Assembly (NCBI RefSeq): GCF_030643805.1
Contig: NZ_CP094656.1
Span: forward strand, 186,001 to 250,000
Source: Alkalihalobacillus sp. AL-G
GTDB taxonomy: Bacteria > Bacillota > Bacilli > Bacillales > Fictibacillaceae
DNA length: 64,000 bases
Direction: 5' to 3'
Below the pieces are notes generated by a model. That model did no database searches and was not told the origin of the DNA. It was given only the letters and a program-made list of their open reading frames with translations. Numbering within the stretch: the stretch's first letter is position 1; each line of letters opens with the position of its first letter. Position numbers and translations under genes: made by a program. Below are positions 1 to 64,000 of the stretch, in pieces.

Positions 1-111
1 TTGGTATTTCTAAAATCCACTAGCCCCGGATTTGGAAATCGTACGAAGTGAAAAAACGAATCGTATAACAAATAGATGATTTGTAACGGAATGAAATAGG
101 AGGGAAATGAA

Positions 112-546
112 TTGCGTACCTATATGGCAAAGCCGAAAGAAATGGAACGTAAATGGTATGTGGTAGACGCTGCTGGCAAAACACTTGGACGTCTTTCTAC
201 TGAAGTTGCATCAATTCTTCGTGGTAAGCACAAACCAACGTTCACACCACACGTTGACACTGGTGATCATGTCATCATTTTAAATGCAAGTGAGATCGAA
301 TTGACTGGAAAGAAGCTTACTGATAAGCTTTATCACCGTCATACTGGACACCCAGGCGGACTCAAGACAAGAACTGCACAGGAAATGCGTGACAAGCGCC
401 CTGAGCAAATGCTTGAACTTGCAATCAAAGGCATGCTTCCTAAGAACAGCCTTGGACGACAAATGATTAAGAAGCTTCATGTGTATGCAGGTAACGAGCA
501 TAAACATCAAGCACAAAATCCTGAAAACTACGAACTTCGCGGATAA
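112..546 (+). CDS. rplM: 50S ribosomal protein L13
   Basis: Ribosomal protein L13, an early-assembly protein of the large subunit. The 144-residue length and the motif [17 protein letters not shown] followed by LRGKHKP are those of bacterial L13. The start is a TTG preceded by AGGAGGG (about 8 nt upstream), which keeps the short N-terminal stretch MRTYMAKP seen in Bacillus L13; the later in-frame ATG at 124 has no comparable SD. It lies 18 nt before rpsI and the two form the usual rplM-rpsI operon. The upstream part of the transcription unit lies outside the window, so any L13 leader structure cannot be judged fully. Confidence 0.97.
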
Positions 547-564
547 TAATAAGGAGGGTTTAAC

Positions 565-957
565 TTGGCTCAAGTACAATACTACGGAACTGGCCGTCGT
601 AAGCACTCTGTTGCTCGTGTACGTCTTGTACCTGGTGACGGACGCTTTATCGTCAACGGTCGTGCTCTAGACGAATTTTTCGGACTAGACACATTAAAAG
701 TTATTTCAAAACAGCCGCTCGTGCTAACGGAAACTGAAGGAAAATACGATGTTCTCGTTAATGTTGAAGGCGGAGGATACACTGGTCAAGCTGGTGCGAT
801 CCGTCACGGAGTTGCTCGTGCATTGTTAAAAGTAGATGCTGAAATGCGTTCTTCTCTTAAAAGCGCAGGCTTCCTGACTCGTGATGCTCGTATGAAAGAG
901 CGTAAGAAGTACGGACTTAAAGGCGCTCGTCGTGCACCACAATTCTCAAAGCGTTAA
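565..957 (+). CDS. rpsI: 30S ribosomal protein S9
   Basis: Ribosomal protein S9 of the small subunit, 130 residues. The N-terminus [20 protein letters not shown] and the basic C-terminal tail ending in QFSKR, whose terminal Lys-Arg reaches the P-site tRNA, are diagnostic. The start is TTG, with AAGGAGGG 8 nt upstream. It is the last gene of the rplM-rpsI unit and is closed by a strong intrinsic terminator directly after the stop codon. Confidence 0.98.
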
Positions 958-973
958 TCGAAATTCATTTGCA

Positions 974-1007
974 AAAGCTCTGGTTACAGCAACCAGGGCT
1001 TTTTTTG
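974..1007 (+). terminator. Intrinsic terminator of rplM-rpsI
   Basis: Stem AAAGCTCTGGTT / AACCAGGGCTTT with one mismatch, a short ACAGC loop and a run of T residues, 16 nt after the rpsI stop. Confidence 0.9.
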
Positions 1008-1045
1008 TTGTTTTGTACTGCTTTATAGTGAGTTAAAGGACCATC

Positions 1046-1155
1046 TTACTATGCGTGGTCGATATATTGTGTTCTGTGGTTGATATATTTCAATCCGTGG
1101 TCGATATATTACGTTATGTGGTCGATATAAACAGTTTGTGGTTGAAATAATTTAA
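1046..1155. repeat. 21-nt phased GTGGYCGA repeat array, locus 1 (five units)
   Basis: Five copies of a unit resembling TGYGTGGTCGATATATT. The GTGG cores begin at 1055, 1076, 1097, 1118 and 1138, so the period is 21 nt (20 for the last). The array starts with TTACTATGCGTGG and lies just after the rpsI terminator. The same unit with the same leader occurs at 13196-13243 and 56137-56201. The rest of the 1008-1444 gap holds no gene I can support. Confidence 0.75.
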
Positions 1156-1444
1156 CGTCATCCGATTTATTGGGTCTATATTACTAAAGTGTCAGTGTAT
1201 TGAGGGACAATTATTGGTCATGAAATCCGATTAATTTGCACTACACACAGAAATAAGCACGAAACCTTATATTTCAGTCCAAAAATTAGAGTGTTGAGCA
1301 CAATTCGGCACACACTCCTCCCAATTCTGCTCAAATTTAGTGTAATACGGCTAACCAACTCATATACATAACGCCTTTTACCAAAGTTGCCATAGTATGA
1401 TTCGATTTTGCTGTTGAACACTAATGACAAAGGAGGCGCAACGA

Positions 1445-1882
1445 ATGAATGTGATCACCACCTTTCGTGAAAAACAGTACAAGAAACGAATAACCTTCGA
1501 ACGAAAAGTATTAAGGGAATTATCTTTGAATGGGTTAAAAACAGAATTCAATAAATTGTTTTTTCCATTTTTCCAATATAGCCTTTTGTTTCAAGACGAG
1601 ATACAGGATACGAGCATCGATATTGCAATCGAAGCGTATTTATTAGGAGCAGAATTCAGCCGATTCGGTTATCATGGTGAATCAATCGAAAGCATTAAAC
1701 AGAGAAGTGAACAAGCCGAAAAGCGGCTTAGCGATACGTTATTTGAATACTGGCAATTCTGGAGCTATGCACCGGACCAGATTTTAGAATCACTCCATAT
1801 GTGTTGTGAAGCGTTTGTTCAGCGTTGGTGGAGTGAAGGATTCGAAAAGGGACAGCGTCGTTATAAAATGCGGCTACATTAA
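1445..1882 (+). CDS. ybaK: DUF2521 family protein YbaK
   Basis: A 145-residue soluble protein that matches YbaK (DUF2521) of Bacillus by sequence character and by position between rpsI and cwlD. Its function is unknown. The ATG at 1445 is preferred over the upstream in-frame ATG at 1424 because AAAGGAGGCG lies 6 nt before it. The protein is rich in aromatic and charged residues, with no membrane segment or catalytic motif that I recognise. The next gene, cwlD, starts about 75 nt later on the same strand, so co-transcription is possible. Confidence 0.88.
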   Translation: MNVITTFREKQYKKRITFERKVLRELSLNGLKTEFNKLFFPFFQYSLLFQDEIQDTSIDIAIEAYLLGAEFSRFGYHGESIESIKQRSEQAEKRLSDTLFEYWQFWSYAPDQILESLHMCCEAFVQRWWSEGFEKGQRRYKMRLH

Positions 1883-1956
1883 AGAATAACGGATAAAGGT
1901 ATATTTTCCCTACCTGTCCCATACATATGTACAAGGAATGGGAAGCGGGAGGGAAA

Positions 1957-2673
1957 ATGGTGAAAAAGTGGATACAATGGGGTTTGATCGGTTTGTGTGC
2001 CGGTCTTTTAGTATATGTCATTCAACATCAATTACTAACGAACCATTCTTGGTCCACCTGGAGTCTGCCGTTGACAGGGGAAATTATTGTTCTTGACGCG
2101 GGACACGGGGGAGTCGATGGGGGAGCGGTGGGAAAAGGGAATGTACTTGAAAAGGATATCGCACTCAATATTTCGCTAAAATTAAGGGATTATCTTCAAC
2201 AGGCTGGTGCGCTTGTCGTCATGACACGTGAAACCGATAAGGATCTTGCGAAAGAAGAAACAAAGCGACTTCGTCATCGTAAAACCGAGGACCTTTTAAA
2301 ACGAACAGAAATTATCAATACTTCTGGAAGTGACCTGTATATCAGTATCCACTTGAATGCAATTCCATCATCAAGATGGTACGGCGCCCAAGTTTTTTAC
2401 AATCCTGCATTAGAACAAAATGAGAAGCTTGCAAAATTCATTCAATCAGAAATCCGCCGTAATTTAGAAAATACCAAACGTGAAGCGAAACCGATCAACA
2501 ATATTTACATGGTAAAAAAGGCAACGATTCCAGGAGCATTAGTTGAAGTAGGTTTTCTTTCGAATCCGGATGAACGAGAGCTTTTAAAAAGTGAGCTATA
2601 CCAAAATAAAGTTGCTGCATCCATCTACCAAGGAATTCTTCGGTACTACGCAAAAGAACCATTAAAGGAGTGA
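1957..2673 (+). CDS. cwlD: N-acetylmuramoyl-L-alanine amidase CwlD
   Basis: Germination-specific muramoyl-alanine amidase. In Bacillus it acts with PdaA to make muramic-delta-lactam in spore cortex peptidoglycan. An N-terminal membrane segment (about residues 7-24) precedes an Amidase_3 domain with the zinc and catalytic residues visible in LDAGHGG, LEKD, SIHLNA and VEVGFLSNP. The start is taken at ATG 1957; GTG 1960 is an equally spaced alternative behind GCGGGAGGG, and the upstream ATG at 1927 lacks an SD. The length of about 238 residues and the place between ybaK and salA match B. subtilis. Confidence 0.95.
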   Translation: MVKKWIQWGLIGLCAGLLVYVIQHQLLTNHSWSTWSLPLTGEIIVLDAGHGGVDGGAVGKGNVLEKDIALNISLKLRDYLQQAGALVVMTRETDKDLAKEETKRLRHRKTEDLLKRTEIINTSGSDLYISIHLNAIPSSRWYGAQVFYNPALEQNEKLAKFIQSEIRRNLENTKREAKPINNIYMVKKATIPGALVEVGFLSNPDERELLKSELYQNKVAASIYQGILRYYAKEPLKE

Positions 2674-2693
2674 GGAACCGATTGAATATCAAC

Positions 2694-2722
2694 AACCTCT
2701 TGAATCTTAAGGGGTTTGTTTA
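2694..2722 (+). terminator. Probable terminator after cwlD
   Basis: An 8-bp stem AACCTCTT / AAGGGGTT with a 7-nt loop, followed by a short T-rich stretch. A second hairpin (AGGCGCC / GGTGCCT near 2800-2820) lies further down in the cwlD-salA gap. Confidence 0.6.
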
Positions 2723-2878
2723 TTGACACGTAGTTCTAAAGCGGGAACAGAGATTATCGTGTAGAGCAATCATCTCCCGGAAACCCATGGGATTATCAAG
2801 GCGCCCTGTTCGGTGCCTGAATTCCTTTTGTGTTATACTTGTAGGTGGACGAAATCATAAAAAGGATGGTGTTGGACT

Positions 2879-3913
2879 GTGTTATCAGAGGATCGAATAC
2901 TCGAAATTTTAAAGCCTATTCAAGAGCCATTTTTACATAAAAGCATTGTCGAAGCAGATAGCATTAAAGAGATGAAGGTAAAAGAAAATTATGTCAGCCT
3001 AAAAATTGCTATTGCTCAATCCAATTCGCCTGAACAAATGCAACTGCAACAAGAAATTGTCAACGCATTAAAAAGTGCAGGAGTCGAATCAGTCGGCCTG
3101 CGCTTTGAACAACGGGAGAACGCTCACTCTGAACATGCTTCTGGCGGCGAAAACAAATCGGTCATGGAAAAAGAAACGACATTTATTGCTGTTGCCAGTG
3201 GTAAAGGTGGAGTTGGAAAATCAACTGTTTCCGTTAATCTTGCGACTTCCTTGGCACAAGAAGGGAAAAAGGTTGGCTTGATTGATGCCGACATTTACGG
3301 GTTTAGTGTGCCGGATATGATGGGAATAGCAGAGCGTCCGCGTGTTGTCGGAGAGCAAATTTTTCCGGTAGAGCGTTTTGGTGTAAAAGTAATCTCAATG
3401 GCTTTCTTCGTTGAAGATAATGCACCTGTCATTTGGCGTGGGCCAATGCTCGGCAAAATGTTGACGAATTTCTTCAACGATATTGAGTGGGGAGATCTCG
3501 ACTATTTAATCCTGGATTTACCACCAGGAACAGGAGATGTAGCCCTTGACGTTCATAAAATGCTCCCGCAAAGCAAGGAAATTATTGTAACCACTCCACA
3601 TCCGACTGCCGCCTTTGTTGCGGCTAGGGCAGGTGCAATGGCTTTAAGAACGGAACATGAAGTACTTGGTGTTGTCGAAAACATGGCCTATTTTGAAAGT
3701 GAAACGACCGGTGAAAAGGAATATGTATTCGGACAAGGTGGGGGAGATAAGCTTGCGGATGAGCTTCAAACCGAAGTTCTTGGAAGGATCCCACTTGGAC
3801 AGCCCGAAATGCATGAAGAAGATTTTGCGCCATCGATTTATAGAGAAGGCTCAAGAATCGGAAGAATATATCAACAAATTGCCCAAAAGGTCATAGAAAA
3901 AGTAGAAGGATAA
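2879..3913 (+). CDS. salA: Mrp/NBP35-family P-loop ATPase SalA
   Basis: MRP-family ATPase. In B. subtilis SalA represses scoC and so raises exoprotease synthesis; other Mrp proteins carry Fe-S clusters. An N-terminal MIP18/DUF59-like domain (residues 1-85) precedes the deviant Walker A motif GKGGVGKST (about residues 109-117), and the Walker B region contains LILDLPPGTGD. The CxxC pair that many Fe-S carrying Mrp proteins have near ENM-YF is absent here (ENMAYFESETTG). The GTG start has AAAGGATGG about 11 nt upstream. 344 residues is close to the family length. Confidence 0.93.
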   Translation: MLSEDRILEILKPIQEPFLHKSIVEADSIKEMKVKENYVSLKIAIAQSNSPEQMQLQQEIVNALKSAGVESVGLRFEQRENAHSEHASGGENKSVMEKETTFIAVASGKGGVGKSTVSVNLATSLAQEGKKVGLIDADIYGFSVPDMMGIAERPRVVGEQIFPVERFGVKVISMAFFVEDNAPVIWRGPMLGKMLTNFFNDIEWGDLDYLILDLPPGTGDVALDVHKMLPQSKEIIVTTPHPTAAFVAARAGAMALRTEHEVLGVVENMAYFESETTGEKEYVFGQGGGDKLADELQTEVLGRIPLGQPEMHEEDFAPSIYREGSRIGRIYQQIAQKVIEKVEG

Positions 3914-3924
3914 AGAAAACGGAA

Positions 3925-4003
3925 ACGCCCTCGTGAACGATGGGGCGTTGAATGAATTGAAAAACAGGCACTCCAACGGATTTAACAGGAAGTGCCTGTT
4001 TTT
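3925..4003. terminator. Two hairpins between salA and gerD, the second bidirectional
   Basis: The first stem is ACGCCC / GGGCGT (3925-3948). The second, AAAACAGGCACT / AGTGCCTGTTTT (3960-4003), is flanked by T and A tracts and can terminate both converging units. Confidence 0.85.
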
Positions 4004-4022
4004 CGTTTTTTTTACATTGTCA

Positions 4023-4649
4023 TTACTGCTGGCCTTGATTTTGTCCACCGCCGCCGCCTTTATCGTCTTTTTTACCTTCTTCTTTTTTCAAGGCATCCCC
4101 GCTCTTAATTGCTTCCTCAACTGATTTTTTGACCATTTCTGCAATTTGAGCTTTTACGAGTGGACTTTCAAAGGTTTCCATCATGACCTTTTTCTGTTGC
4201 TCACGAAACTTTTGAGAGGTCAGTAAGCCCATAATTTCTTTTTCCAAAGCCGGATCCTTCATGATTTCAATCATCATTTTCCGGTATTCGGGGTCCTTCA
4301 TCAATGATTTAAGCAATTCCTCATTCTGCTTCTTCATGCTTTTTGCAAGTGCCTCAGCAGTCTTCGGATCCTTCATTAACTCTTTCCAGAATTTCTTCCC
4401 CTTTTTTGATGTCAACGTTTCCTCAATGGTTTTCTTTACAAAGGCTTGATCCATTATGATTTCTTGCTTTACTTTTTCATCGGTTAAAACTTCTTTTATT
4501 GCTTTTTTACCCTCGTCTGATTTTAAAAGATCGACAAGCATTTTTTTCGTTTCTTCATAACTCCCCGGGCCTTCTGCTTCCGCAGGTGTACACCCTTGTA
4601 AAAACAAATAACCGAAGGAGATGAGGAGGACGAACATCCAGTTTTTCAT
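4023..4649 (-). CDS. gerD: Spore germination lipoprotein GerD
   Basis: Inner-membrane lipoprotein of spores, needed to cluster germinant receptors into the germinosome. The N-terminus has a signal peptide with lipobox LQGC, so Cys20 is the predicted lipidated residue. The body is highly charged and helical, with a stretch of repeated MKDP-like turns (KDPKTAEALAKSMK, KDPEYRKMM, KDPALEK). At 208 residues it is somewhat longer than B. subtilis GerD, and the extra length is a low-complexity Lys/Asp/Gly/Gln tail. It is convergent with salA and divergent from kbaA, as in B. subtilis. Confidence 0.95.
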   Translation of the reverse strand: MKNWMFVLLISFGYLFLQGCTPAEAEGPGSYEETKKMLVDLLKSDEGKKAIKEVLTDEKVKQEIIMDQAFVKKTIEETLTSKKGKKFWKELMKDPKTAEALAKSMKKQNEELLKSLMKDPEYRKMMIEIMKDPALEKEIMGLLTSQKFREQQKKVMMETFESPLVKAQIAEMVKKSVEEAIKSGDALKKEEGKKDDKGGGGGQNQGQQ

Positions 4650-4786
4650 CCTAGAGTGCCCCTTTCAATAAATCAATCTTACCTTTAGCGTTAGAGAAAG
4701 ATGTGACAAATATGCGGACTAAATAAAGGAAACTGGCTTTTTTAGTAGTGGATTGATACAATCGTTACGGAATAAAATTAGTGTGT

Positions 4787-4829
4787 GTTCAAAAAGCAAA
4801 TGAATCAGAAATCTGGTTACTTTTTGAAT
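4787..4829. repeat. Imperfect palindrome upstream of kbaA
   Basis: GTTCAAAAAG at 4787-4796 is complementary to CTTTTTGAA at 4820-4828, and an inner AATCAG / CTGGTT stem extends the hairpin. Similar arms occur at 20439-20492 before glmS. Confidence 0.6.
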
Positions 4830-4855
4830 ATCCTCTAAAAGGGGAAATATGAACA

Positions 4856-5440
4856 GTGAATATACGAAAATGGGTTTATCTATTTTTTACCACATTATTA
4901 ATCGGAGGAGTCAGCGCAATCATCGTTGGAATGTTGTTACGCTGGCAAGATATCGAAGGGGTAGGTAGCTTCTTCTTTATGTTAGCTTGGTTAATGGGCT
5001 ATGGCTTTATCTTTAGTATCATCAGTCAAATGGGGTACTTTGCGTATTTAACGATACACCGATTCGGGTTAGGGATTTTCAAGTCAGTCCAATTATGGAG
5101 CTGGGTACAGCTTTTAATATTAGTTTTTGTCGTGTTCGATCTTTTTTATTTAAGATACATCGCTTTTGATGATGCTGATACCTCAATCCTTCCATTTCTC
5201 ATCGTGCCTTTAGCGTTGCTTGGCTACGGGGCTGTTGTCGCCTTTATAAAAAAGAGGGAAACGAACAAACAAGCATTTATTCCAACCTTATTTTTCATCG
5301 TAGCTGTAACGACAATCGAGTGGTTTCCGGTGCTAAAGACAAACGACGCTCTTTGGCTTTGGTTATCCATTATTCCATTATTAGCATGTAACACATGGCA
5401 GGTACTCATTCTACATCGACTTATAAACAAAAAGGACTGA
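4856..5440 (+). CDS. kbaA: KinB-signalling pathway activation protein KbaA
   Basis: Polytopic membrane protein needed for activation of the KinB branch of the sporulation phosphorelay in B. subtilis. The 194 residues contain about six hydrophobic segments, starting with WVYLFFTTLLIGGVSAIIVGML, and the length and position between gerD and pdaB match KbaA. The GTG start at 4856 follows AAAAGGGG by about 11 nt; the ATG at 4849 is out of frame. The stop codon lies inside the upstream arm of a terminator shared with pdaB. Confidence 0.93.
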   Translation: MNIRKWVYLFFTTLLIGGVSAIIVGMLLRWQDIEGVGSFFFMLAWLMGYGFIFSIISQMGYFAYLTIHRFGLGIFKSVQLWSWVQLLILVFVVFDLFYLRYIAFDDADTSILPFLIVPLALLGYGAVVAFIKKRETNKQAFIPTLFFIVAVTTIEWFPVLKTNDALWLWLSIIPLLACNTWQVLILHRLINKKD

Positions 5441-5466
5441 TATCACGCTTCAGTCCTTTTTTCTTT
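5430..5466. terminator. Bidirectional terminator between kbaA and pdaB
   Basis: AAAAGGACTGA / TCAGTCCTTTT stem with a 9-nt loop, followed by a T tract. It includes the kbaA stop codon and has an A tract on the other side for pdaB. Confidence 0.85.
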
Positions 5467-5470
5467 AAAA

Positions 5471-6235
5471 TCATTTAATTTCAGTACTTTTACTATCCGT
5501 ATTCGCGACCAATTCACCGACAGTCACTAGCTCATATCCGTCTTTTCTTAGCTCATCAACTATTGTTTCAAGAGCCTTCCGCGTATGTTTTACGGAGTCC
5601 GAAGCGTGAAAAAGAACAATTTCCCCACTATCTGCCCGAGATAATACCGTTTCAGTAATCTTCTCAGGACCAGGGTTTTTCCAGTCCCACGTATTGATGC
5701 TCCAATGAACGACTGTGTGGTCGAGTTTATCCGCGATTTCTAAAACATCTTTGTCAAAGTGGCCGTTTGGTGGTCTTAATAAATCTGTTGTTTGGTCCGA
5801 AACCTCTTTGATTTTTTGTTGAGCCGTTAAAATGTCCTTTCGAACCTGGGCATTCTCCATTTCTGTATAGCTTTTATACCGATACCCAAGACTTCCGATC
5901 TCATGTCCGTTCTTTACGATTTTTTCCACAATATCCGGATGTCGCTCTGCCCATTCACCAGATAAAAAGAACGTTACATCCTTCACCTTTTCCTTTTTCA
6001 AAAAGTCGAGAATTTCGTGAATCCGTTTATCCCCCCAGCTCACATCGAATGTTAAAGCAATTTTTTTCCCTTTTGTCTCAGCCTTGTAGATCGCCCTTGG
6101 CTCCCCATCCTTCGTTTCAAAAACAGCAAGATCCTTTCCCTCTACAAATGCTATAAGTGCAGCAAAGAAAGCAGCAACCAAAATAATCAAGTATTGTTTA
6201 AAACGCGTTCCGTTTATGACCCAAAAGAAATTCAT
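5471..6235 (-). CDS. pdaB: Polysaccharide deacetylase-like sporulation protein PdaB
   Basis: Carbohydrate-esterase-4-fold protein needed late in sporulation in B. subtilis. The ATG at 6235 is chosen because GGGAGGT lies about 8 nt upstream and it gives the usual 254 residues; the longer frame to 6307 has no SD. An N-terminal membrane anchor (about residues 12-30) precedes the NodB-like domain (residues 50-235). The metal site looks degenerate: the canonical TFDDG reads TFDVSWGD, and the HxxxH pair after HEIGS is replaced by LGYRY. RPPNGHFD and the late FHASD motif remain. Activity may therefore differ from true deacetylases. Confidence 0.92.
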   Translation of the reverse strand: MNFFWVINGTRFKQYLIILVAAFFAALIAFVEGKDLAVFETKDGEPRAIYKAETKGKKIALTFDVSWGDKRIHEILDFLKKEKVKDVTFFLSGEWAERHPDIVEKIVKNGHEIGSLGYRYKSYTEMENAQVRKDILTAQQKIKEVSDQTTDLLRPPNGHFDKDVLEIADKLDHTVVHWSINTWDWKNPGPEKITETVLSRADSGEIVLFHASDSVKHTRKALETIVDELRKDGYELVTVGELVANTDSKSTEIK

Positions 6236-6375
6236 GAACAGACCTCCCGTCCGAGCTTCTTCATACACATATATATGCAATCTTGGACAAGATAGACCTG
6301 TCTCCAAATTCCGCTTGGAATATAATTTGGAAAAAGAAGGGATAATGGATATAAAAAAGTGAAGGGGTCGATTCC

Positions 6376-6600
6376 GTGCTTGGATGTCTATTAAACGAAA
6401 AAGAAGTTAAGGAAATGGAGTACGTATTAAAGAAAGAGCTGGAAGAACTATTACATGACCTCGAGGATCATCATATTGAGGGCATCATCAAACGGGCAAT
6501 GGAAGAACGCTACCAGCTCGTTTTTCGTATCTTACAGCGCTTTTCAACCCCAGCCGATTGTGTAAAATATATGCGTCATCGGATATCGAATCAAAAATAG
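6376..6600 (+). CDS. Small conserved protein of unknown function
   Basis: A 74-residue acidic, helical protein with the central stretch LEELLHDLEDHHIEGIIKRAMEER. I do not recognise a named family. It sits between pdaB and the rRNA operon. GTG at 6376 follows GAAGGGG by about 8 nt; an internal ATG at 6415 is a weaker alternative. No signal peptide or membrane segment is visible. Coding character (good SD, charged amphipathic helices, stop immediately before the rRNA promoter region) supports a real gene. Confidence 0.65.
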   Translation: MLGCLLNEKEVKEMEYVLKKELEELLHDLEDHHIEGIIKRAMEERYQLVFRILQRFSTPADCVKYMRHRISNQK

Positions 6601-6609
6601 AAAAAGTTA

Positions 6610-6638
6610 TTGACAGGTTCTAAATGCCCTGATATAGT
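6610..6638 (+). promoter_or_regulatory. rRNA promoter P1 (sigma-A)
   Basis: TTGACA at 6610-6615, 17-nt spacer, TATAGT at 6633-6638. It is the first of two tandem promoters. Confidence 0.85.
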
Positions 6639-6684
6639 AGTTTCTGTTGCTGAAAACAGCTAGTTAACACTTTGAAAAAAGTTA

Positions 6685-6713
6685 TTGACTTTATTTTCAG
6701 CCCGTGGTATACT
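6685..6713 (+). promoter_or_regulatory. rRNA promoter P2 (sigma-A)
   Basis: TTGACT at 6685-6690, 17-nt spacer, TATACT at 6708-6713. A boxA-like antitermination element (GCTCTTTGAAAACTGAAC) follows at about 6772-6790. Confidence 0.87.
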
Positions 6714-6789
6714 AATTGAGTCGCTGTCAAAACGACAACGCGAATATGATCGGAACAAACCGATCTATAAAAGCTCTTTGAAAACTGAA

Positions 6790-6889
6790 CAAAAGCCAAG
6801 CGTGAAACGGACCTACATGGATTTATGGTTCTTCGGTTAAGAACGTCACGTCCTGTGACAACACCGAAGTTAGCACATCCATGTGCGTC
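6790..6889 (+). other. 16S leader: processing stem arm and nested hairpin
   Basis: The 5' arm at 6790-6805 pairs with 8571-8587 downstream of 16S and would form the RNase III processing stalk. Inside it is a three-tier hairpin: CATGGAT / ATCCATG outside, CTTCGGT (6831-6837) / ACCGAAG (6863-6869) in the middle and GTCAC / GTGAC at the tip. A related hairpin lies after 16S. Confidence 0.75.
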
Positions 6890-6932
6890 ACAATTTTTAT
6901 TATTTAAACTATGAGCAAATCAAACTTCAACT

Positions 6933-11782
<4,850 letters not shown>

Positions 11783-11929
11783 CAAAAAATCGATGTTTGA
11801 ATCAAGAATGGACGTTATCTAGTTTTGAGGGAATGAGTTTTATATAAAAAACCCTTGAAAACACGAGCTATTTTTAGTATTATATATCTTGTCTTACTAA
11901 AGACAAGCATTGTGGATCTTAAAATAAGG

Positions 11930-12046
<117 letters not shown>

Positions 12047-12066
12047 AACTGATTTTTTCTTATTAT

Positions 12067-12141
12067 TCCACAGTAGCTCAGTGGTAGAGCTATCGGCTGT
12101 TAACCGATCGGTCGCAGGTTCGAGTCCTGCCTGTGGAGCCA
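12067..12141 (+). tRNA. tRNA-Asn (GTT)
   Basis: Full cloverleaf with encoded CCA; anticodon loop CTGTTAA in stem ATCGG/CCGAT. Confidence 0.97.
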
Positions 12142-12144
12142 TTT

Positions 12145-12220
12145 GCTTCCATAGCTCAGCAGGTAGAGCACTTCCATGGTAAGGAAGAGGTCATCGGTTC
12201 GAATCCGATTGGAAGCTCCA
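12145..12220 (+). tRNA. tRNA-Thr (GGT)
   Basis: Full cloverleaf with CCA; anticodon stem CTTCC/GGAAG and loop ATGGTAA give anticodon GGT. Confidence 0.95.
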
Positions 12221-12237
12221 CTAGTAAATTTAATAAA

Positions 12238-12312
12238 GGCCCCTTGGTCAAGCGGTTAAGACACCGCCCTTTCACGGCGGTAACACGGGTTCGAATCCCG
12301 TAGGGGTCACCA
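12238..12312 (+). tRNA. tRNA-Glu (TTC)
   Basis: Full cloverleaf with CCA; loop CTTTCAC in stem CCGCC/GGCGG. Confidence 0.96.
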
Positions 12313-12321
12313 TTTTATAAC

Positions 12322-12397
12322 GGAGGATTAGCTCAGCTGGGAGAGCACCTGCCTTACAAGCAGGGGGTCGGCGGTTCGATCCCGTCATCCTCCACCA
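12322..12397 (+). tRNA. tRNA-Val (TAC)
   Basis: Full cloverleaf with CCA; loop CTTACAA in stem CCTGC/GCAGG. Confidence 0.96.
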
Positions 12398-12415
12398 TTT
12401 TAATTACAATTACTT

Positions 12416-12441
12416 GCCGGCCTAGCTCAATTGGTAGAGCA
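12416..12441 (+). pseudogene. 5' fragment of tRNA-Thr(TGT)
   Basis: Twenty-six nucleotides identical to the 5' end (acceptor arm, D arm) of the complete tRNA-Thr(TGT) at 12549, followed by 107 nt of unrelated sequence before that complete copy. The anticodon and T arms are missing, so it cannot be a functional tRNA. It looks like the relic of a duplication or of an insertion that regenerated the tRNA 5' part. Confidence 0.8.
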
Positions 12442-12548
12442 CGTCGGAATAAGCTGCAACGCTTGACTTCAGCGTACCGATTGAGGGTCATCATGGGATG
12501 CTTTCTGAAATCGGGACGAGGAAAATGAAATAACTTCTTAATTACTTC
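12442..12548. other. 107-nt insert between tRNA-Thr fragment and intact copy
   Basis: Unrelated to the surrounding tRNA genes, with no tRNA fold and no long open frame. A weak ACGCT/AGCGT hairpin is the only structure noticed. It is bounded by the 26-nt direct repeat of the tRNA-Thr 5' end. Confidence 0.55.
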
Positions 12549-12624
<76 letters not shown>

Positions 12625-12658
12625 CTTATATGATGATAACGATAGGTCTTTTTTTGTT

Positions 12659-12743
12659 GGAGGGGTAGCGAAGTGGCTAAACGCGGCGGACTGTAAATCC
12701 GCTCCCTCCGGGTTCGGCGGTTCAAATCCGTCCCCCTCCACCA
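12659..12743 (+). tRNA. tRNA-Tyr (GTA)
   Basis: 85-nt tRNA with a long variable arm and CCA; loop CTGTAAA in stem GCGGA/TCCGC. Confidence 0.96.
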
Positions 12744-12827
12744 TCTACAAAAGTCATTTCTACTAGGATAGCTAATAGTTGTCCCGAACGTAGGAAGGGA
12801 CAAATAAGGTGAGTATCACCTTACTAG

Positions 12828-12903
12828 GAGCCATTAGCTCAGTTGGTAGAGCATCTGACTTTTAATCAGAGGGTCGAAGGTTCGAGTCCTTCATGGCTCA
12901 CCA
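12828..12903 (+). tRNA. tRNA-Lys (TTT)
   Basis: Full cloverleaf with CCA; loop CTTTTAA in stem TCTGA/TCAGA. The 84-nt spacer before it is unusually long for the cluster and has a GGTGAGTATCACC hairpin. Confidence 0.96.
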
Positions 12904-12933
12904 TTTTAGACTTTCGAAAGAATAATTGAATAT

Positions 12934-13007
12934 GCGGGTGTAGTTTAGTGGTAAAACAAGAGCCTTCCAAGCTCTGGTCGTGAGTTCGATTCTCATCACC
13001 CGCTCCA
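12934..13007 (+). tRNA. tRNA-Gly (TCC)
   Basis: Full cloverleaf ending in CTCCA; loop CTTCCAA in stem AGAGC/GCTCT. Confidence 0.95.
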
Positions 13008-13011
13008 TTAT

Positions 13012-13087
13012 GGGGCCTTAGCTCAGCTGGGAGAGCGCCTGCCTTGCACGCAGGAGGTCAGCGGTTCGATCCCGCTAGGCTCCACCA
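13012..13087 (+). tRNA. tRNA-Ala (TGC)
   Basis: Full cloverleaf with CCA; loop CTTGCAC in stem CCTGC/GCAGG. Last tRNA of the cluster. Confidence 0.96.
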
Positions 13088-13099
13088 TACATAAAAAGT

Positions 13100-13136
13100 A
13101 AACTCTTAAGACCAATCGGTTTTGAGGGTTTTTTTA
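13100..13136 (+). terminator. Terminator of the rRNA-tRNA operon
   Basis: A 14-bp stem with several G-T pairs (AAACTCTTAAGACC / GGTTTTGAGGGTTT), 4-nt loop AATC, then a T tract. Confidence 0.88.
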
Positions 13137-13195
13137 ATGCGTGAGAAAAGTATAACCACTTTGTCAGTTAAAGCGTAATGCTAATTAAGGTCTTT

Positions 13196-13243
13196 TTTAC
13201 TATGCGTGGCCGAATTATCGCATTCCGTGGCCGAATTATCGAT
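13196..13243. repeat. 21-nt phased GTGGYCGA repeat, locus 2 (two units)
   Basis: Two units TGCGTGGCCGAATTAT and TCCGTGGCCGAATTAT with GTGG at 13206 and 13227, led by TTTTACTATG exactly as at the other loci. It lies between the tRNA terminator and rocF. The rest of the 13244-13620 gap is AT-rich, and I see no gene in it. Confidence 0.75.
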
Positions 13244-13620
13244 TTTAAAGAAGGTGAATGCTAGTAAATCTCCCAAAATGGCCCGTCAACTCACTCGAAA
13301 TAACATTTTTTACATCGAAATTGAACTTAATGCATGAATTTTATACAGAGAATGCCGCCATCCTCAATTTACTCTTTGTAACAGTCCAAATACATCTGAT
13401 TGAATTAGATAATATGTATACAAATCGTCATTTGCGATTGCCGATACTGTATTATGTGCAAGATAATAGCAGTAAATCATGTAAACGCTTAATAATTATC
13501 CATAATCCGTTCAGTAATCACCGTATAGGCGTATAACTATGCATATAGTTGTCCGGTTGAACCACCACTAGCCGAACCCCTACAATAGAAATAGAGCAAT
13601 TGAATTTGAGGAGGCAAAAT

Positions 13621-14520
13621 ATGAAGAAAAAAATAGGAATAATAGGTGCCCCGATGGATCTCGGACAAATGCGTCGAGGTGTCGATATGGGACCAAGTGC
13701 AATGCGGTATGCAGGACTAGTAGAACGCCTCGAGAACATCGGTTATGACGTTGAGGATCATGGTGATGTTAAGGTTCCTCAGCGTGAAAAGGTAGCAAGT
13801 ACAGAAACGAATCTTAAAAACCTTGCGGGTGTTATTGATGCAAGTACATATCTTGCAGATGGTGTGAATCAAATAATTGATAGCGATCGGTTCCCGCTTG
13901 TATTAGGTGGAGATCACAGTATCGCAATCGGATCACTTACTGGAATTGCAAAGCATCATGAAAACCTTGGTGTTATCTGGTACGATGCACACGGAGACCT
14001 TAACACTGGTGATACTTCTCCTAGTGGGAACATCCATGGGATGCCGCTTGCTGTAAGTATTGGGATCGGTGATGAAAAACTTACAAAGATCGGAGGCTAT
14101 TCACCTAAAATCAAACCGGAAAACATTGTAATCATCGGGGCACGATCTTTGGATGAAGGTGAACGTGAGCTTATCCGAGAAAAGGGTATTAAAGTATACA
14201 CGATGCATGAAATTGATAAGATGGGCATGACCAAGGTGATGCAGGAAGCGATTGAATATGTTTCAAACGGAACCGATGGTGTCCACTTAAGCCTTGACCT
14301 TGATGGGTTGGATCCAGCGGAGGCACCTGGAGTTGGGACTCCTGTATTAGGTGGAATCAGTTACCGTGAAAGTCACCTTGCGATGGAAATGCTCGCTGAT
14401 GCGGATATTCTAACGTCAGCAGAGTTTGTTGAGGTGAATCCGATTTTAGATGATAAAAATAAGACCGCGACTGTTGCAGTAGGCCTAGTCGGATCGCTAT
14501 TTGGTGAAAAACTTATATAA
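13621..14520 (+). CDS. rocF: Arginase
   Basis: Hydrolyses L-arginine to ornithine and urea, the first step of the arginase pathway. The binuclear manganese motifs are all present: GGDHS (residues 96-100), DAHGD (122-126) and SLDLDGLDP (224-232). 299 residues matches Bacillus RocF. The ATG at 13621 is used because GAGGAGG lies 6 nt upstream; the in-frame TTG at 13600 is not supported. It stands alone between the tRNA operon and a convergent Spo0E-like gene, a location also seen in other Bacillus genomes next to sigW. Confidence 0.96.
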   Translation: MKKKIGIIGAPMDLGQMRRGVDMGPSAMRYAGLVERLENIGYDVEDHGDVKVPQREKVASTETNLKNLAGVIDASTYLADGVNQIIDSDRFPLVLGGDHSIAIGSLTGIAKHHENLGVIWYDAHGDLNTGDTSPSGNIHGMPLAVSIGIGDEKLTKIGGYSPKIKPENIVIIGARSLDEGERELIREKGIKVYTMHEIDKMGMTKVMQEAIEYVSNGTDGVHLSLDLDGLDPAEAPGVGTPVLGGISYRESHLAMEMLADADILTSAEFVEVNPILDDKNKTATVAVGLVGSLFGEKLI

Positions 14521-14544
14521 TAAGTAACTAAAACAAGCACAAAA

Positions 14545-14576
14545 ATGGGAATGACTTTGAGTCATTCCCATTCCTA
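14545..14576. terminator. Bidirectional terminator after rocF
   Basis: Perfect 12-bp stem ATGGGAATGACT / AGTCATTCCCAT with a 3-nt loop between two convergent genes. Confidence 0.85.
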
Positions 14577-14589
14577 TTTCCATGTCGTA

Positions 14590-14766
14590 CTAAGATACAC
14601 GGTCCAGGTTATTTTTAACATCGTCATATCGGTTCAGTAGATCATCTAAATATTGGCTGATTTCAACTACCTCATTTGAAAACAAAGACATTTCTTTAGC
14701 CAACGTCAACATCTTCTTACGAGACAGCTCAATTTCATCCAGTAAAAAGCGTTCTTCCTTCGACAT
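14590..14766 (-). CDS. Spo0E-like aspartyl-phosphate phosphatase
   Basis: Small helical-hairpin protein of the Spo0E family, which dephosphorylates Spo0A~P or related response regulators. 58 residues from ATG 14766 (AGGGTGAT upstream). The family signature is visible in the second helix as VVEISQYLDDLLNRYDD (S-x-x-LD core). The longer frame to 14808 lacks an SD. It is convergent with rocF and divergent from sigW. Which regulator it targets cannot be told from sequence. Confidence 0.83.
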   Translation of the reverse strand: MSKEERFLLDEIELSRKKMLTLAKEMSLFSNEVVEISQYLDDLLNRYDDVKNNLDRVS

Positions 14767-14974
14767 GCCGATCACCCTGCTTTCTCTCTCTTGGTTCTTT
14801 TTAACCACTATTCCCGATGTTCTTAAAAATAAACCTAAATCTTACAAATTTAATCGTCAATTGGAAGTTGTCCCATGTTAAAATAGTGGGTGGGTGTTTT
14901 TCTCAATATATAGGCAATTACAATTTAGGTATTGTCTAGGCTTGAGTTATGTTCACAGGGGCGGGGGTTTGAAA

Positions 14975-15544
14975 ATGGATATAACGATTAGACGTTTAGT
15001 CCGGCTTGTAAAAAAGGGAGATCAAAAAGCCTTTGAAGAGCTAGTCGATATTTATAAAAATAGGGTCTACCATATATGCTACCGTATGCTAGGAAACAGT
15101 CATGAGGCTGAGGATATGGCACAGGAAGCTTTTTTGCGTGCTTATTTACATATTGAACGATTTAATGAGGAACATAAATTTTCAACATGGCTTTATAGGA
15201 TCGCAACCAACTTGACAATTGATCGGCTACGAAAGAAAAAACCGGATTATTATCTTGATGCAGATGTTGCTGGAAGTGATGGATTAACCTTATATTCTCA
15301 AGTTGCGGTTGCCGAACAACTTCCTGAAGAAAAAATTGAAACCTTTGAGCTACAAGAACGTATACAACTAGAGATCTTACAATTACCGCCAAAATACCGT
15401 TCGGCAATCACGCTGAAATATTTGGAGGAGCTGTCACTCAAAGAGATCAGTGAAATTTTACAGATTCCGGTTTCCACAGTCAAAACACGTATCCATCGCG
15501 GCCGAGAGGCGCTTCGGAAACGGTTGACTGACTTGGATTGTTAG
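14975..15544 (+). CDS. sigW: RNA polymerase ECF sigma factor SigW
   Basis: Extracytoplasmic-function sigma factor that controls resistance to membrane-active antimicrobials and cell-envelope stress. 189 residues from ATG 14975. Sigma region 2 holds GNSHEAEDMAQEAFLRAYLHI and FSTWLYRIATNLTIDRLRKKKPDYY; region 4 ends with IPVSTVKTRIHRGREALRKRL, both close to B. subtilis SigW. The 14894 in-frame start is rejected because the family begins at this ATG and a GGGGG-type SD precedes it. rsiW follows 13 nt after. I did not find the usual TGAAAC-CGTA autoregulatory promoter in the 150 nt upstream. Confidence 0.94.
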   Translation: MDITIRRLVRLVKKGDQKAFEELVDIYKNRVYHICYRMLGNSHEAEDMAQEAFLRAYLHIERFNEEHKFSTWLYRIATNLTIDRLRKKKPDYYLDADVAGSDGLTLYSQVAVAEQLPEEKIETFELQERIQLEILQLPPKYRSAITLKYLEELSLKEISEILQIPVSTVKTRIHRGREALRKRLTDLDC

Positions 15545-15557
15545 GAGGATTTTTAGG

Positions 15558-16190
15558 ATGAATTGCGATCATAAGTATATTTCATACATGTATAAATGGA
15601 TCGATGAGACGATTGAGCCGCTAGAAAAAATAGAGTTATTGCAGCATGTAAAGGCGTGTTCGAGGTGCCAGAAGAAGTTTGAAGAGATCAAATCTGTCGA
15701 TCACCTTTTGGACATCCACCGTACATTAAAGGCGCCCAATGGTTTTACTTCAAAAGTGTTGGACCGTTTGCCAAAGGAAAAAACATCAACAAAGGCGAAT
15801 CGCTGGTTCAAATCACACCCACTGTTAACGGCAGCTGTGGTCTTCTTGTTACTGATGTCGAGTGCGATATTCAGTGAATGGGGAAGTCACACGAATGAAC
15901 CGATTTCCGTTTCAGCGAATGGGGCACAAGTGAGGATTGATGAAGAGCTTGGCAAAGTGATTGTCCCTGAGGGTGAAGTAGTTAAGGGTGACCTTGTCGT
16001 TCATAATGGGGATGTCGAGATTGCCGGAAAAGTTCAGGGGGATGTAACCGTGATTAATGGATCTCACTATCTTGCTTCCGCTGGCCACATCGCAGGAGAT
16101 AGTGAAGAGATTCATCGTGTGACCGAATGGGTATGGTACAAAGTGAAAGAAGGCTTCGAGGCGATGAAGGGCTGGTTCGTTTCAAATTGA
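15558..16190 (+). CDS. rsiW: Anti-sigma-W factor RsiW
   Basis: Membrane anti-sigma factor that holds SigW until regulated proteolysis (PrsW, RasP and ClpXP in B. subtilis). The cytosolic zinc-binding anti-sigma domain has H30, C34 and C37 (HVKACSRC). One membrane segment follows (about residues 95-112, LLTAAVVFLLLMSSAIF), and the C-terminal half is extracytoplasmic. 210 residues compares with 208 in B. subtilis. RBS GGAGG lies before ATG. It is translated just after sigW as one operon. Confidence 0.94.
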   Translation: MNCDHKYISYMYKWIDETIEPLEKIELLQHVKACSRCQKKFEEIKSVDHLLDIHRTLKAPNGFTSKVLDRLPKEKTSTKANRWFKSHPLLTAAVVFLLLMSSAIFSEWGSHTNEPISVSANGAQVRIDEELGKVIVPEGEVVKGDLVVHNGDVEIAGKVQGDVTVINGSHYLASAGHIAGDSEEIHRVTEWVWYKVKEGFEAMKGWFVSN

Positions 16191-16230
16191 TTTTTGTTGC
16201 ACGTAAAGAATTATAACTATCTTTCGATCA

Positions 16231-16266
16231 GGATGACTGTTAAATGGTCATCCATTCGTCTTTCTT
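16231..16266 (+). terminator. Weak hairpin after rsiW
   Basis: GGATGAC / GTCATCC stem with a 9-nt loop and a T-rich but interrupted tail. Confidence 0.5.
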
Positions 16267-16296
16267 ATATTCTCTATCTAGAGGGGGATTCTAACC

Positions 16297-16392
16297 ATGG
16301 ACGAGTTTTTTCAACAAATGCACAGTACAGAAAAACAAGTCCTTATCGAATGGTATGTTAGCTCAAAAAGGAAGTTAACAACCAAGTTATGA
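16297..16392 (+). CDS. Possible 31-residue peptide
   Basis: A short open frame, ATG at 16297 to TGA at 16392, preceded by a strong GAGGGGG SD 10 nt upstream. The predicted peptide starts MDEFFQQMHSTEKQVLIEWY and ends with basic residues. It lies between rsiW and cdaA, where I know of no established gene. It may be a real small protein, a leader peptide of the cda operon or a relic; only the SD and position support it. Confidence 0.35.
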   Translation: MDEFFQQMHSTEKQVLIEWYVSSKRKLTTKL

Positions 16393-16473
16393 TATAATAA
16401 AAAAGTTACATAGTAACAAACTGACCTTTGTTAGTAACAATGAAACTTAGTCGATCAGTTTGGAGGATGCGTT

Positions 16474-17301
16474 ATGTTCCCGATCGAAAACTTCAATATT
16501 CTAACGTACGTAAATGATATAATAGATATCCTCTTAGTCACCTACGTGATTTACAAGCTAATCATGCTGATCAAAGGAACTAAGGCGATTCAGCTGTTAA
16601 AAGGGATCACCGTAATTATTGCAATTTGGTTTTTTAGCGGGGTCTTTAAGCTGAACACACTATACTGGTTGATGAATCAGTTCCTCCCTTATGGTTTCCT
16701 TGCGATTATCATCATTTTTCAGCCTGAACTTCGCCGGGCACTTGAACAGCTTGGTCGCGGACGCTTTTTCTCACGCGGGATGATTGCAGAGGAAGAAGAA
16801 AAGAGAAACACCGTTGAAGCGATGTTAAAGGCTACAAGTTATATGGCGAAACGTCGTATCGGTGCACTTATTACGATTGAGCGGGAAACCGGGCTTCATG
16901 ATTATGTAGAGACAGGCATTCCGATAAATGCGACATTGAGCTCGGAGCTGTTGATCAACATTTTCATTCCGAATACGCCGCTTCATGATGGAGCCGTCAT
17001 CATTAATGACAATCAAATTCTTGCAGCAGCGAGTTACCTGCCGCTGTCAGAGAGTCCATTCATTTCGAAGGAATTAGGTACCCGTCATCGAGCTGCATTA
17101 GGAATTTCTGAAGTGACGGATAGTGTGACCCTCGTTGTCTCAGAAGAAACTGGTAACGTCTCTCTCACAAAAAATGGAGAGCTTTACCGTAACTTAGACG
17201 AGGATATGTTACGAAAACTTTTAGAGGCGGAATTATTAGCAAAGACAAAGTCAACTTCCTCATCATCAAAGTGGAACTGGAGGGGGAAGAAGGATGGATA
17301 G
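16474..17301 (+). CDS. cdaA: Diadenylate cyclase CdaA
   Basis: Main vegetative c-di-AMP synthase, making c-di-AMP from two ATP at the membrane. Three N-terminal membrane segments (residues 10-85) precede the DAC domain with the catalytic motifs D172-G173-A174 and R204-H205-R206. 275 residues, ATG after GGAGG. The stop overlaps the start of cdaR by 8 nt, and glmM follows, which is the conserved cdaA-cdaR-glmM operon linking c-di-AMP and cell-wall precursor supply. Confidence 0.96.
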   Translation: MFPIENFNILTYVNDIIDILLVTYVIYKLIMLIKGTKAIQLLKGITVIIAIWFFSGVFKLNTLYWLMNQFLPYGFLAIIIIFQPELRRALEQLGRGRFFSRGMIAEEEEKRNTVEAMLKATSYMAKRRIGALITIERETGLHDYVETGIPINATLSSELLINIFIPNTPLHDGAVIINDNQILAAASYLPLSESPFISKELGTRHRAALGISEVTDSVTLVVSEETGNVSLTKNGELYRNLDEDMLRKLLEAELLAKTKSTSSSSKWNWRGKKDG

Positions 17302-18565
17302 ATTACTGAACAGCCATTGGGTTGTAAAAATCACAGCCTTCCTCATTGCTTTAATGATGTATACGACGGTTTACAATGATGATTCGTTGGTAGAAAGCGA
17401 CAATAATACGAATCTTGGTGGCGACACGTTACCTAAGACGGTTGAACTTATAGCAAAATACGATGAAGAGAAGTATGAACTGATGGGAAAGCCGGATCGG
17501 ATCAAGGTTGAGTTTACAGGATCTCAAGCAGACTTGACCAATTTCGAGTTGAAACGGGAACCGACTGCATTCATTGACTTGACTGGAAAGGGACCTGGCC
17601 AATACAACGTTTCTATAAAAATACCGAATGTCCCGGATAATATTGATGTCCATTTTATCGATGAAACGATCACGGTTACGTTGCATGAAAAGACGACAGA
17701 AACATTCCCGGTAACGGTCCAATTGATTAACGAGGATAAGCTGCCAAAGGGTTATATTGCAGGTGATCCGGAACTTGAAATTGATGAAATCACTATAACA
17801 GGTGCGAAAGAACTCATTGATGAAATTGCATATATCCGAGGGTTCGTTAACGTTTCAGATACAAAGGATACAATAATACAGGAAGTTAAGCTACAGGCGT
17901 ATAACAAAGACTTCGATCCAATCGAAATCGAATTCGATCCTGAAGTTATCGAAGTAACAGTACCGATTGACAACCCGAATAAAGAAGTTCCGATCTCAGT
18001 TGATGAACAAGGAACTCTTGCTGAGGATCTTGAGCTTATTTCCGCTACACTTAGTGAAGAGGAAATAAGCGTTTACGCACCAGAAGCCGTTTTGGACGAA
18101 CTTAGTGAAATCAATATTCCGATTGATTTAAGTAAAATTACAGAGGATACGACGATCGAAGTTGATGTGCCCCTTCCTGAAGGTGCCTTCTACTCAACTC
18201 CAGGAAAAGTAAGTGTCGAAATAGATGTCGGACAGGTAGAAGAAACGTCCACAGATGGAGATTCTCAAGACTCGACAGCAAGTTCGCGAACATTCAGTGA
18301 TTTAGCCATTCAAATTCGCGGATTATCGGAAAGTGAGCAGGCTTCCTTCATCGAGCCGCAGAGTGGAATATTTGAATTGACGGTAAAAGGAAATGAAGAG
18401 GATTTACAAAGCCTATCGAAGGATGATATCGTAGCATTTGTTGATGTTGAAAGCCTTGAAAAAGGACAACATGATGTAGAAATTCAAGTTGATGTACCAG
18501 ATCAATTCACGTTTGAACGTAAACTGTCGGAAGCGACCTTAACCATCAGCAATAGATCTGCATAA
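17294..18565 (+). CDS. cdaR: CdaA regulatory protein CdaR (YbbR domains)
   Basis: Single-pass membrane protein with an N-terminal membrane segment (residues 9-24) and several extracytoplasmic YbbR domains, seen as repeated beta-rich units of about 80-90 residues through residue 420. In Bacillus and Listeria it binds and modulates CdaA. 423 residues. It starts inside the end of cdaA (8-nt overlap) and is followed by glmM after 31 nt. The sequence is unusually acidic, which may reflect adaptation of an exported protein. Confidence 0.93.
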   Translation: MDRLLNSHWVVKITAFLIALMMYTTVYNDDSLVESDNNTNLGGDTLPKTVELIAKYDEEKYELMGKPDRIKVEFTGSQADLTNFELKREPTAFIDLTGKGPGQYNVSIKIPNVPDNIDVHFIDETITVTLHEKTTETFPVTVQLINEDKLPKGYIAGDPELEIDEITITGAKELIDEIAYIRGFVNVSDTKDTIIQEVKLQAYNKDFDPIEIEFDPEVIEVTVPIDNPNKEVPISVDEQGTLAEDLELISATLSEEEISVYAPEAVLDELSEINIPIDLSKITEDTTIEVDVPLPEGAFYSTPGKVSVEIDVGQVEETSTDGDSQDSTASSRTFSDLAIQIRGLSESEQASFIEPQSGIFELTVKGNEEDLQSLSKDDIVAFVDVESLEKGQHDVEIQVDVPDQFTFERKLSEATLTISNRSA

Positions 18566-18596
18566 TGTGAAAAGGTAAGAAGGAGCGATTTTATAT

Positions 18597-19946
18597 ATGG
18601 GTAAATATTTTGGAACAGATGGAGTCAGAGGAGTAGCAAACACCGAGCTTACACCCGAGTTGGCATTTAAGCTTGGGCGCTTCGGCGGTTATGTTCTGAC
18701 AAAGGAAACCCAAAAACCAAAAGTCATCATTGGACGGGATACACGGATTTCCGGTCATATGCTTGAGGGTGCACTTGTTGCTGGACTATTGTCCATCGGT
18801 GCAGAAGTCATGCGTCTCGGCGTCATTTCAACACCAGGGGTTGCGTACTTGACGAAAGCACTTGGAGCTCAAGCAGGTGTTATGATTTCAGCTTCACATA
18901 ATCCTGTCGGCGATAACGGTATCAAATTTTTCGGATCGGACGGGTTCAAGCTGTTAGACGAGCAGGAGCTGGAAATTGAAGCGCTGCTTGACAAGGAAGA
19001 TGACACACTTCCGCGTCCGACTGGAAAAGATCTTGGCCTCGTCAGCGATTATTTTGAAGGTGGGCAGAAGTACCTGCAGTTCCTGAAGCAAACGGTTGAC
19101 GAGGAGTTCTCAGGACTTCGCATTGCCCTCGATTGTGCGCACGGTGCTGTCTCGTCGCTTGCACCACATTTATTTGCAGACCTTGATGCTGATATTACAA
19201 CAATCGGATCTTCGCCAAACGGTTTGAACATTAATGACGGTGTCGGATCCACACATCCAGAAAAGCTTGCAGAGCTTGTTAAGGAAAAAGAAGCCGATGT
19301 CGGTCTTGCCTTCGATGGAGACGGTGACCGGTTAATTGCGATCGATGAAAAAGGAACAATCGTTGATGGTGATCAGATTATGTTCATTTGTGCCAAACAC
19401 TTCGCAAGTGAAGCCCGCTTAAAGCAGGATACCATTGTCTCTACTGTCATGAGTAACCTTGGGTTTTATAAAGGACTCGAAAGTGCGGGAATCAAGTCCG
19501 AACAGACTGCCGTCGGTGACCGTTACGTCATGGAACGTATGCGTAATGGTGACTTCAATCTTGGCGGAGAACAATCCGGACATATCATCTTCCTGGATCA
19601 CGGTACAACTGGAGATGGACTGCTCTCAGCATTGCAGCTCGTCAACATCATGAAGGTTACGAAAAAGCCTTTGTCAGAGCTTGCAGGTGAAATGCAAAAG
19701 TTCCCGCAATGCTTGAAAAATGTGAAGGTGACCGATAAGCATCATGTACTGGACAATCGAGCGGTGAAAGAGGCTATTCAGCAGGTCGAAACAGAAACCG
19801 CAGGAAATGGCCGTGTACTCGTACGAGCATCCGGAACCGAACCACTCGTCCGTGTTATGGTCGAGGCGCCGACTGAAGAGCTTTGCGAACAATATGCGGA
19901 TCAAATTGCTGGAGTTGTTCACGAGCAATTGGGGTTTAAGGAATAG
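18597..19946 (+). CDS. glmM: Phosphoglucosamine mutase GlmM
   Basis: Converts glucosamine-6-phosphate to glucosamine-1-phosphate for UDP-GlcNAc synthesis. The serine phosphorylation loop is [13 protein letters not shown] (about residues 100-112), the metal loop is DGDGDR (about 240-245), and the C-terminal phosphate-binding segment is [12 protein letters not shown]. 449 residues is typical. The ATG follows AAGGAGCG. It ends the cda-glmM unit and lies upstream of the separately controlled glmS; the order of products GlmS then GlmM is one pathway. Confidence 0.97.
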
Positions 19947-20088
19947 CGGATGTTTAAATTCGTCCCTATTTAAAATATAGACAGAAAATCAGTAAAACGA
20001 CGAATACTATGTATGGGTAGCTGACACCGTACACACGAAACGAGCTGCTCATGCATATTTTTTACAATAACGTTAAACATTTAAATCA

Positions 20089-20117
20089 TTGACGATTAGC
20101 AAATTCTGATGTATGAT
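20089..20117 (+). promoter_or_regulatory. glmS promoter (sigma-A)
   Basis: TTGACG at 20089-20094, 17-nt spacer, TATGAT at 20112-20117, about 100 nt before the ribozyme cleavage site. Confidence 0.75.
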
Positions 20118-20204
20118 TTTCGCATTAGGCAACTGACTATGCTAAAGCATGTGCTTGGCAAAGCCTATTATTCAAATATAGAAAGGAGCATTAAAGCGGA
20201 ACAT

Positions 20205-20425
20205 TTCAATCAAAGCGCCTGGACTATTTCTTTCGGTGAAAACTCCGACACTGCGGTAGTGCTGAAATAGTTGACGAGGAAGAGGTTTATCGAATTGGAT
20301 CGGCGGATACCTCTCGGTGATTCATCACAGCCGGAAAGTCATTATCTAAACCATAGAGGCGACTCTGTGAACAAGGGTATTGATCGTGATGAAACAAATT
20401 ATATGATGTTGGGGCGGCGGTAGCC
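20205..20425 (+). ncRNA. glmS ribozyme / riboswitch
   Basis: Self-cleaving ribozyme activated by glucosamine-6-phosphate, located in the glmS leader. The cleavage-site segment AAAGCGCC lies at 20212-20219, followed by the conserved core GTTGACGAGGAAGAGGTTTA (20270-20289), ATCGAATTGGATCGGCGGAT and the P4-like ACAGCCGGAAAGTC segment. Cleavage by high GlcN6P exposes the transcript to RNase J1 and lowers GlmS. The 3' boundary is approximate. Confidence 0.93.
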
Positions 20426-20438
20426 CCTATTAGAGGTT

Positions 20439-20492
20439 GTTCAAAAAGTCCAAAGGGAAATGAGACTAAGCTTTTTACTCTCCTTTTTGAAC
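20439..20492. repeat. Imperfect palindrome between ribozyme and glmS SD
   Basis: GTTCAAAAAG (20439-20448) is complementary to CTTTTTGAAC (20483-20492). The arms match those upstream of kbaA at 4787-4829. Confidence 0.6.
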
Positions 20493-20534
20493 ATACTATT
20501 AGTTATTTCCCCCCAACAGGGAGGTCTATTAAGT

Positions 20535-22337
20535 ATGTGTGGAATTGTCGGATACATTGGGAAAGAAGATACGAAGGAAATTTTATTAAAAGGATTAGAG
20601 AAGCTTGAATACCGTGGATATGACTCTGCAGGGATCGCAGTACTGAACGAGGAAGGCGTACATGTTTTTAAAGAAAAAGGACGGATTGCCACTCTTCGTG
20701 AAAACGTGGATCAGAACGTACCAGCAAACATTGGAATCGGACATACGCGCTGGGCAACTCATGGCCCGCCAAGTAAAACGAACGCGCATCCACATCAAAG
20801 TACATCGAAACGCTTTACACTCGTTCACAATGGAGTGATCGAAAACTTTACGCAAATCTGTAAAGAGTTCTTGAGTGGCGTTGAACTTGAGAGTGAAACG
20901 GATACAGAAATCATCGTTCAATTGATCGAGCATTTTGTGAAAGAGGGGAATGACGTTGAATCTGCATTCCGCGAAACATTATCACTATTAAAGGGCTCTT
21001 ATGCATTAGCATTGCTTGATAATGAAAACCCGGAAACGATTTACGTCGGGAAAAATAAAAGCCCGCTCTTAGTCGGTCTTGGTAAAGGGTATAACGTTGT
21101 TGCAAGTGACGCAATGGCCATGCTCCAAAAAACAGACCAATTCGTTGAGCTGATGGATGAAGAGATCGTGCTTGTTTCACGCGATGACGTTACGATCAAG
21201 AACCTGGACGGGGAAAGCATTGCTCGTGATCCATTCACAGCAGAGCTTGACGCAAGCGATATTGAAAAGGGTACGTACCCTCACTATATGTTAAAAGAAA
21301 CTGATGAACAGCCTTTGGTTGTCCGTAATATCATTAGAGAATATCAGGACGAAAAGGGTAATTTGAAGCTCGATGACGATGTACGTAAAGCGATGAAAAA
21401 GACGGATCGCATTTACATCATCGCCTGTGGAACGTCTTACCATGCAGGGCTTGTCGGTAAGCAGTTGATTGAAAAGATTGCCGAAGTACCAGTTGAAGTT
21501 CACATTGCGAGTGAATTTTCGTACAACATGCCGTTATTGTCTGAAAAACCATTGTTCATCTTCATTTCGCAAAGCGGGGAAACGGCAGACAGCCGTGCAG
21601 TGCTCGTGCAGGTGAAGAAACTTGGTCACAAGGCTTTGACGCTTACAAACGCAGCAGGTTCAACGCTGTCCCGTGAAGCGGACTACACGTTATTGCTGCA
21701 TGCTGGACCTGAAATCGCTGTAGCATCAACAAAAGCGTATACAGCACAAATGGCGGTTCTAGCGATTCTTGCAGTCGATACAGCGCGTGCGAAAGGCATT
21801 GAACTCGACTTCGATCCAATCAAGGAACTCAGTATCGTAGCCAATGCGATGGAATCTCTCTGTGATAAGAAGGAAGAGCTTGAAAGGATTGCACGTGAAT
21901 ACCTTGCAGTCACACGCAATTGCTTCTTTATCGGACGCGGACTTGACTATTATGTCGTTATGGAAGGTGCACTAAAGCTTAAGGAAATCTCCTACATCCA
22001 GGCAGAAGGCTTTGCTGGAGGAGAGCTCAAGCACGGCACAATCGCCTTGATTGAGGAAGGGACTCCTGTCATTGCACTTGCAACACAGGAACACGTGAAC
22101 CTAAGCATTCGTGGAAATGTAAAAGAGGTTGCGGCACGCGGTGCCTACACATGTGTCATCAGTACAGAGTCACTGCATGATGATGGCGATCGCATTGTCA
22201 TTCCAGACGTACATGAATACCTGACACCGCTCGTCAGCGTCATCCCGTTGCAGCTTATCGCCTACTACGCAGCACTGCACCGCGACTGCGACGTCGACAA
22301 GCCACGGAACCTAGCTAAAAGCGTTACAGTGGAATAG
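20535..22337 (+). CDS. glmS: Glutamine-fructose-6-phosphate aminotransferase GlmS
   Basis: Makes glucosamine-6-phosphate from fructose-6-phosphate and glutamine, the entry step to UDP-GlcNAc. The N-terminal Ntn glutaminase domain begins MCGIVGYIG with the nucleophile Cys2, and two SIS isomerase domains follow (about residues 285-420 and 455-590; CGTSYHAG and SQSGETADS are visible). The ATG at 20535 is required to expose Cys2 and follows GGGAGG; the frame upstream to 20460 is spurious. 600 residues. Expression is set by the promoter at 20089 and the ribozyme. Confidence 0.97.
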
Positions 22338-22432
22338 GATAGGTATAAAAATTGTTCTGTTGTTGAGTTACAAAGAAGTCGTATATTATAAATAATATAT
22401 TTCACCCTAAGAGATCATTAGTTCTAAACTAT

Positions 22433-22482
22433 ATCCCGAATAATGGACACTTATAAAAAAGTCCACTATTCGGGATTTTTTG
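22433..22482 (+). terminator. glmS terminator
   Basis: Long stem ATCCCGAATAATGGAC / GTCCACTATTCGGGAT followed by T residues, about 95 nt after the glmS stop. Confidence 0.9.
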
Positions 22483-22700
22483 TGTAAACTAACATAGAAA
22501 ACCATCAAAACAAATGGAGAGAACGGGGAAATCAAATATGAGTAAACGTAACTTTGAAGGAATTTCAACGGAAACAACTAGAAAATAATGCGAATGGGAG
22601 CCACTCATAAAATGATAGAGAATACGATATGGTCGCTATAAAAATCCTAAGCACGTCCTACAACAGCGCGAACCCAATCCAGTGAGTTATTGTTATTTTC
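22483..22700. other. Intergenic stretch without a supported gene
   Basis: It holds only a short frame (about 16 codons from ATG 22538, with a plausible SD) and AT-rich sequence with scattered stops. It may be an eroded gene. The island promoter begins after it. Confidence 0.4.
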
Positions 22701-22709
22701 AAAATATTA

Positions 22710-22737
22710 TTGAAATAAATAAATAGGTATGTATAAT
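22710..22737 (+). promoter_or_regulatory. Predicted promoter of the ecfS transcription unit
   Basis: TTGAAA at 22710-22715, 16-nt spacer, TATAAT at 22732-22737. The upstream CAAAATATTA and this spacing are the same as at the lacI promoter (24556-24583), which suggests co-regulation. Confidence 0.65.
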
Positions 22738-22747
22738 AAGAACAAAC

Positions 22748-22760
22748 GGGAAACGTTTTT
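22748..22760. promoter_or_regulatory. Operator-like site O1 (degenerate)
   Basis: GGGAAACGTTTTT, 10 of 12 matches to GGAAACGTTTCC, placed about 10 nt after the -10 box where a repressor would block initiation. Confidence 0.5.
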
Positions 22761-22836
22761 ATATTTAAAACAATGGGAAAAGGTATCATTTATCCGTTTT
22801 TTGCAAATGGTAAAGACATCTTTTTCTATATTTTAG

Positions 22837-22848
22837 GGAAACGTTTCC
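22837..22848. promoter_or_regulatory. LacI-type operator O2 in the ecfS leader
   Basis: Perfect palindrome GGAAACGTTTCC, 88 nt downstream of O1. The LacI-family protein encoded at 24661 is the likely ligand. Confidence 0.7.
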
Positions 22849-22963
22849 ACATCATCTGGAAAGATGGACAACCTATTCGAAACCGCAAACAACTCAGCAT
22901 ATTAGAAATCACACAACCAATTATGAAAGCGGATTCATAGGTGAGTAATGGTTAGGAGGTGGG

Positions 22964-22990
22964 ATGAAAAAGGCGCTTTCCAGGCAGTAG
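22964..22990 (+). CDS. 8-codon upstream ORF with strong SD
   Basis: ATG at 22964 preceded by TTAGGAGGTGGG and closed by TAG after eight codons (MKKALSRQ). It ends 30 nt before the S-component start. It may be a leader peptide affecting ecfS translation or a fortuitous frame. Confidence 0.3.
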   Translation: MKKALSRQ

Positions 22991-23020
22991 TACAAAAAAT
23001 TTGATTTGAGGAGGTAAATG

Positions 23021-23644
23021 ATGAGAAAGAAGATGAATTCGAGTTTCTTTGTTGCAATGATTCCTGCTGGTATCGCGTTGAACTGGGTTGCAAATTCGAT
23101 CGTAGAATTATTGAAACTACCGTTGTTTTTGAATAATATCGGTACCGTATTGAATGCAATTGTGCTAGGTCCGATTTGGGGTGTTGTCACCGCTCTCTTG
23201 ACCAATACAGTACTGGGCCTCATCGTCAGGTGGACATACTTCCCATTTGCTCTGGTTGGAATGTTTGTGGCTTATCTCTCTTATTTGTTCTATAAGAAAG
23301 GCTGGTTCAACAAGTTTTGGAAGGTTCTTGTTGCTGGGGCGATAACAGGTGCACTTGGAGCTGTAATCGCGACCTTTATATCAGTGTTTGTATTCGGAGG
23401 TTTCTCCGGGCATACGAACGATGTCATTACGGCGGGACTGATCGCAACTGGACAAAGTATTTTCAGCTCAGCATTCATAGCGAACATGCCAACTACAATG
23501 CTTGATAAAATTTTAACCTTCTATATCGTCTGGGGTATTTTGAAAATCTTCCCTGCACGCTACTTACCTAATGCAAAAGAAATTCGCGAAAAGCTAGGAT
23601 TAAATAACCGTACAAAAAGTAAAGATGACGATTTGACCGCATGA
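23021..23644 (+). CDS. ECF transporter S component, predicted nucleoside-type substrate
   Basis: Integral membrane substrate-binding subunit of an energy-coupling-factor importer. It has about 207 residues with five to six hydrophobic segments, an N-terminal region with NNIGTVLNAIVLGPIWGVV and an AxxxA-like small-residue face typical of S components. The T subunit and two ATPases at 25724-28336 complete the transporter. ATG 23021 is spaced 6 nt from GAGGAGG (ATG 23018 is possible). The family alone does not give the substrate; the neighbouring nucleoside phosphorylases suggest a nucleoside. It is the first gene of the LacI-regulated island. Confidence 0.8.
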   Translation: MRKKMNSSFFVAMIPAGIALNWVANSIVELLKLPLFLNNIGTVLNAIVLGPIWGVVTALLTNTVLGLIVRWTYFPFALVGMFVAYLSYLFYKKGWFNKFWKVLVAGAITGALGAVIATFISVFVFGGFSGHTNDVITAGLIATGQSIFSSAFIANMPTTMLDKILTFYIVWGILKIFPARYLPNAKEIREKLGLNNRTKSKDDDLTA

Positions 23645-23703
23645 TCCTTTTTCGTTAAAGGCATTTCATCACAAAGAACTAACTAACAGAAGGAGTGTAG
23701 GCA

Positions 23704-24489
23704 GTGAAATTTGTTCGTTTTCAATTGAAGGGTACTGATAAGATTTCAACCGGTTTACTCACAGATTCAAGAATAAAAGAAATAACAGGGGATATTTTTG
23801 GCTACTGGATTTTAACAGAAACTATCTACGATGAAAAGGAAGTGATTTTACTTTCTCCGGTTGTGCCGAACCAGGTTATTGGAATCGGGGCGAATTTTGT
23901 TTCGACAAAAGAGGAGCTGCCAGAAAACCTTCCTGATATGCCAGTGTTTTTCTTCAAACCGACCTCGTCAGTTATCGGTACTGGAGAGACGATTAAGCTC
24001 CCGAATGGAGTGGATAAGGTTAAATTCGAATCAGAATTAGCTGTCATCATAGGAAAGGAAGCTAAAGATCTTTCTGAAAGTGAAGTCAACGATTATATCT
24101 TCGGATACACAGTTGCAAACGATGTCACTGCCCCTGAATATTTTCACCCTGATGGGCATTGGACAATCGGAAAATCATTCGATTCATTCACGCCGCTAGG
24201 TCCAGCTATTGAGACAAACCTTGACCTTAAATCAATCCACGTGCAATCCTATTTGAATGATGAGAAACAGCAAGATGGCGAATTGGGCTTGATGATCCTG
24301 TCACTTCAAAAAATGGTTTCTTATCTATCCACTGTGATGACATTGAAGCCTGGAGATGTAATTTTGACAGGAGCTCCAGTAGGTGCTGGCTATTTGGTGG
24401 AAGGCGATACGATCGAGTGCCGAATCGAAGGGATCGGTTCCTTGAAAAATCAGGTTAGTAAAACAAGAAGGGCTGCAGCAACCGTATAA
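23704..24489 (+). CDS. Fumarylacetoacetate hydrolase family protein
   Basis: FAH-superfamily enzyme; members hydrolyse, decarboxylate or isomerise 2-oxo or 1,3-diketo acids with a divalent metal. The C-terminal FAH fold is clear: KFESELAVIIGK, VANDVTAPE, GKSFDSFTPLGP and LKPGDVILTGAPVGAGY. 261 residues, GTG start after GAAGGAGTG. It lies 59 nt after ecfS and before the lacI promoter, so it is probably co-transcribed with ecfS. A role in nucleoside breakdown is not established; it may act on an acid released from the base or a side chain of the substrate. Confidence 0.85.
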   Translation: MKFVRFQLKGTDKISTGLLTDSRIKEITGDIFGYWILTETIYDEKEVILLSPVVPNQVIGIGANFVSTKEELPENLPDMPVFFFKPTSSVIGTGETIKLPNGVDKVKFESELAVIIGKEAKDLSESEVNDYIFGYTVANDVTAPEYFHPDGHWTIGKSFDSFTPLGPAIETNLDLKSIHVQSYLNDEKQQDGELGLMILSLQKMVSYLSTVMTLKPGDVILTGAPVGAGYLVEGDTIECRIEGIGSLKNQVSKTRRAAATV

Positions 24490-24513
24490 AAGGTTTATTC
24501 TATTGGGATATCA

Positions 24514-24525
24514 GGAAACGTTTCC
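24514..24525. promoter_or_regulatory. LacI-type operator O3, upstream of the lacI promoter
   Basis: Perfect GGAAACGTTTCC palindrome 30 nt upstream of the -35 box. Confidence 0.72.
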
Positions 24526-24555
24526 ACAAAAATCGATAAAATTATCAAAATATTA

Positions 24556-24583
24556 TTGAAATTTAAAAACCAAAACGTATAAT
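24556..24583 (+). promoter_or_regulatory. Promoter of the lacI-family gene
   Basis: TTGAAA at 24556-24561, 16-nt spacer, TATAAT at 24578-24583, with the same CAAAATATTATTGAAAT block as the ecfS promoter. Confidence 0.7.
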
Positions 24584-24622
24584 AGTAGACAAGTAATACA
24601 AAAAACTACTTTTACAGATAAG

Positions 24623-24634
24623 GGAAACGTTTCC
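24623..24634. promoter_or_regulatory. LacI-type operator O4, downstream of the lacI promoter
   Basis: Perfect GGAAACGTTTCC palindrome 109 nt from O3, a spacing that would allow a repression loop across the promoter. Confidence 0.72.
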
Positions 24635-24660
24635 ATATTTCAATAGGATGTGAAAAACAA

Positions 24661-25665
24661 ATGGCTACGATTAAAGATGTGGCAAAACGTGCAAATGTTG
24701 CGATTTCCACTGTTTCAAGAGTACTGAACAATAGTGGATACACAAGTGAAGAAACGAGACAAAAGGTTCTCAAAACCGTGAAAGAACTTAATTTTCGGTC
24801 GAATATGATCGCTTCTGCTATGATCAACAAGAAAACCTCGACATTCGGACTGATCATCCCGGACATCAAAAATATTTTTTATGGTGATTTGACGAGAGCG
24901 GTTGAAGACATGGCCAATAAATATGGCTACAATGTCATTCTCTGCAATACCGATAATGACCTTGATAAGGAAGCTGAATACGTAAGCTTTTTAGTCCGAA
25001 AAGGAGTAGACGCGATTATTTTTTCAACGCCAGAAGTGCGGGACCGAAATATCAAAGAGTTGATCGAAGGGTATCCTGACTTACCCGTCATTCTTTTAGG
25101 AAGTACCGTAAAAGGTGTTGAGTTGGATGAAGTGCTTGTTGATAACTTTCAAGGTGGACACACAGCCACCACTCATCTTCTAAAAAAGGGGCATCGCAGG
25201 ATCGCACATATCACCGGACAGACGAGTTCTTATGCAACCATTGAACGTAAAAAAGGCTTTGAAGAAGCACTGAAGGAATTTGAGGTTTCAATCAATGAAG
25301 ACTGGATCATCACAGATGAGTTCAAAATTGAAAGCGGATACAAGAATGGTCTGAAACTTCTACAAGAAGAAAATCGTCCGACTGCCGTCTTTGCTGGAAA
25401 TGATGCGATTGCCACTGGCGTGTACCGGGCAGCCAGGGAGTTAGGGTTGTCTATCCCAGAGGATCTTTCAGTTGTCGGATTTGATGATTCTGAATATGCA
25501 CAGATTTTGTACCCATTACTCACAACGATACGAACACCGATCGGTGATATGGGAGCAAGGGCAGTTGAATTCGGTATTCAGACGATTGAAGGCAAGAAGC
25601 AATTCAAAGAAACGCTCGTGTTCCGGCCGACACTTATAGAAAGAGACTCTACTGCAATCGTATGA
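24661..25665 (+). CDS. LacI-family transcriptional regulator
   Basis: LacI/GalR-family DNA-binding regulator of 334 residues. The N-terminal helix-turn-helix is ATIKDVAKRANVAISTVSRV and the C-terminal part is a periplasmic-binding-like sensor domain (VVGFDDSEYAQILYP near residue 275-290). It is flanked by two perfect GGAAACGTTTCC operators and lies inside the transporter/catabolic island, so autoregulation and control of the island are likely. The effector is unknown; a nucleoside or its sugar phosphate would fit. Next gene ecfT starts 58 nt later with no terminator between, so read-through is possible. Confidence 0.92.
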   Translation: MATIKDVAKRANVAISTVSRVLNNSGYTSEETRQKVLKTVKELNFRSNMIASAMINKKTSTFGLIIPDIKNIFYGDLTRAVEDMANKYGYNVILCNTDNDLDKEAEYVSFLVRKGVDAIIFSTPEVRDRNIKELIEGYPDLPVILLGSTVKGVELDEVLVDNFQGGHTATTHLLKKGHRRIAHITGQTSSYATIERKKGFEEALKEFEVSINEDWIITDEFKIESGYKNGLKLLQEENRPTAVFAGNDAIATGVYRAARELGLSIPEDLSVVGFDDSEYAQILYPLLTTIRTPIGDMGARAVEFGIQTIEGKKQFKETLVFRPTLIERDSTAIV

Positions 25666-25723
25666 GAATGATCACCTCCCTTCAATAAGGTAGGCAATTG
25701 TGTTTTATAAAGGAGGAAAAAAT

Positions 25724-26617
25724 GTGAATAGCCTGTTTGTACAAAAGGACAGTCTGATCCACAAGCTTGATCCGAGAACAAAAATCATTTTTCTGCTCTT
25801 TGTCGTCATCAGTACGTTTTTGCTAGGAGATCCGGCTTTTCAGTTGGTGTTGTTGGTCTTCTTGCTGCCAATTGTCTTTATGTCCAAGCTGCTCAAGCAA
25901 TATCTGATTTCTATGCAGTTTCTGATGCTGTTTGTCGTGTTGATCATGACGGTGCACGGAATCTATAACCCGATCGGGGAGACCGTAATTTGGGAGATTG
26001 GTTCTGTATCCTTCAAATATGAATCGCTCGTTTATGCTTCAGTCATGTCTTTCAGGATATTGGTGATCGGTACTGGCGCAGTTTTGTTTGTGATGACAAC
26101 ACACCCATCCGATCTAGCGGCGGCATTGATAAAGTGGAAAGTTCCGCACTCAGCAGCTTTCATGCTGCTATCAACCTTTCAAATAATTCCAATCATCGCG
26201 AGAGAAGCTAAGATCGTCATGGAAGCCCAGCAGGCACGATGCCTTGATGTAAAAGGAAGCGTCATTCAGCGGGTGAAAAGTTTGATTCCTCTTTTCGCCC
26301 CGTTATTTATCATTACCTTTATGAAGGTTCATCAATTGTCGTATGTATTGGAATGCAGAGGATTCAGCACAAAAGGAAAGAAGACAAGCCTTCGAGAATC
26401 AAAGATTTCCAAACTAGACTATATCTTCTTAAGCGGACTCTTACTCGCGTTGGTTGGTGAAATCTATCTCAGATTGGTGACAAGCGGTGCTTTAACTTTG
26501 ACAACAGATGTGTTATTGATCAGCTCGTTGATTACGGTCTGGGTTGTCTGTGGTATTCTTGCTGTGAAATTTTTATACAAGCGGGTGCATAGTTGGATTG
26601 GAGGATGGAACGTATGA
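25724..26617 (+). CDS. ECF transporter T component (EcfT)
   Basis: Transmembrane energy-coupling subunit that joins the S component to the ATPases. 297 residues with five or so membrane segments and the coupling-helix signatures AQQARCLDVKG and ECRGFSTKGKK, the usual A-R-G type motifs of the T family. GTG 25724 is chosen because AGGAGG lies 7 nt upstream; the earlier GTG at 25700 has none. Its stop overlaps the next start as ATGA, showing translational coupling to the ATPase. Confidence 0.9.
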   Translation: MNSLFVQKDSLIHKLDPRTKIIFLLFVVISTFLLGDPAFQLVLLVFLLPIVFMSKLLKQYLISMQFLMLFVVLIMTVHGIYNPIGETVIWEIGSVSFKYESLVYASVMSFRILVIGTGAVLFVMTTHPSDLAAALIKWKVPHSAAFMLLSTFQIIPIIAREAKIVMEAQQARCLDVKGSVIQRVKSLIPLFAPLFIITFMKVHQLSYVLECRGFSTKGKKTSLRESKISKLDYIFLSGLLLALVGEIYLRLVTSGALTLTTDVLLISSLITVWVVCGILAVKFLYKRVHSWIGGWNV

Positions 26618-27483
26618 AGAAAAATAAAGCGGTCATCGTAGAAAACCTTACATTTCAATATCCTGATACAGATTCCCCTGTCCTGAAGGATATCAGTTTT
26701 TCATTGGAATATGGTGAAATCCTAGGCATCGTCGGTCCAACAGGTGCAGGGAAGTCCACGCTTGCAATGAGTCTGAATGCTTTAGTACCGACTGTGATTG
26801 AAGGAGAAATCAAGGGTAGTATAACGGTTGATGGAAAAGATGTCTCCAAGCAATCTGTTGGGGATATGGCAGGTAGTGTTGGATTCGTGTTTCAAGAGCC
26901 TGAAAACCAATTGTCCCAAATGACGATTGAGGAAGAAGTAGCGTTTGGACTTGGTAACCTTGGCGTTGAACGACAAGAGATGGTGAACAGGATCAAGGAG
27001 TCCTTAAAGGCAGTAGGGCTGCAAGGGTATGAAAAAAGAAGTCCGCTAGCATTATCAGGAGGACAGCAGCAACGTCTTGCTCTTGCAGCAGTTCTGGCTA
27101 TGCGTCCCAATCTCATGATTTTGGATGAGCCGACTTCCATGCTCGACCCACAGGGGAAAAATGAAGTGTTCGATGTACTGAAAGACATAAAATCGCTAGG
27201 GATGACAGGGATCATCATCGATCACGAAGTGGAGAGGCTTGCTGCTTATTGTAATAAGATTCTCGTTTTACATGAGGGAGAATGTAAGATGTTCGGAACA
27301 CCAAAAGAGATTTTCAGTGAACTGGAATCGCTTCATCAGTTAAGTGTCAATGGTCCGCAGGTATCTGAACTTTCCTACAAGATCAATAAAGAATTTGATG
27401 ATAAGGACATGGAAATGCCAATTACTTTAGAAGAAGCTACCAAAGCCTTTAAAAGGAGAACGAGAATTGGGGAGGTGTATTAA
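26614..27483 (+). CDS. ECF transporter ATPase, canonical subunit (EcfA1-like)
   Basis: ABC ATPase of the energy-coupling factor module. Walker A GPTGAGKST (residues 41-49), Q-loop VFQEPENQL, signature LSGGQQQR, Walker B LMILDEPTS and the H-loop His in IIDHEVERL are all intact. 289 residues from ATG 26614, which is in the ATGA overlap with ecfT and 9 nt after GGAGG; the TTG at 26593 is rejected. It pairs with the next gene, which has an altered signature. Confidence 0.92.
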   Translation: MKKNKAVIVENLTFQYPDTDSPVLKDISFSLEYGEILGIVGPTGAGKSTLAMSLNALVPTVIEGEIKGSITVDGKDVSKQSVGDMAGSVGFVFQEPENQLSQMTIEEEVAFGLGNLGVERQEMVNRIKESLKAVGLQGYEKRSPLALSGGQQQRLALAAVLAMRPNLMILDEPTSMLDPQGKNEVFDVLKDIKSLGMTGIIIDHEVERLAAYCNKILVLHEGECKMFGTPKEIFSELESLHQLSVNGPQVSELSYKINKEFDDKDMEMPITLEEATKAFKRRTRIGEVY

Positions 27484-27487
27484 AGAA

Positions 27488-28336
27488 ATGGAACCTTTTA
27501 TCTCCGTCAAAAATGCATCGCATGTATATCCGAACGGCGTAAAAGCGATTGAAGAAATTGATCTTGATATCGGAAGCGGGGAAGTCGTTGCTGTTCTTGG
27601 GAGTAATGGATCAGGTAAAACGACATTGGTCAAACATTTCAACGGGTTATTGAAACCGACCGACGGGGACGTATTCGTTGGAGACCTGAATACGAAAAAA
27701 GAACGTATTGCAAAACTTTCAAGTATGGTTGGCTATGTCTTTCAAAATCCCAATCACCAAACTTTTTTACCAACTGTGAGAGAGGAGCTTCTCTATGGTT
27801 GTAAAAATTTAAAGTTATCGGATGACGAAATCAGGACGCGTGCCAAAAAAGCGATTGATATGTTTGATTTACGCGATCTTTTAGATACTAATCCTTTTGA
27901 TCTTAATTCCAGTAAACGAAAAGAAGTGGCGATGGCCTCGATCATGGCAATCTCTCCACGGGTAGTCGTTCTGGATGAACCGACGACAGGACAGGATCAT
28001 AAAGGCTGTTCACGAGTATTGGACCTAGTCAGAACGTTCAAAGAGCATGGACATATTGTCGTTCTTATCAGTCATGATATGAAGCTGATCGGTGAGCTCA
28101 ACTGTCGAGTTGTGGTCATGAGCAACAGCAGAAAAATAGCTGATGAAAAGGCGGATGTCGTGTTCCGCAACAAGGAAATCATGATTCAGGCAGGTCTTCA
28201 GCCTCCGCAAATAACCCAACTGGCTGAAAAGCTATCCTATGTGGATCAAAAACAAACATTTCTAACAGTGGATTCACTTGTAAATTGGTATAGGAAAAAC
28301 CAAAAGGAGGAAGAAAAAATTGTTGCAGGAACTTGA
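27488..28336 (+). CDS. ECF transporter ATPase with degenerate signature (EcfA2-like)
   Basis: Second ABC ATPase of the ECF module, 282 residues. Walker A GSNGSGKTT (38-46), Q-loop FQNPNHQTF, Walker B VVVLDEPTT and H-loop ISHDM are intact. The ABC signature, normally LSGGQ, reads LNSSKRKEVA at residues 139-148. The heterodimer would then have one canonical and one impaired composite site, a known asymmetry in other ABC systems but not one I know as usual for ECF. ATG 27488 follows GGGGAGG. It overlaps the next gene by about 17 nt. Confidence 0.9.
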   Translation: MEPFISVKNASHVYPNGVKAIEEIDLDIGSGEVVAVLGSNGSGKTTLVKHFNGLLKPTDGDVFVGDLNTKKERIAKLSSMVGYVFQNPNHQTFLPTVREELLYGCKNLKLSDDEIRTRAKKAIDMFDLRDLLDTNPFDLNSSKRKEVAMASIMAISPRVVVLDEPTTGQDHKGCSRVLDLVRTFKEHGHIVVLISHDMKLIGELNCRVVVMSNSRKIADEKADVVFRNKEIMIQAGLQPPQITQLAEKLSYVDQKQTFLTVDSLVNWYRKNQKEEEKIVAGT

Positions 28337-29180
28337 AAACAAATGGGAAACAAAAGCCAACCGTCCTGAATTGGAAGATGGATCACAATATCATATCCGG
28401 TGCCGTCCAGGCGATGTAGCGAAATATGTGCTGCTTCCAGGTGATCCCGACCGTGTGCCGATGATGGCTGAGCACTGGGATGAAAAGCGGGAAATTGCAA
28501 GCTACCGCGAGCATGTCACGTATACTGGGAAAGTCGGCGGGGTAGATATCTCAGCATGTTCAACAGGTGCTGGCGGACCTTCGACGGCCAGTGCGCTTGA
28601 AGAACTGGCAGAAGTGGGTGCTGATAGCTTCATCAGAGTAGGAACTTGTGCAGCACTTCAAGAGAATATTGCACCAGGGGATCTCATCATCTGTTCTGGA
28701 GCTGTAAGGTATGACGGGACAAGTGATCAATATGTCGATCCAAAGTACCCGGCAGTTGCGAATCAAGAAGTTGTCATGGCATTGATTGAGGCGGCAGAAC
28801 GATTAGGCGTCACCTACCATGTCGGGATCGGGTATACTTCCGCTTCATTCTTCTGCGGACAAGGGCGCCCAGGATTCAATAACTACCGCCAGGGATTCAT
28901 GGATCAAATTATAAAAGATGCACAGCAGGCTGGTGTTGTGAATTTCGAAATGGAAGCGGCTACTGTCCTGACACTAAGCAGTCTCTTTAAATTACGAGCT
29001 GGAGCAGTATTTTCCGTCGTAGCCAACCGAATCAAAGACCAATTTTCCTATCAGAAGTCCGGGGTCGAACAATCAATCGCAGTGTCAACGGAAGCCTTCA
29101 AGATTTTACATGAATGGGACGAACTTAAGAAAAAATCAGGCAAGCCTTATTTTTATCCATCACTACTGACAAATAAATAA
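28320..29180 (+). CDS. Nucleoside phosphorylase (NP-I, uridine phosphorylase-like)
   Basis: Cleaves the N-glycosidic bond of a nucleoside with phosphate, giving ribose-1-phosphate and base. It has the hexameric NP-I/Udp pattern: LLPGDPDRV near the N-terminus, RVGTCAALQ, and NFEMEAATVLTLSSL for the ribose and base site. 286 residues. TTG start (28320 or 28323) after AAAGGAGGAAG, inside the end of the ATPase gene. Base preference cannot be told. It sits next to a second phosphorylase of a different family, so the two may serve different bases or steps. Confidence 0.88.
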   Translation: MLQELENKWETKANRPELEDGSQYHIRCRPGDVAKYVLLPGDPDRVPMMAEHWDEKREIASYREHVTYTGKVGGVDISACSTGAGGPSTASALEELAEVGADSFIRVGTCAALQENIAPGDLIICSGAVRYDGTSDQYVDPKYPAVANQEVVMALIEAAERLGVTYHVGIGYTSASFFCGQGRPGFNNYRQGFMDQIIKDAQQAGVVNFEMEAATVLTLSSLFKLRAGAVFSVVANRIKDQFSYQKSGVEQSIAVSTEAFKILHEWDELKKKSGKPYFYPSLLTNK

Positions 29181-29208
29181 AACTAGGTGAGAAAGGAGCA
29201 GTCATTCA

Positions 29209-30009
29209 ATGAAAAAAGTGGGAGTAATCGGAGGTACAGGATTTTACGATCTATTGGAGCAATCGGAGGAAATCAACGTAAAGACAGACTTTGGGGATGT
29301 GTTCTTATATAAAGGGAACTACGCCGATAAGGAAGTCTATTTCCTGCCGCGTCATGGCAAAAATCATGATTCGCTTGCACATGAAATCAACTATCGGGGA
29401 AACATGGTTGCATTGAAAGAACTCGGTATTGAACATGTCCTTTCGATGTGTGCGGTCGGTTCATTGACTCTTGATATCCCAGTCGGCGGATTCGCCCTTC
29501 TCGATCAGTTTGTCGATGTGACGACGAACCGAGTGAAAACATATGGAAAGTACTCCGTGGACATCACGAACCCGTATTGCGAAAATCTTCGCCAGAATTT
29601 CCTCGAAGCAGCAGAAGAGGTTGGAATCGATCTTGTTCCGAAAGCAACGTACATCTGTGTAGACGGTCCTCGTTACGAGACAGGGGCAGAAATCCAGCTT
29701 TATAAAAACTGGGGAATGGATGTTGTCGGCATGACGAATAGTACGGAAGCCTCCCTTGCACGAGAACTCGGCCTTGCCTATTCGGTTGTGACATTGACCA
29801 CCGATATTGCAGCCGGAATCAGTGATGTCGCACCAGATCTTGAAATGCACAAAAATGTCGTCATTGAAAACAAACAGAAAATGATCGATCTTTTCTTGGC
29901 GGCTATCAAGCGAGTTGATACGAATAAAGAATCTGAAGCGAAGCAGGCATACGAACGCGCATTGAAAGCTCGGGAAGAAAAGCTCAAAAATAGCGTTCCA
30001 GTAAGCTGA
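29209..30009 (+). CDS. MTAP/PNP-family nucleoside phosphorylase
   Basis: Trimeric class nucleoside phosphorylase, related to 5'-methylthioadenosine phosphorylase. Motifs: GGTGFYD (N-terminal phosphate loop), PRHG, HEINYRGNM, CAVGSL, GPRYET and GMTNSTEA. The base-site segment reads TLTTDIAAGIS: the Asp is the residue MTAP enzymes use for 6-aminopurines, but the AAGIS that follows is like 6-oxopurine phosphorylases. 266 residues. ATG after AAAGGAG, 28 nt after the previous gene; it overlaps the amidohydrolase start. Substrate could be a 5'-modified purine nucleoside. Confidence 0.87.
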   Translation: MKKVGVIGGTGFYDLLEQSEEINVKTDFGDVFLYKGNYADKEVYFLPRHGKNHDSLAHEINYRGNMVALKELGIEHVLSMCAVGSLTLDIPVGGFALLDQFVDVTTNRVKTYGKYSVDITNPYCENLRQNFLEAAEEVGIDLVPKATYICVDGPRYETGAEIQLYKNWGMDVVGMTNSTEASLARELGLAYSVVTLTTDIAAGISDVAPDLEMHKNVVIENKQKMIDLFLAAIKRVDTNKESEAKQAYERALKAREEKLKNSVPVS

Positions 30010-31451
30010 TGAAAAAGCTGATCCATAATGCAACCATCGTTGACAGTTCGTCAAAGGTGTTTGAGGGAAGCCTCCTTATCGACGGCGATAAGATCAAGGA
30101 AGTCCGGGCTGGGAGTTTGCCAATCGATTCGGATATCGATGAGACCATCGATGCTTCCGGAAGGATTGTCATACCGGGTATGGTGAATGCCCACTACCAC
30201 TCTTATTCGAATGTCTTAAAAGGGACAACGAATAATCTGCCATTGGAAATCTGGTCGCTTTATACCGTTGCTTATGGGCATTCGTTAACAGAAGAAGAGT
30301 TGGAGCTCGCCGTTTTACTCGGGGCGATCGAGATGATCAAAAACGGTACGACTGCATGTATCGATCACTATCCACACTTGGTTGGATCGAATGCTGCGTT
30401 AAAGGCTTACGAGAAAACAGGAATGCGTATAGGGTTTGCTCCGATGATGCATGATGTACCGGACCATCATTTTCTTAACGTGAAACTGCCGAATTATTTT
30501 AAGAAAAAGCTTGACGATGCACCACGAAAGTCAGTCGGTGAGGTAGATGACTATTACCGCGGGCTGATTGAGGCCTGGCACAACAAGAACGGAAACATCG
30601 AAATTATGCTCGGTCCGAACGCACCACAGCGCTGTTCCTCTGACATGCTGAACCTGTGCAGGGAATTAAGTGAAGAGTTCGGATTAGCAGTACACACTCA
30701 TTTGCTCGAAACGAAGGGGCAACTGATAAGCGGTGTGGAAACGTTTCCCGACGGAATATTCGGCCATTTGAAGGAGCACGGACTGCTTTCAGAAAAACTA
30801 TCCGTTGCACATGCTGTAATACTCAAAAATAACGAAATTGAGCTTCTTAGGGGTCACGGTGTGACAGTCGTCCATAATCCTGCGAGCAATATGACCTTGG
30901 GAAGCGGCAAAGCTCCGATCCATCACTTTTTAAATGAAACAAGTAAACTCGCAATTGGGACAGACGCATCGAATTGCGGTACCCAGCACAATCTTTTCGA
31001 AGCAATGAGATTAGCCGCGATGTGGCACCGTGTAGATGAACCAGACTATCAAAAGTGGCCTCAATCTGTGGATGTATGGCGGATGGCAACGGCTGGCGGT
31101 GCCGGTGTCTTTTCAAATGACAGTGTATTAGGACGAATTACGGAAGGTGCTGCAGCTGATCTCGTGTTTTTAAAAGCGACGGGCACTTCCTTTACCCCCC
31201 TTCAGGATCCTGTTACACAACTCGTATTTCAGGAAAATGGAAGGTCGGTAGATTCAGTGATGGTCGCTGGCGAGTGGGTGATGAAGGATGGGAGCCTTAC
31301 TACATTGAATGAGAGGGAGATCCTTGAGGAAGTTCGGGAAAGAACGGAACACCTTATGTCTCATTCTAAACAACAAGTAGAGCTGGCAGATCAGCTCGCT
31401 CCTTACTTTAAACAAAGATATGATGAGCTACAACGTGAAAATTACAATTAG
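30009..31451 (+). CDS. Amidohydrolase, nucleoside/base deaminase-like
   Basis: TRZ/ATZ-type amidohydrolase of 480 residues. The metal ligands are visible: H62-Y-H64 in NAHYHS, His in AVHTHLLE, His in VAHAVI and Asp in IGTDASNCG. Relatives deaminate S-adenosylhomocysteine, methylthioadenosine, 5'-deoxyadenosine, cytosine or 8-oxoguanine. The ATG overlaps the stop of the phosphorylase by one base (TGATG), which ties the two. In this operon it may deaminate the nucleoside or the freed purine base. A perfect GGAAACGTTTCC operator lies inside the gene at 30737-30748. Confidence 0.85.
   Translation: MKKLIHNATIVDSSSKVFEGSLLIDGDKIKEVRAGSLPIDSDIDETIDASGRIVIPGMVNAHYHSYSNVLKGTTNNLPLEIWSLYTVAYGHSLTEEELELAVLLGAIEMIKNGTTACIDHYPHLVGSNAALKAYEKTGMRIGFAPMMHDVPDHHFLNVKLPNYFKKKLDDAPRKSVGEVDDYYRGLIEAWHNKNGNIEIMLGPNAPQRCSSDMLNLCRELSEEFGLAVHTHLLETKGQLISGVETFPDGIFGHLKEHGLLSEKLSVAHAVILKNNEIELLRGHGVTVVHNPASNMTLGSGKAPIHHFLNETSKLAIGTDASNCGTQHNLFEAMRLAAMWHRVDEPDYQKWPQSVDVWRMATAGGAGVFSNDSVLGRITEGAAADLVFLKATGTSFTPLQDPVTQLVFQENGRSVDSVMVAGEWVMKDGSLTTLNEREILEEVRERTEHLMSHSKQQVELADQLAPYFKQRYDELQRENYN
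30737..30748. promoter_or_regulatory. Intragenic LacI-type operator O5
   Basis: Perfect GGAAACGTTTCC palindrome inside the amidohydrolase gene, about 6.1 kb from O4. It could act as a distal operator or roadblock. Confidence 0.55.
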
Positions 31452-31462
31452 GAGGGTTTAAC

Positions 31463-32071
31463 ATGTCGGTCGAATTACTAAAAAAAGAATTGGCTTATGT
31501 CTCTCATAAGGTTTATCAAAAAGGCTACACACAAGCAACGGGAGGAAACATCAGCGTACGTATACCAGGAACAGATACGGTTTTGATCAAACGAAGCGGT
31601 GTCAGTCTTGGTGAAGTGACAACCGAAGATGCTCTTATCGTCAATATGGAAGGGGAAGTCATCGAAGGACAGGGAAAACCGTCTAAAGAAATCGGCTTTC
31701 ACCTTGGTGTTTATAAGGTCCGTCCGGATGTAAATGCGGTCGTCCATTGTCATCCGAACTATGCGATTGGGTATGCGATTCTAGGCCAGGAGCTTCCGCT
31801 TCCTACGGTTACAGCCCGCAAGCTGCTCGAGTATGTGCCTGTAGCGGGTGTCGCTCCATCAGGATCAAAGGAGCTCGCAGAGAATGTAACCAATGTGTAT
31901 AAGAACAATCCTGGAATCAAAGTATGCCTTCTTGAACAACACGGAATTTGCGCAGTCGGACCAACTCTTGAAGCGGCTTATAATGTGGCAGATTTGACAG
32001 AAGCAACTGCAAAACAGGCCTTCATCTCTTCACAAATCAAGGCGAACCTACCGGTGCCTGTGACTCAATAA
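31463..32071 (+). CDS. Class II aldolase (fuculose-phosphate / DrdA-like)
   Basis: Zinc-dependent class II aldolase/adducin-family enzyme of 202 residues. GGNISVR, KRSGVSLGE, KPSKEIGFH (catalytic Glu), VVHCHPNYA (HxH zinc ligands) and EQHG (third His) are all present. Family members split ketose-1-phosphates to DHAP and an aldehyde. Next to an MtnA-like isomerase and phosphorylases, a 5-deoxyribulose-1-phosphate or ribulose-1-phosphate aldolase role is the best inference. ATG after AGGAGGG, 11 nt behind the amidohydrolase. It does not look like the MtnB dehydratase by context, since no mtnK, mtnW, mtnX or mtnD is present. Confidence 0.87.
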   Translation: MSVELLKKELAYVSHKVYQKGYTQATGGNISVRIPGTDTVLIKRSGVSLGEVTTEDALIVNMEGEVIEGQGKPSKEIGFHLGVYKVRPDVNAVVHCHPNYAIGYAILGQELPLPTVTARKLLEYVPVAGVAPSGSKELAENVTNVYKNNPGIKVCLLEQHGICAVGPTLEAAYNVADLTEATAKQAFISSQIKANLPVPVTQ

Positions 32072-32084
32072 GGAGGTATCTTTT

Positions 32085-33155
32085 ATGAAAACGATCCAAC
32101 AGCTTACTGATGAGTTTCTTGAACAGAAGCTTGCTTTACCGATATGGTTTGAAGACGGCACACTGAAATTGCTTGATCAGTTGAAGCTCCCATTTGAAGA
32201 AGAGGTTTATACGATTACAGCGGTGCCAGAGCTGGCGGATGCGATAAAGAACATGAACATTCGCGGTTCTGGAGCAATTGGTATTTCAGGAGCTTACGGC
32301 CTGTACCTTGCTGCATTGAATTCGACCGGCCATGAACAAAGCATACGGGAGGCAGGGGCATTGCTTAAAAGTACAAGACCAACAGCGGTCAACCTTATGA
32401 AAACGATCGATGAAGTCTTATCCATTGTAAATGGTAAAGGAACAGAATTGATTACAAAGGTTGAACAGAAGGTAGTAGAAATTTTAGAACGCCAGCTTGC
32501 GTTTGAACATCAGCTCGGCGAACACGGTGCATCCCTGATCAAGGATGGCGACACGATCATGACCCATTGCCACTCAGGGGCAGTCGGAGGCTCTGGCTAC
32601 GGCGGTCGTGCTCTATCGGTTATACGGAAGGCATTCGACCTCGGTAAGGAAATCCACGTCTTCACGTGTGAAACGCGGCCATATCTGCAGGGGGCTCGGA
32701 TTACAGCCTATGAATTAAAGAAATTCGGCATCCCTCATACGTTGATTACTGATAACATGTCCGCCTACTGCATGAGTAAAGGGATGATTGATAAGGTTGT
32801 CGTCGGCTCCGACCGGGTAGCAGGGAACGGGGACCTTGCCAATAAAATTGGAACGTATATGCATGCGTTAGCTGCAAAGGCTCATTCAGTTCCATTCTAC
32901 ACCGCGACATCGAGTCACACGATTGATTTCAGCTCAGAAAGCGGGGAGTCGATCGAAGTAGAAATGAGGAACGCGAAGGAAGTAACACACTTGAATGGTA
33001 CACCGATTGCACCGGAAGGCACGAATGCGTTGTATCCCTCATTCGATGTCACACCGAATGATCTTATCACAGGCATCATTACCGAAAAAGGAGTCGTTTC
33101 ACAACCGTTTAGCCAAAACCTCAAGGCTCTTGAGTTAGAAAAAACGTTTCAATAG
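32085..33155 (+). CDS. MtnA-family aldose-1-phosphate isomerase
   Basis: Homologue of methylthioribose-1-phosphate isomerase and of 5-deoxyribose-1-phosphate isomerase DrdI, 356 residues. The catalytic Cys lies in THCHSGAVGG and the catalytic Asp in GSDRVAGNGD; ETRPYLQGARITA and ITDNMSAY are strongly family-like. It would turn a ribose-1-phosphate made by the phosphorylases to the 1-phospho-ketose for the adjacent aldolase. It differs from MtnA at NIRGSGAIG (usually VRGAPAIG), which supports a divergent substrate. AAGGAGG SD, 13 nt after the aldolase gene. Confidence 0.86.
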   Translation: MKTIQQLTDEFLEQKLALPIWFEDGTLKLLDQLKLPFEEEVYTITAVPELADAIKNMNIRGSGAIGISGAYGLYLAALNSTGHEQSIREAGALLKSTRPTAVNLMKTIDEVLSIVNGKGTELITKVEQKVVEILERQLAFEHQLGEHGASLIKDGDTIMTHCHSGAVGGSGYGGRALSVIRKAFDLGKEIHVFTCETRPYLQGARITAYELKKFGIPHTLITDNMSAYCMSKGMIDKVVVGSDRVAGNGDLANKIGTYMHALAAKAHSVPFYTATSSHTIDFSSESGESIEVEMRNAKEVTHLNGTPIAPEGTNALYPSFDVTPNDLITGIITEKGVVSQPFSQNLKALELEKTFQ

Positions 33156-33176
33156 AGACAGATTGAGGAGGATACT

Positions 33177-33350
33177 ATGTTGAAAGATGCTGTACTCGCT
33201 CTAGTAGCTGGATTTGTAGTTGGTGCTGTATTCAAAATGATCAAGCTGCCATTGCCTGCTCCCCCGATATTAGCTGGTGTCCTTGGAGTAGCAGGTGTTT
33301 ACCTAGGCGGAAAATTCATAGAGACGATTGTTCTGAAGCTATCATCATAA
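33177..33350 (+). CDS. XapX-like small membrane protein (57 aa)
   Basis: A small gene with ATG at 33177 behind GAGGAGG and a stop at 33350. The 57-residue product has two hydrophobic segments and the central PLPAPPILAGVLGVAGVYLG that matches the XapX/DUF1427 pattern. In E. coli XapX belongs to the xanthosine (xap) locus, so finding it among nucleoside phosphorylases is a consistent context. Its function is unknown. It lies 21 nt after the isomerase gene and 57 nt before malate synthase. Confidence 0.78.
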   Translation: MLKDAVLALVAGFVVGAVFKMIKLPLPAPPILAGVLGVAGVYLGGKFIETIVLKLSS

Positions 33351-33407
33351 ATGATCTTTTTAAAGTAGGCCGTATTAAACTGTTTAGTATGTAAGGAGGA
33401 ATGAACC

Positions 33408-35588
33408 ATGAGTGACTACGTGCAAGTCGGCGATCTTCATATCGCACGAGAATTATATGAGTTCATCAATTCAGAGGCAATACCAGGCAGTGAAGTGACA
33501 AGTGAACAGTTCTGGTCTGGGTTGGAAGGTATCATAAAAGAATTATCTCCGAAAAACAAATCATTGTTGGAAAAGCGTACGGAATTACAAACAAAAATCA
33601 ACAACTGGCATAAGGAGAATTTCGAAACATTCGATTTTGACGCTTACAAGTCATTTCTAAAAGAAATCAACTATTTAGAATCTCAACCTGAGGAATTCGA
33701 GGTTACGACGGAAAATGTAGATGATGAGATTGCAGCTCAAGCGGGGCCTCAACTAGTCGTACCGATCAATAATGCCCGGTATGCGATCAATGCCGCTAAT
33801 GCACGCTGGGGAAGTCTCTATGACGCCCTTTATGGAACAGATGCAATTTCCGAAGAAAATGGGGCTGTGCGCAAGGACTTCTATAATCCGGTCCGCGGAG
33901 ATCGAGTGATTGCATACGCGAAGGAATTCCTCGATGAAACCGTTCCATTGACCGGCTCTTCCCATAAAGAGGCTGTTTCCTACGCAATCGTCGATGGCGA
34001 ACTCTCGGTTTCACTGAAAGACGGACAAACTGTATGTTTGAAGGATGTTTCCCAGCTTGTCGGATGTAAGGGTCAACCTCGGGAACCTAAAGCGGTACTA
34101 TTGAAGAATAACGGACTCCACCTGGAAATCCAAATTGATCGTACACATCCGATTGGATCGACGGATGAGGCAGGAGTTAAAGATATATTGATGGAATCAG
34201 CGTTGACGACAATCATGGATTGCGAGGATTCAGTCGCTGCAGTTGATACCGAGGATAAAGTATTGGTCTATCGGAACATGCTGGGCTTACTGAAGGGGGA
34301 TTTATCCGTCACCTTTCAAAAAGGCGGTAAATCCGTTACGCGATCACTGAATCCGGACCGTCATTACAAAACGACGGATAACGAGGAGTTGACTCTACCA
34401 GGTCGATCACTCATGTTTATCCGGACCGTCGGGCATTTGATGACCAGCAATGCGGTTCTCGACCATAACGGAAATGAGGTTCCAGAAGGAATACTGGACA
34501 CTGTCATTACAGGACTGATCGGGAAACAAGACGTTTTAGGAAATGGAGGTTACAACAATTCCAAGGAAGGCTCGGTTTACATCGTTAAGCCGAAAATGCA
34601 TGGTTCAGAGGAAGTTGCCTTTGCGAATGAACTATTCAATCGTACCGAAGATATCGTTGGACTTGAGAGAAACACCCTGAAAATAGGTGTGATGGATGAA
34701 GAACGCAGGACGACATTGAATTTGAAAGCTTGCATCAGTGAAGTGAAGGAACGCATCGTGTTCATCAACACAGGCTTTTTGGATCGTACCGGAGACGAAA
34801 TCCATACGTCGATTGAAGCAGGTCCAGTCATCCGTAAGAATGAGATGAAATCATCGAAATGGCTGCAGGGATATGAGAAATCAAATGTAAAAGCAGGACT
34901 TGAAAGCGGATTGCAAGGCCGCGCGCAAATCGGTAAAGGAATGTGGGCGATGCCGGACCGTATGGCGGATATGCTAGAGCAAAAGGGAGGCCAGCTTGAA
35001 GCCGGAGCGAACACGGCGTGGGTACCATCCCCTACGGCGGCAACACTACATGCACTCCATTATCATAAAATCGATGTTTCCGAGGTGCAACGAGATTTAG
35101 CTTATAAACTGGTGGACTATCAAAATGATATCCTCGAAATTCCATTGGCCGTAAACCCTGATTGGAGCCCGGAGGAAATCCAAGAGGAACTGGATAACAA
35201 CGCGCAAGGAATTCTGGGATACGTTGTCCGCTGGGTGGAACAAGGAGTCGGCTGCTCGAAAGTTCCTGATATCCATAACGTTGGACTGATGGAAGACCGG
35301 GCGACTCTCCGAATTTCAAGCCAGCATATTGCCAATTGGCTGCATCACGGAATCTGCACGAGAGAGCAAGTGCTGGAAACGTTCAAACGGATGGCAAAGG
35401 TGGTCGATGAGCAAAATGCGGGGGATCCGGATTACAAGTCGATGTCTCCTGACTTTGAAAACTCCGTCGCATTCCAGGCTGCCTGCGAATTGGTATTCGA
35501 AGGCCATAACCAACCGAACGGATATACAGAACCGATTCTGCACCGACGCCGAATCGAAGCAAAATCCAAAGTACTCGTAAAAAAATAA
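33408..35588 (+). CDS. glcB: Malate synthase G
   Basis: Condenses glyoxylate with acetyl-CoA to malate. 726 residues is the size of the G isoform (glycolate type), larger than isoform [39 protein letters not shown] and [11 protein letters not shown]-like segments mark the TIM barrel, and the catalytic Asp lies in the C-terminal region of [16 protein letters not shown] after AAGGAGGA. No isocitrate lyase is in the window, so glyoxylate must come from elsewhere: glycolaldehyde/glycolate or purine-ring breakdown are the options. It is the last gene of the island. Confidence 0.94.
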
Positions 35589-35603
35589 AACCATATACTT
35601 TTT

Positions 35604-35641
35604 AAGGACCATTGACCAAAAATGATCAGTGGTCCTTTTTA
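35604..35641 (+). terminator. Terminator after malate synthase G
   Basis: AAGGACCATTGA / TCAGTGGTCCTT stem followed by T residues. Confidence 0.88.
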
Positions 35642-35660
35642 ATTTTGCGAACATTATTTT

Positions 35661-35726
35661 TTGAAAATTAGAGGAATTATGACGATTAATCTCGTATATC
35701 TATTAATAACGGAATTGAAAAGGAAC
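35661..35726. promoter_or_regulatory. Promoter-region motif shared with abgT
   Basis: Three blocks in order, TTGAAAATT (35661), TGACGATTA (35680) and TAACGGAATTGAAAAGGAAC (35707-35726). The same blocks occur in the same order upstream of the AbgT-type gene (41006, 41016, 41032). Probably the promoter and operator of this unit. Confidence 0.55.
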
Positions 35727-35817
35727 TTTTCCTAAAATCACTTAGTTCTTCCGAATTCCTAAGACTATTCTAACATTTAGCCATTTGAACACAACTTAAA
35801 TAGAAGGGGAGAGGCAG

Positions 35818-37029
35818 ATGACGATCAGTGTGAATGGGACAAGCCTCGACTTAATCGAGGATATATTGACCTTTCGTAAGGATTTACATGAAAATCCTGA
35901 GCTTAGTGGGGAAGAATTTGAAACGTCCAAAAAGATTCAAGAAAAGCTTGATCAATATGGAATTCCGTATCAGACTGGCTATGCGAAAACGGGAGTGCTT
36001 GGCATCATTGAAGGTGGAAAGCCTGGCAGAACGATAGCACTTCGAGCGGACATTGATGCGTTGCCGATTACTGAAAAAACAGACCTAGAATTTGCCTCTA
36101 AAAATCCAGGGAAAATGCATGCTTGTGGACACGATGCCCACACTGCAATGCTGCTAGGCGTTGGTGTCGCCTTAAATCAGATAAAAGAAGGTATTGAAGG
36201 CACGGTCCTGCTTGTGTTTCAGCCTGCTGAGGAAAATGCTCCAGAAGGTGGGGCTGAACAAATGATGAAGGATGGCGTGTTTGATACGTATGAGCCTGAC
36301 GTCATTATCGGTCAGCATGTATGGCCGGATCTTCCGGTTGGTCAATTTGGTGTCATGTCAGGTCCGATCATGGGGAATTCCGATCGTTTTAAAATTGTTG
36401 TTAGGGGAGCGGGCGGTCATGCAAGTATGCCCCATCAGACAATCGATGCGATTGTAGCAGCCAATCATATTGTCACAGCTCTGCAAACAGTTGTTAGCCG
36501 GAATGTCGATCCACTCGATTCAGCTGTTGTTACAGTCGGAAAAATAGAAGGTGGATACCGGTACAACGTCGTAGCAGATGAGGTGACGTTGGAAGGTACA
36601 GTGAGGACATTTCAGGACGAGACGAAACAGAAAGTGAAGGAAAGATTTCACGCGATTGTAAAAGGTGTAGCGGAGGGAATGGGGGCACAGGTGGATATCG
36701 ATTATTTGGACGGATACCCGGCAACCGTAAATACGCCTGAGTGGGCGGACCTCATAAAACATACCGCTCAAAGTATGTTTGGTAAGGAGTCGATTCCAAG
36801 TCTGCCACCATCAATGGGGGGCGAGGACTTCGGTCGCTTTTTAGTAAACTATCCTGGTGTGTATTATTGGCTCGGTACTTCGATCGGAGAAGTACAAAAG
36901 CCCCTTCATGATCCAGCCTTTCAATTAAACGAAGAGGCGATTCCACTTGGGATCAAACTGATGACACAGGCTGCGATCGACACCTTATCGCGGCTTAATC
37001 AAAAGGATGCAGGAGGAAACTGCAAATGA
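35818..37029 (+). CDS. M20D amidohydrolase (hippurate/N-acyl amino acid hydrolase type)
   Basis: Metal-dependent amidohydrolase of 403 residues from the M20D group, which hydrolyses N-acyl or N-aryl amino acids. RADIDALPI, MHACGHDAHTAMLLG (metal His/Asp), FQPAEENAPEGGA (catalytic Glu) and GGEDFGRFL are clear. ATG follows AGGGGAGAGG. Its stop overlaps the next start as ATGA, so it is coupled to a second M20 enzyme. With the AbgA-like partner and the AbgT transporter it may act on p-aminobenzoyl-glutamate or another amidated amino acid. Confidence 0.88.
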   Translation: MTISVNGTSLDLIEDILTFRKDLHENPELSGEEFETSKKIQEKLDQYGIPYQTGYAKTGVLGIIEGGKPGRTIALRADIDALPITEKTDLEFASKNPGKMHACGHDAHTAMLLGVGVALNQIKEGIEGTVLLVFQPAEENAPEGGAEQMMKDGVFDTYEPDVIIGQHVWPDLPVGQFGVMSGPIMGNSDRFKIVVRGAGGHASMPHQTIDAIVAANHIVTALQTVVSRNVDPLDSAVVTVGKIEGGYRYNVVADEVTLEGTVRTFQDETKQKVKERFHAIVKGVAEGMGAQVDIDYLDGYPATVNTPEWADLIKHTAQSMFGKESIPSLPPSMGGEDFGRFLVNYPGVYYWLGTSIGEVQKPLHDPAFQLNEEAIPLGIKLMTQAAIDTLSRLNQKDAGGNCK

Positions 37030-38330
37030 ACAATCGGTTAAATGAGTTTCTATCGTCAATGACACCTGTTTTATTAGAAAAACGAAGAGAGTTTCATCGA
37101 CATCCAGAGGTTGCTTGGACCGAATATGTAACCACCTACAAGATTGGGGGAAAGCTTAAACAATTAGGTTTTCGTATCACAGTTGGCAAGGACGCTCTTG
37201 CTCAGGGCGAGCGCCTCGGGGTTCCAAACGATGCTGATCTCAGATCGAATGAGGGTCGTGCACGTGATATGGGTGTTCCTCCGGAATGGCTGGAAAAAAT
37301 GAAGGGAGGGAACACAGGACTCGTTGCTGAGTTTGACACAGGAAAAACTGGCAAGCATATTGCTCTTCGTTTTGACATCGACGGCCTCCCAATCAAGGAG
37401 TCGAAGGATCTGGGTCATCTTCCTGCTAAAAATGGTTTTGTATCCAAGCGGGAAGGCGCGATGCATGCCTGTGGTCATGATGGCCATACCGTCATAGGTC
37501 TTGGTGTTGCCGAATTCATCCATAAGTTCAAGGATGAGCTTAACGGTCGATTCACGCTGCTTTTCCAGCCTGCTGAAGAGGGTGGTAGAGGGGCGATAAC
37601 GATGGTGGAAAAAGGGTGGCTGGATGATGTCGACCTTTTTCTAAGCGGTCATATTGGTATTCATTCGATCCCGGCCGGCGAAATAGCCGCAACTACAACT
37701 AACTTTTTATCAACAACAAAAATGAACGTCGTCTATCGTGGAAAATCAGCACACGCTGGATTAGAGCCGAATCGCGGGAAGAATGCCTTGCTTGCAGCAG
37801 CGGCGGCCAGTCTCCATCTGAATGGGATTACCCGGCATGCTGACGGGGCAACAAGAATCAACATCGGAAGGCTAGAGGCAGGGAGCGGACGTAACATTAT
37901 CGCAGACTATGCGCGGATGGAGATTGAAACGCGTGGCTTCACGACTGAATTAAATGAATATATGGTTGAAGAGGCTGAACGTATTATTCAAGCAACCGCT
38001 GATCTCTATGATGTAAAGGTGGAAACAGAGGTCGCAGGAACCGCGATATCGGTAGATTGTAACGAGGAATTGATTCCACTAATTAAAAAAGCATGTGAAC
38101 AAAGCGACACGATCACAAAAATACATCATGCACTGCCATTGGGAGCTTCAGAGGATGTATCCTTCATGATCGATCGCGTGCAAAAAAACGGCGGTCTCGC
38201 AACGTTTCTCATTTTTGGTTCACCGTTACCAGCGGGCCATCATCACCCACGCTTTGATTTTGATGAACAAGTCATTCCAACAGCGGTTGAAGCTTTTTCA
38301 AAAGTGATCCAGAATTATATTAAGTCGTGA
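37026..38330 (+). CDS. AbgA-like M20 amidohydrolase
   Basis: M20 amidohydrolase of 434 residues, closest in architecture to AbgA, one subunit of the p-aminobenzoyl-glutamate hydrolase. RFDIDGLPI, MHACGHDGHTVIGLG and FQPAEEGGRGA carry the metal and catalytic residues. It has the longer N-terminal insertion (about residues 45-100, with PEWLEKMKGGNTG) seen in AbgA and missing from ordinary hippurate hydrolases. The ATGA overlap shows coupling to the previous gene. The exact peptide substrate is unknown. Confidence 0.86.
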   Translation: MNNRLNEFLSSMTPVLLEKRREFHRHPEVAWTEYVTTYKIGGKLKQLGFRITVGKDALAQGERLGVPNDADLRSNEGRARDMGVPPEWLEKMKGGNTGLVAEFDTGKTGKHIALRFDIDGLPIKESKDLGHLPAKNGFVSKREGAMHACGHDGHTVIGLGVAEFIHKFKDELNGRFTLLFQPAEEGGRGAITMVEKGWLDDVDLFLSGHIGIHSIPAGEIAATTTNFLSTTKMNVVYRGKSAHAGLEPNRGKNALLAAAAASLHLNGITRHADGATRINIGRLEAGSGRNIIADYARMEIETRGFTTELNEYMVEEAERIIQATADLYDVKVETEVAGTAISVDCNEELIPLIKKACEQSDTITKIHHALPLGASEDVSFMIDRVQKNGGLATFLIFGSPLPAGHHHPRFDFDEQVIPTAVEAFSKVIQNYIKS

Positions 38331-38395
38331 GCGTTCAATGAGCCACGATATGATAATCGAAAAAAACAATAGATACTACGATAGGAGGTCGCCGG

Positions 38396-39637
38396 ATGGA
38401 GGATTGGTTGGACCATCACTTAAAACAGTTAAATCTCGTCGACACTATGAAGCAACCGAACGGTTATACGAGATTGGGCTATACGGAAGCAGAAAATAAA
38501 GCAATTCAAGAGTTTAAAAGGATAGCCGAAAGCTTAGACCTTAGCATCAGAGAGGATGTCGCAGGGAATGTCATTGCAAGATGGGAAAGTGTAGCAACGG
38601 CTGTTGACTCTGCCGTTGCTGTCGGGTCTCACCTTGATACGGTCATTGAGGGAGGAGGATATGACGGCACCGCTGGAATCCTTTGCGGCTTAGGTGCGGT
38701 GAAGCTTTTACAGGATCGAGGGTTTGTTCCAAAGCGTCCTATTGAGATCATTTGCTTCCGTTCGGAGGAGTCTGCACGGTTTGGGGTCTCGACAATAGGC
38801 AGTAAAGCAATTGCCGGAATACTAGATTCCGAGATTGGAACTGTTGTGGATTCTAAAGGGACGTCGATCGCACAAGCTGTCCAGGATGTTGGCTTTGATT
38901 GGAGTAAATTCCCGAAGGCTGAGAGACAGAAGCAGGAGATCGGATCCTTTGTCGAGCTCCATATCGAGCAAGGTACCCTTATAGAAGAGAGCGGGAAGAA
39001 TTTCGGGGTGGTCCATGGTGTTGCCTGTCCAATTCGTCTCAAGGTAACGGTGTCAGGAAAAGCGGGTCATACGGGTACAACACCGATGGACAAACGTCAG
39101 GATGCATTGGTTGCCATCGCACCACTCGTTCCATTTGTTTCGAAGACGGCTAAAGAGTTTACGGATCTCAATCAAAACCCAGTCGTCGCAACTGTGAGTA
39201 CGATGGAGCTGAAGCCGAATGCGATGAACGTGATTCCTTCAAAGGTAGAGGCAGGAATTGATATCCGAAGCGTTGATGACGGACTGAAAAAGGAGGTCGA
39301 ACAGCGCATTCGGGTGAAGTGTGAGGAGATTAATGCTGATTACCAGGTTACGGTTCACGTAGAAAAATTGGTCGATAACCAATCGGTTCATTTAGATTCT
39401 GAGGTACAGAAGAAGCTGGCGCAAGCAGGTGAACGTGCTGGTTATTCAAGTTTATCGATGAATAGCGGGGCAGGCCATGATGTCATGAACATAGCACAAA
39501 AGTGGCCAGCTGGACTCATTTTCATTCCGTGTAAGGACGGGGTCAGTCACCATCCTGATGAGCATGCGACACTGCGGGATCTTCAGATGGGAGTAGAACT
39601 AATAGCAAGTTATTTGACCATAGAGGCGGGTGATTGA
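38396..39637 (+). CDS. Zn-dependent hydrolase (allantoate / N-carbamoyl amino acid type)
   Basis: M20-fold hydrolase of the AllC/AmaB group, 413 residues. VGSHLDTVIEGGGYDG, RSEESARFG, ELHIEQGTLIEESG, GKAGHTGTTPMDKR and NSGAGHDVMN contain the metal and substrate-binding residues. Family members cleave allantoate, ureidoglycine or N-carbamoyl amino acids. ATG after AGGAGGTCGCC, 65 nt after the AbgA-like gene. If it acts on allantoate or a ureido acid it could supply glyoxylate to the nearby malate synthase G, but carbamoyl amino acid hydrolysis fits as well. Confidence 0.86.
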   Translation: MEDWLDHHLKQLNLVDTMKQPNGYTRLGYTEAENKAIQEFKRIAESLDLSIREDVAGNVIARWESVATAVDSAVAVGSHLDTVIEGGGYDGTAGILCGLGAVKLLQDRGFVPKRPIEIICFRSEESARFGVSTIGSKAIAGILDSEIGTVVDSKGTSIAQAVQDVGFDWSKFPKAERQKQEIGSFVELHIEQGTLIEESGKNFGVVHGVACPIRLKVTVSGKAGHTGTTPMDKRQDALVAIAPLVPFVSKTAKEFTDLNQNPVVATVSTMELKPNAMNVIPSKVEAGIDIRSVDDGLKKEVEQRIRVKCEEINADYQVTVHVEKLVDNQSVHLDSEVQKKLAQAGERAGYSSLSMNSGAGHDVMNIAQKWPAGLIFIPCKDGVSHHPDEHATLRDLQMGVELIASYLTIEAGD

Positions 39638-39638
39638 T

Positions 39639-40964
39639 ATGAAGATTCGGATCGGGGTTGTAGGACCTCAAGATTCTATTGAACAAATCATGAAAGCAGG
39701 CAAGCATTTTAAAGAATTAGAGCTTGATCCGTTTGTATATAAACAGACAGAAGAAACAGAGGATATCATCAATCAGAACAGGGATTCTATCACACAATGG
39801 TTTTTCTCTGGGCAAGCTCCATATTATTATGCTTTGTCAAAAGGGCTCATTACTGAGGAAGAAGGAAGCTTCACGCCGTTAAATGGCTCTAGTCTTCTTG
39901 GAACCTTGCTCGAGGCTTTTGTAAAAGAGGGCCGAATTCTAAAGCACCTAAGTTTAGACACATTGCAGGTCGATGAGGTTGAAAAAGTGAAGGACTATTT
40001 TTCGTTAGATGGTTTATCGATTCATTCGAATTCGTACGCTGGATATTTGCCAGCAGAAGAAATCATCGATTTTCATAGAAAACTCTACACATCAGGAAAA
40101 ATTGATGCAGCAATCACCTGTATCAAGTCCGTGTACGTAGCGTTGAAGGAGATGGGGGTTCCCGTATATCGTGTTGTACCATCAGAGCTCGCCGTTCATC
40201 GAGCATTAGGTTTAATTAAGGAACGGGCGCAGTCGAGCTGGTACCGGAAATCTCAGTTAGTGATTGTCGGTGTTGAAGTGATTTATGCACCTGCATCGGG
40301 AGGTGAGCATCCGTTTTCTTTTAAAGTGAAACACCAAGAATTGGAGTTGAAGCGAGTTTTACTTGATTTTGTAGAAAAAATAAATGGCTCGATCGTTCAG
40401 GTAGGAGATGGCCTCTTTTACATTTATACGACCCGAGGCGAGCTAGAACTTTTCACGAAAAGAAAATCGATCCAGTTGATAATAGATGAATGTTATGTCA
40501 ATAGTCAGCTTTCAGTCAGAATCGGAATCGGCTATGGTCAAACCGTCTTAGCAGCAGAGGAGCACGTCCGGATTGCATTCGACTATGCAAGAGAGGAAGA
40601 GGGACCGGTCGTCATTACAATCAATGAGGATAAAGCGGTTTCGAAATACCTGGATGGGAACGAGCAAGTCGCCTATCAAACGAGGAATAAAGGGATGGAA
40701 TGGGAAAGGATTTTCAAGAATGCTTCAATCAGTTCATCCTTAGCAGCGAAGATCGAGTCACTCGCTTATCATTATGAAAAATCGTCACTCTCATCTCAAG
40801 ACCTGGCACGCTGGTTGAAGAGCACGGAACGGAATGCTCGTCGAATATTAGCTGAAATGGAACGAATCGGTGTTGCGAAAGTGATAGGAGAGGAGTCGAC
40901 AGGGCGAGGCCGCCCGAGGAAGGTGTATGAGCTGACGTATTGTGAGGAGGGGGTAGGGATTTAA
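39639..40964 (+). CDS. Putative transcriptional regulator with degenerate GGDEF-like domain
   Basis: 441 residues that match no single regulator class I know. The N-terminal 200 residues look like a receptor region (IGVVGPQDSIEQIMKAG). A middle part (about 230-350, KINGSIVQVGDGLFYIYT and VRIGIGYGQTVLAAEE) resembles a nucleotide-cyclase/GGDEF fold without the catalytic motif. The C-terminal 70 residues are a winged helix (SSQDLARWLKSTERNARRILAEM and GRGRPRKVYEL). ATG 39639 is preferred (GAGGCGGGTG SD) over GTG 39630. It likely controls the M20 operon and AbgT gene. Confidence 0.65.
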   Translation: MKIRIGVVGPQDSIEQIMKAGKHFKELELDPFVYKQTEETEDIINQNRDSITQWFFSGQAPYYYALSKGLITEEEGSFTPLNGSSLLGTLLEAFVKEGRILKHLSLDTLQVDEVEKVKDYFSLDGLSIHSNSYAGYLPAEEIIDFHRKLYTSGKIDAAITCIKSVYVALKEMGVPVYRVVPSELAVHRALGLIKERAQSSWYRKSQLVIVGVEVIYAPASGGEHPFSFKVKHQELELKRVLLDFVEKINGSIVQVGDGLFYIYTTRGELELFTKRKSIQLIIDECYVNSQLSVRIGIGYGQTVLAAEEHVRIAFDYAREEEGPVVITINEDKAVSKYLDGNEQVAYQTRNKGMEWERIFKNASISSSLAAKIESLAYHYEKSSLSSQDLARWLKSTERNARRILAEMERIGVAKVIGEESTGRGRPRKVYELTYCEEGVGI

Positions 40965-41005
40965 CCTCATTTTACCCCGTGTATTTTCAGAAAAATGAAG
41001 GATTT

Positions 41006-41068
41006 TTGAAAATTGTGACGAATATGTGTATTAACGGAATGATAAAGGAATTATTCCGTTAATACACA
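41006..41068. promoter_or_regulatory. Promoter region and 16-bp inverted repeat before abgT
   Basis: TGTGTATTAACGGAAT (41025-41040) and its exact reverse complement ATTCCGTTAATACACA (41053-41068), with 12 nt between. TTGAAAATT and TGACGAATA lie upstream. The block shares TAACGGAAT...AAAGGAA with 35707-35726. Likely operator of the adjacent regulator. Confidence 0.72.
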
Positions 41069-41092
41069 ATCAGTAAAAGGAGAGTGAATAAA

Positions 41093-42631
41093 TTGCCACA
41101 GCCTCAAACAAATCTGGACAACCCGCAACAATCGAAGGGTCTTTACCGTTTTTTAAATTGGATTGAACGTATCGGAAATAAGCTTCCTGATCCGTTTTTC
41201 ATCTTTGTCTATTTGGCTGCATTTGTCATGCTCTTGTCTTGGCTTGTACACAGTATGGGCGTCACTGTTGTCCATCCTGGCACAGGTGAAGAGCTTCCAA
41301 TCCGGAGCCTCATCTCAGGTGAGGGTATACAGTATATTCTGTCTTCCATGCTAACGAACTTTACAGGGTTCAAACCGTTAGGACTCGTGTTAGCGATGAT
41401 GCTCGGGATTGGGCTTGCGGAAAAAGTAGGATTACTTGAGAGTGTCATAAAGAAATCGATCTTGAATGCACCAAAAGCACTCATAACGTATGCTGTCATT
41501 TTTATCGGGATATTAGGAAACTTAGCATCGGATGCTGCTTTTGTCCTAATTCCACCATTAGCGGCGATGGTCTTTTATACTGTTGGCCGTCATCCGTTGG
41601 CAGGATTAGCGGCTGGATTTGCAGGAGTGGGAGCTGGTTTTACCGCTAATATTTTCATTGCCGGAACAGACGCTTTATTATCGGGTATTTCAACGGAAGC
41701 GGCAAAGGCTTCTGGTATTGAAAATGTTATCGTAACTCCTGTCGATAATTGGTATTTCATGTGTACGTCTGTTATCATCCTATCAATTGTAGGCGCTCTC
41801 ATTACAGAAAGGATTATCGAGCCTCGATTGGGTGTCTATAAAGGGAAGGTAGATAAAGAGTTGGAGGAGGCTAGCCCACTTGAAGGAAAAGCTTTACGGA
41901 ACAGCTTGATTGCTGGTCTGGTTTATCTTGGGTTAGTAGCACTAATGCTGTTCTGGCCAAACTCACCGTTACGAAATGAAGAGGGCGGTATCATTCCTTC
42001 TCCATTCTTAAGTGGAATCGTACCGATCATTCTCTTGTTCTTTATAACGGTTGGTGTTGCATACGGAATCACAATGAAAAAAATTACAAGTTCTAAGGAT
42101 ATCCCTAAATATATGGGTGAAGCGATGAAGGATATGTCGGGTTACATCGTACTTATCTTCGCAGCAGCACAGTTCATCAGTTATTTTAACTGGAGTAACC
42201 TAGGGACTTGGGTAGCGGTAAATGGTGCTGAATTCTTAACGTCGATGGACCTGACGGGTCTACCTGTTGTAGTAGGGTTTTCGATGCTGACAGCTGTCTT
42301 GAACCTGATCATCTTTAGTGGATCTGCTCAGTGGGCACTTGAAGCACCTGTATTCATTCCGATGTTGATGCTGCTGGATTATCATCCTGCATTCATACAA
42401 GCAGCGTACCGGATTGCGGACTCATCAACGAATATCATCACACCTCTTAATCCGTATATATTGATCGTACTAGCTTTCATGAGAGAATATGATAAAAAGG
42501 CAGGTCTCGGAACACTTATCTCGCTCATGCTGCCATACAGTATCATCTTCTATGCCATCTGGCTTGTGCTTCTCATCGTTTTTGCAGTATTCGGAATCCC
42601 ATTCGGACCAGGGATAGGAGTACATCTTTAG
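41093..42631 (+). CDS. AbgT-family transporter
   Basis: Membrane transporter of the AbgT (p-aminobenzoyl-glutamate) family, 512 residues with about 11-13 hydrophobic segments. Characteristic stretches are RIGNKLPDPFFIFVYLA, FTGFKPLGLVLAMMLGIGLAEKVGLL, GNLASDAAFVLIPPLAA and NIITPLNPYILIVL. TTG 41093 is chosen because AGGAG lies 10 nt upstream; GTG 41084 is too close to the SD. It is transcribed after the regulator gene but has its own promoter region. Members import aminobenzoyl-glutamate or export drugs; the M20 partners favour import. Confidence 0.9.
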   Translation: MPQPQTNLDNPQQSKGLYRFLNWIERIGNKLPDPFFIFVYLAAFVMLLSWLVHSMGVTVVHPGTGEELPIRSLISGEGIQYILSSMLTNFTGFKPLGLVLAMMLGIGLAEKVGLLESVIKKSILNAPKALITYAVIFIGILGNLASDAAFVLIPPLAAMVFYTVGRHPLAGLAAGFAGVGAGFTANIFIAGTDALLSGISTEAAKASGIENVIVTPVDNWYFMCTSVIILSIVGALITERIIEPRLGVYKGKVDKELEEASPLEGKALRNSLIAGLVYLGLVALMLFWPNSPLRNEEGGIIPSPFLSGIVPIILLFFITVGVAYGITMKKITSSKDIPKYMGEAMKDMSGYIVLIFAAAQFISYFNWSNLGTWVAVNGAEFLTSMDLTGLPVVVGFSMLTAVLNLIIFSGSAQWALEAPVFIPMLMLLDYHPAFIQAAYRIADSSTNIITPLNPYILIVLAFMREYDKKAGLGTLISLMLPYSIIFYAIWLVLLIVFAVFGIPFGPGIGVHL

Positions 42632-42705
42632 ATATTGGTTCGATTTGGATGGTTTTTATGAAACATTTTGAACCATTACAAAAAATCTGAAGAATAAAAT
42701 CCGTA

Positions 42706-42735
42706 AAAACCCCTTGTCCCCAAGGGGTTTTTATA
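42706..42735 (+). terminator. Terminator after AbgT gene
   Basis: AAAAACCCCTTG / CAAGGGGTTTTT perfect stem, TCCC loop, T tail. Confidence 0.92.
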
Positions 42736-42897
42736 ATTTGTGCAGAGCTTATCATTGAAATCTAGTAAATTATTGAAATTTTTTCAAAAGTCTTGTTATT
42801 CAAGGGAACCTACTTTACAATTCGACATGTAGTCAAACCGGTAACATAAAAGGCTTAAATATACATAAATGAACGATAAGAGAGAAGTGTGAAGGCT

Positions 42898-44028
42898 ATG
42901 AAAAAAATTGCTCTGCTTATTTTATTTCTCTTTTCTTCGTTCCTCGTTTTATCTGTGCAACCTAGTTTCACTATTGAAGGCGTAGGAAATGGAAAAGTGT
43001 ACGCGGAGGATCCGATCATCCAAATCGAAGATGGATTTGGAAAATTGCATATAGAACTGAATGGTGAACCCATTCAAAATGGATATGAAATTACGGAAAA
43101 CGGCGAATACGAGCTGACTGTCCGTTCAACTATTTTATGGAAAGACAAAATCGAAAATATCACTTTTGAACGAGATGATACCCCACCTCGTAAACCCGCA
43201 ATCATGCATGGTGTAGAGTCTGTCTACTTTAAGGAAGCGAAGTTTGAATTGATCAACGAAGAAGATGTAACCTACGAAGCCACGGTGGATGGATTTCCGT
43301 ATACATTCAATACTCCTATTAAAAAGGAAGGGGAGCATGTATTACGGATTACCGCATTTAAAGATAATGGATTATCATCTCAAGCGAAATATACATTTTC
43401 AATTGATAATACGACCTATACGAAAAAAGAGATTGATATGTTCATAGACTTTTATTTTGAACATGAGACGGAATTATTCAAATTCACCGATGACATCGAT
43501 GTCATTGTACACGGTAAACCAACCGAGCAAGATATAAAGAAGACAAAAGATGTGATTGAGAAACTCAATGAAATGTTACCGTTCACATTAACGTATAAGA
43601 AGGACGCCAGTATCAAATTCTTTAAAAATCAAATCAACATGTACTTTACATCTGTTGATGATTTTAGTTCATATGGGTTCGAGGGCGATATCGTGAATGG
43701 GGAAAAGATGGTAATCGGATTTGCAAAATCCGAAGAAGTTTATTATGAAGAGGGGATTACAAAAGCGATTGTTCTGGTTGCTACGGATATAACCCAACGT
43801 GAGAGAGAAGCAACGATCATCCATGAACTGACACATGCAGTCGGGTTGTATAACCATTTTGAAAACGACCCAACGAGCATTTTATATCCTTACTCAGAAG
43901 GACAGGTAATGACGTGGAATAAGAAAGACGCAAAAATGATTGAACTTCTTTATCGCGAAGAGGTCACAGTCGGCATGGGGAAATGGGCAGTCCGGCAAAT
44001 TTTGGAGCCTCGGACTGTGAAAAAATAA
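42898..44028 (+). CDS. Secreted DUF2927-like putative metalloprotease
   Basis: Predicted exported protein of 376 residues. The signal peptide (KKIALLILFLFSSFLVLSV) is followed by beta-rich Ig-like regions (residues 40-170) and a C-terminal putative zinc peptidase domain. The active-site motif is HELTHAVGLYNH at residues 309-320, then SILYP. Canonical metzincins have the third His at position 11 of the motif; here position 11 is Asn and His is position 12, and the Met-turn Met is Leu. The following T-W-x3-D-x5-LLY and VGMGKW are like DUF2927. ATG 42898 or GTG 42889 are both possible. Substrate unknown. Confidence 0.6.
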   Translation: MKKIALLILFLFSSFLVLSVQPSFTIEGVGNGKVYAEDPIIQIEDGFGKLHIELNGEPIQNGYEITENGEYELTVRSTILWKDKIENITFERDDTPPRKPAIMHGVESVYFKEAKFELINEEDVTYEATVDGFPYTFNTPIKKEGEHVLRITAFKDNGLSSQAKYTFSIDNTTYTKKEIDMFIDFYFEHETELFKFTDDIDVIVHGKPTEQDIKKTKDVIEKLNEMLPFTLTYKKDASIKFFKNQINMYFTSVDDFSSYGFEGDIVNGEKMVIGFAKSEEVYYEEGITKAIVLVATDITQREREATIIHELTHAVGLYNHFENDPTSILYPYSEGQVMTWNKKDAKMIELLYREEVTVGMGKWAVRQILEPRTVKK

Positions 44029-44067
44029 ATAAATGGGATATAAAGACATAAGTCCAGTCTATCACGA

Positions 44068-44113
44068 GAATCGGGAACGTACATTTAATATGTACGTTCC
44101 CGATTCTTTTTTT
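44068..44113 (+). terminator. Strong terminator after the metalloprotease gene
   Basis: 17-bp perfect stem GAATCGGGAACGTACAT with its complement, 5-nt loop, T tract. The remaining gap to 44373 shows no gene. Confidence 0.93.
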
Positions 44114-44373
44114 AGCGGTGAATCGTATGAACCTGTCCCTGGTCAAGGTAAATACATTTTTAATTATATGATTATTAAAAGGTGTTGTTATTCACTAGCT
44201 TTTGTTTAAATTTTATAAATGTGGGCAATTTAAATAGGAATAATTTGGGAGATCAAGTGATATTGTTGTGACTCTAGTTCTTTATTCAACGGTCATTATG
44301 CTTTTTTGAGTTATTTTTGTACCACCTCTGGAGGATGTTCTTCAGATAAAATACAAAAAATAGTGAGGTTACT

Positions 44374-44928
44374 ATGGTTAATGAAGTCTCAAAAAAGATG
44401 TCACAAATCCATAATACAATAGCGGAATTGAATGATTCCTATATAATAATCTGGACGGAAGATATGTTTCTCACATGGCGTTGGTGGCTGACTATGACCA
44501 TACTGGTTTTACCCTGGGTTTTTTGGTTCTTCCTAAGAAAAAAGGAAAGCACCAACCGCTTATTGTTGTCAGGGTTAGTTGTTTATTTAGTCACTTCAAC
44601 GCTTGATTCGATCGGAGTAGCATTCGGGCTATGGCATTATTTATACACACCCTTACCATATATTCACACATTTTTTGTACCATGGGATGTAAGTGCTTTC
44701 CCAGTGATGACCATGTTGTTGATTCAATTTAAACCGCAAATCAACCCTTTTATAAAGGCAGTATTTTTTGCACTGACCGTTGCATTTGTATTTGAACCCT
44801 TTTTTTCATGGTTGGATGTCTATGTACCAGTAAAATGGGAGTATTATTATGGTGTACCCATATATTTCTTCATTTACATCCTTGCCCACAGTGTGAGTAG
44901 AAGGAAGCATTTCGAACCGATTGAATAA
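44374..44928 (+). CDS. CBO0543-like membrane protein
   Basis: 184-residue integral membrane protein with about five hydrophobic segments and a Trp-rich N-terminus (LTWRWWLTMTILVLPWVFWFF). The pattern, including YTPLPYIHTFFVPWDVSAFPV, resembles the CBO0543 family of Bacillus and Clostridium membrane proteins of unknown function. ATG with GTGAGG upstream. It stands alone between two terminators. I cannot assign a role. Confidence 0.75.
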   Translation: MVNEVSKKMSQIHNTIAELNDSYIIIWTEDMFLTWRWWLTMTILVLPWVFWFFLRKKESTNRLLLSGLVVYLVTSTLDSIGVAFGLWHYLYTPLPYIHTFFVPWDVSAFPVMTMLLIQFKPQINPFIKAVFFALTVAFVFEPFFSWLDVYVPVKWEYYYGVPIYFFIYILAHSVSRRKHFEPIE

Positions 44929-44962
44929 ATTTATTGCTACACTGTAAAGTCTCATTGAAAAG

Positions 44963-44990
44963 ACATCAGCGTAAACTGGTGTTTTTTTCG
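44963..44990 (+). terminator. Terminator after the CBO0543-like gene
   Basis: ACATCAG / CTGGTGT stem with 6-nt loop, then seven T residues. Confidence 0.75.
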
Positions 44991-45209
44991 TTAATCACAT
45001 CAAAGTACATATGATGTTTTTATATTTTTTTAAGAATTTTTTAAGTGGATGTTTATAGAACACGTTTATTCTGATTGGCAAAGGAAGCTGCTCACACATT
45101 TCTCGGTCGCAAGCCCTAGAAGAAGACACCACCCGAGTCTAATGGAACAAACCATTGAACGCTGTAAAATAAGATTTGCGAACAGACTAAAAAATGGAAG
45201 GATGGAACT

Positions 45210-48200
45210 ATGAATTTTTTGATTAAGTTCAGTTTGAAGAATGTTGCTGCAATTTTTATCATTACATTTCTAATTATTCTCGGAGGTTTGTATTCGTTTT
45301 CGAACCTGAAGATGGAAATGCTGCCTGACATTGAAAGCCCGGTATTAACGATTGAAGCAATCTATCCAGGTGCCTCTCCAGATGATGTGAACGAAAACGT
45401 CACAATGAAGTTGGAGGAGCAGGTTAAAAACATACAAGGTGTCGAGACAATTGAGAGCTCATCCTTTGAAAATGTCGGGATCGTCTCGTTAACTTTCCCG
45501 TATGATACCGATTTGGATAAAATGGAGCAAGAGGTCGCTAAGGCCATCGATCAGGCCCAATTGTCAGAGGACGTACAAACCGATATTTTGCGGTTCTCCC
45601 TCAGTATGATACCGGTTTACGATATTTCCGTGTTTGCCAAGGGGGATACGGATTTAACCACGTACATGGAAGAGGAAGTGGTCCCTGCTCTTAAAAAGGT
45701 AAAGGGTGTTCAAAATGTTGCGGTTGCCGGTGAAGAGCACCACTTGGTTCAAATTACGGTCGATAAAGAAAAAGCATTGCAAAGCGGACTGACACTCAGC
45801 AGTATCCAACAGCAGATCAACGCGAAATATTTATCGTTTCCTGCCGGACAGGTACAAGCCGATGATCTGGAGATTTCCGTCCGTGTCGAAGAGAAGCTCG
45901 AAACGATTGAGGAGCTTGAAAACCTTCAACTATTGCCTCCGGGAATAAACCAGCTAAATGCAACTCCTGTATTTTTAAAAGACATCGCAAACGTTGAAGA
46001 GGTCACGAAACAAACAGAACTAACACGATACAATCTGAAGGATGCGATATCACTCGTCGTTACAAAAAAGCAGGATGCCAATACGGTCGAGGTTGCGGAT
46101 GAAGTGACCAGCGTATTAAATGAGTACGAAGACAAAATGAATTATTACATCGGCTTTGATTCAGCTTCGACCGTGAAGGATTCGGTCCATACGCTAGTAC
46201 GTGAAGGATTGTTGGGAGCAGTATTTGCTTCACTTGCGGTCCTGCTCTTTTTACGGAATATCCGTGCGACGATCATTGCGGTCATCTCGATTCCGTTTTC
46301 GTTGATCTTTGCATCGATATTTCTGAATCAGCTTGATATTTCTTTGAACATGATGACGTTGGGTGGAATGGCGGTTGCGGTCGGTCGTGTGGTCGATGAC
46401 AGTATCGTCGTGATCGAAAACATTTTCAGGCGTGCCCGGAGAGCTGGTGAAGAGAAGATTTCCAGTGAGCTGATCATCGATTCGACGAAAGAAATCATTA
46501 AAGCGATCGTATCTTCAACGCTCACGACAATTGTCGTCTTCCTGCCACTAGGTTTTGTTGAAGGTGAAACAGGCGGGTTCTTCATGCCTTTCGCACTGAC
46601 GATTACGTTTGCACTTATCGCTTCTCTTCTCGTATCGGTGACGTTAGTGCCGATCTTAGCGAAGTATTCGTTCAAACGGGTTCCTAAGGAAGAGAAGGAA
46701 GGCTTTTTACAACGAAAATATGCAAAGTTGATTGAGCGATCTTTAAATCATAAGGTGGTTACCATCGTTATTGCTTGTTTGCTGCTTGCCGGTTCGATCA
46801 TGCTAGTTCCGAGATTAGGCTTTACATTTTTACCAAATGAGGAGCAAAAGATCTTAACCGCATCAATTGAGTTGCCTGCTGCGACAACGATGGCTAGGAC
46901 AAATGAGGTTTCTTTAGAAATTGAAGAACTGTTCAACGAGCAAAACGAAATTAAAGACATTACTGCAGCAGTTGGAAGCCGAGATATGTTTACCGGCTTG
47001 AAGTTGGAAAACAAAGCGAATTATTTTCTCACGTTGGAAGATGGTGTCCAAGTCGATGAGTTTGTAAAAGGGCTGCGAAAAGACATGGAGGCTGTCATGG
47101 GTGAGGAAGCGGAAGAAGGGCAATTCACTGTCCAAGAGCTTGCAATGGGTGGCCCTCCGACAAACAACAACATCATGATTGATCTATACTCGAACGATTT
47201 GGACGAATTGCAAAAAGCGGCTAAAAAAGTCGAAGCATACTTGAAAAAGAACGAGGATTTGAAAAATGTAACGAATAACTTTACCGATAAACAACGACAA
47301 TACCTTGTGGAAATTGATTCGAGTAAATCATCGGAGTTTGGGGTTGCGGGCATGCAAGTACTCGGTACGATATCCGATCAAACAAGGCCTGTTGAAGTAG
47401 GAGAGTTGACACTGAATGAAGACGTTAAAACGGTACAGCTTTCGTATGACGAAGAATTGACTGCGAACGACCTTCAGGAATTGACTGTTTTTAGTCAAAA
47501 GGGTCCTGTGAATTTAGAAGAAATAGCAGATGTGAAAGAAATCGAAAGCTTTACTTCGATTCAAAAGCTGGATGGCAAGGTATTCGCCCGAATCAGCGCA
47601 CAGGTAAAAGGCAATGATATCCAAGCTGTAACAGATCAAGTGACAGCTGGGGTGAAAAATGATATTAAATTACCGGAAGGCGTGTCGTTTGAAAGCGGAG
47701 GGGGAAGTGAAGAAACAACCGAGCAATTCCAGCAGATGGGGATTGCGATGATTGCCGCGATCGGTTTGGTATACTTGACGATGCTGATTACATTCGGTAA
47801 AGCGCGTATTCCGATCATTATCCTTTCATCCTTAGTATTTGTTCCGATTGGATCCTTTACCGCACTGTTTCTTGCGAAAGAACCACTATCGATAAGTGTC
47901 ATGATCGGGTTCCTGATGCTGATCGGAATTGTCGTAACGAACGCGATCGTTTTGACGGACCGCATCACCAGAAATCAAGAAGAAAAAGGATTGACCATTC
48001 GTGAAGCATTAATTGAAGCCGGCAAAACACGACTGCGTCCAATATTGATGACCGCATTGGCTACGATTGCGGCATTGCTGCCACTTGCGTTCACGACATC
48101 ATCGGGAACTATTATTTCAAAAGGGCTTGCTCTTACCGTTATCGGTGGTTTAGCATCATCGACGTTATTGACATTAATTTTAATCCCGATTCTATATGAG

Positions 48201-48263
48201 TTATTCTTTTTCCGACGAAGTAAGAAAGAGCGTATCAATAAGACGACTGAAATAACTCATTAA
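45210..48263 (+). CDS. swrC: RND-family efflux pump, SwrC type
   Basis: Proton-driven RND transporter of 1,017 residues. In B. subtilis SwrC (YerP) gives surfactin and acriflavine resistance and affects swarming. Twelve membrane segments in two 6-TM halves flank two large external loops; GGMAVAVGRVVDDSIVVIENIFRRARR and the second-half IGIVVTNAIVLTDRI segments are typical. The N-terminus LIKFSLKNVAAIFIIT and FSNLKMEMLPDIESPVL are SwrC-like. No TetR regulator or membrane-fusion partner is adjacent, as expected for a one-component Gram-positive RND pump. ATG with GGAAGG upstream. Confidence 0.9.
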   Translation: MNFLIKFSLKNVAAIFIITFLIILGGLYSFSNLKMEMLPDIESPVLTIEAIYPGASPDDVNENVTMKLEEQVKNIQGVETIESSSFENVGIVSLTFPYDTDLDKMEQEVAKAIDQAQLSEDVQTDILRFSLSMIPVYDISVFAKGDTDLTTYMEEEVVPALKKVKGVQNVAVAGEEHHLVQITVDKEKALQSGLTLSSIQQQINAKYLSFPAGQVQADDLEISVRVEEKLETIEELENLQLLPPGINQLNATPVFLKDIANVEEVTKQTELTRYNLKDAISLVVTKKQDANTVEVADEVTSVLNEYEDKMNYYIGFDSASTVKDSVHTLVREGLLGAVFASLAVLLFLRNIRATIIAVISIPFSLIFASIFLNQLDISLNMMTLGGMAVAVGRVVDDSIVVIENIFRRARRAGEEKISSELIIDSTKEIIKAIVSSTLTTIVVFLPLGFVEGETGGFFMPFALTITFALIASLLVSVTLVPILAKYSFKRVPKEEKEGFLQRKYAKLIERSLNHKVVTIVIACLLLAGSIMLVPRLGFTFLPNEEQKILTASIELPAATTMARTNEVSLEIEELFNEQNEIKDITAAVGSRDMFTGLKLENKANYFLTLEDGVQVDEFVKGLRKDMEAVMGEEAEEGQFTVQELAMGGPPTNNNIMIDLYSNDLDELQKAAKKVEAYLKKNEDLKNVTNNFTDKQRQYLVEIDSSKSSEFGVAGMQVLGTISDQTRPVEVGELTLNEDVKTVQLSYDEELTANDLQELTVFSQKGPVNLEEIADVKEIESFTSIQKLDGKVFARISAQVKGNDIQAVTDQVTAGVKNDIKLPEGVSFESGGGSEETTEQFQQMGIAMIAAIGLVYLTMLITFGKARIPIIILSSLVFVPIGSFTALFLAKEPLSISVMIGFLMLIGIVVTNAIVLTDRITRNQEEKGLTIREALIEAGKTRLRPILMTALATIAALLPLAFTTSSGTIISKGLALTVIGGLASSTLLTLILIPILYELFFFRRSKKERINKTTEITH

Positions 48264-48344
48264 CGTATTTAGGTCCAACGACTCTCACATATCCCTTTTT
48301 CATTTGGTACATTTAGGAAGTGAATTCGGAAAGGAGAGTTTGAA

Positions 48345-48815
48345 ATGGATCGACTAATATTTAAACAGTTTGAGTTGACGAGAGGGTTTTTTTTGAAAAC
48401 TATTCAAGAAGTCTCGGAAACAACCGCGAAAGTACAACCAGACGGTTTCAACAACACGATTCACTGGCAAATCGGCCATGTTTTAACGGTCGCTGAGCAG
48501 GTGATGTTCGGCTTTCCTGACAATACGACTCACTTACCAACAAACTATACGGACTTGTTCGGGAAGGGGACAAAGCCTGCTGATTGGAAAGGCGGTGTAC
48601 CTGCCATAAAAGATCTCTCTATCCAGTTAACGGATCAGTTGGATCGTCTGCAGCAAATTCCTGCCGAACGGTTCAATAAAACGCTGAAGGAACCGTTTTT
48701 TGGGCTTGAAACCTTTGGGGAAATGGCTGGTTTTGCGTTACTCCATGAAGCGGGCCATATGGGCCAAATCAAAGCGATGAATCGCATTATCGAACATACA
48801 AGGGTAAAGAGCTGA
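48345..48815 (+). CDS. DinB-family protein
   Basis: 156-residue four-helix-bundle protein of the DinB/YfiT-like group, which are putative metal-dependent thiol S-transferases or related enzymes. Three His candidates for the metal site are visible: IHWQIGH and HEAGHMGQ. ATG after AAAGGAGAG. It stands alone 81 nt after swrC. Which thiol and substrate it uses is not known. The family is often expanded in Bacillus genomes. Confidence 0.83.
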   Translation: MDRLIFKQFELTRGFFLKTIQEVSETTAKVQPDGFNNTIHWQIGHVLTVAEQVMFGFPDNTTHLPTNYTDLFGKGTKPADWKGGVPAIKDLSIQLTDQLDRLQQIPAERFNKTLKEPFFGLETFGEMAGFALLHEAGHMGQIKAMNRIIEHTRVKS

Positions 48816-48870
48816 AAAGAAAGACGTTGATTTTGAATGTGCAGAACATACAGATATCAAATAACGAAAG

Positions 48871-48966
48871 GGTGAAAAAGTACAATGATCTACTGATCCT
48901 ATTGCATGAAAAACAGTCGTTATACGAAATGGTTTTCTGAATAGGATTCATCTGTACTTTTTCACC
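48871..48966. repeat. 96-nt nested inverted repeat
   Basis: GGTGAAAAAGTACA (48871-48884) pairs with TGTACTTTTTCACC (48953-48966); inside, ATCCTATT (48896-48903) pairs with AATAGGAT (48940-48947) and GAAAA with TTTTC. The gap 48816-49341 holds no gene. Confidence 0.75.
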
Positions 48967-49110
48967 TGATGAATGTAGTGTACTCTCTTCCTGTTCAGAT
49001 GTTCATTTAGCGATACCTTTTCTGAATTAGGATTAGAGATGTACTTATATAGGGGTTAGAAACTTACAACCAATTTTGTAAATGTTCTATTTGCTATATA
49101 ACACTCATTG

Positions 49111-49142
49111 CCTCCTATTCAGAAATGGCTGGGAGGTTTTTT
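49111..49142 (+). terminator. Terminator-like hairpin upstream of the DHA2 gene
   Basis: CCTCC / GGAGG stem around a 15-nt loop, then six T residues. Weak stem. Confidence 0.5.
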
Positions 49143-49341
49143 ATGTTTCATAATAAAAAAATGTATATCTATGCTGGACCCATCTTGTGTTTGTTCTTTC
49201 ATTGATGAGCTTTTATTGGGCAAGTGGTGGGGTGAGTTCCAAAAGTTAACTGTTAAGCAAAATTACTTGAGAAATTGTTCAGGATAGTGGATTATAGATA
49301 AGTATGATTTTTATTATGGTGGAACATTTTGGAGGAATAAC

Positions 49342-50772
49342 ATGGAAACGAAGCTCAATACGAAAATAATTTTAGTCACCTTTATGATTGGTGCCTTTTT
49401 TGCCATATTAAATGAAACCTTACTTAATATAGCATTGACAGAGCTGATGGTCGTATTTGACATAGATGCACCGACCGTTCAATGGATGGCTACTGGATTT
49501 ATGCTCGTGATGGGTGTCTTGATGCCAATTTCTGCATTGTTGATCCAGTGGTTTACGACAAGACAAATGTTCATCGGTGTCATGGCCGTGTTTTTAATGG
49601 GAACGGTTATCGCTGCTTGTGCGATTAATTTTCCGATGCTGTTAACAGGACGTATGATCCAAGCGGTCGGAACCGGGCTGTTGATCCCAGTTATTATGAA
49701 TGCGTTGCTGTTCATGTATCGCCCTGAAGTTCGTGGAAAAGTTATGGGGACGTTTGGATTGGTCATTATGTTTGCTCCGGCAATCGGTCCGACCTTATCG
49801 GGTGTCATCGTTGACTTGTTTGGGTGGCGCTGGTTATTCATTTTCGTCATTCCGTTCGCATTGTTTTCAATCCTCTTTGCAATAAAGTTTTTGCAAAACG
49901 TCGGAGAGGTTACACGTCCGAAGGTTGATATTTTATCGATCGTACTTTCTTCAATCGGGATTGGTGGAATTGTGTATGGCTTCAGCAGTGCAGGAGAGGA
50001 TCCTGAAGGGTTTTCATCCGTAAAGATTCTTTCGATCATTTTTACAAGTCTATTAAGCTTATTGTTCTTTGTCCTGCGCCAATTGAAACTAGAGGAACCA
50101 TTGTTAGATGTCCGTGTTTTTAAATATAAAAACTATTCACTAGGTGTCAGTCTCTTTGTCCTTGTTATCATGGCGATGTTCGCCTCTGAAATCGTAATGC
50201 CGATGTATTTGCAAGGACCTCTCGGATATTCAGCAAAGTTAGCAGGATTGCTGCTTTTACCAGGTGCGTTATTGAACGGTCTCATGTCACCTGTGATGGG
50301 GGGGCTGTTCGATAAGTTTGGACCTAGGAAGCTGATGATTCCTGGAACGCTCGTATTAGTCGGGGTCATGATCTTCTTCAGCAATATCAATCCTTCGATG
50401 CATATTTGGTCCTTCATTTTTGTCTATATCTTATTGATGCTGTCGATCTCAGCGATTATGATGCCCGCTCATACGAATGCATTGAATGAATTGCCGAAGA
50501 AACTATATCCCCATGGTACAGCTATCGGGAACACCTTACAACCGATCGGCGGTGCACTCGGGGTTTCAATTTTTGTAAGCATAATGAGTCAAGGTGAGAA
50601 CAGTTATTTAGAAAAGCAATCCGGACCTGTAACAGAGAAAATCATGAATGAAGCGATGACTCACGGTGTACACCACGCCTATTGGTTTGCACTAGCGTTA
50701 AGTGTTGTTGCGTTCGGGATCGCCTTATTCATTAAAAAAGCGATTGCACCGGATTTTGATAAAGCTGATTAA
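49342..50772 (+). CDS. DHA2-family MFS drug:H+ antiporter
   Basis: Major-facilitator efflux protein of the DHA2 (14-TM, EmrB/QacA) group, 476 residues. The motif C-like region is GTFGLVIMFAPAIGPTLSGVIVDLFGWRWLF, which continues a typical GRMIQAVGTGLLIPVIMN. ATG after GGAGGAA. It is transcribed alone and followed by a strong terminator. Substrate cannot be predicted. It is close in size to Bmr3/LmrB-like pumps. Confidence 0.9.
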   Translation: METKLNTKIILVTFMIGAFFAILNETLLNIALTELMVVFDIDAPTVQWMATGFMLVMGVLMPISALLIQWFTTRQMFIGVMAVFLMGTVIAACAINFPMLLTGRMIQAVGTGLLIPVIMNALLFMYRPEVRGKVMGTFGLVIMFAPAIGPTLSGVIVDLFGWRWLFIFVIPFALFSILFAIKFLQNVGEVTRPKVDILSIVLSSIGIGGIVYGFSSAGEDPEGFSSVKILSIIFTSLLSLLFFVLRQLKLEEPLLDVRVFKYKNYSLGVSLFVLVIMAMFASEIVMPMYLQGPLGYSAKLAGLLLLPGALLNGLMSPVMGGLFDKFGPRKLMIPGTLVLVGVMIFFSNINPSMHIWSFIFVYILLMLSISAIMMPAHTNALNELPKKLYPHGTAIGNTLQPIGGALGVSIFVSIMSQGENSYLEKQSGPVTEKIMNEAMTHGVHHAYWFALALSVVAFGIALFIKKAIAPDFDKAD

Positions 50773-50794
50773 ACGAAAGCAAAAGTAGTTCAAG

Positions 50795-50829
50795 AGAGTA
50801 TCTCTTTTCCCAAGAGATGCTCTTTTTTT
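50795..50829 (+). terminator. Terminator after the DHA2 gene
   Basis: AGAGTATCTCTT / AAGAGATGCTCT with one mismatch, followed by T7. Confidence 0.88.
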
Positions 50830-50907
50830 ATGTTTTGAACGAAATATTTTTAAAATAGTGTAGCGGATGTACAGTAGGTATCGTCTAATCGTACGGAGGT
50901 GGTTAAA

Positions 50908-51459
50908 ATGGAAGGGCAGTCCCACGATGACAGAATTCAATCCTTTTCGAAGGAACCATCTAAAGCTCTTGAAAAAATGATGGACTGCTACGGTTCAACC
51001 ATATTACGAACGGCTTTTTTCTACCTAGGTGACCGGCATTTAGCTGAAGATGTAAGCCAAGAGGTATTTATCCGTGCTTACCGGAACTGGGAAAAATTCC
51101 GTGGGGACAGCAGTGTTAAGACTTGGCTTATCAGAATAACTATCAACCTATGCAGGGATAAAATGAGTTTAAAGGCATCCTCAGAGAAACCGACCGATCC
51201 CTTTTTAATAGATGGAAGCTCTCAATTCAGTGTTGAAGAAGAAGTTTTAAAACGAATAAACAATACAGATATGTTAAAACATGTATTGAATTTACCTCTA
51301 CATTATCGAGAGGTCTTATACCTATTCTATTATCTCGACCTCAGTACTGCTGAAATCACGAAAGCCATCGAAACGCCAGACGGGACAGTTCGCGGCAGGC
51401 TGCATAGAGCTCGGAAACGATTAGAGGAGTGTTTGAAAAAGGAGGGATTAGACCAATGA
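50908..51459 (+). CDS. ECF-type RNA polymerase sigma factor
   Basis: Sigma-70 family, group IV, 183 residues. Region 2 holds LGDRHLAEDVSQEVFIRAYRNWEKFRG and region 4 AEITKAIETPDGTVRGRLHRARKRLEE. ATG 50908 is used, 7 nt after GGAGG; GTG 50899 overlaps the SD. Its stop overlaps the start of the next gene as ATGA, a typical sigma/anti-sigma coupling. It is different from SigW in sequence and location. I could not identify its own promoter. Confidence 0.92.
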   Translation: MEGQSHDDRIQSFSKEPSKALEKMMDCYGSTILRTAFFYLGDRHLAEDVSQEVFIRAYRNWEKFRGDSSVKTWLIRITINLCRDKMSLKASSEKPTDPFLIDGSSQFSVEEEVLKRINNTDMLKHVLNLPLHYREVLYLFYYLDLSTAEITKAIETPDGTVRGRLHRARKRLEECLKKEGLDQ

Positions 51460-52187
51460 CCGATCCGAAACAATATTTACACAAACAATTCAAGGACGAA
51501 GCGGATGACACACTATTTGAAGGTCTCGACATAAACGCTGAATTTAAGGATGAAGTACGAAAAAAGGTTAATAAGCGGAACACCAGATTTGAATGGTTAT
51601 CAAATCTTATATGGAAGAAACGAACCCTTAGTACAGTATCTGTAGCAACTTTTGCATGTATATTAGTGATGCTTACACCGATGATCCTTGATTCGCAAAA
51701 TAAAACAAATACTGGTGAGGATATCAATTTAAATGAGACGCCGATTGATAACAAGGTGGGTACATTAGCTGGAGATTCGAATACGATAACAGATCCAACC
51801 TTAATTGACTATGTGGATCTAAAAACAAAAGAGGAAGCAATCGAGTTACTTGGAGATGGTCTTATGGTGCCTGCATATCATCCTGAGTATTTTGAACTGA
51901 GCAGGATACATGCACTTGAGAACAGTGAAGGGAAAGCAACAAAGGTTATCTTCACGTATACTTCGGAAAACCAATCCTACTTGGTAATAGCAGATACTAA
52001 TACGCAGCAATTCGGATACAATAATTTTAAAAGGATTACGATAAACGGGGATGAAGGTTTCCTCAAACCAGACGATCCGAATGATTCAAGCGCTGAACTG
52101 CATTTATATACGGAAGAGTTTCATTATATGATCGGCGGTTTAATATCAAGCGATGAGGCTATAAAAATAGCAGAGTCACTAGAATAA
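51456..52187 (+). CDS. Membrane anti-sigma factor-like protein, DUF4367-like
   Basis: 243-residue protein predicted to restrain the upstream ECF sigma. The N-terminal part (residues 1-65) is cytosolic and helical, a single membrane segment follows (about 66-84, TVSVATFACILVMLTPMIL), and the external C-terminal part contains LGDGLMVPAYHPEYFEL, which fits the DUF4367 pattern. Unlike RsiW it lacks an HxxxCxxC zinc motif. ATG in the ATGA overlap with the sigma gene and 9 nt after GGAGGG. Confidence 0.8.
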   Translation: MTDPKQYLHKQFKDEADDTLFEGLDINAEFKDEVRKKVNKRNTRFEWLSNLIWKKRTLSTVSVATFACILVMLTPMILDSQNKTNTGEDINLNETPIDNKVGTLAGDSNTITDPTLIDYVDLKTKEEAIELLGDGLMVPAYHPEYFELSRIHALENSEGKATKVIFTYTSENQSYLVIADTNTQQFGYNNFKRITINGDEGFLKPDDPNDSSAELHLYTEEFHYMIGGLISSDEAIKIAESLE

Positions 52188-52218
52188 TAAAAGTTGTTAG
52201 AGAGATAGGAGGATCCCT

Positions 52219-53949
52219 TTGCGAAAAGCTGATAAAAGGCTCTTAAAGAAAATCATATATGTTGTAACTTTTAGTTCAATCGTTTTTGGTCTTATTCAGC
52301 TTTTCGGAGGAGATGATGGGAAGCTTGAAAACAAGGACAATCCTGCTCCGAGTCAGCCACCTACAATAGAGGAAAAGCCGGATCACACGGAAAATAGTGA
52401 TCCAGAGTCAATCGTTCGTGATATCCTTTCATTATCTAAAAAAGGGAAAGTGCTGCATGCCCCTTTTATGGCAGGCAGTACCGAAATTCAGGCAGTACAA
52501 GACAAATGGGGAGAACCAGATAGAACGGATGAATTTCCGAACGGATTCTACGTAAACTATCCTGATCACCACGTGACGCTCGGTTATAAAGACGATCTGA
52601 TTTTCGATATCCGGTCGTTTCATTCTGAATTGCAAACGATTCAATTAAATGAAATCAAAGAGGTTAGCGGGGAACCAGATGAGGTTCGCTATTATAAGGA
52701 TGAAACGCATGACCAAATCATTCTCGTATATCAAGTCAATTCAATGTATCAACTGAAATGGGTTTTACCTAAACCGACAGACAGTGAGCCGGATCCAAAT
52801 GTCCATCATGTCTCCGTATATACACCGTATAAAAACGATGATGATGAGCAAAAGGCGATCTCCGAAGTCATTTCAAACATGAGTTTAAATGAAAAGATCG
52901 GTCAAATGATTTTTGCCGGCATTACCGGACCGACACTAAATGCGAATACAAGATCCTTAATCAACAACGATAAAGTCGGCGGTATCATTTTTTATCCGGA
53001 AAATTTGCAAACGCCGCAACAAACCGTTCAACTGCTGAATCAGATAAAGTCCGAAAATGCGCATAATCGTTTGCCGCTTTTGTTAGGTGTGGACCAGGAA
53101 GGTGGGCGAATATCCCGATTGCCTGGGGACATCATTAAGCTTCCGACAAATAAACAGATCGGAACAATTAATAATCCCAAGTTATCATACGAAATCGGTG
53201 CCCTTTTAGGAATGGAGCTGAAAGCGTTTGGGTTTAATCTTGATTTCGCGCCTGTACTGGATGTGAACAGCAACCCGAATAACCCAGTCATTGGCGATCG
53301 ATCATTTGGGAACAACCCAGAAATCGTAAGTTCGCTTGGTATCGAGACGATGAAAGGCATTCAATCACAAAAGATCATTTCAGTCATCAAGCATTTTCCC
53401 GGGCACGGCGATACTTCTGTTGATTCACATCTGGAGCTTCCAGAAGTCGATAAAAACCTTGAGGAACTAAAAGAACTTGAGCTGATTCCATTTAAACGAG
53501 CTATCGGTGAAGGGGCAGATGTCGTGATGGCCGCCCATATATTGCTGCCGAAACTCGACGCTGAACTTCCCTCTTCCATATCGAAAAGGATTATCACCGA
53601 CATTCTAAGAAAACGATTAAACTTCAATGGGGTTATCATTACCGATGACATGACAATGGAAGCAATCACCGACAACTACGAAATCGGCCGGGCAGCTGTG
53701 GAATCCGTGAAAGCAGGCAGTGATATTGTGTTAGTCGCACACGATTATGAGAACGTTGTAGCTGCAGTCGATTCATTGAATGGTGCAGTCCAAAATGGAG
53801 AAATATCTATAGAAAGAATCAATGCAAGTGTCACGCGAATCATTCAGTTGAAACGAAAATACGATGTCGATGATGAACAAGTGGACGCAGTGAATGTGAG
53901 TAAACTTAACCAGTCGATACGAAATGTGCTCAACACTTACATAGATTAA
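52219..53949 (+). CDS. DUF4309 / GH3 beta-N-acetylhexosaminidase (NagZ-like)
   Basis: 576-residue predicted exported enzyme. An N-terminal membrane anchor (residues 11-30) is followed by a DUF4309-like domain (about 65-200, GSTEIQAVQDKWGEPDR) and a GH3 domain (about 215-560). The GH3 catalytic loop KHFPGHGDT is at residues 391-399 with DSH at 402-404; the nucleophile Asp is in TDDMT (about 476). NagZ enzymes cleave GlcNAc from muropeptides. It lacks the C-terminal domain of B. subtilis NagZ. TTG start with AGGAGG; 31 nt after the anti-sigma gene, same operon. Confidence 0.88.
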   Translation: MRKADKRLLKKIIYVVTFSSIVFGLIQLFGGDDGKLENKDNPAPSQPPTIEEKPDHTENSDPESIVRDILSLSKKGKVLHAPFMAGSTEIQAVQDKWGEPDRTDEFPNGFYVNYPDHHVTLGYKDDLIFDIRSFHSELQTIQLNEIKEVSGEPDEVRYYKDETHDQIILVYQVNSMYQLKWVLPKPTDSEPDPNVHHVSVYTPYKNDDDEQKAISEVISNMSLNEKIGQMIFAGITGPTLNANTRSLINNDKVGGIIFYPENLQTPQQTVQLLNQIKSENAHNRLPLLLGVDQEGGRISRLPGDIIKLPTNKQIGTINNPKLSYEIGALLGMELKAFGFNLDFAPVLDVNSNPNNPVIGDRSFGNNPEIVSSLGIETMKGIQSQKIISVIKHFPGHGDTSVDSHLELPEVDKNLEELKELELIPFKRAIGEGADVVMAAHILLPKLDAELPSSISKRIITDILRKRLNFNGVIITDDMTMEAITDNYEIGRAAVESVKAGSDIVLVAHDYENVVAAVDSLNGAVQNGEISIERINASVTRIIQLKRKYDVDDEQVDAVNVSKLNQSIRNVLNTYID

Positions 53950-53990
53950 GGCAATAGCGATAAAGACGAATCAAAGAGAATAAATTGTTA

Positions 53991-54018
53991 AGAATCGAAG
54001 CTTGTACTCGGTTCTTTT
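53991..54018 (+). terminator. Terminator after the NagZ-like gene
   Basis: AGAATCGA / TCGGTTCT stem with a 9-nt loop, T-rich tail. Confidence 0.7.
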
Positions 54019-54176
54019 ATTTGTAGTTTTAAAGTTGTGAAAAAAGGATTTAATTTTCGATTGCTTATATTTCCATTTGTGAGATGGGCTGTGTGTATAA
54101 TAGGGTTGTATCTTTTGCAAAAAGGAATGATCGTTCTACATTGAAAACTCAGCGTACATAATAAGGTGGTTGTTGA

Positions 54177-55085
54177 ATGAAGGTGCATTCTTGGATTCTA
54201 TTTTTTACCGTTGCGTTATTGTGGGGTATTCCGTATTTTTTCATAGAATTAGCGACTCATGAAGGAATTTCACCTGTTGGAATCGCTTTTTGGAGAGTAT
54301 TTATAGGTGCACTTACACTATTGCCTATCGTGCTGTATAAAGGAGACTTCCGTGCTTTATATAACCGATGGGGCTTTTTAGTGATTCTTGCAATCTTAGA
54401 CATTGCCGCACCATTTGTATTGATTTCTGTCGGTCAACTATCCGTGTCTTCTTCACTAGCCGGTATTCTTGTTGCATCTTGCCCGCTGTTTACAGCCATA
54501 TTCGCTATACCGTTTGATAAGTCAGAGCGTATTACGGGTGGCCGTTTTGTAGGATTGGTCGTCGGATTTATTGGAATTATTGCATTGCTAGGCTTGGACT
54601 TTCAAGGCAGCACATTAAGAGGATCATTAGCGATATTAATTGCGAGTGCATGCTATGCGTTGGCAGGGATCGTAGTGAAGCGGTACTTTTCTGGTATCCC
54701 CGCTTCTGTTACAACCGTCGGAACACTTATCATCAGCTCCATTCTTCTGGCCATACCAGCGCTTATATTTTCATCGGAATCTTCGGTATCACTTGGCGGA
54801 ATAGTTGCCGTGGTCGTTCTTGGAATTTTCTGTACCAGTTTAGCTTACATGTTTTTTTACAGCTTGATCGGTCAGGTAGGAGCAGGTAAGGCGATGGTGA
54901 TCACGTATGTCTCACCCGTTTTTTCTGTTCTGCTCGGTGTGTTGATTCTTAGTGAGCCGTTTACGATGAATATTATTACTGGGCTCGTATTGATTCTGAT
55001 CGGCTCTTGGCTAGCAACGGGCAATCTACCTTTTAAAACTAAGAGGAAAAAGGCTTTAAACCGAGATAAGAAATTAGAGATGTAA
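54177..55085 (+). CDS. EamA-family (DMT) transporter
   Basis: 302-residue integral membrane protein with about ten segments in two EamA repeats (residues 5-135 and 145-285), the hallmark of the drug/metabolite transporter superfamily. The second repeat starts SLAILIASACYALAGIVVKRY and ends with the ALLGVLILSEPF-like stretch FSVLLGVLILSEP. The tail is basic. ATG after AAGGTGG. No neighbours give a substrate; it may export metabolites or amino acids. Confidence 0.88.
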   Translation: MKVHSWILFFTVALLWGIPYFFIELATHEGISPVGIAFWRVFIGALTLLPIVLYKGDFRALYNRWGFLVILAILDIAAPFVLISVGQLSVSSSLAGILVASCPLFTAIFAIPFDKSERITGGRFVGLVVGFIGIIALLGLDFQGSTLRGSLAILIASACYALAGIVVKRYFSGIPASVTTVGTLIISSILLAIPALIFSSESSVSLGGIVAVVVLGIFCTSLAYMFFYSLIGQVGAGKAMVITYVSPVFSVLLGVLILSEPFTMNIITGLVLILIGSWLATGNLPFKTKRKKALNRDKKLEM

Positions 55086-55218
55086 ATGAAAGGGAGAACA
55101 TTTTCCTATTTTCTCTTACATTCTCTTAATGTGAACTAAAAAGTAGTTTCATATTGAATCAACACTCATCTACTAGAATTGACCGTGTAAGAAATTTTAA
55201 AAATAGGAGATGAGGAGA

Positions 55219-56043
55219 ATGAAGAAAACGGTACTAGGGATGGGGCTAGCTTTAGCAATGTTGGTTGTTCCGTTTCAACAGGTTTTAGCAGAAGAAACTA
55301 CAGGTGAAATTAGACAAGTTGATAACGTAGCCCATCGTGGAGCATCCGGATATGCACCTGAAAACACCATTGCTGCGTTTGACAAGGCAGTTGAAATGAA
55401 GGCGGATTATATCGAAATTGATGTACAAAGGAGTAAGGACGGCCAACTAGTTGTTATTCATGATACGACGGTGGACAGAACTACGAACGGAACTGGATCT
55501 GTCAAGGATTTAACCTTTGAGCAAATCAGAAGTCTTGATGCTGGCAGCTGGATGGGAGAAGAGTTTGCTGGTGAAGAGATTCCTACATTCGCAGAAGTTC
55601 TTGAGAGATATCATGGTAAGATTGGTATTTTAATAGAACTGAAAGCTCCGCAGCTTTATCCCGGTATTGAAGAGACGGTTGCTATGATGTTAAAAGAACG
55701 AAACCTAGATAAACCTCAAAATGAAAAAATTATCATCCAATCCTTTAATTTTGAATCAATGGAAAAGATTAATTCGCTTCTGCCGTATGTTCCAATCGGC
55801 GTTTTGACATCATCAAGCGCTGATACCACCGATCAAGCATTAAAAGAGTTTGCTTCGTATGCCGAATACTTTAACCCAAGCTACAGAATTGTTACAGAAG
55901 AATTAGTCGATAAAGTTCACTCCCTAGATATGGGAATCTCCTCATGGACAGTACGCAGTCAAGAAACGGCTGATTTTCTTTTGGATATGAACGTCGACGC
56001 CATCATTACCGATTATCCTGATTATGTAGATCCACGAAACTAA
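55219..56043 (+). CDS. Glycerophosphodiester phosphodiesterase
   Basis: Secreted GDPD hydrolysing glycerophosphodiesters to glycerol-3-phosphate and an alcohol. The signal peptide (KKTVLGMGLALAMLVVPFQQVLA) is followed by the GDPD domain: HRGASGYAPENT, EIDVQRSKDGQLVVIHD, ELKAPQLYPG and DAIITDYPD. 274 residues from ATG 55219, which is 9 nt after AGGAG; ATG 55210 overlaps the SD. It stands alone before a terminator. In Bacillus such enzymes recover phosphate or teichoic-acid glycerol. Confidence 0.92.
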   Translation: MKKTVLGMGLALAMLVVPFQQVLAEETTGEIRQVDNVAHRGASGYAPENTIAAFDKAVEMKADYIEIDVQRSKDGQLVVIHDTTVDRTTNGTGSVKDLTFEQIRSLDAGSWMGEEFAGEEIPTFAEVLERYHGKIGILIELKAPQLYPGIEETVAMMLKERNLDKPQNEKIIIQSFNFESMEKINSLLPYVPIGVLTSSSADTTDQALKEFASYAEYFNPSYRIVTEELVDKVHSLDMGISSWTVRSQETADFLLDMNVDAIITDYPDYVDPRN

Positions 56044-56063
56044 ATCATGTAGGTTACTGAATG

Positions 56064-56096
56064 AAAACCAGGCTTAGCAATTTGGCCTGGTTTTTT
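56064..56096 (+). terminator. Terminator after the GDPD gene
   Basis: AAAACCAGGC / GCCTGGTTTT stem, T tail. Confidence 0.88.
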
Positions 56097-56136
56097 ATGC
56101 ATTTTGCACTGGATTACAACGTTTGTTCGGGTCTAT

Positions 56137-56201
56137 TTTACTATGTGTGGCCGAATTATTACGCTCCGCGGCCGAAATAATTCAATTTGTGGCCGAAAAA
56201 A
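56137..56201. repeat. 21-nt phased GTGGYCGA repeat, locus 3 (three units)
   Basis: Three units with the G(T/C)GG cores at 56147, 56168 and 56189, led by TTTTACTATG. Same consensus as loci 1 and 2, here GTGGCCGAATTATT and relatives. Confidence 0.75.
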
Positions 56202-56340
56202 CGATTCCCTGACTGACTTAACGTCTCTAAATGGGGTTCATACTATTAACTTAGCAAAATCGTACCTCACCTCGCGTAAAAAGTAAGATTGTCCACTGAG
56301 ATTTCAGTTCAGGGATTATACTTTACATAAAAAACAAACA

Positions 56341-56355
56341 TGATAATAATTATCA
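56341..56355. promoter_or_regulatory. Fur box 1 before CDF gene
   Basis: Perfect 7-1-7 inverted repeat TGATAATAATTATCA. Confidence 0.75.
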
Positions 56356-56377
56356 TTAAAAGTTTTCAAAACCCTGT

Positions 56378-56396
56378 TAGTAATAATTATCATTAT
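56378..56396. promoter_or_regulatory. Overlapping Fur-like boxes 2
   Basis: TAGTAATAATTATCA and an overlapping TAATTATCATTATCA, each two mismatches from the 7-1-7 consensus. Confidence 0.6.
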
Positions 56397-56425
56397 CAAT
56401 TAGTAGAAAACATTCTCATTTAAAT

Positions 56426-56454
56426 TTGACACACTTCGGTTATTTTGTTATAAA
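56426..56454 (+). promoter_or_regulatory. Promoter of CDF gene
   Basis: TTGACA at 56426-56431, 17-nt spacer, TATAAA at 56449-56454. Confidence 0.75.
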
Positions 56455-56461
56455 TATTATA

Positions 56462-56476
56462 TGATAATTATTATAA
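56462..56476. promoter_or_regulatory. Fur/PerR-like box 3 over the start site
   Basis: TGATAATTATTATAA, one mismatch to the Fur consensus and one to the PerR consensus TTATAATNATTATAA, 7 nt after the -10 box, where binding would repress. Confidence 0.65.
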
Positions 56477-56494
56477 AATAGGGGAGTGGATGAT

Positions 56495-57430
56495 GTGCAA
56501 AAATACGATTATCATCACCTCAATCATAAAAAAGAGCAGCAAAAATCCAAGAAAACGTTATGGGTTACGTTATTGCTTACATTGTTTTTTACCATTGTCG
56601 AGCTTGTAGGTGGTTTATTATCCAATTCTCTTGCGCTTTTATCCGATTCAGGACACATGATTTCAGATGTCGTCGCTTTAGGTTTAAGCATGGTTGCGAT
56701 CTATATGGCAACACGGAACCCAGATAAAAGGTATACGTTTGGACGCCTTCGTTTTGAAATCATCGCCTCCTTTCTTAATGGGCTTGCACTCGCCGTGATT
56801 GCGATCGGGATTTTTATTGAAGGGATCAGGCGTATGATCCACCCGCAGGACGTCAATCTGCAATTGATGTTGATCATTGCGACCATTGGGTTGATCGTGA
56901 ATGTGGTTTTAACCTATATATTGAGCAGGAGCATAAAAGAGGAAGAGAACCTGAATATTAAAAGTGCACTCTGGCATTTTATCGGCGATTTACTTAGCTC
57001 AATTGGAATCATTGTTTCGGGTATCCTCATTTACGTTACGGGATTTTACTTTTTCGATCCAATGATCAGCATCGTTATTGGCGTAATCATTTTCGTTGGT
57101 GGGTCAAGGATTATTCGAGAGTCGTACCTCATTTTAATGGAATCGGTACCAGACAAGTTCGATCTTGATCTTATCCGAGAGGACATCGGTATGGTGAATG
57201 GAGTGGAGGACGTCCATGAAATGCATTTGTGGACCATTTCAACCGATCACTTTTCGTTGACCGCTCACGTTTTTATCTGTGAAGGCATTCAGTCATTCGA
57301 TGTCGTTTTAGCCATTGATGAGATGTTAAAAGAGAAGTATGGCATCGAGCATTCGACGATTCAGACCGAGCATCCAGCGATTCACGATCATGGTGAGTAC
57401 GGAGAGCAATTTATGCTGCAGAAGGTGTGA
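56495..57430 (+). CDS. Cation diffusion facilitator (CzcD-like metal exporter)
   Basis: Six-TM CDF transporter of about 311 residues that exports divalent metal in exchange for protons. The metal-site motifs are of the Zn type: SDSGHMISDVVALG (H and D in TM2) and WHFIGDLLSS (H and D in TM5); the C-terminal cytosolic domain has EMHLWTISTDHFSLTAHV. A His-rich start (YDYHHLNHKK) may help metal sensing. GTG 56495 is 8 nt after GGGGAG; GTG 56486 overlaps the SD. Fur/PerR-like boxes lie upstream and over the promoter. Confidence 0.9.
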   Translation: MQKYDYHHLNHKKEQQKSKKTLWVTLLLTLFFTIVELVGGLLSNSLALLSDSGHMISDVVALGLSMVAIYMATRNPDKRYTFGRLRFEIIASFLNGLALAVIAIGIFIEGIRRMIHPQDVNLQLMLIIATIGLIVNVVLTYILSRSIKEEENLNIKSALWHFIGDLLSSIGIIVSGILIYVTGFYFFDPMISIVIGVIIFVGGSRIIRESYLILMESVPDKFDLDLIREDIGMVNGVEDVHEMHLWTISTDHFSLTAHVFICEGIQSFDVVLAIDEMLKEKYGIEHSTIQTEHPAIHDHGEYGEQFMLQKV

Positions 57431-57656
57431 CGATTATTTCTGGTCGTGTTGGAAGCAAGAAGTATGTACACCTATGTTTTGGTAATCTCATTTGGCTGTC
57501 GAATACGTATCGATTCAAGCAACCGATAAAAAGGGATTTCCCTGCTTGTTCCGGGTGATATTACTAGTTTCAGGTAATATCTCCCTTCTTTTTTCCACCC
57601 AATTCGTCTCTAGGTCGTCTGTATATATAAAGGGGTTTCGGGGTGGTGTTTTTTTG

Positions 57657-58559
57657 GTGAAAACAGTCATAAGTAGTTTCGTTCGATTTATTGCTGTCAT
57701 AATCGGGATTGTATTGATTTCAGCATTTCTCGGGATGACGATGTATGGGCTTGATTTCAGCTTTTCGAATTATTTTCATTATGTGAAAAATACGGTTGTA
57801 TCTCTCACGCATCCCCAAGATATGATGGTTTACAAGGATATCTATCTTTACAAATTCGGCCAAGAGTTTTACAACTGGACGGATCAACAGTATAGGGTGT
57901 TCCCGGTCTTTTGGGAGTATTACATATATTCCATGAAGATATTTCTGACCGCTCTAATGGTATCAATTCTTGGAGGGGTTCTTCTCACGTATATAACATC
58001 CTTCTTTTCAAAGCGAGCTGTTCGTAAAATTTCAAATGTACTTTCCTTATTGGAAGCCTTACCCGATATTTTCGTGATTTTTGTCGTCCAAATTTTCATC
58101 ATCTGGTTTTTCAAAAAGACAGAAATTCTCTTGTTTCCGATCGCAGGCGGGTTTGAACAGGTTTATTTCGTTCCGATTCTTGTGTTAGCCCTTTTACCGA
58201 CGCTTTTCTTTTTCAAAGTGTCGCTGTTCATGACAATTGAAGAGTGCGAGCAGACGTATGTCGATTTCGCGACGAGTAAAGGATTGGCGCAGAACTCTAT
58301 ATTCCTCAGGCATATTTTCCGTAATGCCATCATCGGTGTCACGAGCCACTCTAAAGCAATCATTTGGATTATGCTGTCCAATTTGATCATTTTAGAAAGG
58401 CTGTTCAACATAAGCGGGCTGACGAAATACATACTGAACTACAATCAAACGGACGTCATTGCATTAAGTCTGATTCTTTTTTATATCCCAGTCTGCCTAA
58501 TTCTTTTGGTGAGTAAGATCATCATCCATCGTACCACTGGAAAAGAGGTGGTGATCTGA
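57657..58559 (+). CDS. ABC transporter permease, OppB/DppB-like
   Basis: 301-residue permease with about six membrane segments. The segment starting EECEQTYVDFATSKGLAQNS (near residue 200) followed by FRNAIIGV and IILERLFNISGLTKYI is the cytoplasmic-loop signature of oligopeptide-type permeases. GTG 57657 is used; the frame to 57492 has no SD and its extension is not membrane-like. It overlaps the next gene's start. No ATPase or binding-protein gene is near, so it may share components encoded elsewhere. Confidence 0.85.
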   Translation: MKTVISSFVRFIAVIIGIVLISAFLGMTMYGLDFSFSNYFHYVKNTVVSLTHPQDMMVYKDIYLYKFGQEFYNWTDQQYRVFPVFWEYYIYSMKIFLTALMVSILGGVLLTYITSFFSKRAVRKISNVLSLLEALPDIFVIFVVQIFIIWFFKKTEILLFPIAGGFEQVYFVPILVLALLPTLFFFKVSLFMTIEECEQTYVDFATSKGLAQNSIFLRHIFRNAIIGVTSHSKAIIWIMLSNLIILERLFNISGLTKYILNYNQTDVIALSLILFYIPVCLILLVSKIIIHRTTGKEVVI

Positions 58560-59605
58560 TGTTCGTATTGCGTTTATTACGGAATCCGATGTTCATGGTC
58601 AGTTCTCTGTTCACCCTAGGGATCTTGTTTTCAAGCATTGGTTATTACTTTATTAAAAATGATGTGACTCCAGTTGTGGGGTTGCTTTATGATGAGAATG
58701 GCGAACTGCTTAAACACCCATACAGCCCGATGGATTATCCGCCATTCGGCACAGACCATTTCGGTCGCCCGTTACTGAACCTGATTTTGATCGGATCAAA
58801 ATACACCCTCGGGATAGCATTTGTCGTGGCTTTCTTACGGTTGTGCATGTCAGCTGTTATCGGTGTATTTTTAGGAATGTTCGTACCGAAATGGAAAAAA
58901 TGGATTGCATCCGTCGTGGACGCATCGAATTACTTTCCAGCAACACTGCTCGGTTACTTCATACTAGTTTGGGTAATGATTTATTCCAAGCGCTTTGGAA
59001 ATGTCTATACCTATTCCCTTTTGGAACACTATGCTTTGTTCGTCACCGTGTTTACGTTGATCGCCATTCCTACGATTTCGGTTCTTGTCATGAATGAAAC
59101 GGACCGAATCATGAAAAAAGAATTCATTGAAGGCGTCAAAGTGCTAGGGGCAGGAAAGAGACAAATCATAAGGAAGCATTTGATGCCGTACCTAGTACCA
59201 CAGTTTTGCATGATTTTCCTGCGTGAATTGGTTCAAGTCCTATTGCTTCTTGCACACCTCGGATTATTGATGATATTTGTTGGAGGCTACGCTTATCAAA
59301 AAGATATGTATAATGTTACACGAGAGTTTTCAATTTCCAATGAGTGGTCTGGACTGCTCGGGTTATGGTGGGAATTCATCTGGGCAGGATCCCCATGGAT
59401 TACGGCTGTTCCTGTCCTCTTCTTCACAGTAACCATTCTATCTGTAAAAATGGCTTTAATAGGCTTTGAAAAGGAGTACAACAATGCAGAGTTTATGCCA
59501 AGAGTGAAACGAAAACCACTTGAACGGACGAACAAGATCCCCACCAAAGCTGACTTCCAGTCGGATTCCGTTGATTTTAATAAAAAGCATAGCGTGAATG
59601 AATGA
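58559..59605 (+). CDS. ABC transporter permease, OppC/DppC-like
   Basis: 348-residue permease, partner of the upstream gene. The N-terminal segment and the periplasmic stretch YPPFGTDHFGRPLLNLILIGSKYTLGIAF are typical of OppC/DppC. The coupling loop is EGVKVLGAGKRQIIRKHLMP. ATG at 58559 overlaps the upstream stop, showing coupling. A hydrophilic C-terminal tail of about 30 residues follows the last segment. The pair stands alone between the CDF gene and ppaC. Confidence 0.87.
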   Translation: MFVLRLLRNPMFMVSSLFTLGILFSSIGYYFIKNDVTPVVGLLYDENGELLKHPYSPMDYPPFGTDHFGRPLLNLILIGSKYTLGIAFVVAFLRLCMSAVIGVFLGMFVPKWKKWIASVVDASNYFPATLLGYFILVWVMIYSKRFGNVYTYSLLEHYALFVTVFTLIAIPTISVLVMNETDRIMKKEFIEGVKVLGAGKRQIIRKHLMPYLVPQFCMIFLRELVQVLLLLAHLGLLMIFVGGYAYQKDMYNVTREFSISNEWSGLLGLWWEFIWAGSPWITAVPVLFFTVTILSVKMALIGFEKEYNNAEFMPRVKRKPLERTNKIPTKADFQSDSVDFNKKHSVNE

Positions 59606-59706
59606 GAAAGAGGTAATTTGGGTTGCAATTCTATTTTGAACCTGAAAATCCACCGTAAAATAGTGTATAATTTGGTGGAAGAATATTTTCATAGGAGGTA
59701 CTTATT

Positions 59707-60633
59707 TTGGCTGATACTTTAATTTTCGGACATAAAAACCCTGATACGGATACAATTACTTCAGCGGTTGTCTATTCATTTTTAAAAAATAAATTGGGTA
59801 TGGATACAGAACCTGTACGCTTAGGTAATATAAATGAAGAAACGCAATACGCTTTGGAGTATTTCAACATCGAGGCTCCGCGTCTTGTCGAGAACGTATC
59901 CAATGAGGTAAACCAAGTCATTTTGGTCGACCATAATGAGCGTCAACAAAGTGCGGACGGTATCGAAAAGGTTCAAGTACTTGAGGTAATCGACCATCAC
60001 CGAATCGCAAACTTCGAAACAGCAGATCCACTTTACTATCGGGCTGAGCCGGTAGGTTGTACTGCAACGATTTTGAACAAGCTTTTCAAAGAACATGAGG
60101 TAGAGATTCCTAAAAATATTGCTGGCCTTATGCTTTCAGCAATCATTTCGGATTCATTGCTTTTCAAATCACCGACTTGTACGGATGAAGATGTAAAAGC
60201 TGCGAAAGAACTAGCTGAAATCGCACAGGTCAATGCTGAAGAATACGGATTGGAAATGCTTCGTGCAGGTGCGGATATCAGTGGTAAAACAACAAAGGAA
60301 CTCATCTCACTTGATGCAAAAGAATTCACAATGGGGAGCAGCAAGGTTGAGGTTGCTCAAGTAAATACGGTTGATGTGAATGATGTCCTTAAGTTCAAGG
60401 AAGAACTGGTCAAAGATATTTCAGCTGTAGTTGAAGAAAAAGGCCTTGATTTGTTCGTATTGGTCGTTACGGATATTCTTGATAATGATTCAACTGTTCT
60501 TCCGATCGGAGAGAAAATAGACGCGGTAGAAAAGGCGTTCGGAGTTACATTGACCGACCAGATAGCTGTCCTTAAAGGTGTCGTATCGCGTAAAAAGCAA
60601 ATTGTTCCTGAATTGACGACCGCATTATCTTAA
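59707..60633 (+). CDS. ppaC: Manganese-dependent inorganic pyrophosphatase
   Basis: Family II pyrophosphatase, Mn-dependent, of 308 residues. The DHH-superfamily motifs are GHKNPDTDT (residues 8-16), DHNE and [10 protein letters not shown]; the C-terminal DHHA2 domain ends with [16 protein letters not shown] start, 6 nt after TAGGAGGTA. It removes PPi from biosynthesis. It ends in a strong terminator. Confidence 0.96.
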
Positions 60634-60643
60634 TTACCGAAAG

Positions 60644-60674
60644 CCTGGTGTGGAAAATCACACCAGGTTTTTTG
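60644..60674 (+). terminator. ppaC terminator
   Basis: CCTGGTGTG / CACACCAGG perfect stem, 6-nt loop, T6. Confidence 0.94.
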
Positions 60675-60870
60675 CGTCGTAAATACGCCTTATTACTGTA
60701 ACTTAGTTACGAAATCAGGTTTTAAGTTCGTTCCTGAAGTGAAGAAAACCTTGCCAGCACTTGATGCAATAGTATTTGGAAAGGTTTTGGGTTGCAAGCA
60801 GCAACAATCTTAACTTGAAGCAAGTCGCACAAACCTAGCTTCAATTGAATTCGTTTTTTGGACGAATTTT
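60675..60870. other. Intergenic stretch, no supported gene
   Basis: Convergent gap between ppaC and the small minus-strand genes. A plus-strand frame of about 40 codons without a start is open here and may be a gene relic, but I do not recognise it. Confidence 0.4.
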
Positions 60871-61020
60871 TTAGCTTCTCGAAATTCGTGTCTGATTAGC
60901 GTCTTTTTCAATTTTTCTATCCTGCAGCTCTTTAGACAATTCAACATCATTTCTAATGGTTGAGGAATGTAAATTATTATTTCGTGCAGCTTCTTCATTT
61001 AATCTTTCTCCTTTTGCCAT
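60871..61020 (-). CDS. 49-residue small protein, possibly YfhD-like
   Basis: ATG at 61020 with TAAGGAGG about 9 nt upstream, stop at 60871. The product (MAKGERLNEEAARN..., then DVELSKELQDRKIEKD) is polar and charged, without Cys. The VELSKEL-type core is reminiscent of the YfhD family of small Bacillus proteins, but the match is weak. It is the last of four small minus-strand genes next to CotF-like genes, so it may be made in the spore. Confidence 0.6.
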   Translation of the reverse strand: MAKGERLNEEAARNNNLHSSTIRNDVELSKELQDRKIEKDANQTRISRS

Positions 61021-61043
61021 TCTGACCAATCCTCCTTATCGTT

Positions 61044-61193
61044 TCATTCTTTATGATTTGGATCCTTCTTAGTTGCCCGGAATCCACCTGTTTTGTTTCC
61101 AGATGAATATTCGTATCCGAATTTCAACCCTGTCGTTTTCTCATTGTACGGTCCTGTTACTACTTGATATTGACTTTTATCTTTTTGAACCAT
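61044..61193 (-). CDS. 49-residue small hypothetical protein
   Basis: ATG at 61193 with AAAGGTGG 9 nt upstream, stop at 61044. The protein starts MVQKDKSQYQVVTGPYNEKT and is hydrophilic, rich in Lys, Gly and Thr. I do not recognise it. It is 24 nt before the next small gene on the same strand. Confidence 0.6.
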   Translation of the reverse strand: MVQKDKSQYQVVTGPYNEKTTGLKFGYEYSSGNKTGGFRATKKDPNHKE

Positions 61194-61236
61194 GTCATTT
61201 GTCCACCTTTTTCGGTTGCCTCGTTACAGGCACTTT

Positions 61237-61530
61237 TTAAAACTGATCATCGGGGTGTAGGTTGTTCTGCATTAATGCTTGTGTTTTTCCAATTTGTTCG
61301 GTCGTAGCAGGCTCTACTTTATACCAGTCTTTTTCTTTCATGACTTCAAATAACTTACTTTGGTTCTGCTCTGCATTTTCAAAGCAATGCTTATAAACGT
61401 CTCTTAACTCTTTATGACTCGTTTCTAACAGTGCATTACTGCTGCTTCTGCATCTTCCTTTTTCTAACTCCAAACAAAGCTGGAGCATTTCACGATCCGT
61501 CAATCCACGGTTTTTCATATTATTAGGCAT
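61237..61530 (-). CDS. CotF-like spore coat protein
   Basis: 97-residue helical protein like the ferritin-like CotF family: the LTDREMLQLCLELEKGRCRSSSNALLET start and TSHKELRDVYKHCFENAEQNQSKLFEVM pattern are typical of coat CotF-type proteins. ATG after GGAGGTG. It follows the 67-residue gene by 18 nt. Location in the spore coat is inferred from the family. Confidence 0.8.
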   Translation of the reverse strand: MPNNMKNRGLTDREMLQLCLELEKGRCRSSSNALLETSHKELRDVYKHCFENAEQNQSKLFEVMKEKDWYKVEPATTEQIGKTQALMQNNLHPDDQF

Positions 61531-61548
61531 AATATATCACCTCCACCA

Positions 61549-61752
61549 TTATTGGACGTTCATTGAACGATTAAAATATTTTGAGAGATCCGCAATTTTC
61601 ATTTGATGACGTTCGGCAATATCTTCTAGTTGATTCTGGAGCTCAATATCTTCACATTGGGAAGCACACCAATTAATTGTTTTTGCGGTAATTTCCTCAG
61701 CCCGGATTTCGTCCTCAATGTATGAGAGTTCCTTTGTAGTAAGTTGGTTCAT
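61549..61752 (-). CDS. Small CotF-related spore protein
   Basis: 67-residue helical protein with LTTKELSYIEDEIRAEEITAKTINWCA and DIAERHQMKIADLSKYF, resembling short CotF-like or YhcQ-like coat proteins. ATG after GGGGGTG. It is the first of a run of four small minus-strand genes, probably one operon. Exact family membership is uncertain. Confidence 0.7.
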   Translation of the reverse strand: MNQLTTKELSYIEDEIRAEEITAKTINWCASQCEDIELQNQLEDIAERHQMKIADLSKYFNRSMNVQ

Positions 61753-61854
61753 TTACAATCACCCCCGTGCAAATATGATAATTTTGTACTCTAATTAGTA
61801 TTGAATGTTCGTTTGGTTTTTATCCAACCAGCTTAATTTAAGGAAAAAAGGGAA

Positions 61855-61885
61855 TAAAAAAAGAGCGGATCAAAGTCCGCTCTTT
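61855..61885 (-). terminator. opuA terminator
   Basis: AAAGAGCGGA / TCCGCTCTTT perfect stem with a 6-nt loop; the A tract on the left gives a T tract for minus-strand transcripts. Confidence 0.92.
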
Positions 61886-61900
61886 CATCTGAAAACTTTT

Positions 61901-62821
61901 TTATTTAAGGTCTTCAATAGAATCTGCTTCTACGTAGGTTGGTACGACAAGCCCTGTTTTTGCACCTTCTAGGTTAGGTCCTAATCGTTCCATTTTGTCA
62001 CCATATTGCTCGAGATAGTCTTTATGAGTCAACGGTAACCATCCTGCTACCATTCCGTCTGCATCACCACTTGCTACGGCAGCAAACATTGGAGCAGCAT
62101 CTAATTGAATAAGTTCCACTTTATAGCCAAGATCCTCTAACACTTTTGCAACGACATTCGTGCTTGCAATTTCAGAATCCCATGCTACATATGCAAGAGA
62201 AACCTCTTCGCCATCAACTTTCTCTGCGCCTTTCGTCCATTCTCCTACTTTACCACTGTTTTCTTCAACCCATTTTGCAGCTGCTTTTGCCGGTTTCATA
62301 CCTTCTTGAATGTTTACCATTACAGCACCCATATCTTCAGGAGTCCATTTGAATTGGTCAAGCACTTTGTACGCACTAGGTTGATCAGCTTTTAACCCTT
62401 TACGGGCAAACGTCTCGATGTTTTCCGCTTCTCCATAAACACCTTTTGGATCTTTAAGGTACTTAAGGTCGAATTTTGAGAACATCCAGTGTGGTGTCCA
62501 TCCAGTGACGATAATCGGTTCTTCGTTATCAATAGCTTTTTGTAGCTCTGCTGCCATTGCTGCTGATGAAGATTCGATAAGCTCCCAATCAGCGAGGCTT
62601 TCGTATTCTTCTAATGCTTTATTTGTCGCCTTCATAATCCCGGCACCAGGCTCGATTCCTGTAATTTTATACTCTAATTGTTCACCGATGGATGCTGCAC
62701 TTTCAGATCCTTCTCCATCACTTGATCCTTCATCTGACTCACCACTACCGCATGCAGTTAGCACAACGGATAGCGCGAGTAGCATTGCTAATCCTAGAAA
62801 ACGAAATTTCTTTTTAAACAT
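61901..62821 (-). CDS. opuAC: Glycine betaine-binding lipoprotein OpuAC
   Basis: Extracellular substrate-binding lipoprotein of the OpuA betaine transporter. The signal peptide ends at the lipobox LTAC (Cys24). GWTPHWMFSKFDLKYLKDP contains the Trp residues of the betaine aromatic box; AWDSEIAST and GWLPLTHKDYLE are also family-like. 306 residues, ATG after AAGGGGG. It is the last of the opuAA-opuAB-opuAC operon on the minus strand. Confidence 0.94.
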   Translation of the reverse strand: MFKKKFRFLGLAMLLALSVVLTACGSGESDEGSSDGEGSESAASIGEQLEYKITGIEPGAGIMKATNKALEEYESLADWELIESSSAAMAAELQKAIDNEEPIIVTGWTPHWMFSKFDLKYLKDPKGVYGEAENIETFARKGLKADQPSAYKVLDQFKWTPEDMGAVMVNIQEGMKPAKAAAKWVEENSGKVGEWTKGAEKVDGEEVSLAYVAWDSEIASTNVVAKVLEDLGYKVELIQLDAAPMFAAVASGDADGMVAGWLPLTHKDYLEQYGDKMERLGPNLEGAKTGLVVPTYVEADSIEDLK

Positions 62822-62834
62822 GTAAAAATCCCCC

Positions 62835-63671
62835 TTAGTTGTTTTTGCTTGTTCCTATATTTTGAGAAATCCGATCTAATACAATTGCTAAAATAACAAT
62901 AGCAAGACCAGCTTCAAAACCAACTCCAACTTTTAATTGTGTTACTGCCCGATAGACGTCGGCACCTAGGCCCGGTGCACCCACAAGGGATGCAATGACA
63001 ACCATCGAAAGGGCAAGCATAATACTTTGATTAATTCCAGCCATGATCGTTTGGGTTGCTAATGGCAGTTGAACTTTGAATAATTTCTGTTTCGTTGTTG
63101 ATCCAAATGCATTGGATGCTTCAATCAAATCTTCAGGTACTTGACGAATCCCTAAATTGGTCAAGCGGATCGTCGGTGGCATCGCAAAGATAACGGAAGC
63201 GATAATACCCGGTACAACACCAATTCCAAAGAAGATAATTGCTGGAATCAAGTAAACGAAAGCAGGCATCGTCTGCATAAAGTCAAGAATCGGTGTAATG
63301 ACATCCCGTGATCGATCACTTTGTGAAATCCATATGCCGATAGGAATCCCGATGATAATTGAAATGATCACGGAGGATAACACAAGTGCTAACGTATCGA
63401 TTGTTCCATCCCAATAGCCTAAATTATGTATCAAAAATAATCCAACTACGGTAAAAAGGGAAATGGTCCATCGACTCGCCCACCAAGCAAGCCCTGCAAA
63501 TATCGCGATTAAAATCAGGGCAGGTACAGAGGATAACACAAATACCAAGAAATCCACAAACCCTTCGATTCCCTTTGAAACGACGCCAAAGAGTGGACCT
63601 AGGGATTCGGTCAAAAACACTACTGCCTGATCGACCCAACTGGCAAGCGGTAATTTCGGAAATAGTTGCAT
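62835..63671 (-). CDS. opuAB: Glycine betaine ABC permease OpuAB
   Basis: Membrane permease of OpuA, 278 residues with six or more segments. The EAA-type loop EDLIEASNAFGSTTKQKLFKVQLP and the MQTMPAFVYLIPAI stretch are characteristic of OpuAB/ProW. ATG after GGGGTGAAG. It is two nucleotides downstream of the opuAA stop and 13 nt upstream of opuAC. Confidence 0.95.
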   Translation of the reverse strand: MQLFPKLPLASWVDQAVVFLTESLGPLFGVVSKGIEGFVDFLVFVLSSVPALILIAIFAGLAWWASRWTISLFTVVGLFLIHNLGYWDGTIDTLALVLSSVIISIIIGIPIGIWISQSDRSRDVITPILDFMQTMPAFVYLIPAIIFFGIGVVPGIIASVIFAMPPTIRLTNLGIRQVPEDLIEASNAFGSTTKQKLFKVQLPLATQTIMAGINQSIMLALSMVVIASLVGAPGLGADVYRAVTQLKVGVGFEAGLAIVILAIVLDRISQNIGTSKNN

Positions 63672-63673
63672 TT

Positions 63674-64000
63674 CTACTTCACCCCATTTCCGTTTAAATG
63701 ACTTTCATTACCGGCAAGTGCACCAATGACAGCACCACGAACAACAATACCCTTCAGTCGGTTATCTTGGTCAATGACTGGGAGCGGCACTGTTGAGTCA
63801 GCCATTTTTTCAAACATATCTACAATTAATGTATCTGGTGTAACGGTCGCCAAATCCGGTAGCAGTATATCTTCAAGAGACTGATTGTTTTTCGCTGCAT
63901 CAGAAGCATCCTGAGCATTTACAGCACCGATCAGCTTTTGTTTTTTATCCACAACATAAATACTTGAAATGCCTTCATCTTTCATTAGTTGTAAGGCTAC
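63674..64000 (-). CDS. opuAA: Glycine betaine ABC ATPase OpuAA, C-terminal part (partial)
   Basis: Only the last 108 codons are in the window; the reading frame stays open to the edge at 64000. They encode the second half of the tandem CBS region that OpuAA ATPases carry after the nucleotide-binding domain (ISSIYVVDKKQKLIGAV and LPVIDQDNRLKGIVVRG). CBS pairs sense ionic strength in related OpuA systems. The ATPase domain itself is beyond the window. Confidence 0.85.
   Translation of the reverse strand, partial: VALQLMKDEGISSIYVVDKKQKLIGAVNAQDASDAAKNNQSLEDILLPDLATVTPDTLIVDMFEKMADSTVPLPVIDQDNRLKGIVVRGAVIGALAGNESHLNGNGVK

Follow-up and report, generated by a model that had tools for sequence, protein, structure and literature searches.

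The question raised by this locus is which nucleosides are consumed, and what becomes of their sugar, when an ECF transporter, two nucleoside phosphorylases, an MtnA-family isomerase, a class II aldolase and a malate synthase are encoded in a single run of genes. In textbook nucleoside catabolism, phosphopentomutase acts on ribose 1-phosphate and its product enters the pentose phosphate pathway, and genes for this ordinary route, deoB with punA- and pdp-like genes, lie elsewhere in the genome; the island is therefore not required for ribose 1-phosphate use. The host is a soil-type bacterium with a genome of 4.16 Mb. In the window (the whole 64,000-nucleotide stretch that was analysed), a sequence-only reading had described a LacI-controlled nucleoside island with its own ECF importer. 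All of the genes that it named were found where it had placed them, 13 in total, all read in the same direction from the + strand, with overlaps or short gaps between most of them and a hairpin after GlcB:

23018..23644, + strand: ECF S component, CD3073 family (NF045596, E=1.6e-35, 122 bits, cut-off 180)
23704..24489, + strand: FAH-family protein (Pfam FAA_hydrolase, 199 bits)
24661..25665, + strand: LacI-family repressor, RbsR/PurR-like (NCBIfam RbsR, 274 bits, below the cut-off of 382)
25700..26617, + strand: ECF T component, EcfT/CbiQ-like (Pfam CbiQ, 108 bits against a cut-off of 25)
26593..27483, + strand: ECF ATPase 1 (best match TIGR04520, 263 bits, cut-off 315)
27467..28336, + strand: ECF ATPase 2 (best match TIGR04521, 235 bits, cut-off 330)
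28320..29180, + strand: UdpL, uridine-phosphorylase-like (TIGR01718, 269 bits, just below the cut-off of 280)
29209..30009, + strand: MtapL, purine nucleoside phosphorylase of the trimeric (MTAP/PNP) type (TIGR01694, 232 bits, cut-off 275)
30009..31451, + strand: AmiH, amidohydrolase of the nucleoside or base deaminase type (family match)
31463..32071, + strand: class II (fuculose-phosphate-type) aldolase (Pfam Aldolase_II, 160 bits)
32085..33155, + strand: MtnAL, MtnA family (TIGR00512, 369 bits, over the cut-off of 279)
33177..33350, + strand: small XapX-domain protein (TIGR03510, 58 bits, over the cut-off of 28)
33408..35588, + strand: malate synthase G, GlcB (TIGR01345, 1215 bits, over the cut-off of 989)

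Neighbouring genes overlap or are separated by at most 59 bp, the sole exception being a gap of 171 bp ahead of lacI, which contains a second promoter and two operators. The T component and the two ECF-type ATPases are encoded together, with best matches to CbiQ/EcfT and ECF ATPases, respectively; the T component passes its Pfam cut-off, but it and the ATPases, like the S component, UdpL and MtapL, fall below their NCBIfam cut-offs. All four genes of the claimed S-T-A-A transporter are present, but the S gene does not adjoin the other three, as FAH and lacI lie in between.

We propose, with a probability of roughly 0.65, that the island is an inducible operon that consumes ordinary ribonucleosides via a form of the DHAP shunt that takes ribose. 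Nucleosides would be imported by a complete ECF transporter (S, T and two ATPases), after which UdpL would phosphorolyse uridine, and MtapL, aided by the deaminase AmiH, would phosphorolyse purine nucleosides, each yielding the base and ribose 1-phosphate. The MtnA-family enzyme may then form ribulose 1-phosphate from ribose 1-phosphate in one step, with no need for phosphopentomutase, and the class II aldolase would cleave this product to DHAP and glycolaldehyde. An aldehyde dehydrogenase encoded outside the island would oxidise glycolaldehyde to glycolate, glycolate oxidase would turn this into glyoxylate, and malate synthase G would condense glyoxylate with acetyl-CoA to malate. The probable substrate of FAH is a derivative of malate or oxaloacetate, and the local LacI protein would repress two promoters. 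Every enzyme activity in this scheme, the import substrate and the role of FAH are predictions. We regard it as reasonably probable that a true ribose-1-phosphate isomerase from a new MtnA-type subfamily, an aldolase, GlcB for the C2 unit and a dedicated ECF importer together form a bacterial route for unmodified ribonucleosides that avoids the pentose phosphate pathway.

The signals that would control such an operon are the following:

22710..22737, + strand: sigma-A-type promoter of the S-FAH part (TTGAAA-16-TATAAT, 11/12 consensus matches)
22749..22760: LacI-type operator GGAAACGTTTTT, immediately 3' of the S-FAH promoter
22837..22848: LacI-type operator, perfect palindrome GGAAACGTTTCC, one of 4 genome-wide
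24514..24525: LacI-type operator, perfect palindrome (genome pattern scan)
24556..24583, + strand: sigma-A-type promoter of lacI and the downstream genes (TTGAAA-16-TATAAT, 11/12 consensus matches)
24623..24634: LacI-type operator, perfect palindrome (genome pattern scan)
30737..30748: LacI-type operator, perfect palindrome, within the amidohydrolase gene
35604..35637, + strand: terminator hairpin behind glcB (-18.4 kcal/mol, z -5.4), followed by a T run

The S-FAH promoter ranks among the region's two best; promoter-like sites there number 21 in total, which is the chance level (24.0 in shuffles). Because all four perfect GGAAACGTTTCC palindromes of the 4.16-Mb genome fall inside the island, action of the local LacI repressor on the island is strongly indicated, and the operators thereby back the earlier claim of LacI control; we infer the pairing of this repressor with the operators, as well as its ligand. 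A genome scan with GGAAACGTTTYY found no wider LacI regulon: nine distinct places were recovered, five of them in the island, the other four being single imperfect sites adjoining genes without visible link, and the backward pattern used as a control gave 2 + 2. The AAACGTTT core lies 5' of the S gene in the window and in 7/9 relatives examined. None of 200 shuffles yielded a hairpin as good as that behind glcB, which is missing from the consensus-scan list because its loop is probably longer than the scan allows. Given this terminator, the genes from 35818 on probably form a separate unit.

Ten core genes (lacI, S, T, the two ATPases, UdpL, MtapL, AmiH, the aldolase and MtnAL) occur together in 8 of the 12 loci whose isomerase belongs to the MtnAL subfamily, in genera as far apart as Thalassobacillus and Moorella, and the grouping is therefore not due to chance. 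lacI is present in nine of these 12 loci, and the neighbourhood search suggested earlier for the S component found an S homologue (56-76% identity) with the phosphorylase-isomerase core, likewise in nine. A UdpL homologue (61-81% identical) is found in 11/12 isomerase-clade loci, but in 0/29 canonical MtnA loci of the class, read to about 1.5 kb per side, and in 0/68 loci of other MtnA-family matches, many of which are short contigs and mostly archaeal. UdpL alone separates the clade loci from canonical MtnA loci. The presence of a phosphorylase beside the isomerase (12/12 clade loci versus 1/68 others) was dropped as a special mark, since 25/29 canonical MtnA loci also carry an MTAP homologue.

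Signature residues were compared across these proteins. UdpL retains the His, GQxR and EME signatures in 12/12 copies; we take its Gln and Arg to bind uracil and its N-terminal His to bind the 5'-OH. In MtapL, S116, the presumed counterpart of a residue in the 5' pocket of human MTAP, occurs in 13/13 sequences, whereas 25/25 phosphorylases beside canonical MtnA have H, and we keep this position as a likely 5'-site difference from the canonical-cluster phosphorylases. MtapL His214 aligns with a His of the PunA-like protein of the same genome; it was dropped as an indicator of substrates with a 5'-OH, as the same 25/25 phosphorylases carry it. AmiH differs by fixed residues from the canonical-cluster enzymes, and it has the same subtype signature as an amidohydrolase encoded in an ECF operon with nucleoside hydrolase. 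The MtnAL subfamily forms its own clade (support 100/100), with fixed changes in 13/13 members relative to 36/36 references (S62/A, G63/P, Q137/D, H163/N, R175/T, I206/L and T273/V), visible as RGSG and CHSG motifs in place of RGAP and CN. The reference rows came from the 29 class loci, two rows with inner stops being dropped, and from 9 of the 68 other loci. MtnAL keeps C162 and D243, presumably the catalytic Cys and Asp, and the aldolase keeps the Glu, the HxH and the third His to which we ascribe functional roles. On these sequence features, we propose MtnAL as a candidate ribose-1-phosphate isomerase.

The fate of the C2 unit bears on the identity of the sugar. Paralogues of both GlcB and FAH lie together in the genome's glycolate operon (1.166-1.173 Mb), which holds the second malate synthase G copy and an FAH paralogue 53% identical to that of the island. 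This argues that the C2 unit is directed to glyoxylate, and hence that the sugar is plain ribose and not a 5'-deoxy or methylthio sugar. It is possible, albeit unlikely, that the nucleoside operon is real and that FAH and GlcB are unrelated passengers, with glycolaldehyde reduced to ethylene glycol, as in the available parts of an account of haloarchaea (PMC9700705), or otherwise handled. Consistent with this, three of nine complete-core islands, including that of Moorella, lack both genes, and the GlcB of the window resembles the second copy in its genome more strongly (74.5%) than the island GlcBs of relatives (66-68%), so that its island history may differ from theirs. However, FAH and GlcB are jointly present (six) or jointly absent (three) in all nine of these islands, their paralogues belong to a single glycolate operon, and they sit at two separate places, which a single passenger insertion does not explain. 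Isocitrate lyase is present in the genome, and GlcB might therefore serve the glyoxylate shunt; a role as sole malate synthase was ruled out by the second copy. No aldehyde dehydrogenase was found within the island of the window, and the genome has nine homologues of an Alkalihalobacillus aldehyde dehydrogenase, at most 53% identical.

The earlier reading had the island import a (modified) nucleoside, such as 5'-deoxyadenosine or methylthioadenosine, and split its sugar into DHAP and a C2 aldehyde. Family membership, synteny and the regulon support import, phosphorolysis, isomerisation and aldol cleavage to these products, while the modified substrate has become less likely. On that substrate the island would be a classical DHAP shunt with an importer, AmiH and MtapL acting on 5'-deoxyadenosine or methylthioadenosine and the aldolase releasing acetaldehyde or methylthioacetaldehyde, which we consider quite unlikely. 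The enzyme families are the same, and canonical MtnA clusters with an MTAP homologue occur in the class, often with an amidohydrolase or aldolase-family gene (25, 27 and 9 of 29 loci, respectively). As the genome contains no other MtnA homologue and no match to the MTR kinase of canonical kinase-route methionine salvage, which two control genomes do match, MtnAL could double in methylthioadenosine disposal. Ordinary ribonucleosides are nevertheless favoured because the operon contains a uridine phosphorylase with its signature residues, GlcB and FAH suit glycolaldehyde and not acetaldehyde, the S family is linked to ribonucleoside hydrolases, AmiH shares its subtype with a nucleoside-hydrolase operon, and the isomerase, AmiH and phosphorylase S116 depart from the canonical-cluster enzymes by fixed residues.

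The ribose route is best read as a new form of the DHAP shunt, described for 5'-deoxynucleosides, in the portions available, as mtnK-mtnA-ald2 with a putative transporter in E. coli and as a kinase, isomerase and aldolase in Bacillus thuringiensis (PMC12632272, PMC10986504, PMC6079011). Both combine an MtnA-family isomerase with a class II aldolase that convert, in the island putatively, a ribose-1-phosphate derivative to DHAP and an aldehyde, the gene pair is accompanied by phosphorylase genes in the island where a kinase or phosphorylase feeds the shunt, and the E. coli operon, as far as described there, also has a transporter gene. Unlike the shunt, the island has two phosphorylases (one for uridine), an ECF importer, a LacI regulator, glyoxylate enzymes, and an isomerase in a separate clade with plain ribose 1-phosphate as its proposed substrate. 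The deaminase, phosphorylase, isomerase and aldolase that salvage 5'-modified nucleosides seem to be the source from which the island's quartet was recruited. In the parts available on the haloarchaeal non-carboxylating pentose bisphosphate pathway (PMC9700705), nucleoside ribose likewise reaches ribulose 1-phosphate, which a FucA-type aldolase cleaves to DHAP and glycolaldehyde. There, however, ribose 1-phosphate is phosphorylated, isomerised as the bisphosphate and dephosphorylated, and the glycolaldehyde is reduced, whereas direct isomerisation is proposed here; neither a ribose-1-phosphate kinase nor a RuBP phosphatase is among the 13 island proteins. E. coli D-arabinose catabolism, in the excerpt available (PMC6443609), also proceeds from ribulose 1-phosphate through a FucA-type aldolase to DHAP and glycolaldehyde, which AldA oxidises to glycolate, but begins with a free sugar and a kinase where the island begins with a nucleoside and a phosphorylase.

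The substrate of the S component would be a nucleoside. Of 21 neighbourhoods read around its relatives, 11 contain an adjoining gene for a nucleoside hydrolase or a uridine-phosphorylase-like protein, several of them additionally with ribokinase, and ten lack a nucleoside-cleaving gene. A low-confidence model of the S component (pLDDT 65) weakly resembles ECF S components: nine of the ten best PDB fold matches are titled ECF S component or ECF transporter and the first just 'a transporter', every E being at least 0.2. Vitamins are the ligands of most characterised ECF S components, 7/21 family loci lack any sought gene and 3/21 have a TudS-related desulfidase gene, yet an importer of a nucleobase, thio-base or vitamin coupled loosely to the enzymes is improbable in view of the nucleoside-cleaving genes beside S relatives and the recurrence of S with the phosphorylase-isomerase core. 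Other CD3073-family ECF operons have a related S, their own T and A subunits, LacI in several and the AmiH subtype once, but apparently work by nucleoside hydrolysis and ribose phosphorylation, in contrast to the phosphorolysis, isomerisation and aldol cleavage proposed for the island.

In the open-licence literature we found no description of a nucleoside ECF importer or of a bacterial ribose-1-phosphate isomerase route; a 2013 study by Nakano et al., on how the methionine-salvage enzymes of B. subtilis metabolise ribose, is known to us as cited in the available parts of PMC6302742 and PMC10986504. If correct, the proposed ribose route would provide a short, kinase-free path from RNA-derived ribose to DHAP and malate, assign a function to an ECF S family so far annotated merely as putative, and account for MtnA-like genes in nucleoside operons from Halobacillus to Moorella. 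The fixed changes in MtnAL are candidate diagnostic residues by which annotation could tell this subfamily from methionine-salvage isomerases.

All 13 genes of the putative nucleoside-catabolic island listed in the sequence-only reading were confirmed, on the + strand between 23018 and 35588 of the window: those for an ECF S component, an FAH-family protein, a LacI-type regulator, the T component, two ATPases, a uridine-phosphorylase-like protein (UdpL), an MTAP/PNP-like phosphorylase (MtapL), an amidohydrolase (AmiH), an aldolase, an MtnA-family isomerase (MtnAL), a XapX-like protein and malate synthase G (GlcB). The genes overlap or lie at most 59 bp apart, the sole exception being a gap of 171 bp upstream of lacI. 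A hairpin with a T run lies 3' of glcB (-18.4 kcal/mol, z -5.4, equalled by none of 200 shuffles); it is missing from the consensus terminator scan, probably because of its long loop. The following stretch, 35818-42631, encodes two M20 amidohydrolases, an allantoate-amidohydrolase-like enzyme, an AbgT-family transporter and a regulator-looking protein of 444 residues with no Pfam or NCBIfam match. Lying beyond the terminator, it probably forms a unit of its own and looks like an operon for utilisation of N-acyl or N-carbamoyl amino acids (p-aminobenzoyl-glutamate-like). On the other side, glmS directly precedes the island (relevant stretches 20460-22337 and 22340-22700). The position behind glmS is a classical integration site of Tn7-like elements, and no transposon gene was noticed among the surrounding listed ORFs.

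The distribution of the island was assessed by a genome-contig scan with the island isomerase as query, in which the best 80 of 221 relatives were kept. The closest of these came from Bacillaceae-type organisms. Identity is 60-73% in 12 relatives and at most 46% in the remainder. All ten core genes (lacI, S, T, both ATPases, UdpL, MtapL, AmiH, aldolase and MtnAL) are present in 8 of these 12 clade loci, from Neobacillus, four Thalassobacillus, two Halobacillus and Moorella stamsii; lacI precedes S in Moorella and Aquibacillus, and S comes first in the remaining loci. The Alkalihalobacillus algicola variant (L034:68-6351) retains the phosphorylase-isomerase-aldolase set; in the stretch covered, its cluster shows neither an ECF importer nor one of another type. 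It additionally encodes a ComB-like phosphatase, an aldehyde dehydrogenase, a group 22 isomerase of the nickel-pincer-dependent kind and an arabinonate-dehydratase-type (sugar-acid-type) enzyme; perhaps the variant handles another nucleoside sugar. At the Aquibacillus albus locus (L045:8376-11032), which is without aldolase, UdpL and AmiH, a ComB-like gene (2-phosphosulfolactate phosphatase family) between MtapL and MtnAL may encode an enzyme that dephosphorylates ribulose 1-phosphate. One MAG variant has a BMP-type ABC transporter and a DeoD-type phosphorylase, and another is a truncated MAG contig. The isomerase subfamily is rare. Of the listed matches from 398 genomes of the class, none but the window isomerase is above 47% identity; likewise, no S component other than the window's exceeds 38% across 34 genomes of the family.

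MtnAL keeps C162 and D243, and its clade (13 rows) is separated with a support of 100/100 from 36 references; the 29 best other matches in the class supplied 27 of these, all bacterial, and the remaining 9 came from the 68 other scan loci. Five changes, A62S, P63G, N163H, T175R and V273T, are fixed in 13/13 clade rows versus 36/36 references, and P276S is found in 12/13, again versus 36/36 references; several of these replace non-polar with polar residues in conserved motifs. An aldolase-family gene, possibly an MtnB-type dehydratase instead, lies beside MtnA in 9 of the 29 canonical loci, and 7 of these 9 are represented among the aligned rows. With these rows in the alignment, and characterised DrdI sequences outside it, the MtnAL clade differs at the changed sites from probable DHAP-shunt isomerases as well. 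Canonical MtnA loci (L148-L176) often carry an amidohydrolase together with a phosphorylase bearing a PNP-like TN...G...H motif, and these sets are perhaps for methionine salvage or for a DHAP shunt in which deamination comes first.

UdpL accompanies the isomerase in 11/12 clade loci and is absent from all 68 other scan loci (many short, mostly archaeal) and from all 29 canonical MtnA loci covered in the class, at about 1.5 kb per side. All 12 copies have the N-terminal His together with the GQxR and EME motifs characteristic of uridine phosphorylases. An MTAP-type phosphorylase is found in 11/12 clade loci and 1/68 other scan loci; as 25/29 canonical MtnA loci also have one, it was rejected as a mark of the island. 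MtapL is of the trimeric MTAP/PNP type and has S116 in 13/13 copies versus H in the phosphorylases beside canonical MtnA genes (n = 25), and D199 in 11/13 versus N in 25/25; H214 did not separate the groups and was discarded as a discriminating residue. In AmiH, Y63, N204, Q207, R208 and L233 are present in 10/10 island copies versus 0/27 amidohydrolases beside canonical MtnA, and another genome of the family has an amidohydrolase with the same signature, encoded in an ECF operon with a nucleoside hydrolase. In the aldolase, the Glu and three His residues expected in fuculose-phosphate-type enzymes are retained.

The strongest sign that the aldolase would release glycolaldehyde, and hence that the sugar would be unmodified ribose, is the relation of the island FAH and GlcB to glycolate genes, together with their joint presence or absence. 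The genome is a single contig of 4.16 Mb, of which the window is G000:C1:186001-250000. It has a second malate synthase G gene at 1.166 Mb (G000:C1:1165890-1168081), adjoined by a divergent LysR-type gene and then GlcE-, GlcF-, GlcD- and FAH-like genes; profiles scored only the malate synthase and GlcD-type matches at this locus, and the other names come from inspection of the sequence. The island thus holds paralogues of 2 of the 5 glycolate genes, its GlcB (33408-35588) being 74.5% and its FAH 53% identical to their counterparts. Across the nine islands with a complete core, FAH and GlcB are both present in six and both absent in three. Island FAHs are 58-63% identical to one another, above the 53% to the glycolate-locus paralogue. 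As a complication, the window GlcB is 66-68% identical to the Thalassobacillus and Halobacillus island GlcBs, below the 74.5% to its own second copy. Gene conversion or repeated recruitment is possible, and the window GlcB may have undergone replacement or a second recruitment in its own lineage. Oxidation of glycolaldehyde to glycolate would be encoded outside the island; the genome has nine aldehyde dehydrogenase homologues, and the A. algicola cluster contains one. As isocitrate lyase is also present in the genome, GlcB could help the glyoxylate shunt.

The presence of the ordinary ribose 1-phosphate route counts against the proposed breakdown of ribonucleosides through ribulose 1-phosphate by the island: deoB is encoded (above cut-off), and punA- and pdp-like genes, named from sequence, lie at 2.48 Mb. 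As neither an MTR kinase match nor another MtnA was found in the genome, MtnAL could act on methylthioribose 1-phosphate as a further role. The isomerase and aldolase chemistry proposed for the island is the same as that of the DHAP shunt (PMC6079011, PMC10986504, PMC12632272). Ribulose 1-phosphate is split in haloarchaeal nucleoside degradation, via a longer bisphosphate route (PMC9700705), and in D-arabinose use by E. coli (PMC6443609). Direct isomerisation of ribose 1-phosphate is chemically plausible, since a review citing B. subtilis work describes methionine-salvage enzyme promiscuity as enough to convert ribose to homoserine (PMC6302742). No published description of this gene set was found in the open-licence literature searched.

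The S protein has a match below cut-off to CD3073, a family of putative ECF S components. Confidence in its AlphaFold model is low (pLDDT 65, pTM 0.61); 9 of the model's 10 best PDB matches are titled ECF S component or ECF transporter, the first being titled only as a transporter, with every E-value at least 0.2. We analyzed the neighbourhoods of 21 relatives of S (about 26-39% identity) in 20 regions from more than 50 places listed, mostly best hits plus a few lower ones rather than a random sample. The count was seeded with the window proteins, a nucleoside hydrolase (RihA and RihC being its best NCBIfam matches, both below cut-off), a ribokinase and a desulfidase related to CD3072/TudS (the last two above cut-off). 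On the same strand and at most 5 kb away, 11/21 S genes had a nucleoside hydrolase or uridine-phosphorylase-like gene and 3/21 a TudS-related gene; 7/21 had none of the seed genes nearby. The adjacency of CD3073-type S genes to CD3072/TudS-related desulfidase genes at L120:10206-11259, L121:7322-8402 and L124:7925-9020 suggests import of thio-nucleosides or thiobases there.

Candidate regulatory sites in the window were as follows.

22710-22737: promoter TTGAAA-16-TATAAT (consensus scan)
24556-24583: promoter TTGAAA-16-TATAAT (consensus scan)
22749: LacI-type operator (pattern match)
22837: LacI-type operator (pattern match)
24514: LacI-type operator (pattern match)
24623: LacI-type operator (pattern match)
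30737-30748: LacI-type operator, perfect palindrome, inside the amidohydrolase CDS, with the lacI promoter some 6 kb away (pattern match)

Promoter-like sites are not enriched in the region (21 versus 24.0 in shuffles), the two listed being the best matches. In a whole-genome search, 9 distinct sites matched GGAAACGTTTYY, 5 being in the island, and 4 matched the perfect palindrome GGAAACGTTTCC, all within it (4/4); with the backward pattern as control, there were 2 + 2 genomic matches. This confinement of operator sites largely to the island makes the LacI regulator, which we infer to bind them, very likely local and dedicated to the island. The operator at 30737-30748 could act in a repression loop or as a roadblock. 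Upstream regions were covered for 9 of the 12 clade loci (L034, L041 and L043 were left out), and all 9 have at least one loose LacI-type site, such sites being common (21 in the 64 kb window). The AAACGTTT core was found in 8 of 10 upstream regions (the 9 clade loci and the window), while those of Moorella and Aquibacillus have AAGCGCTT-like sites in its place.
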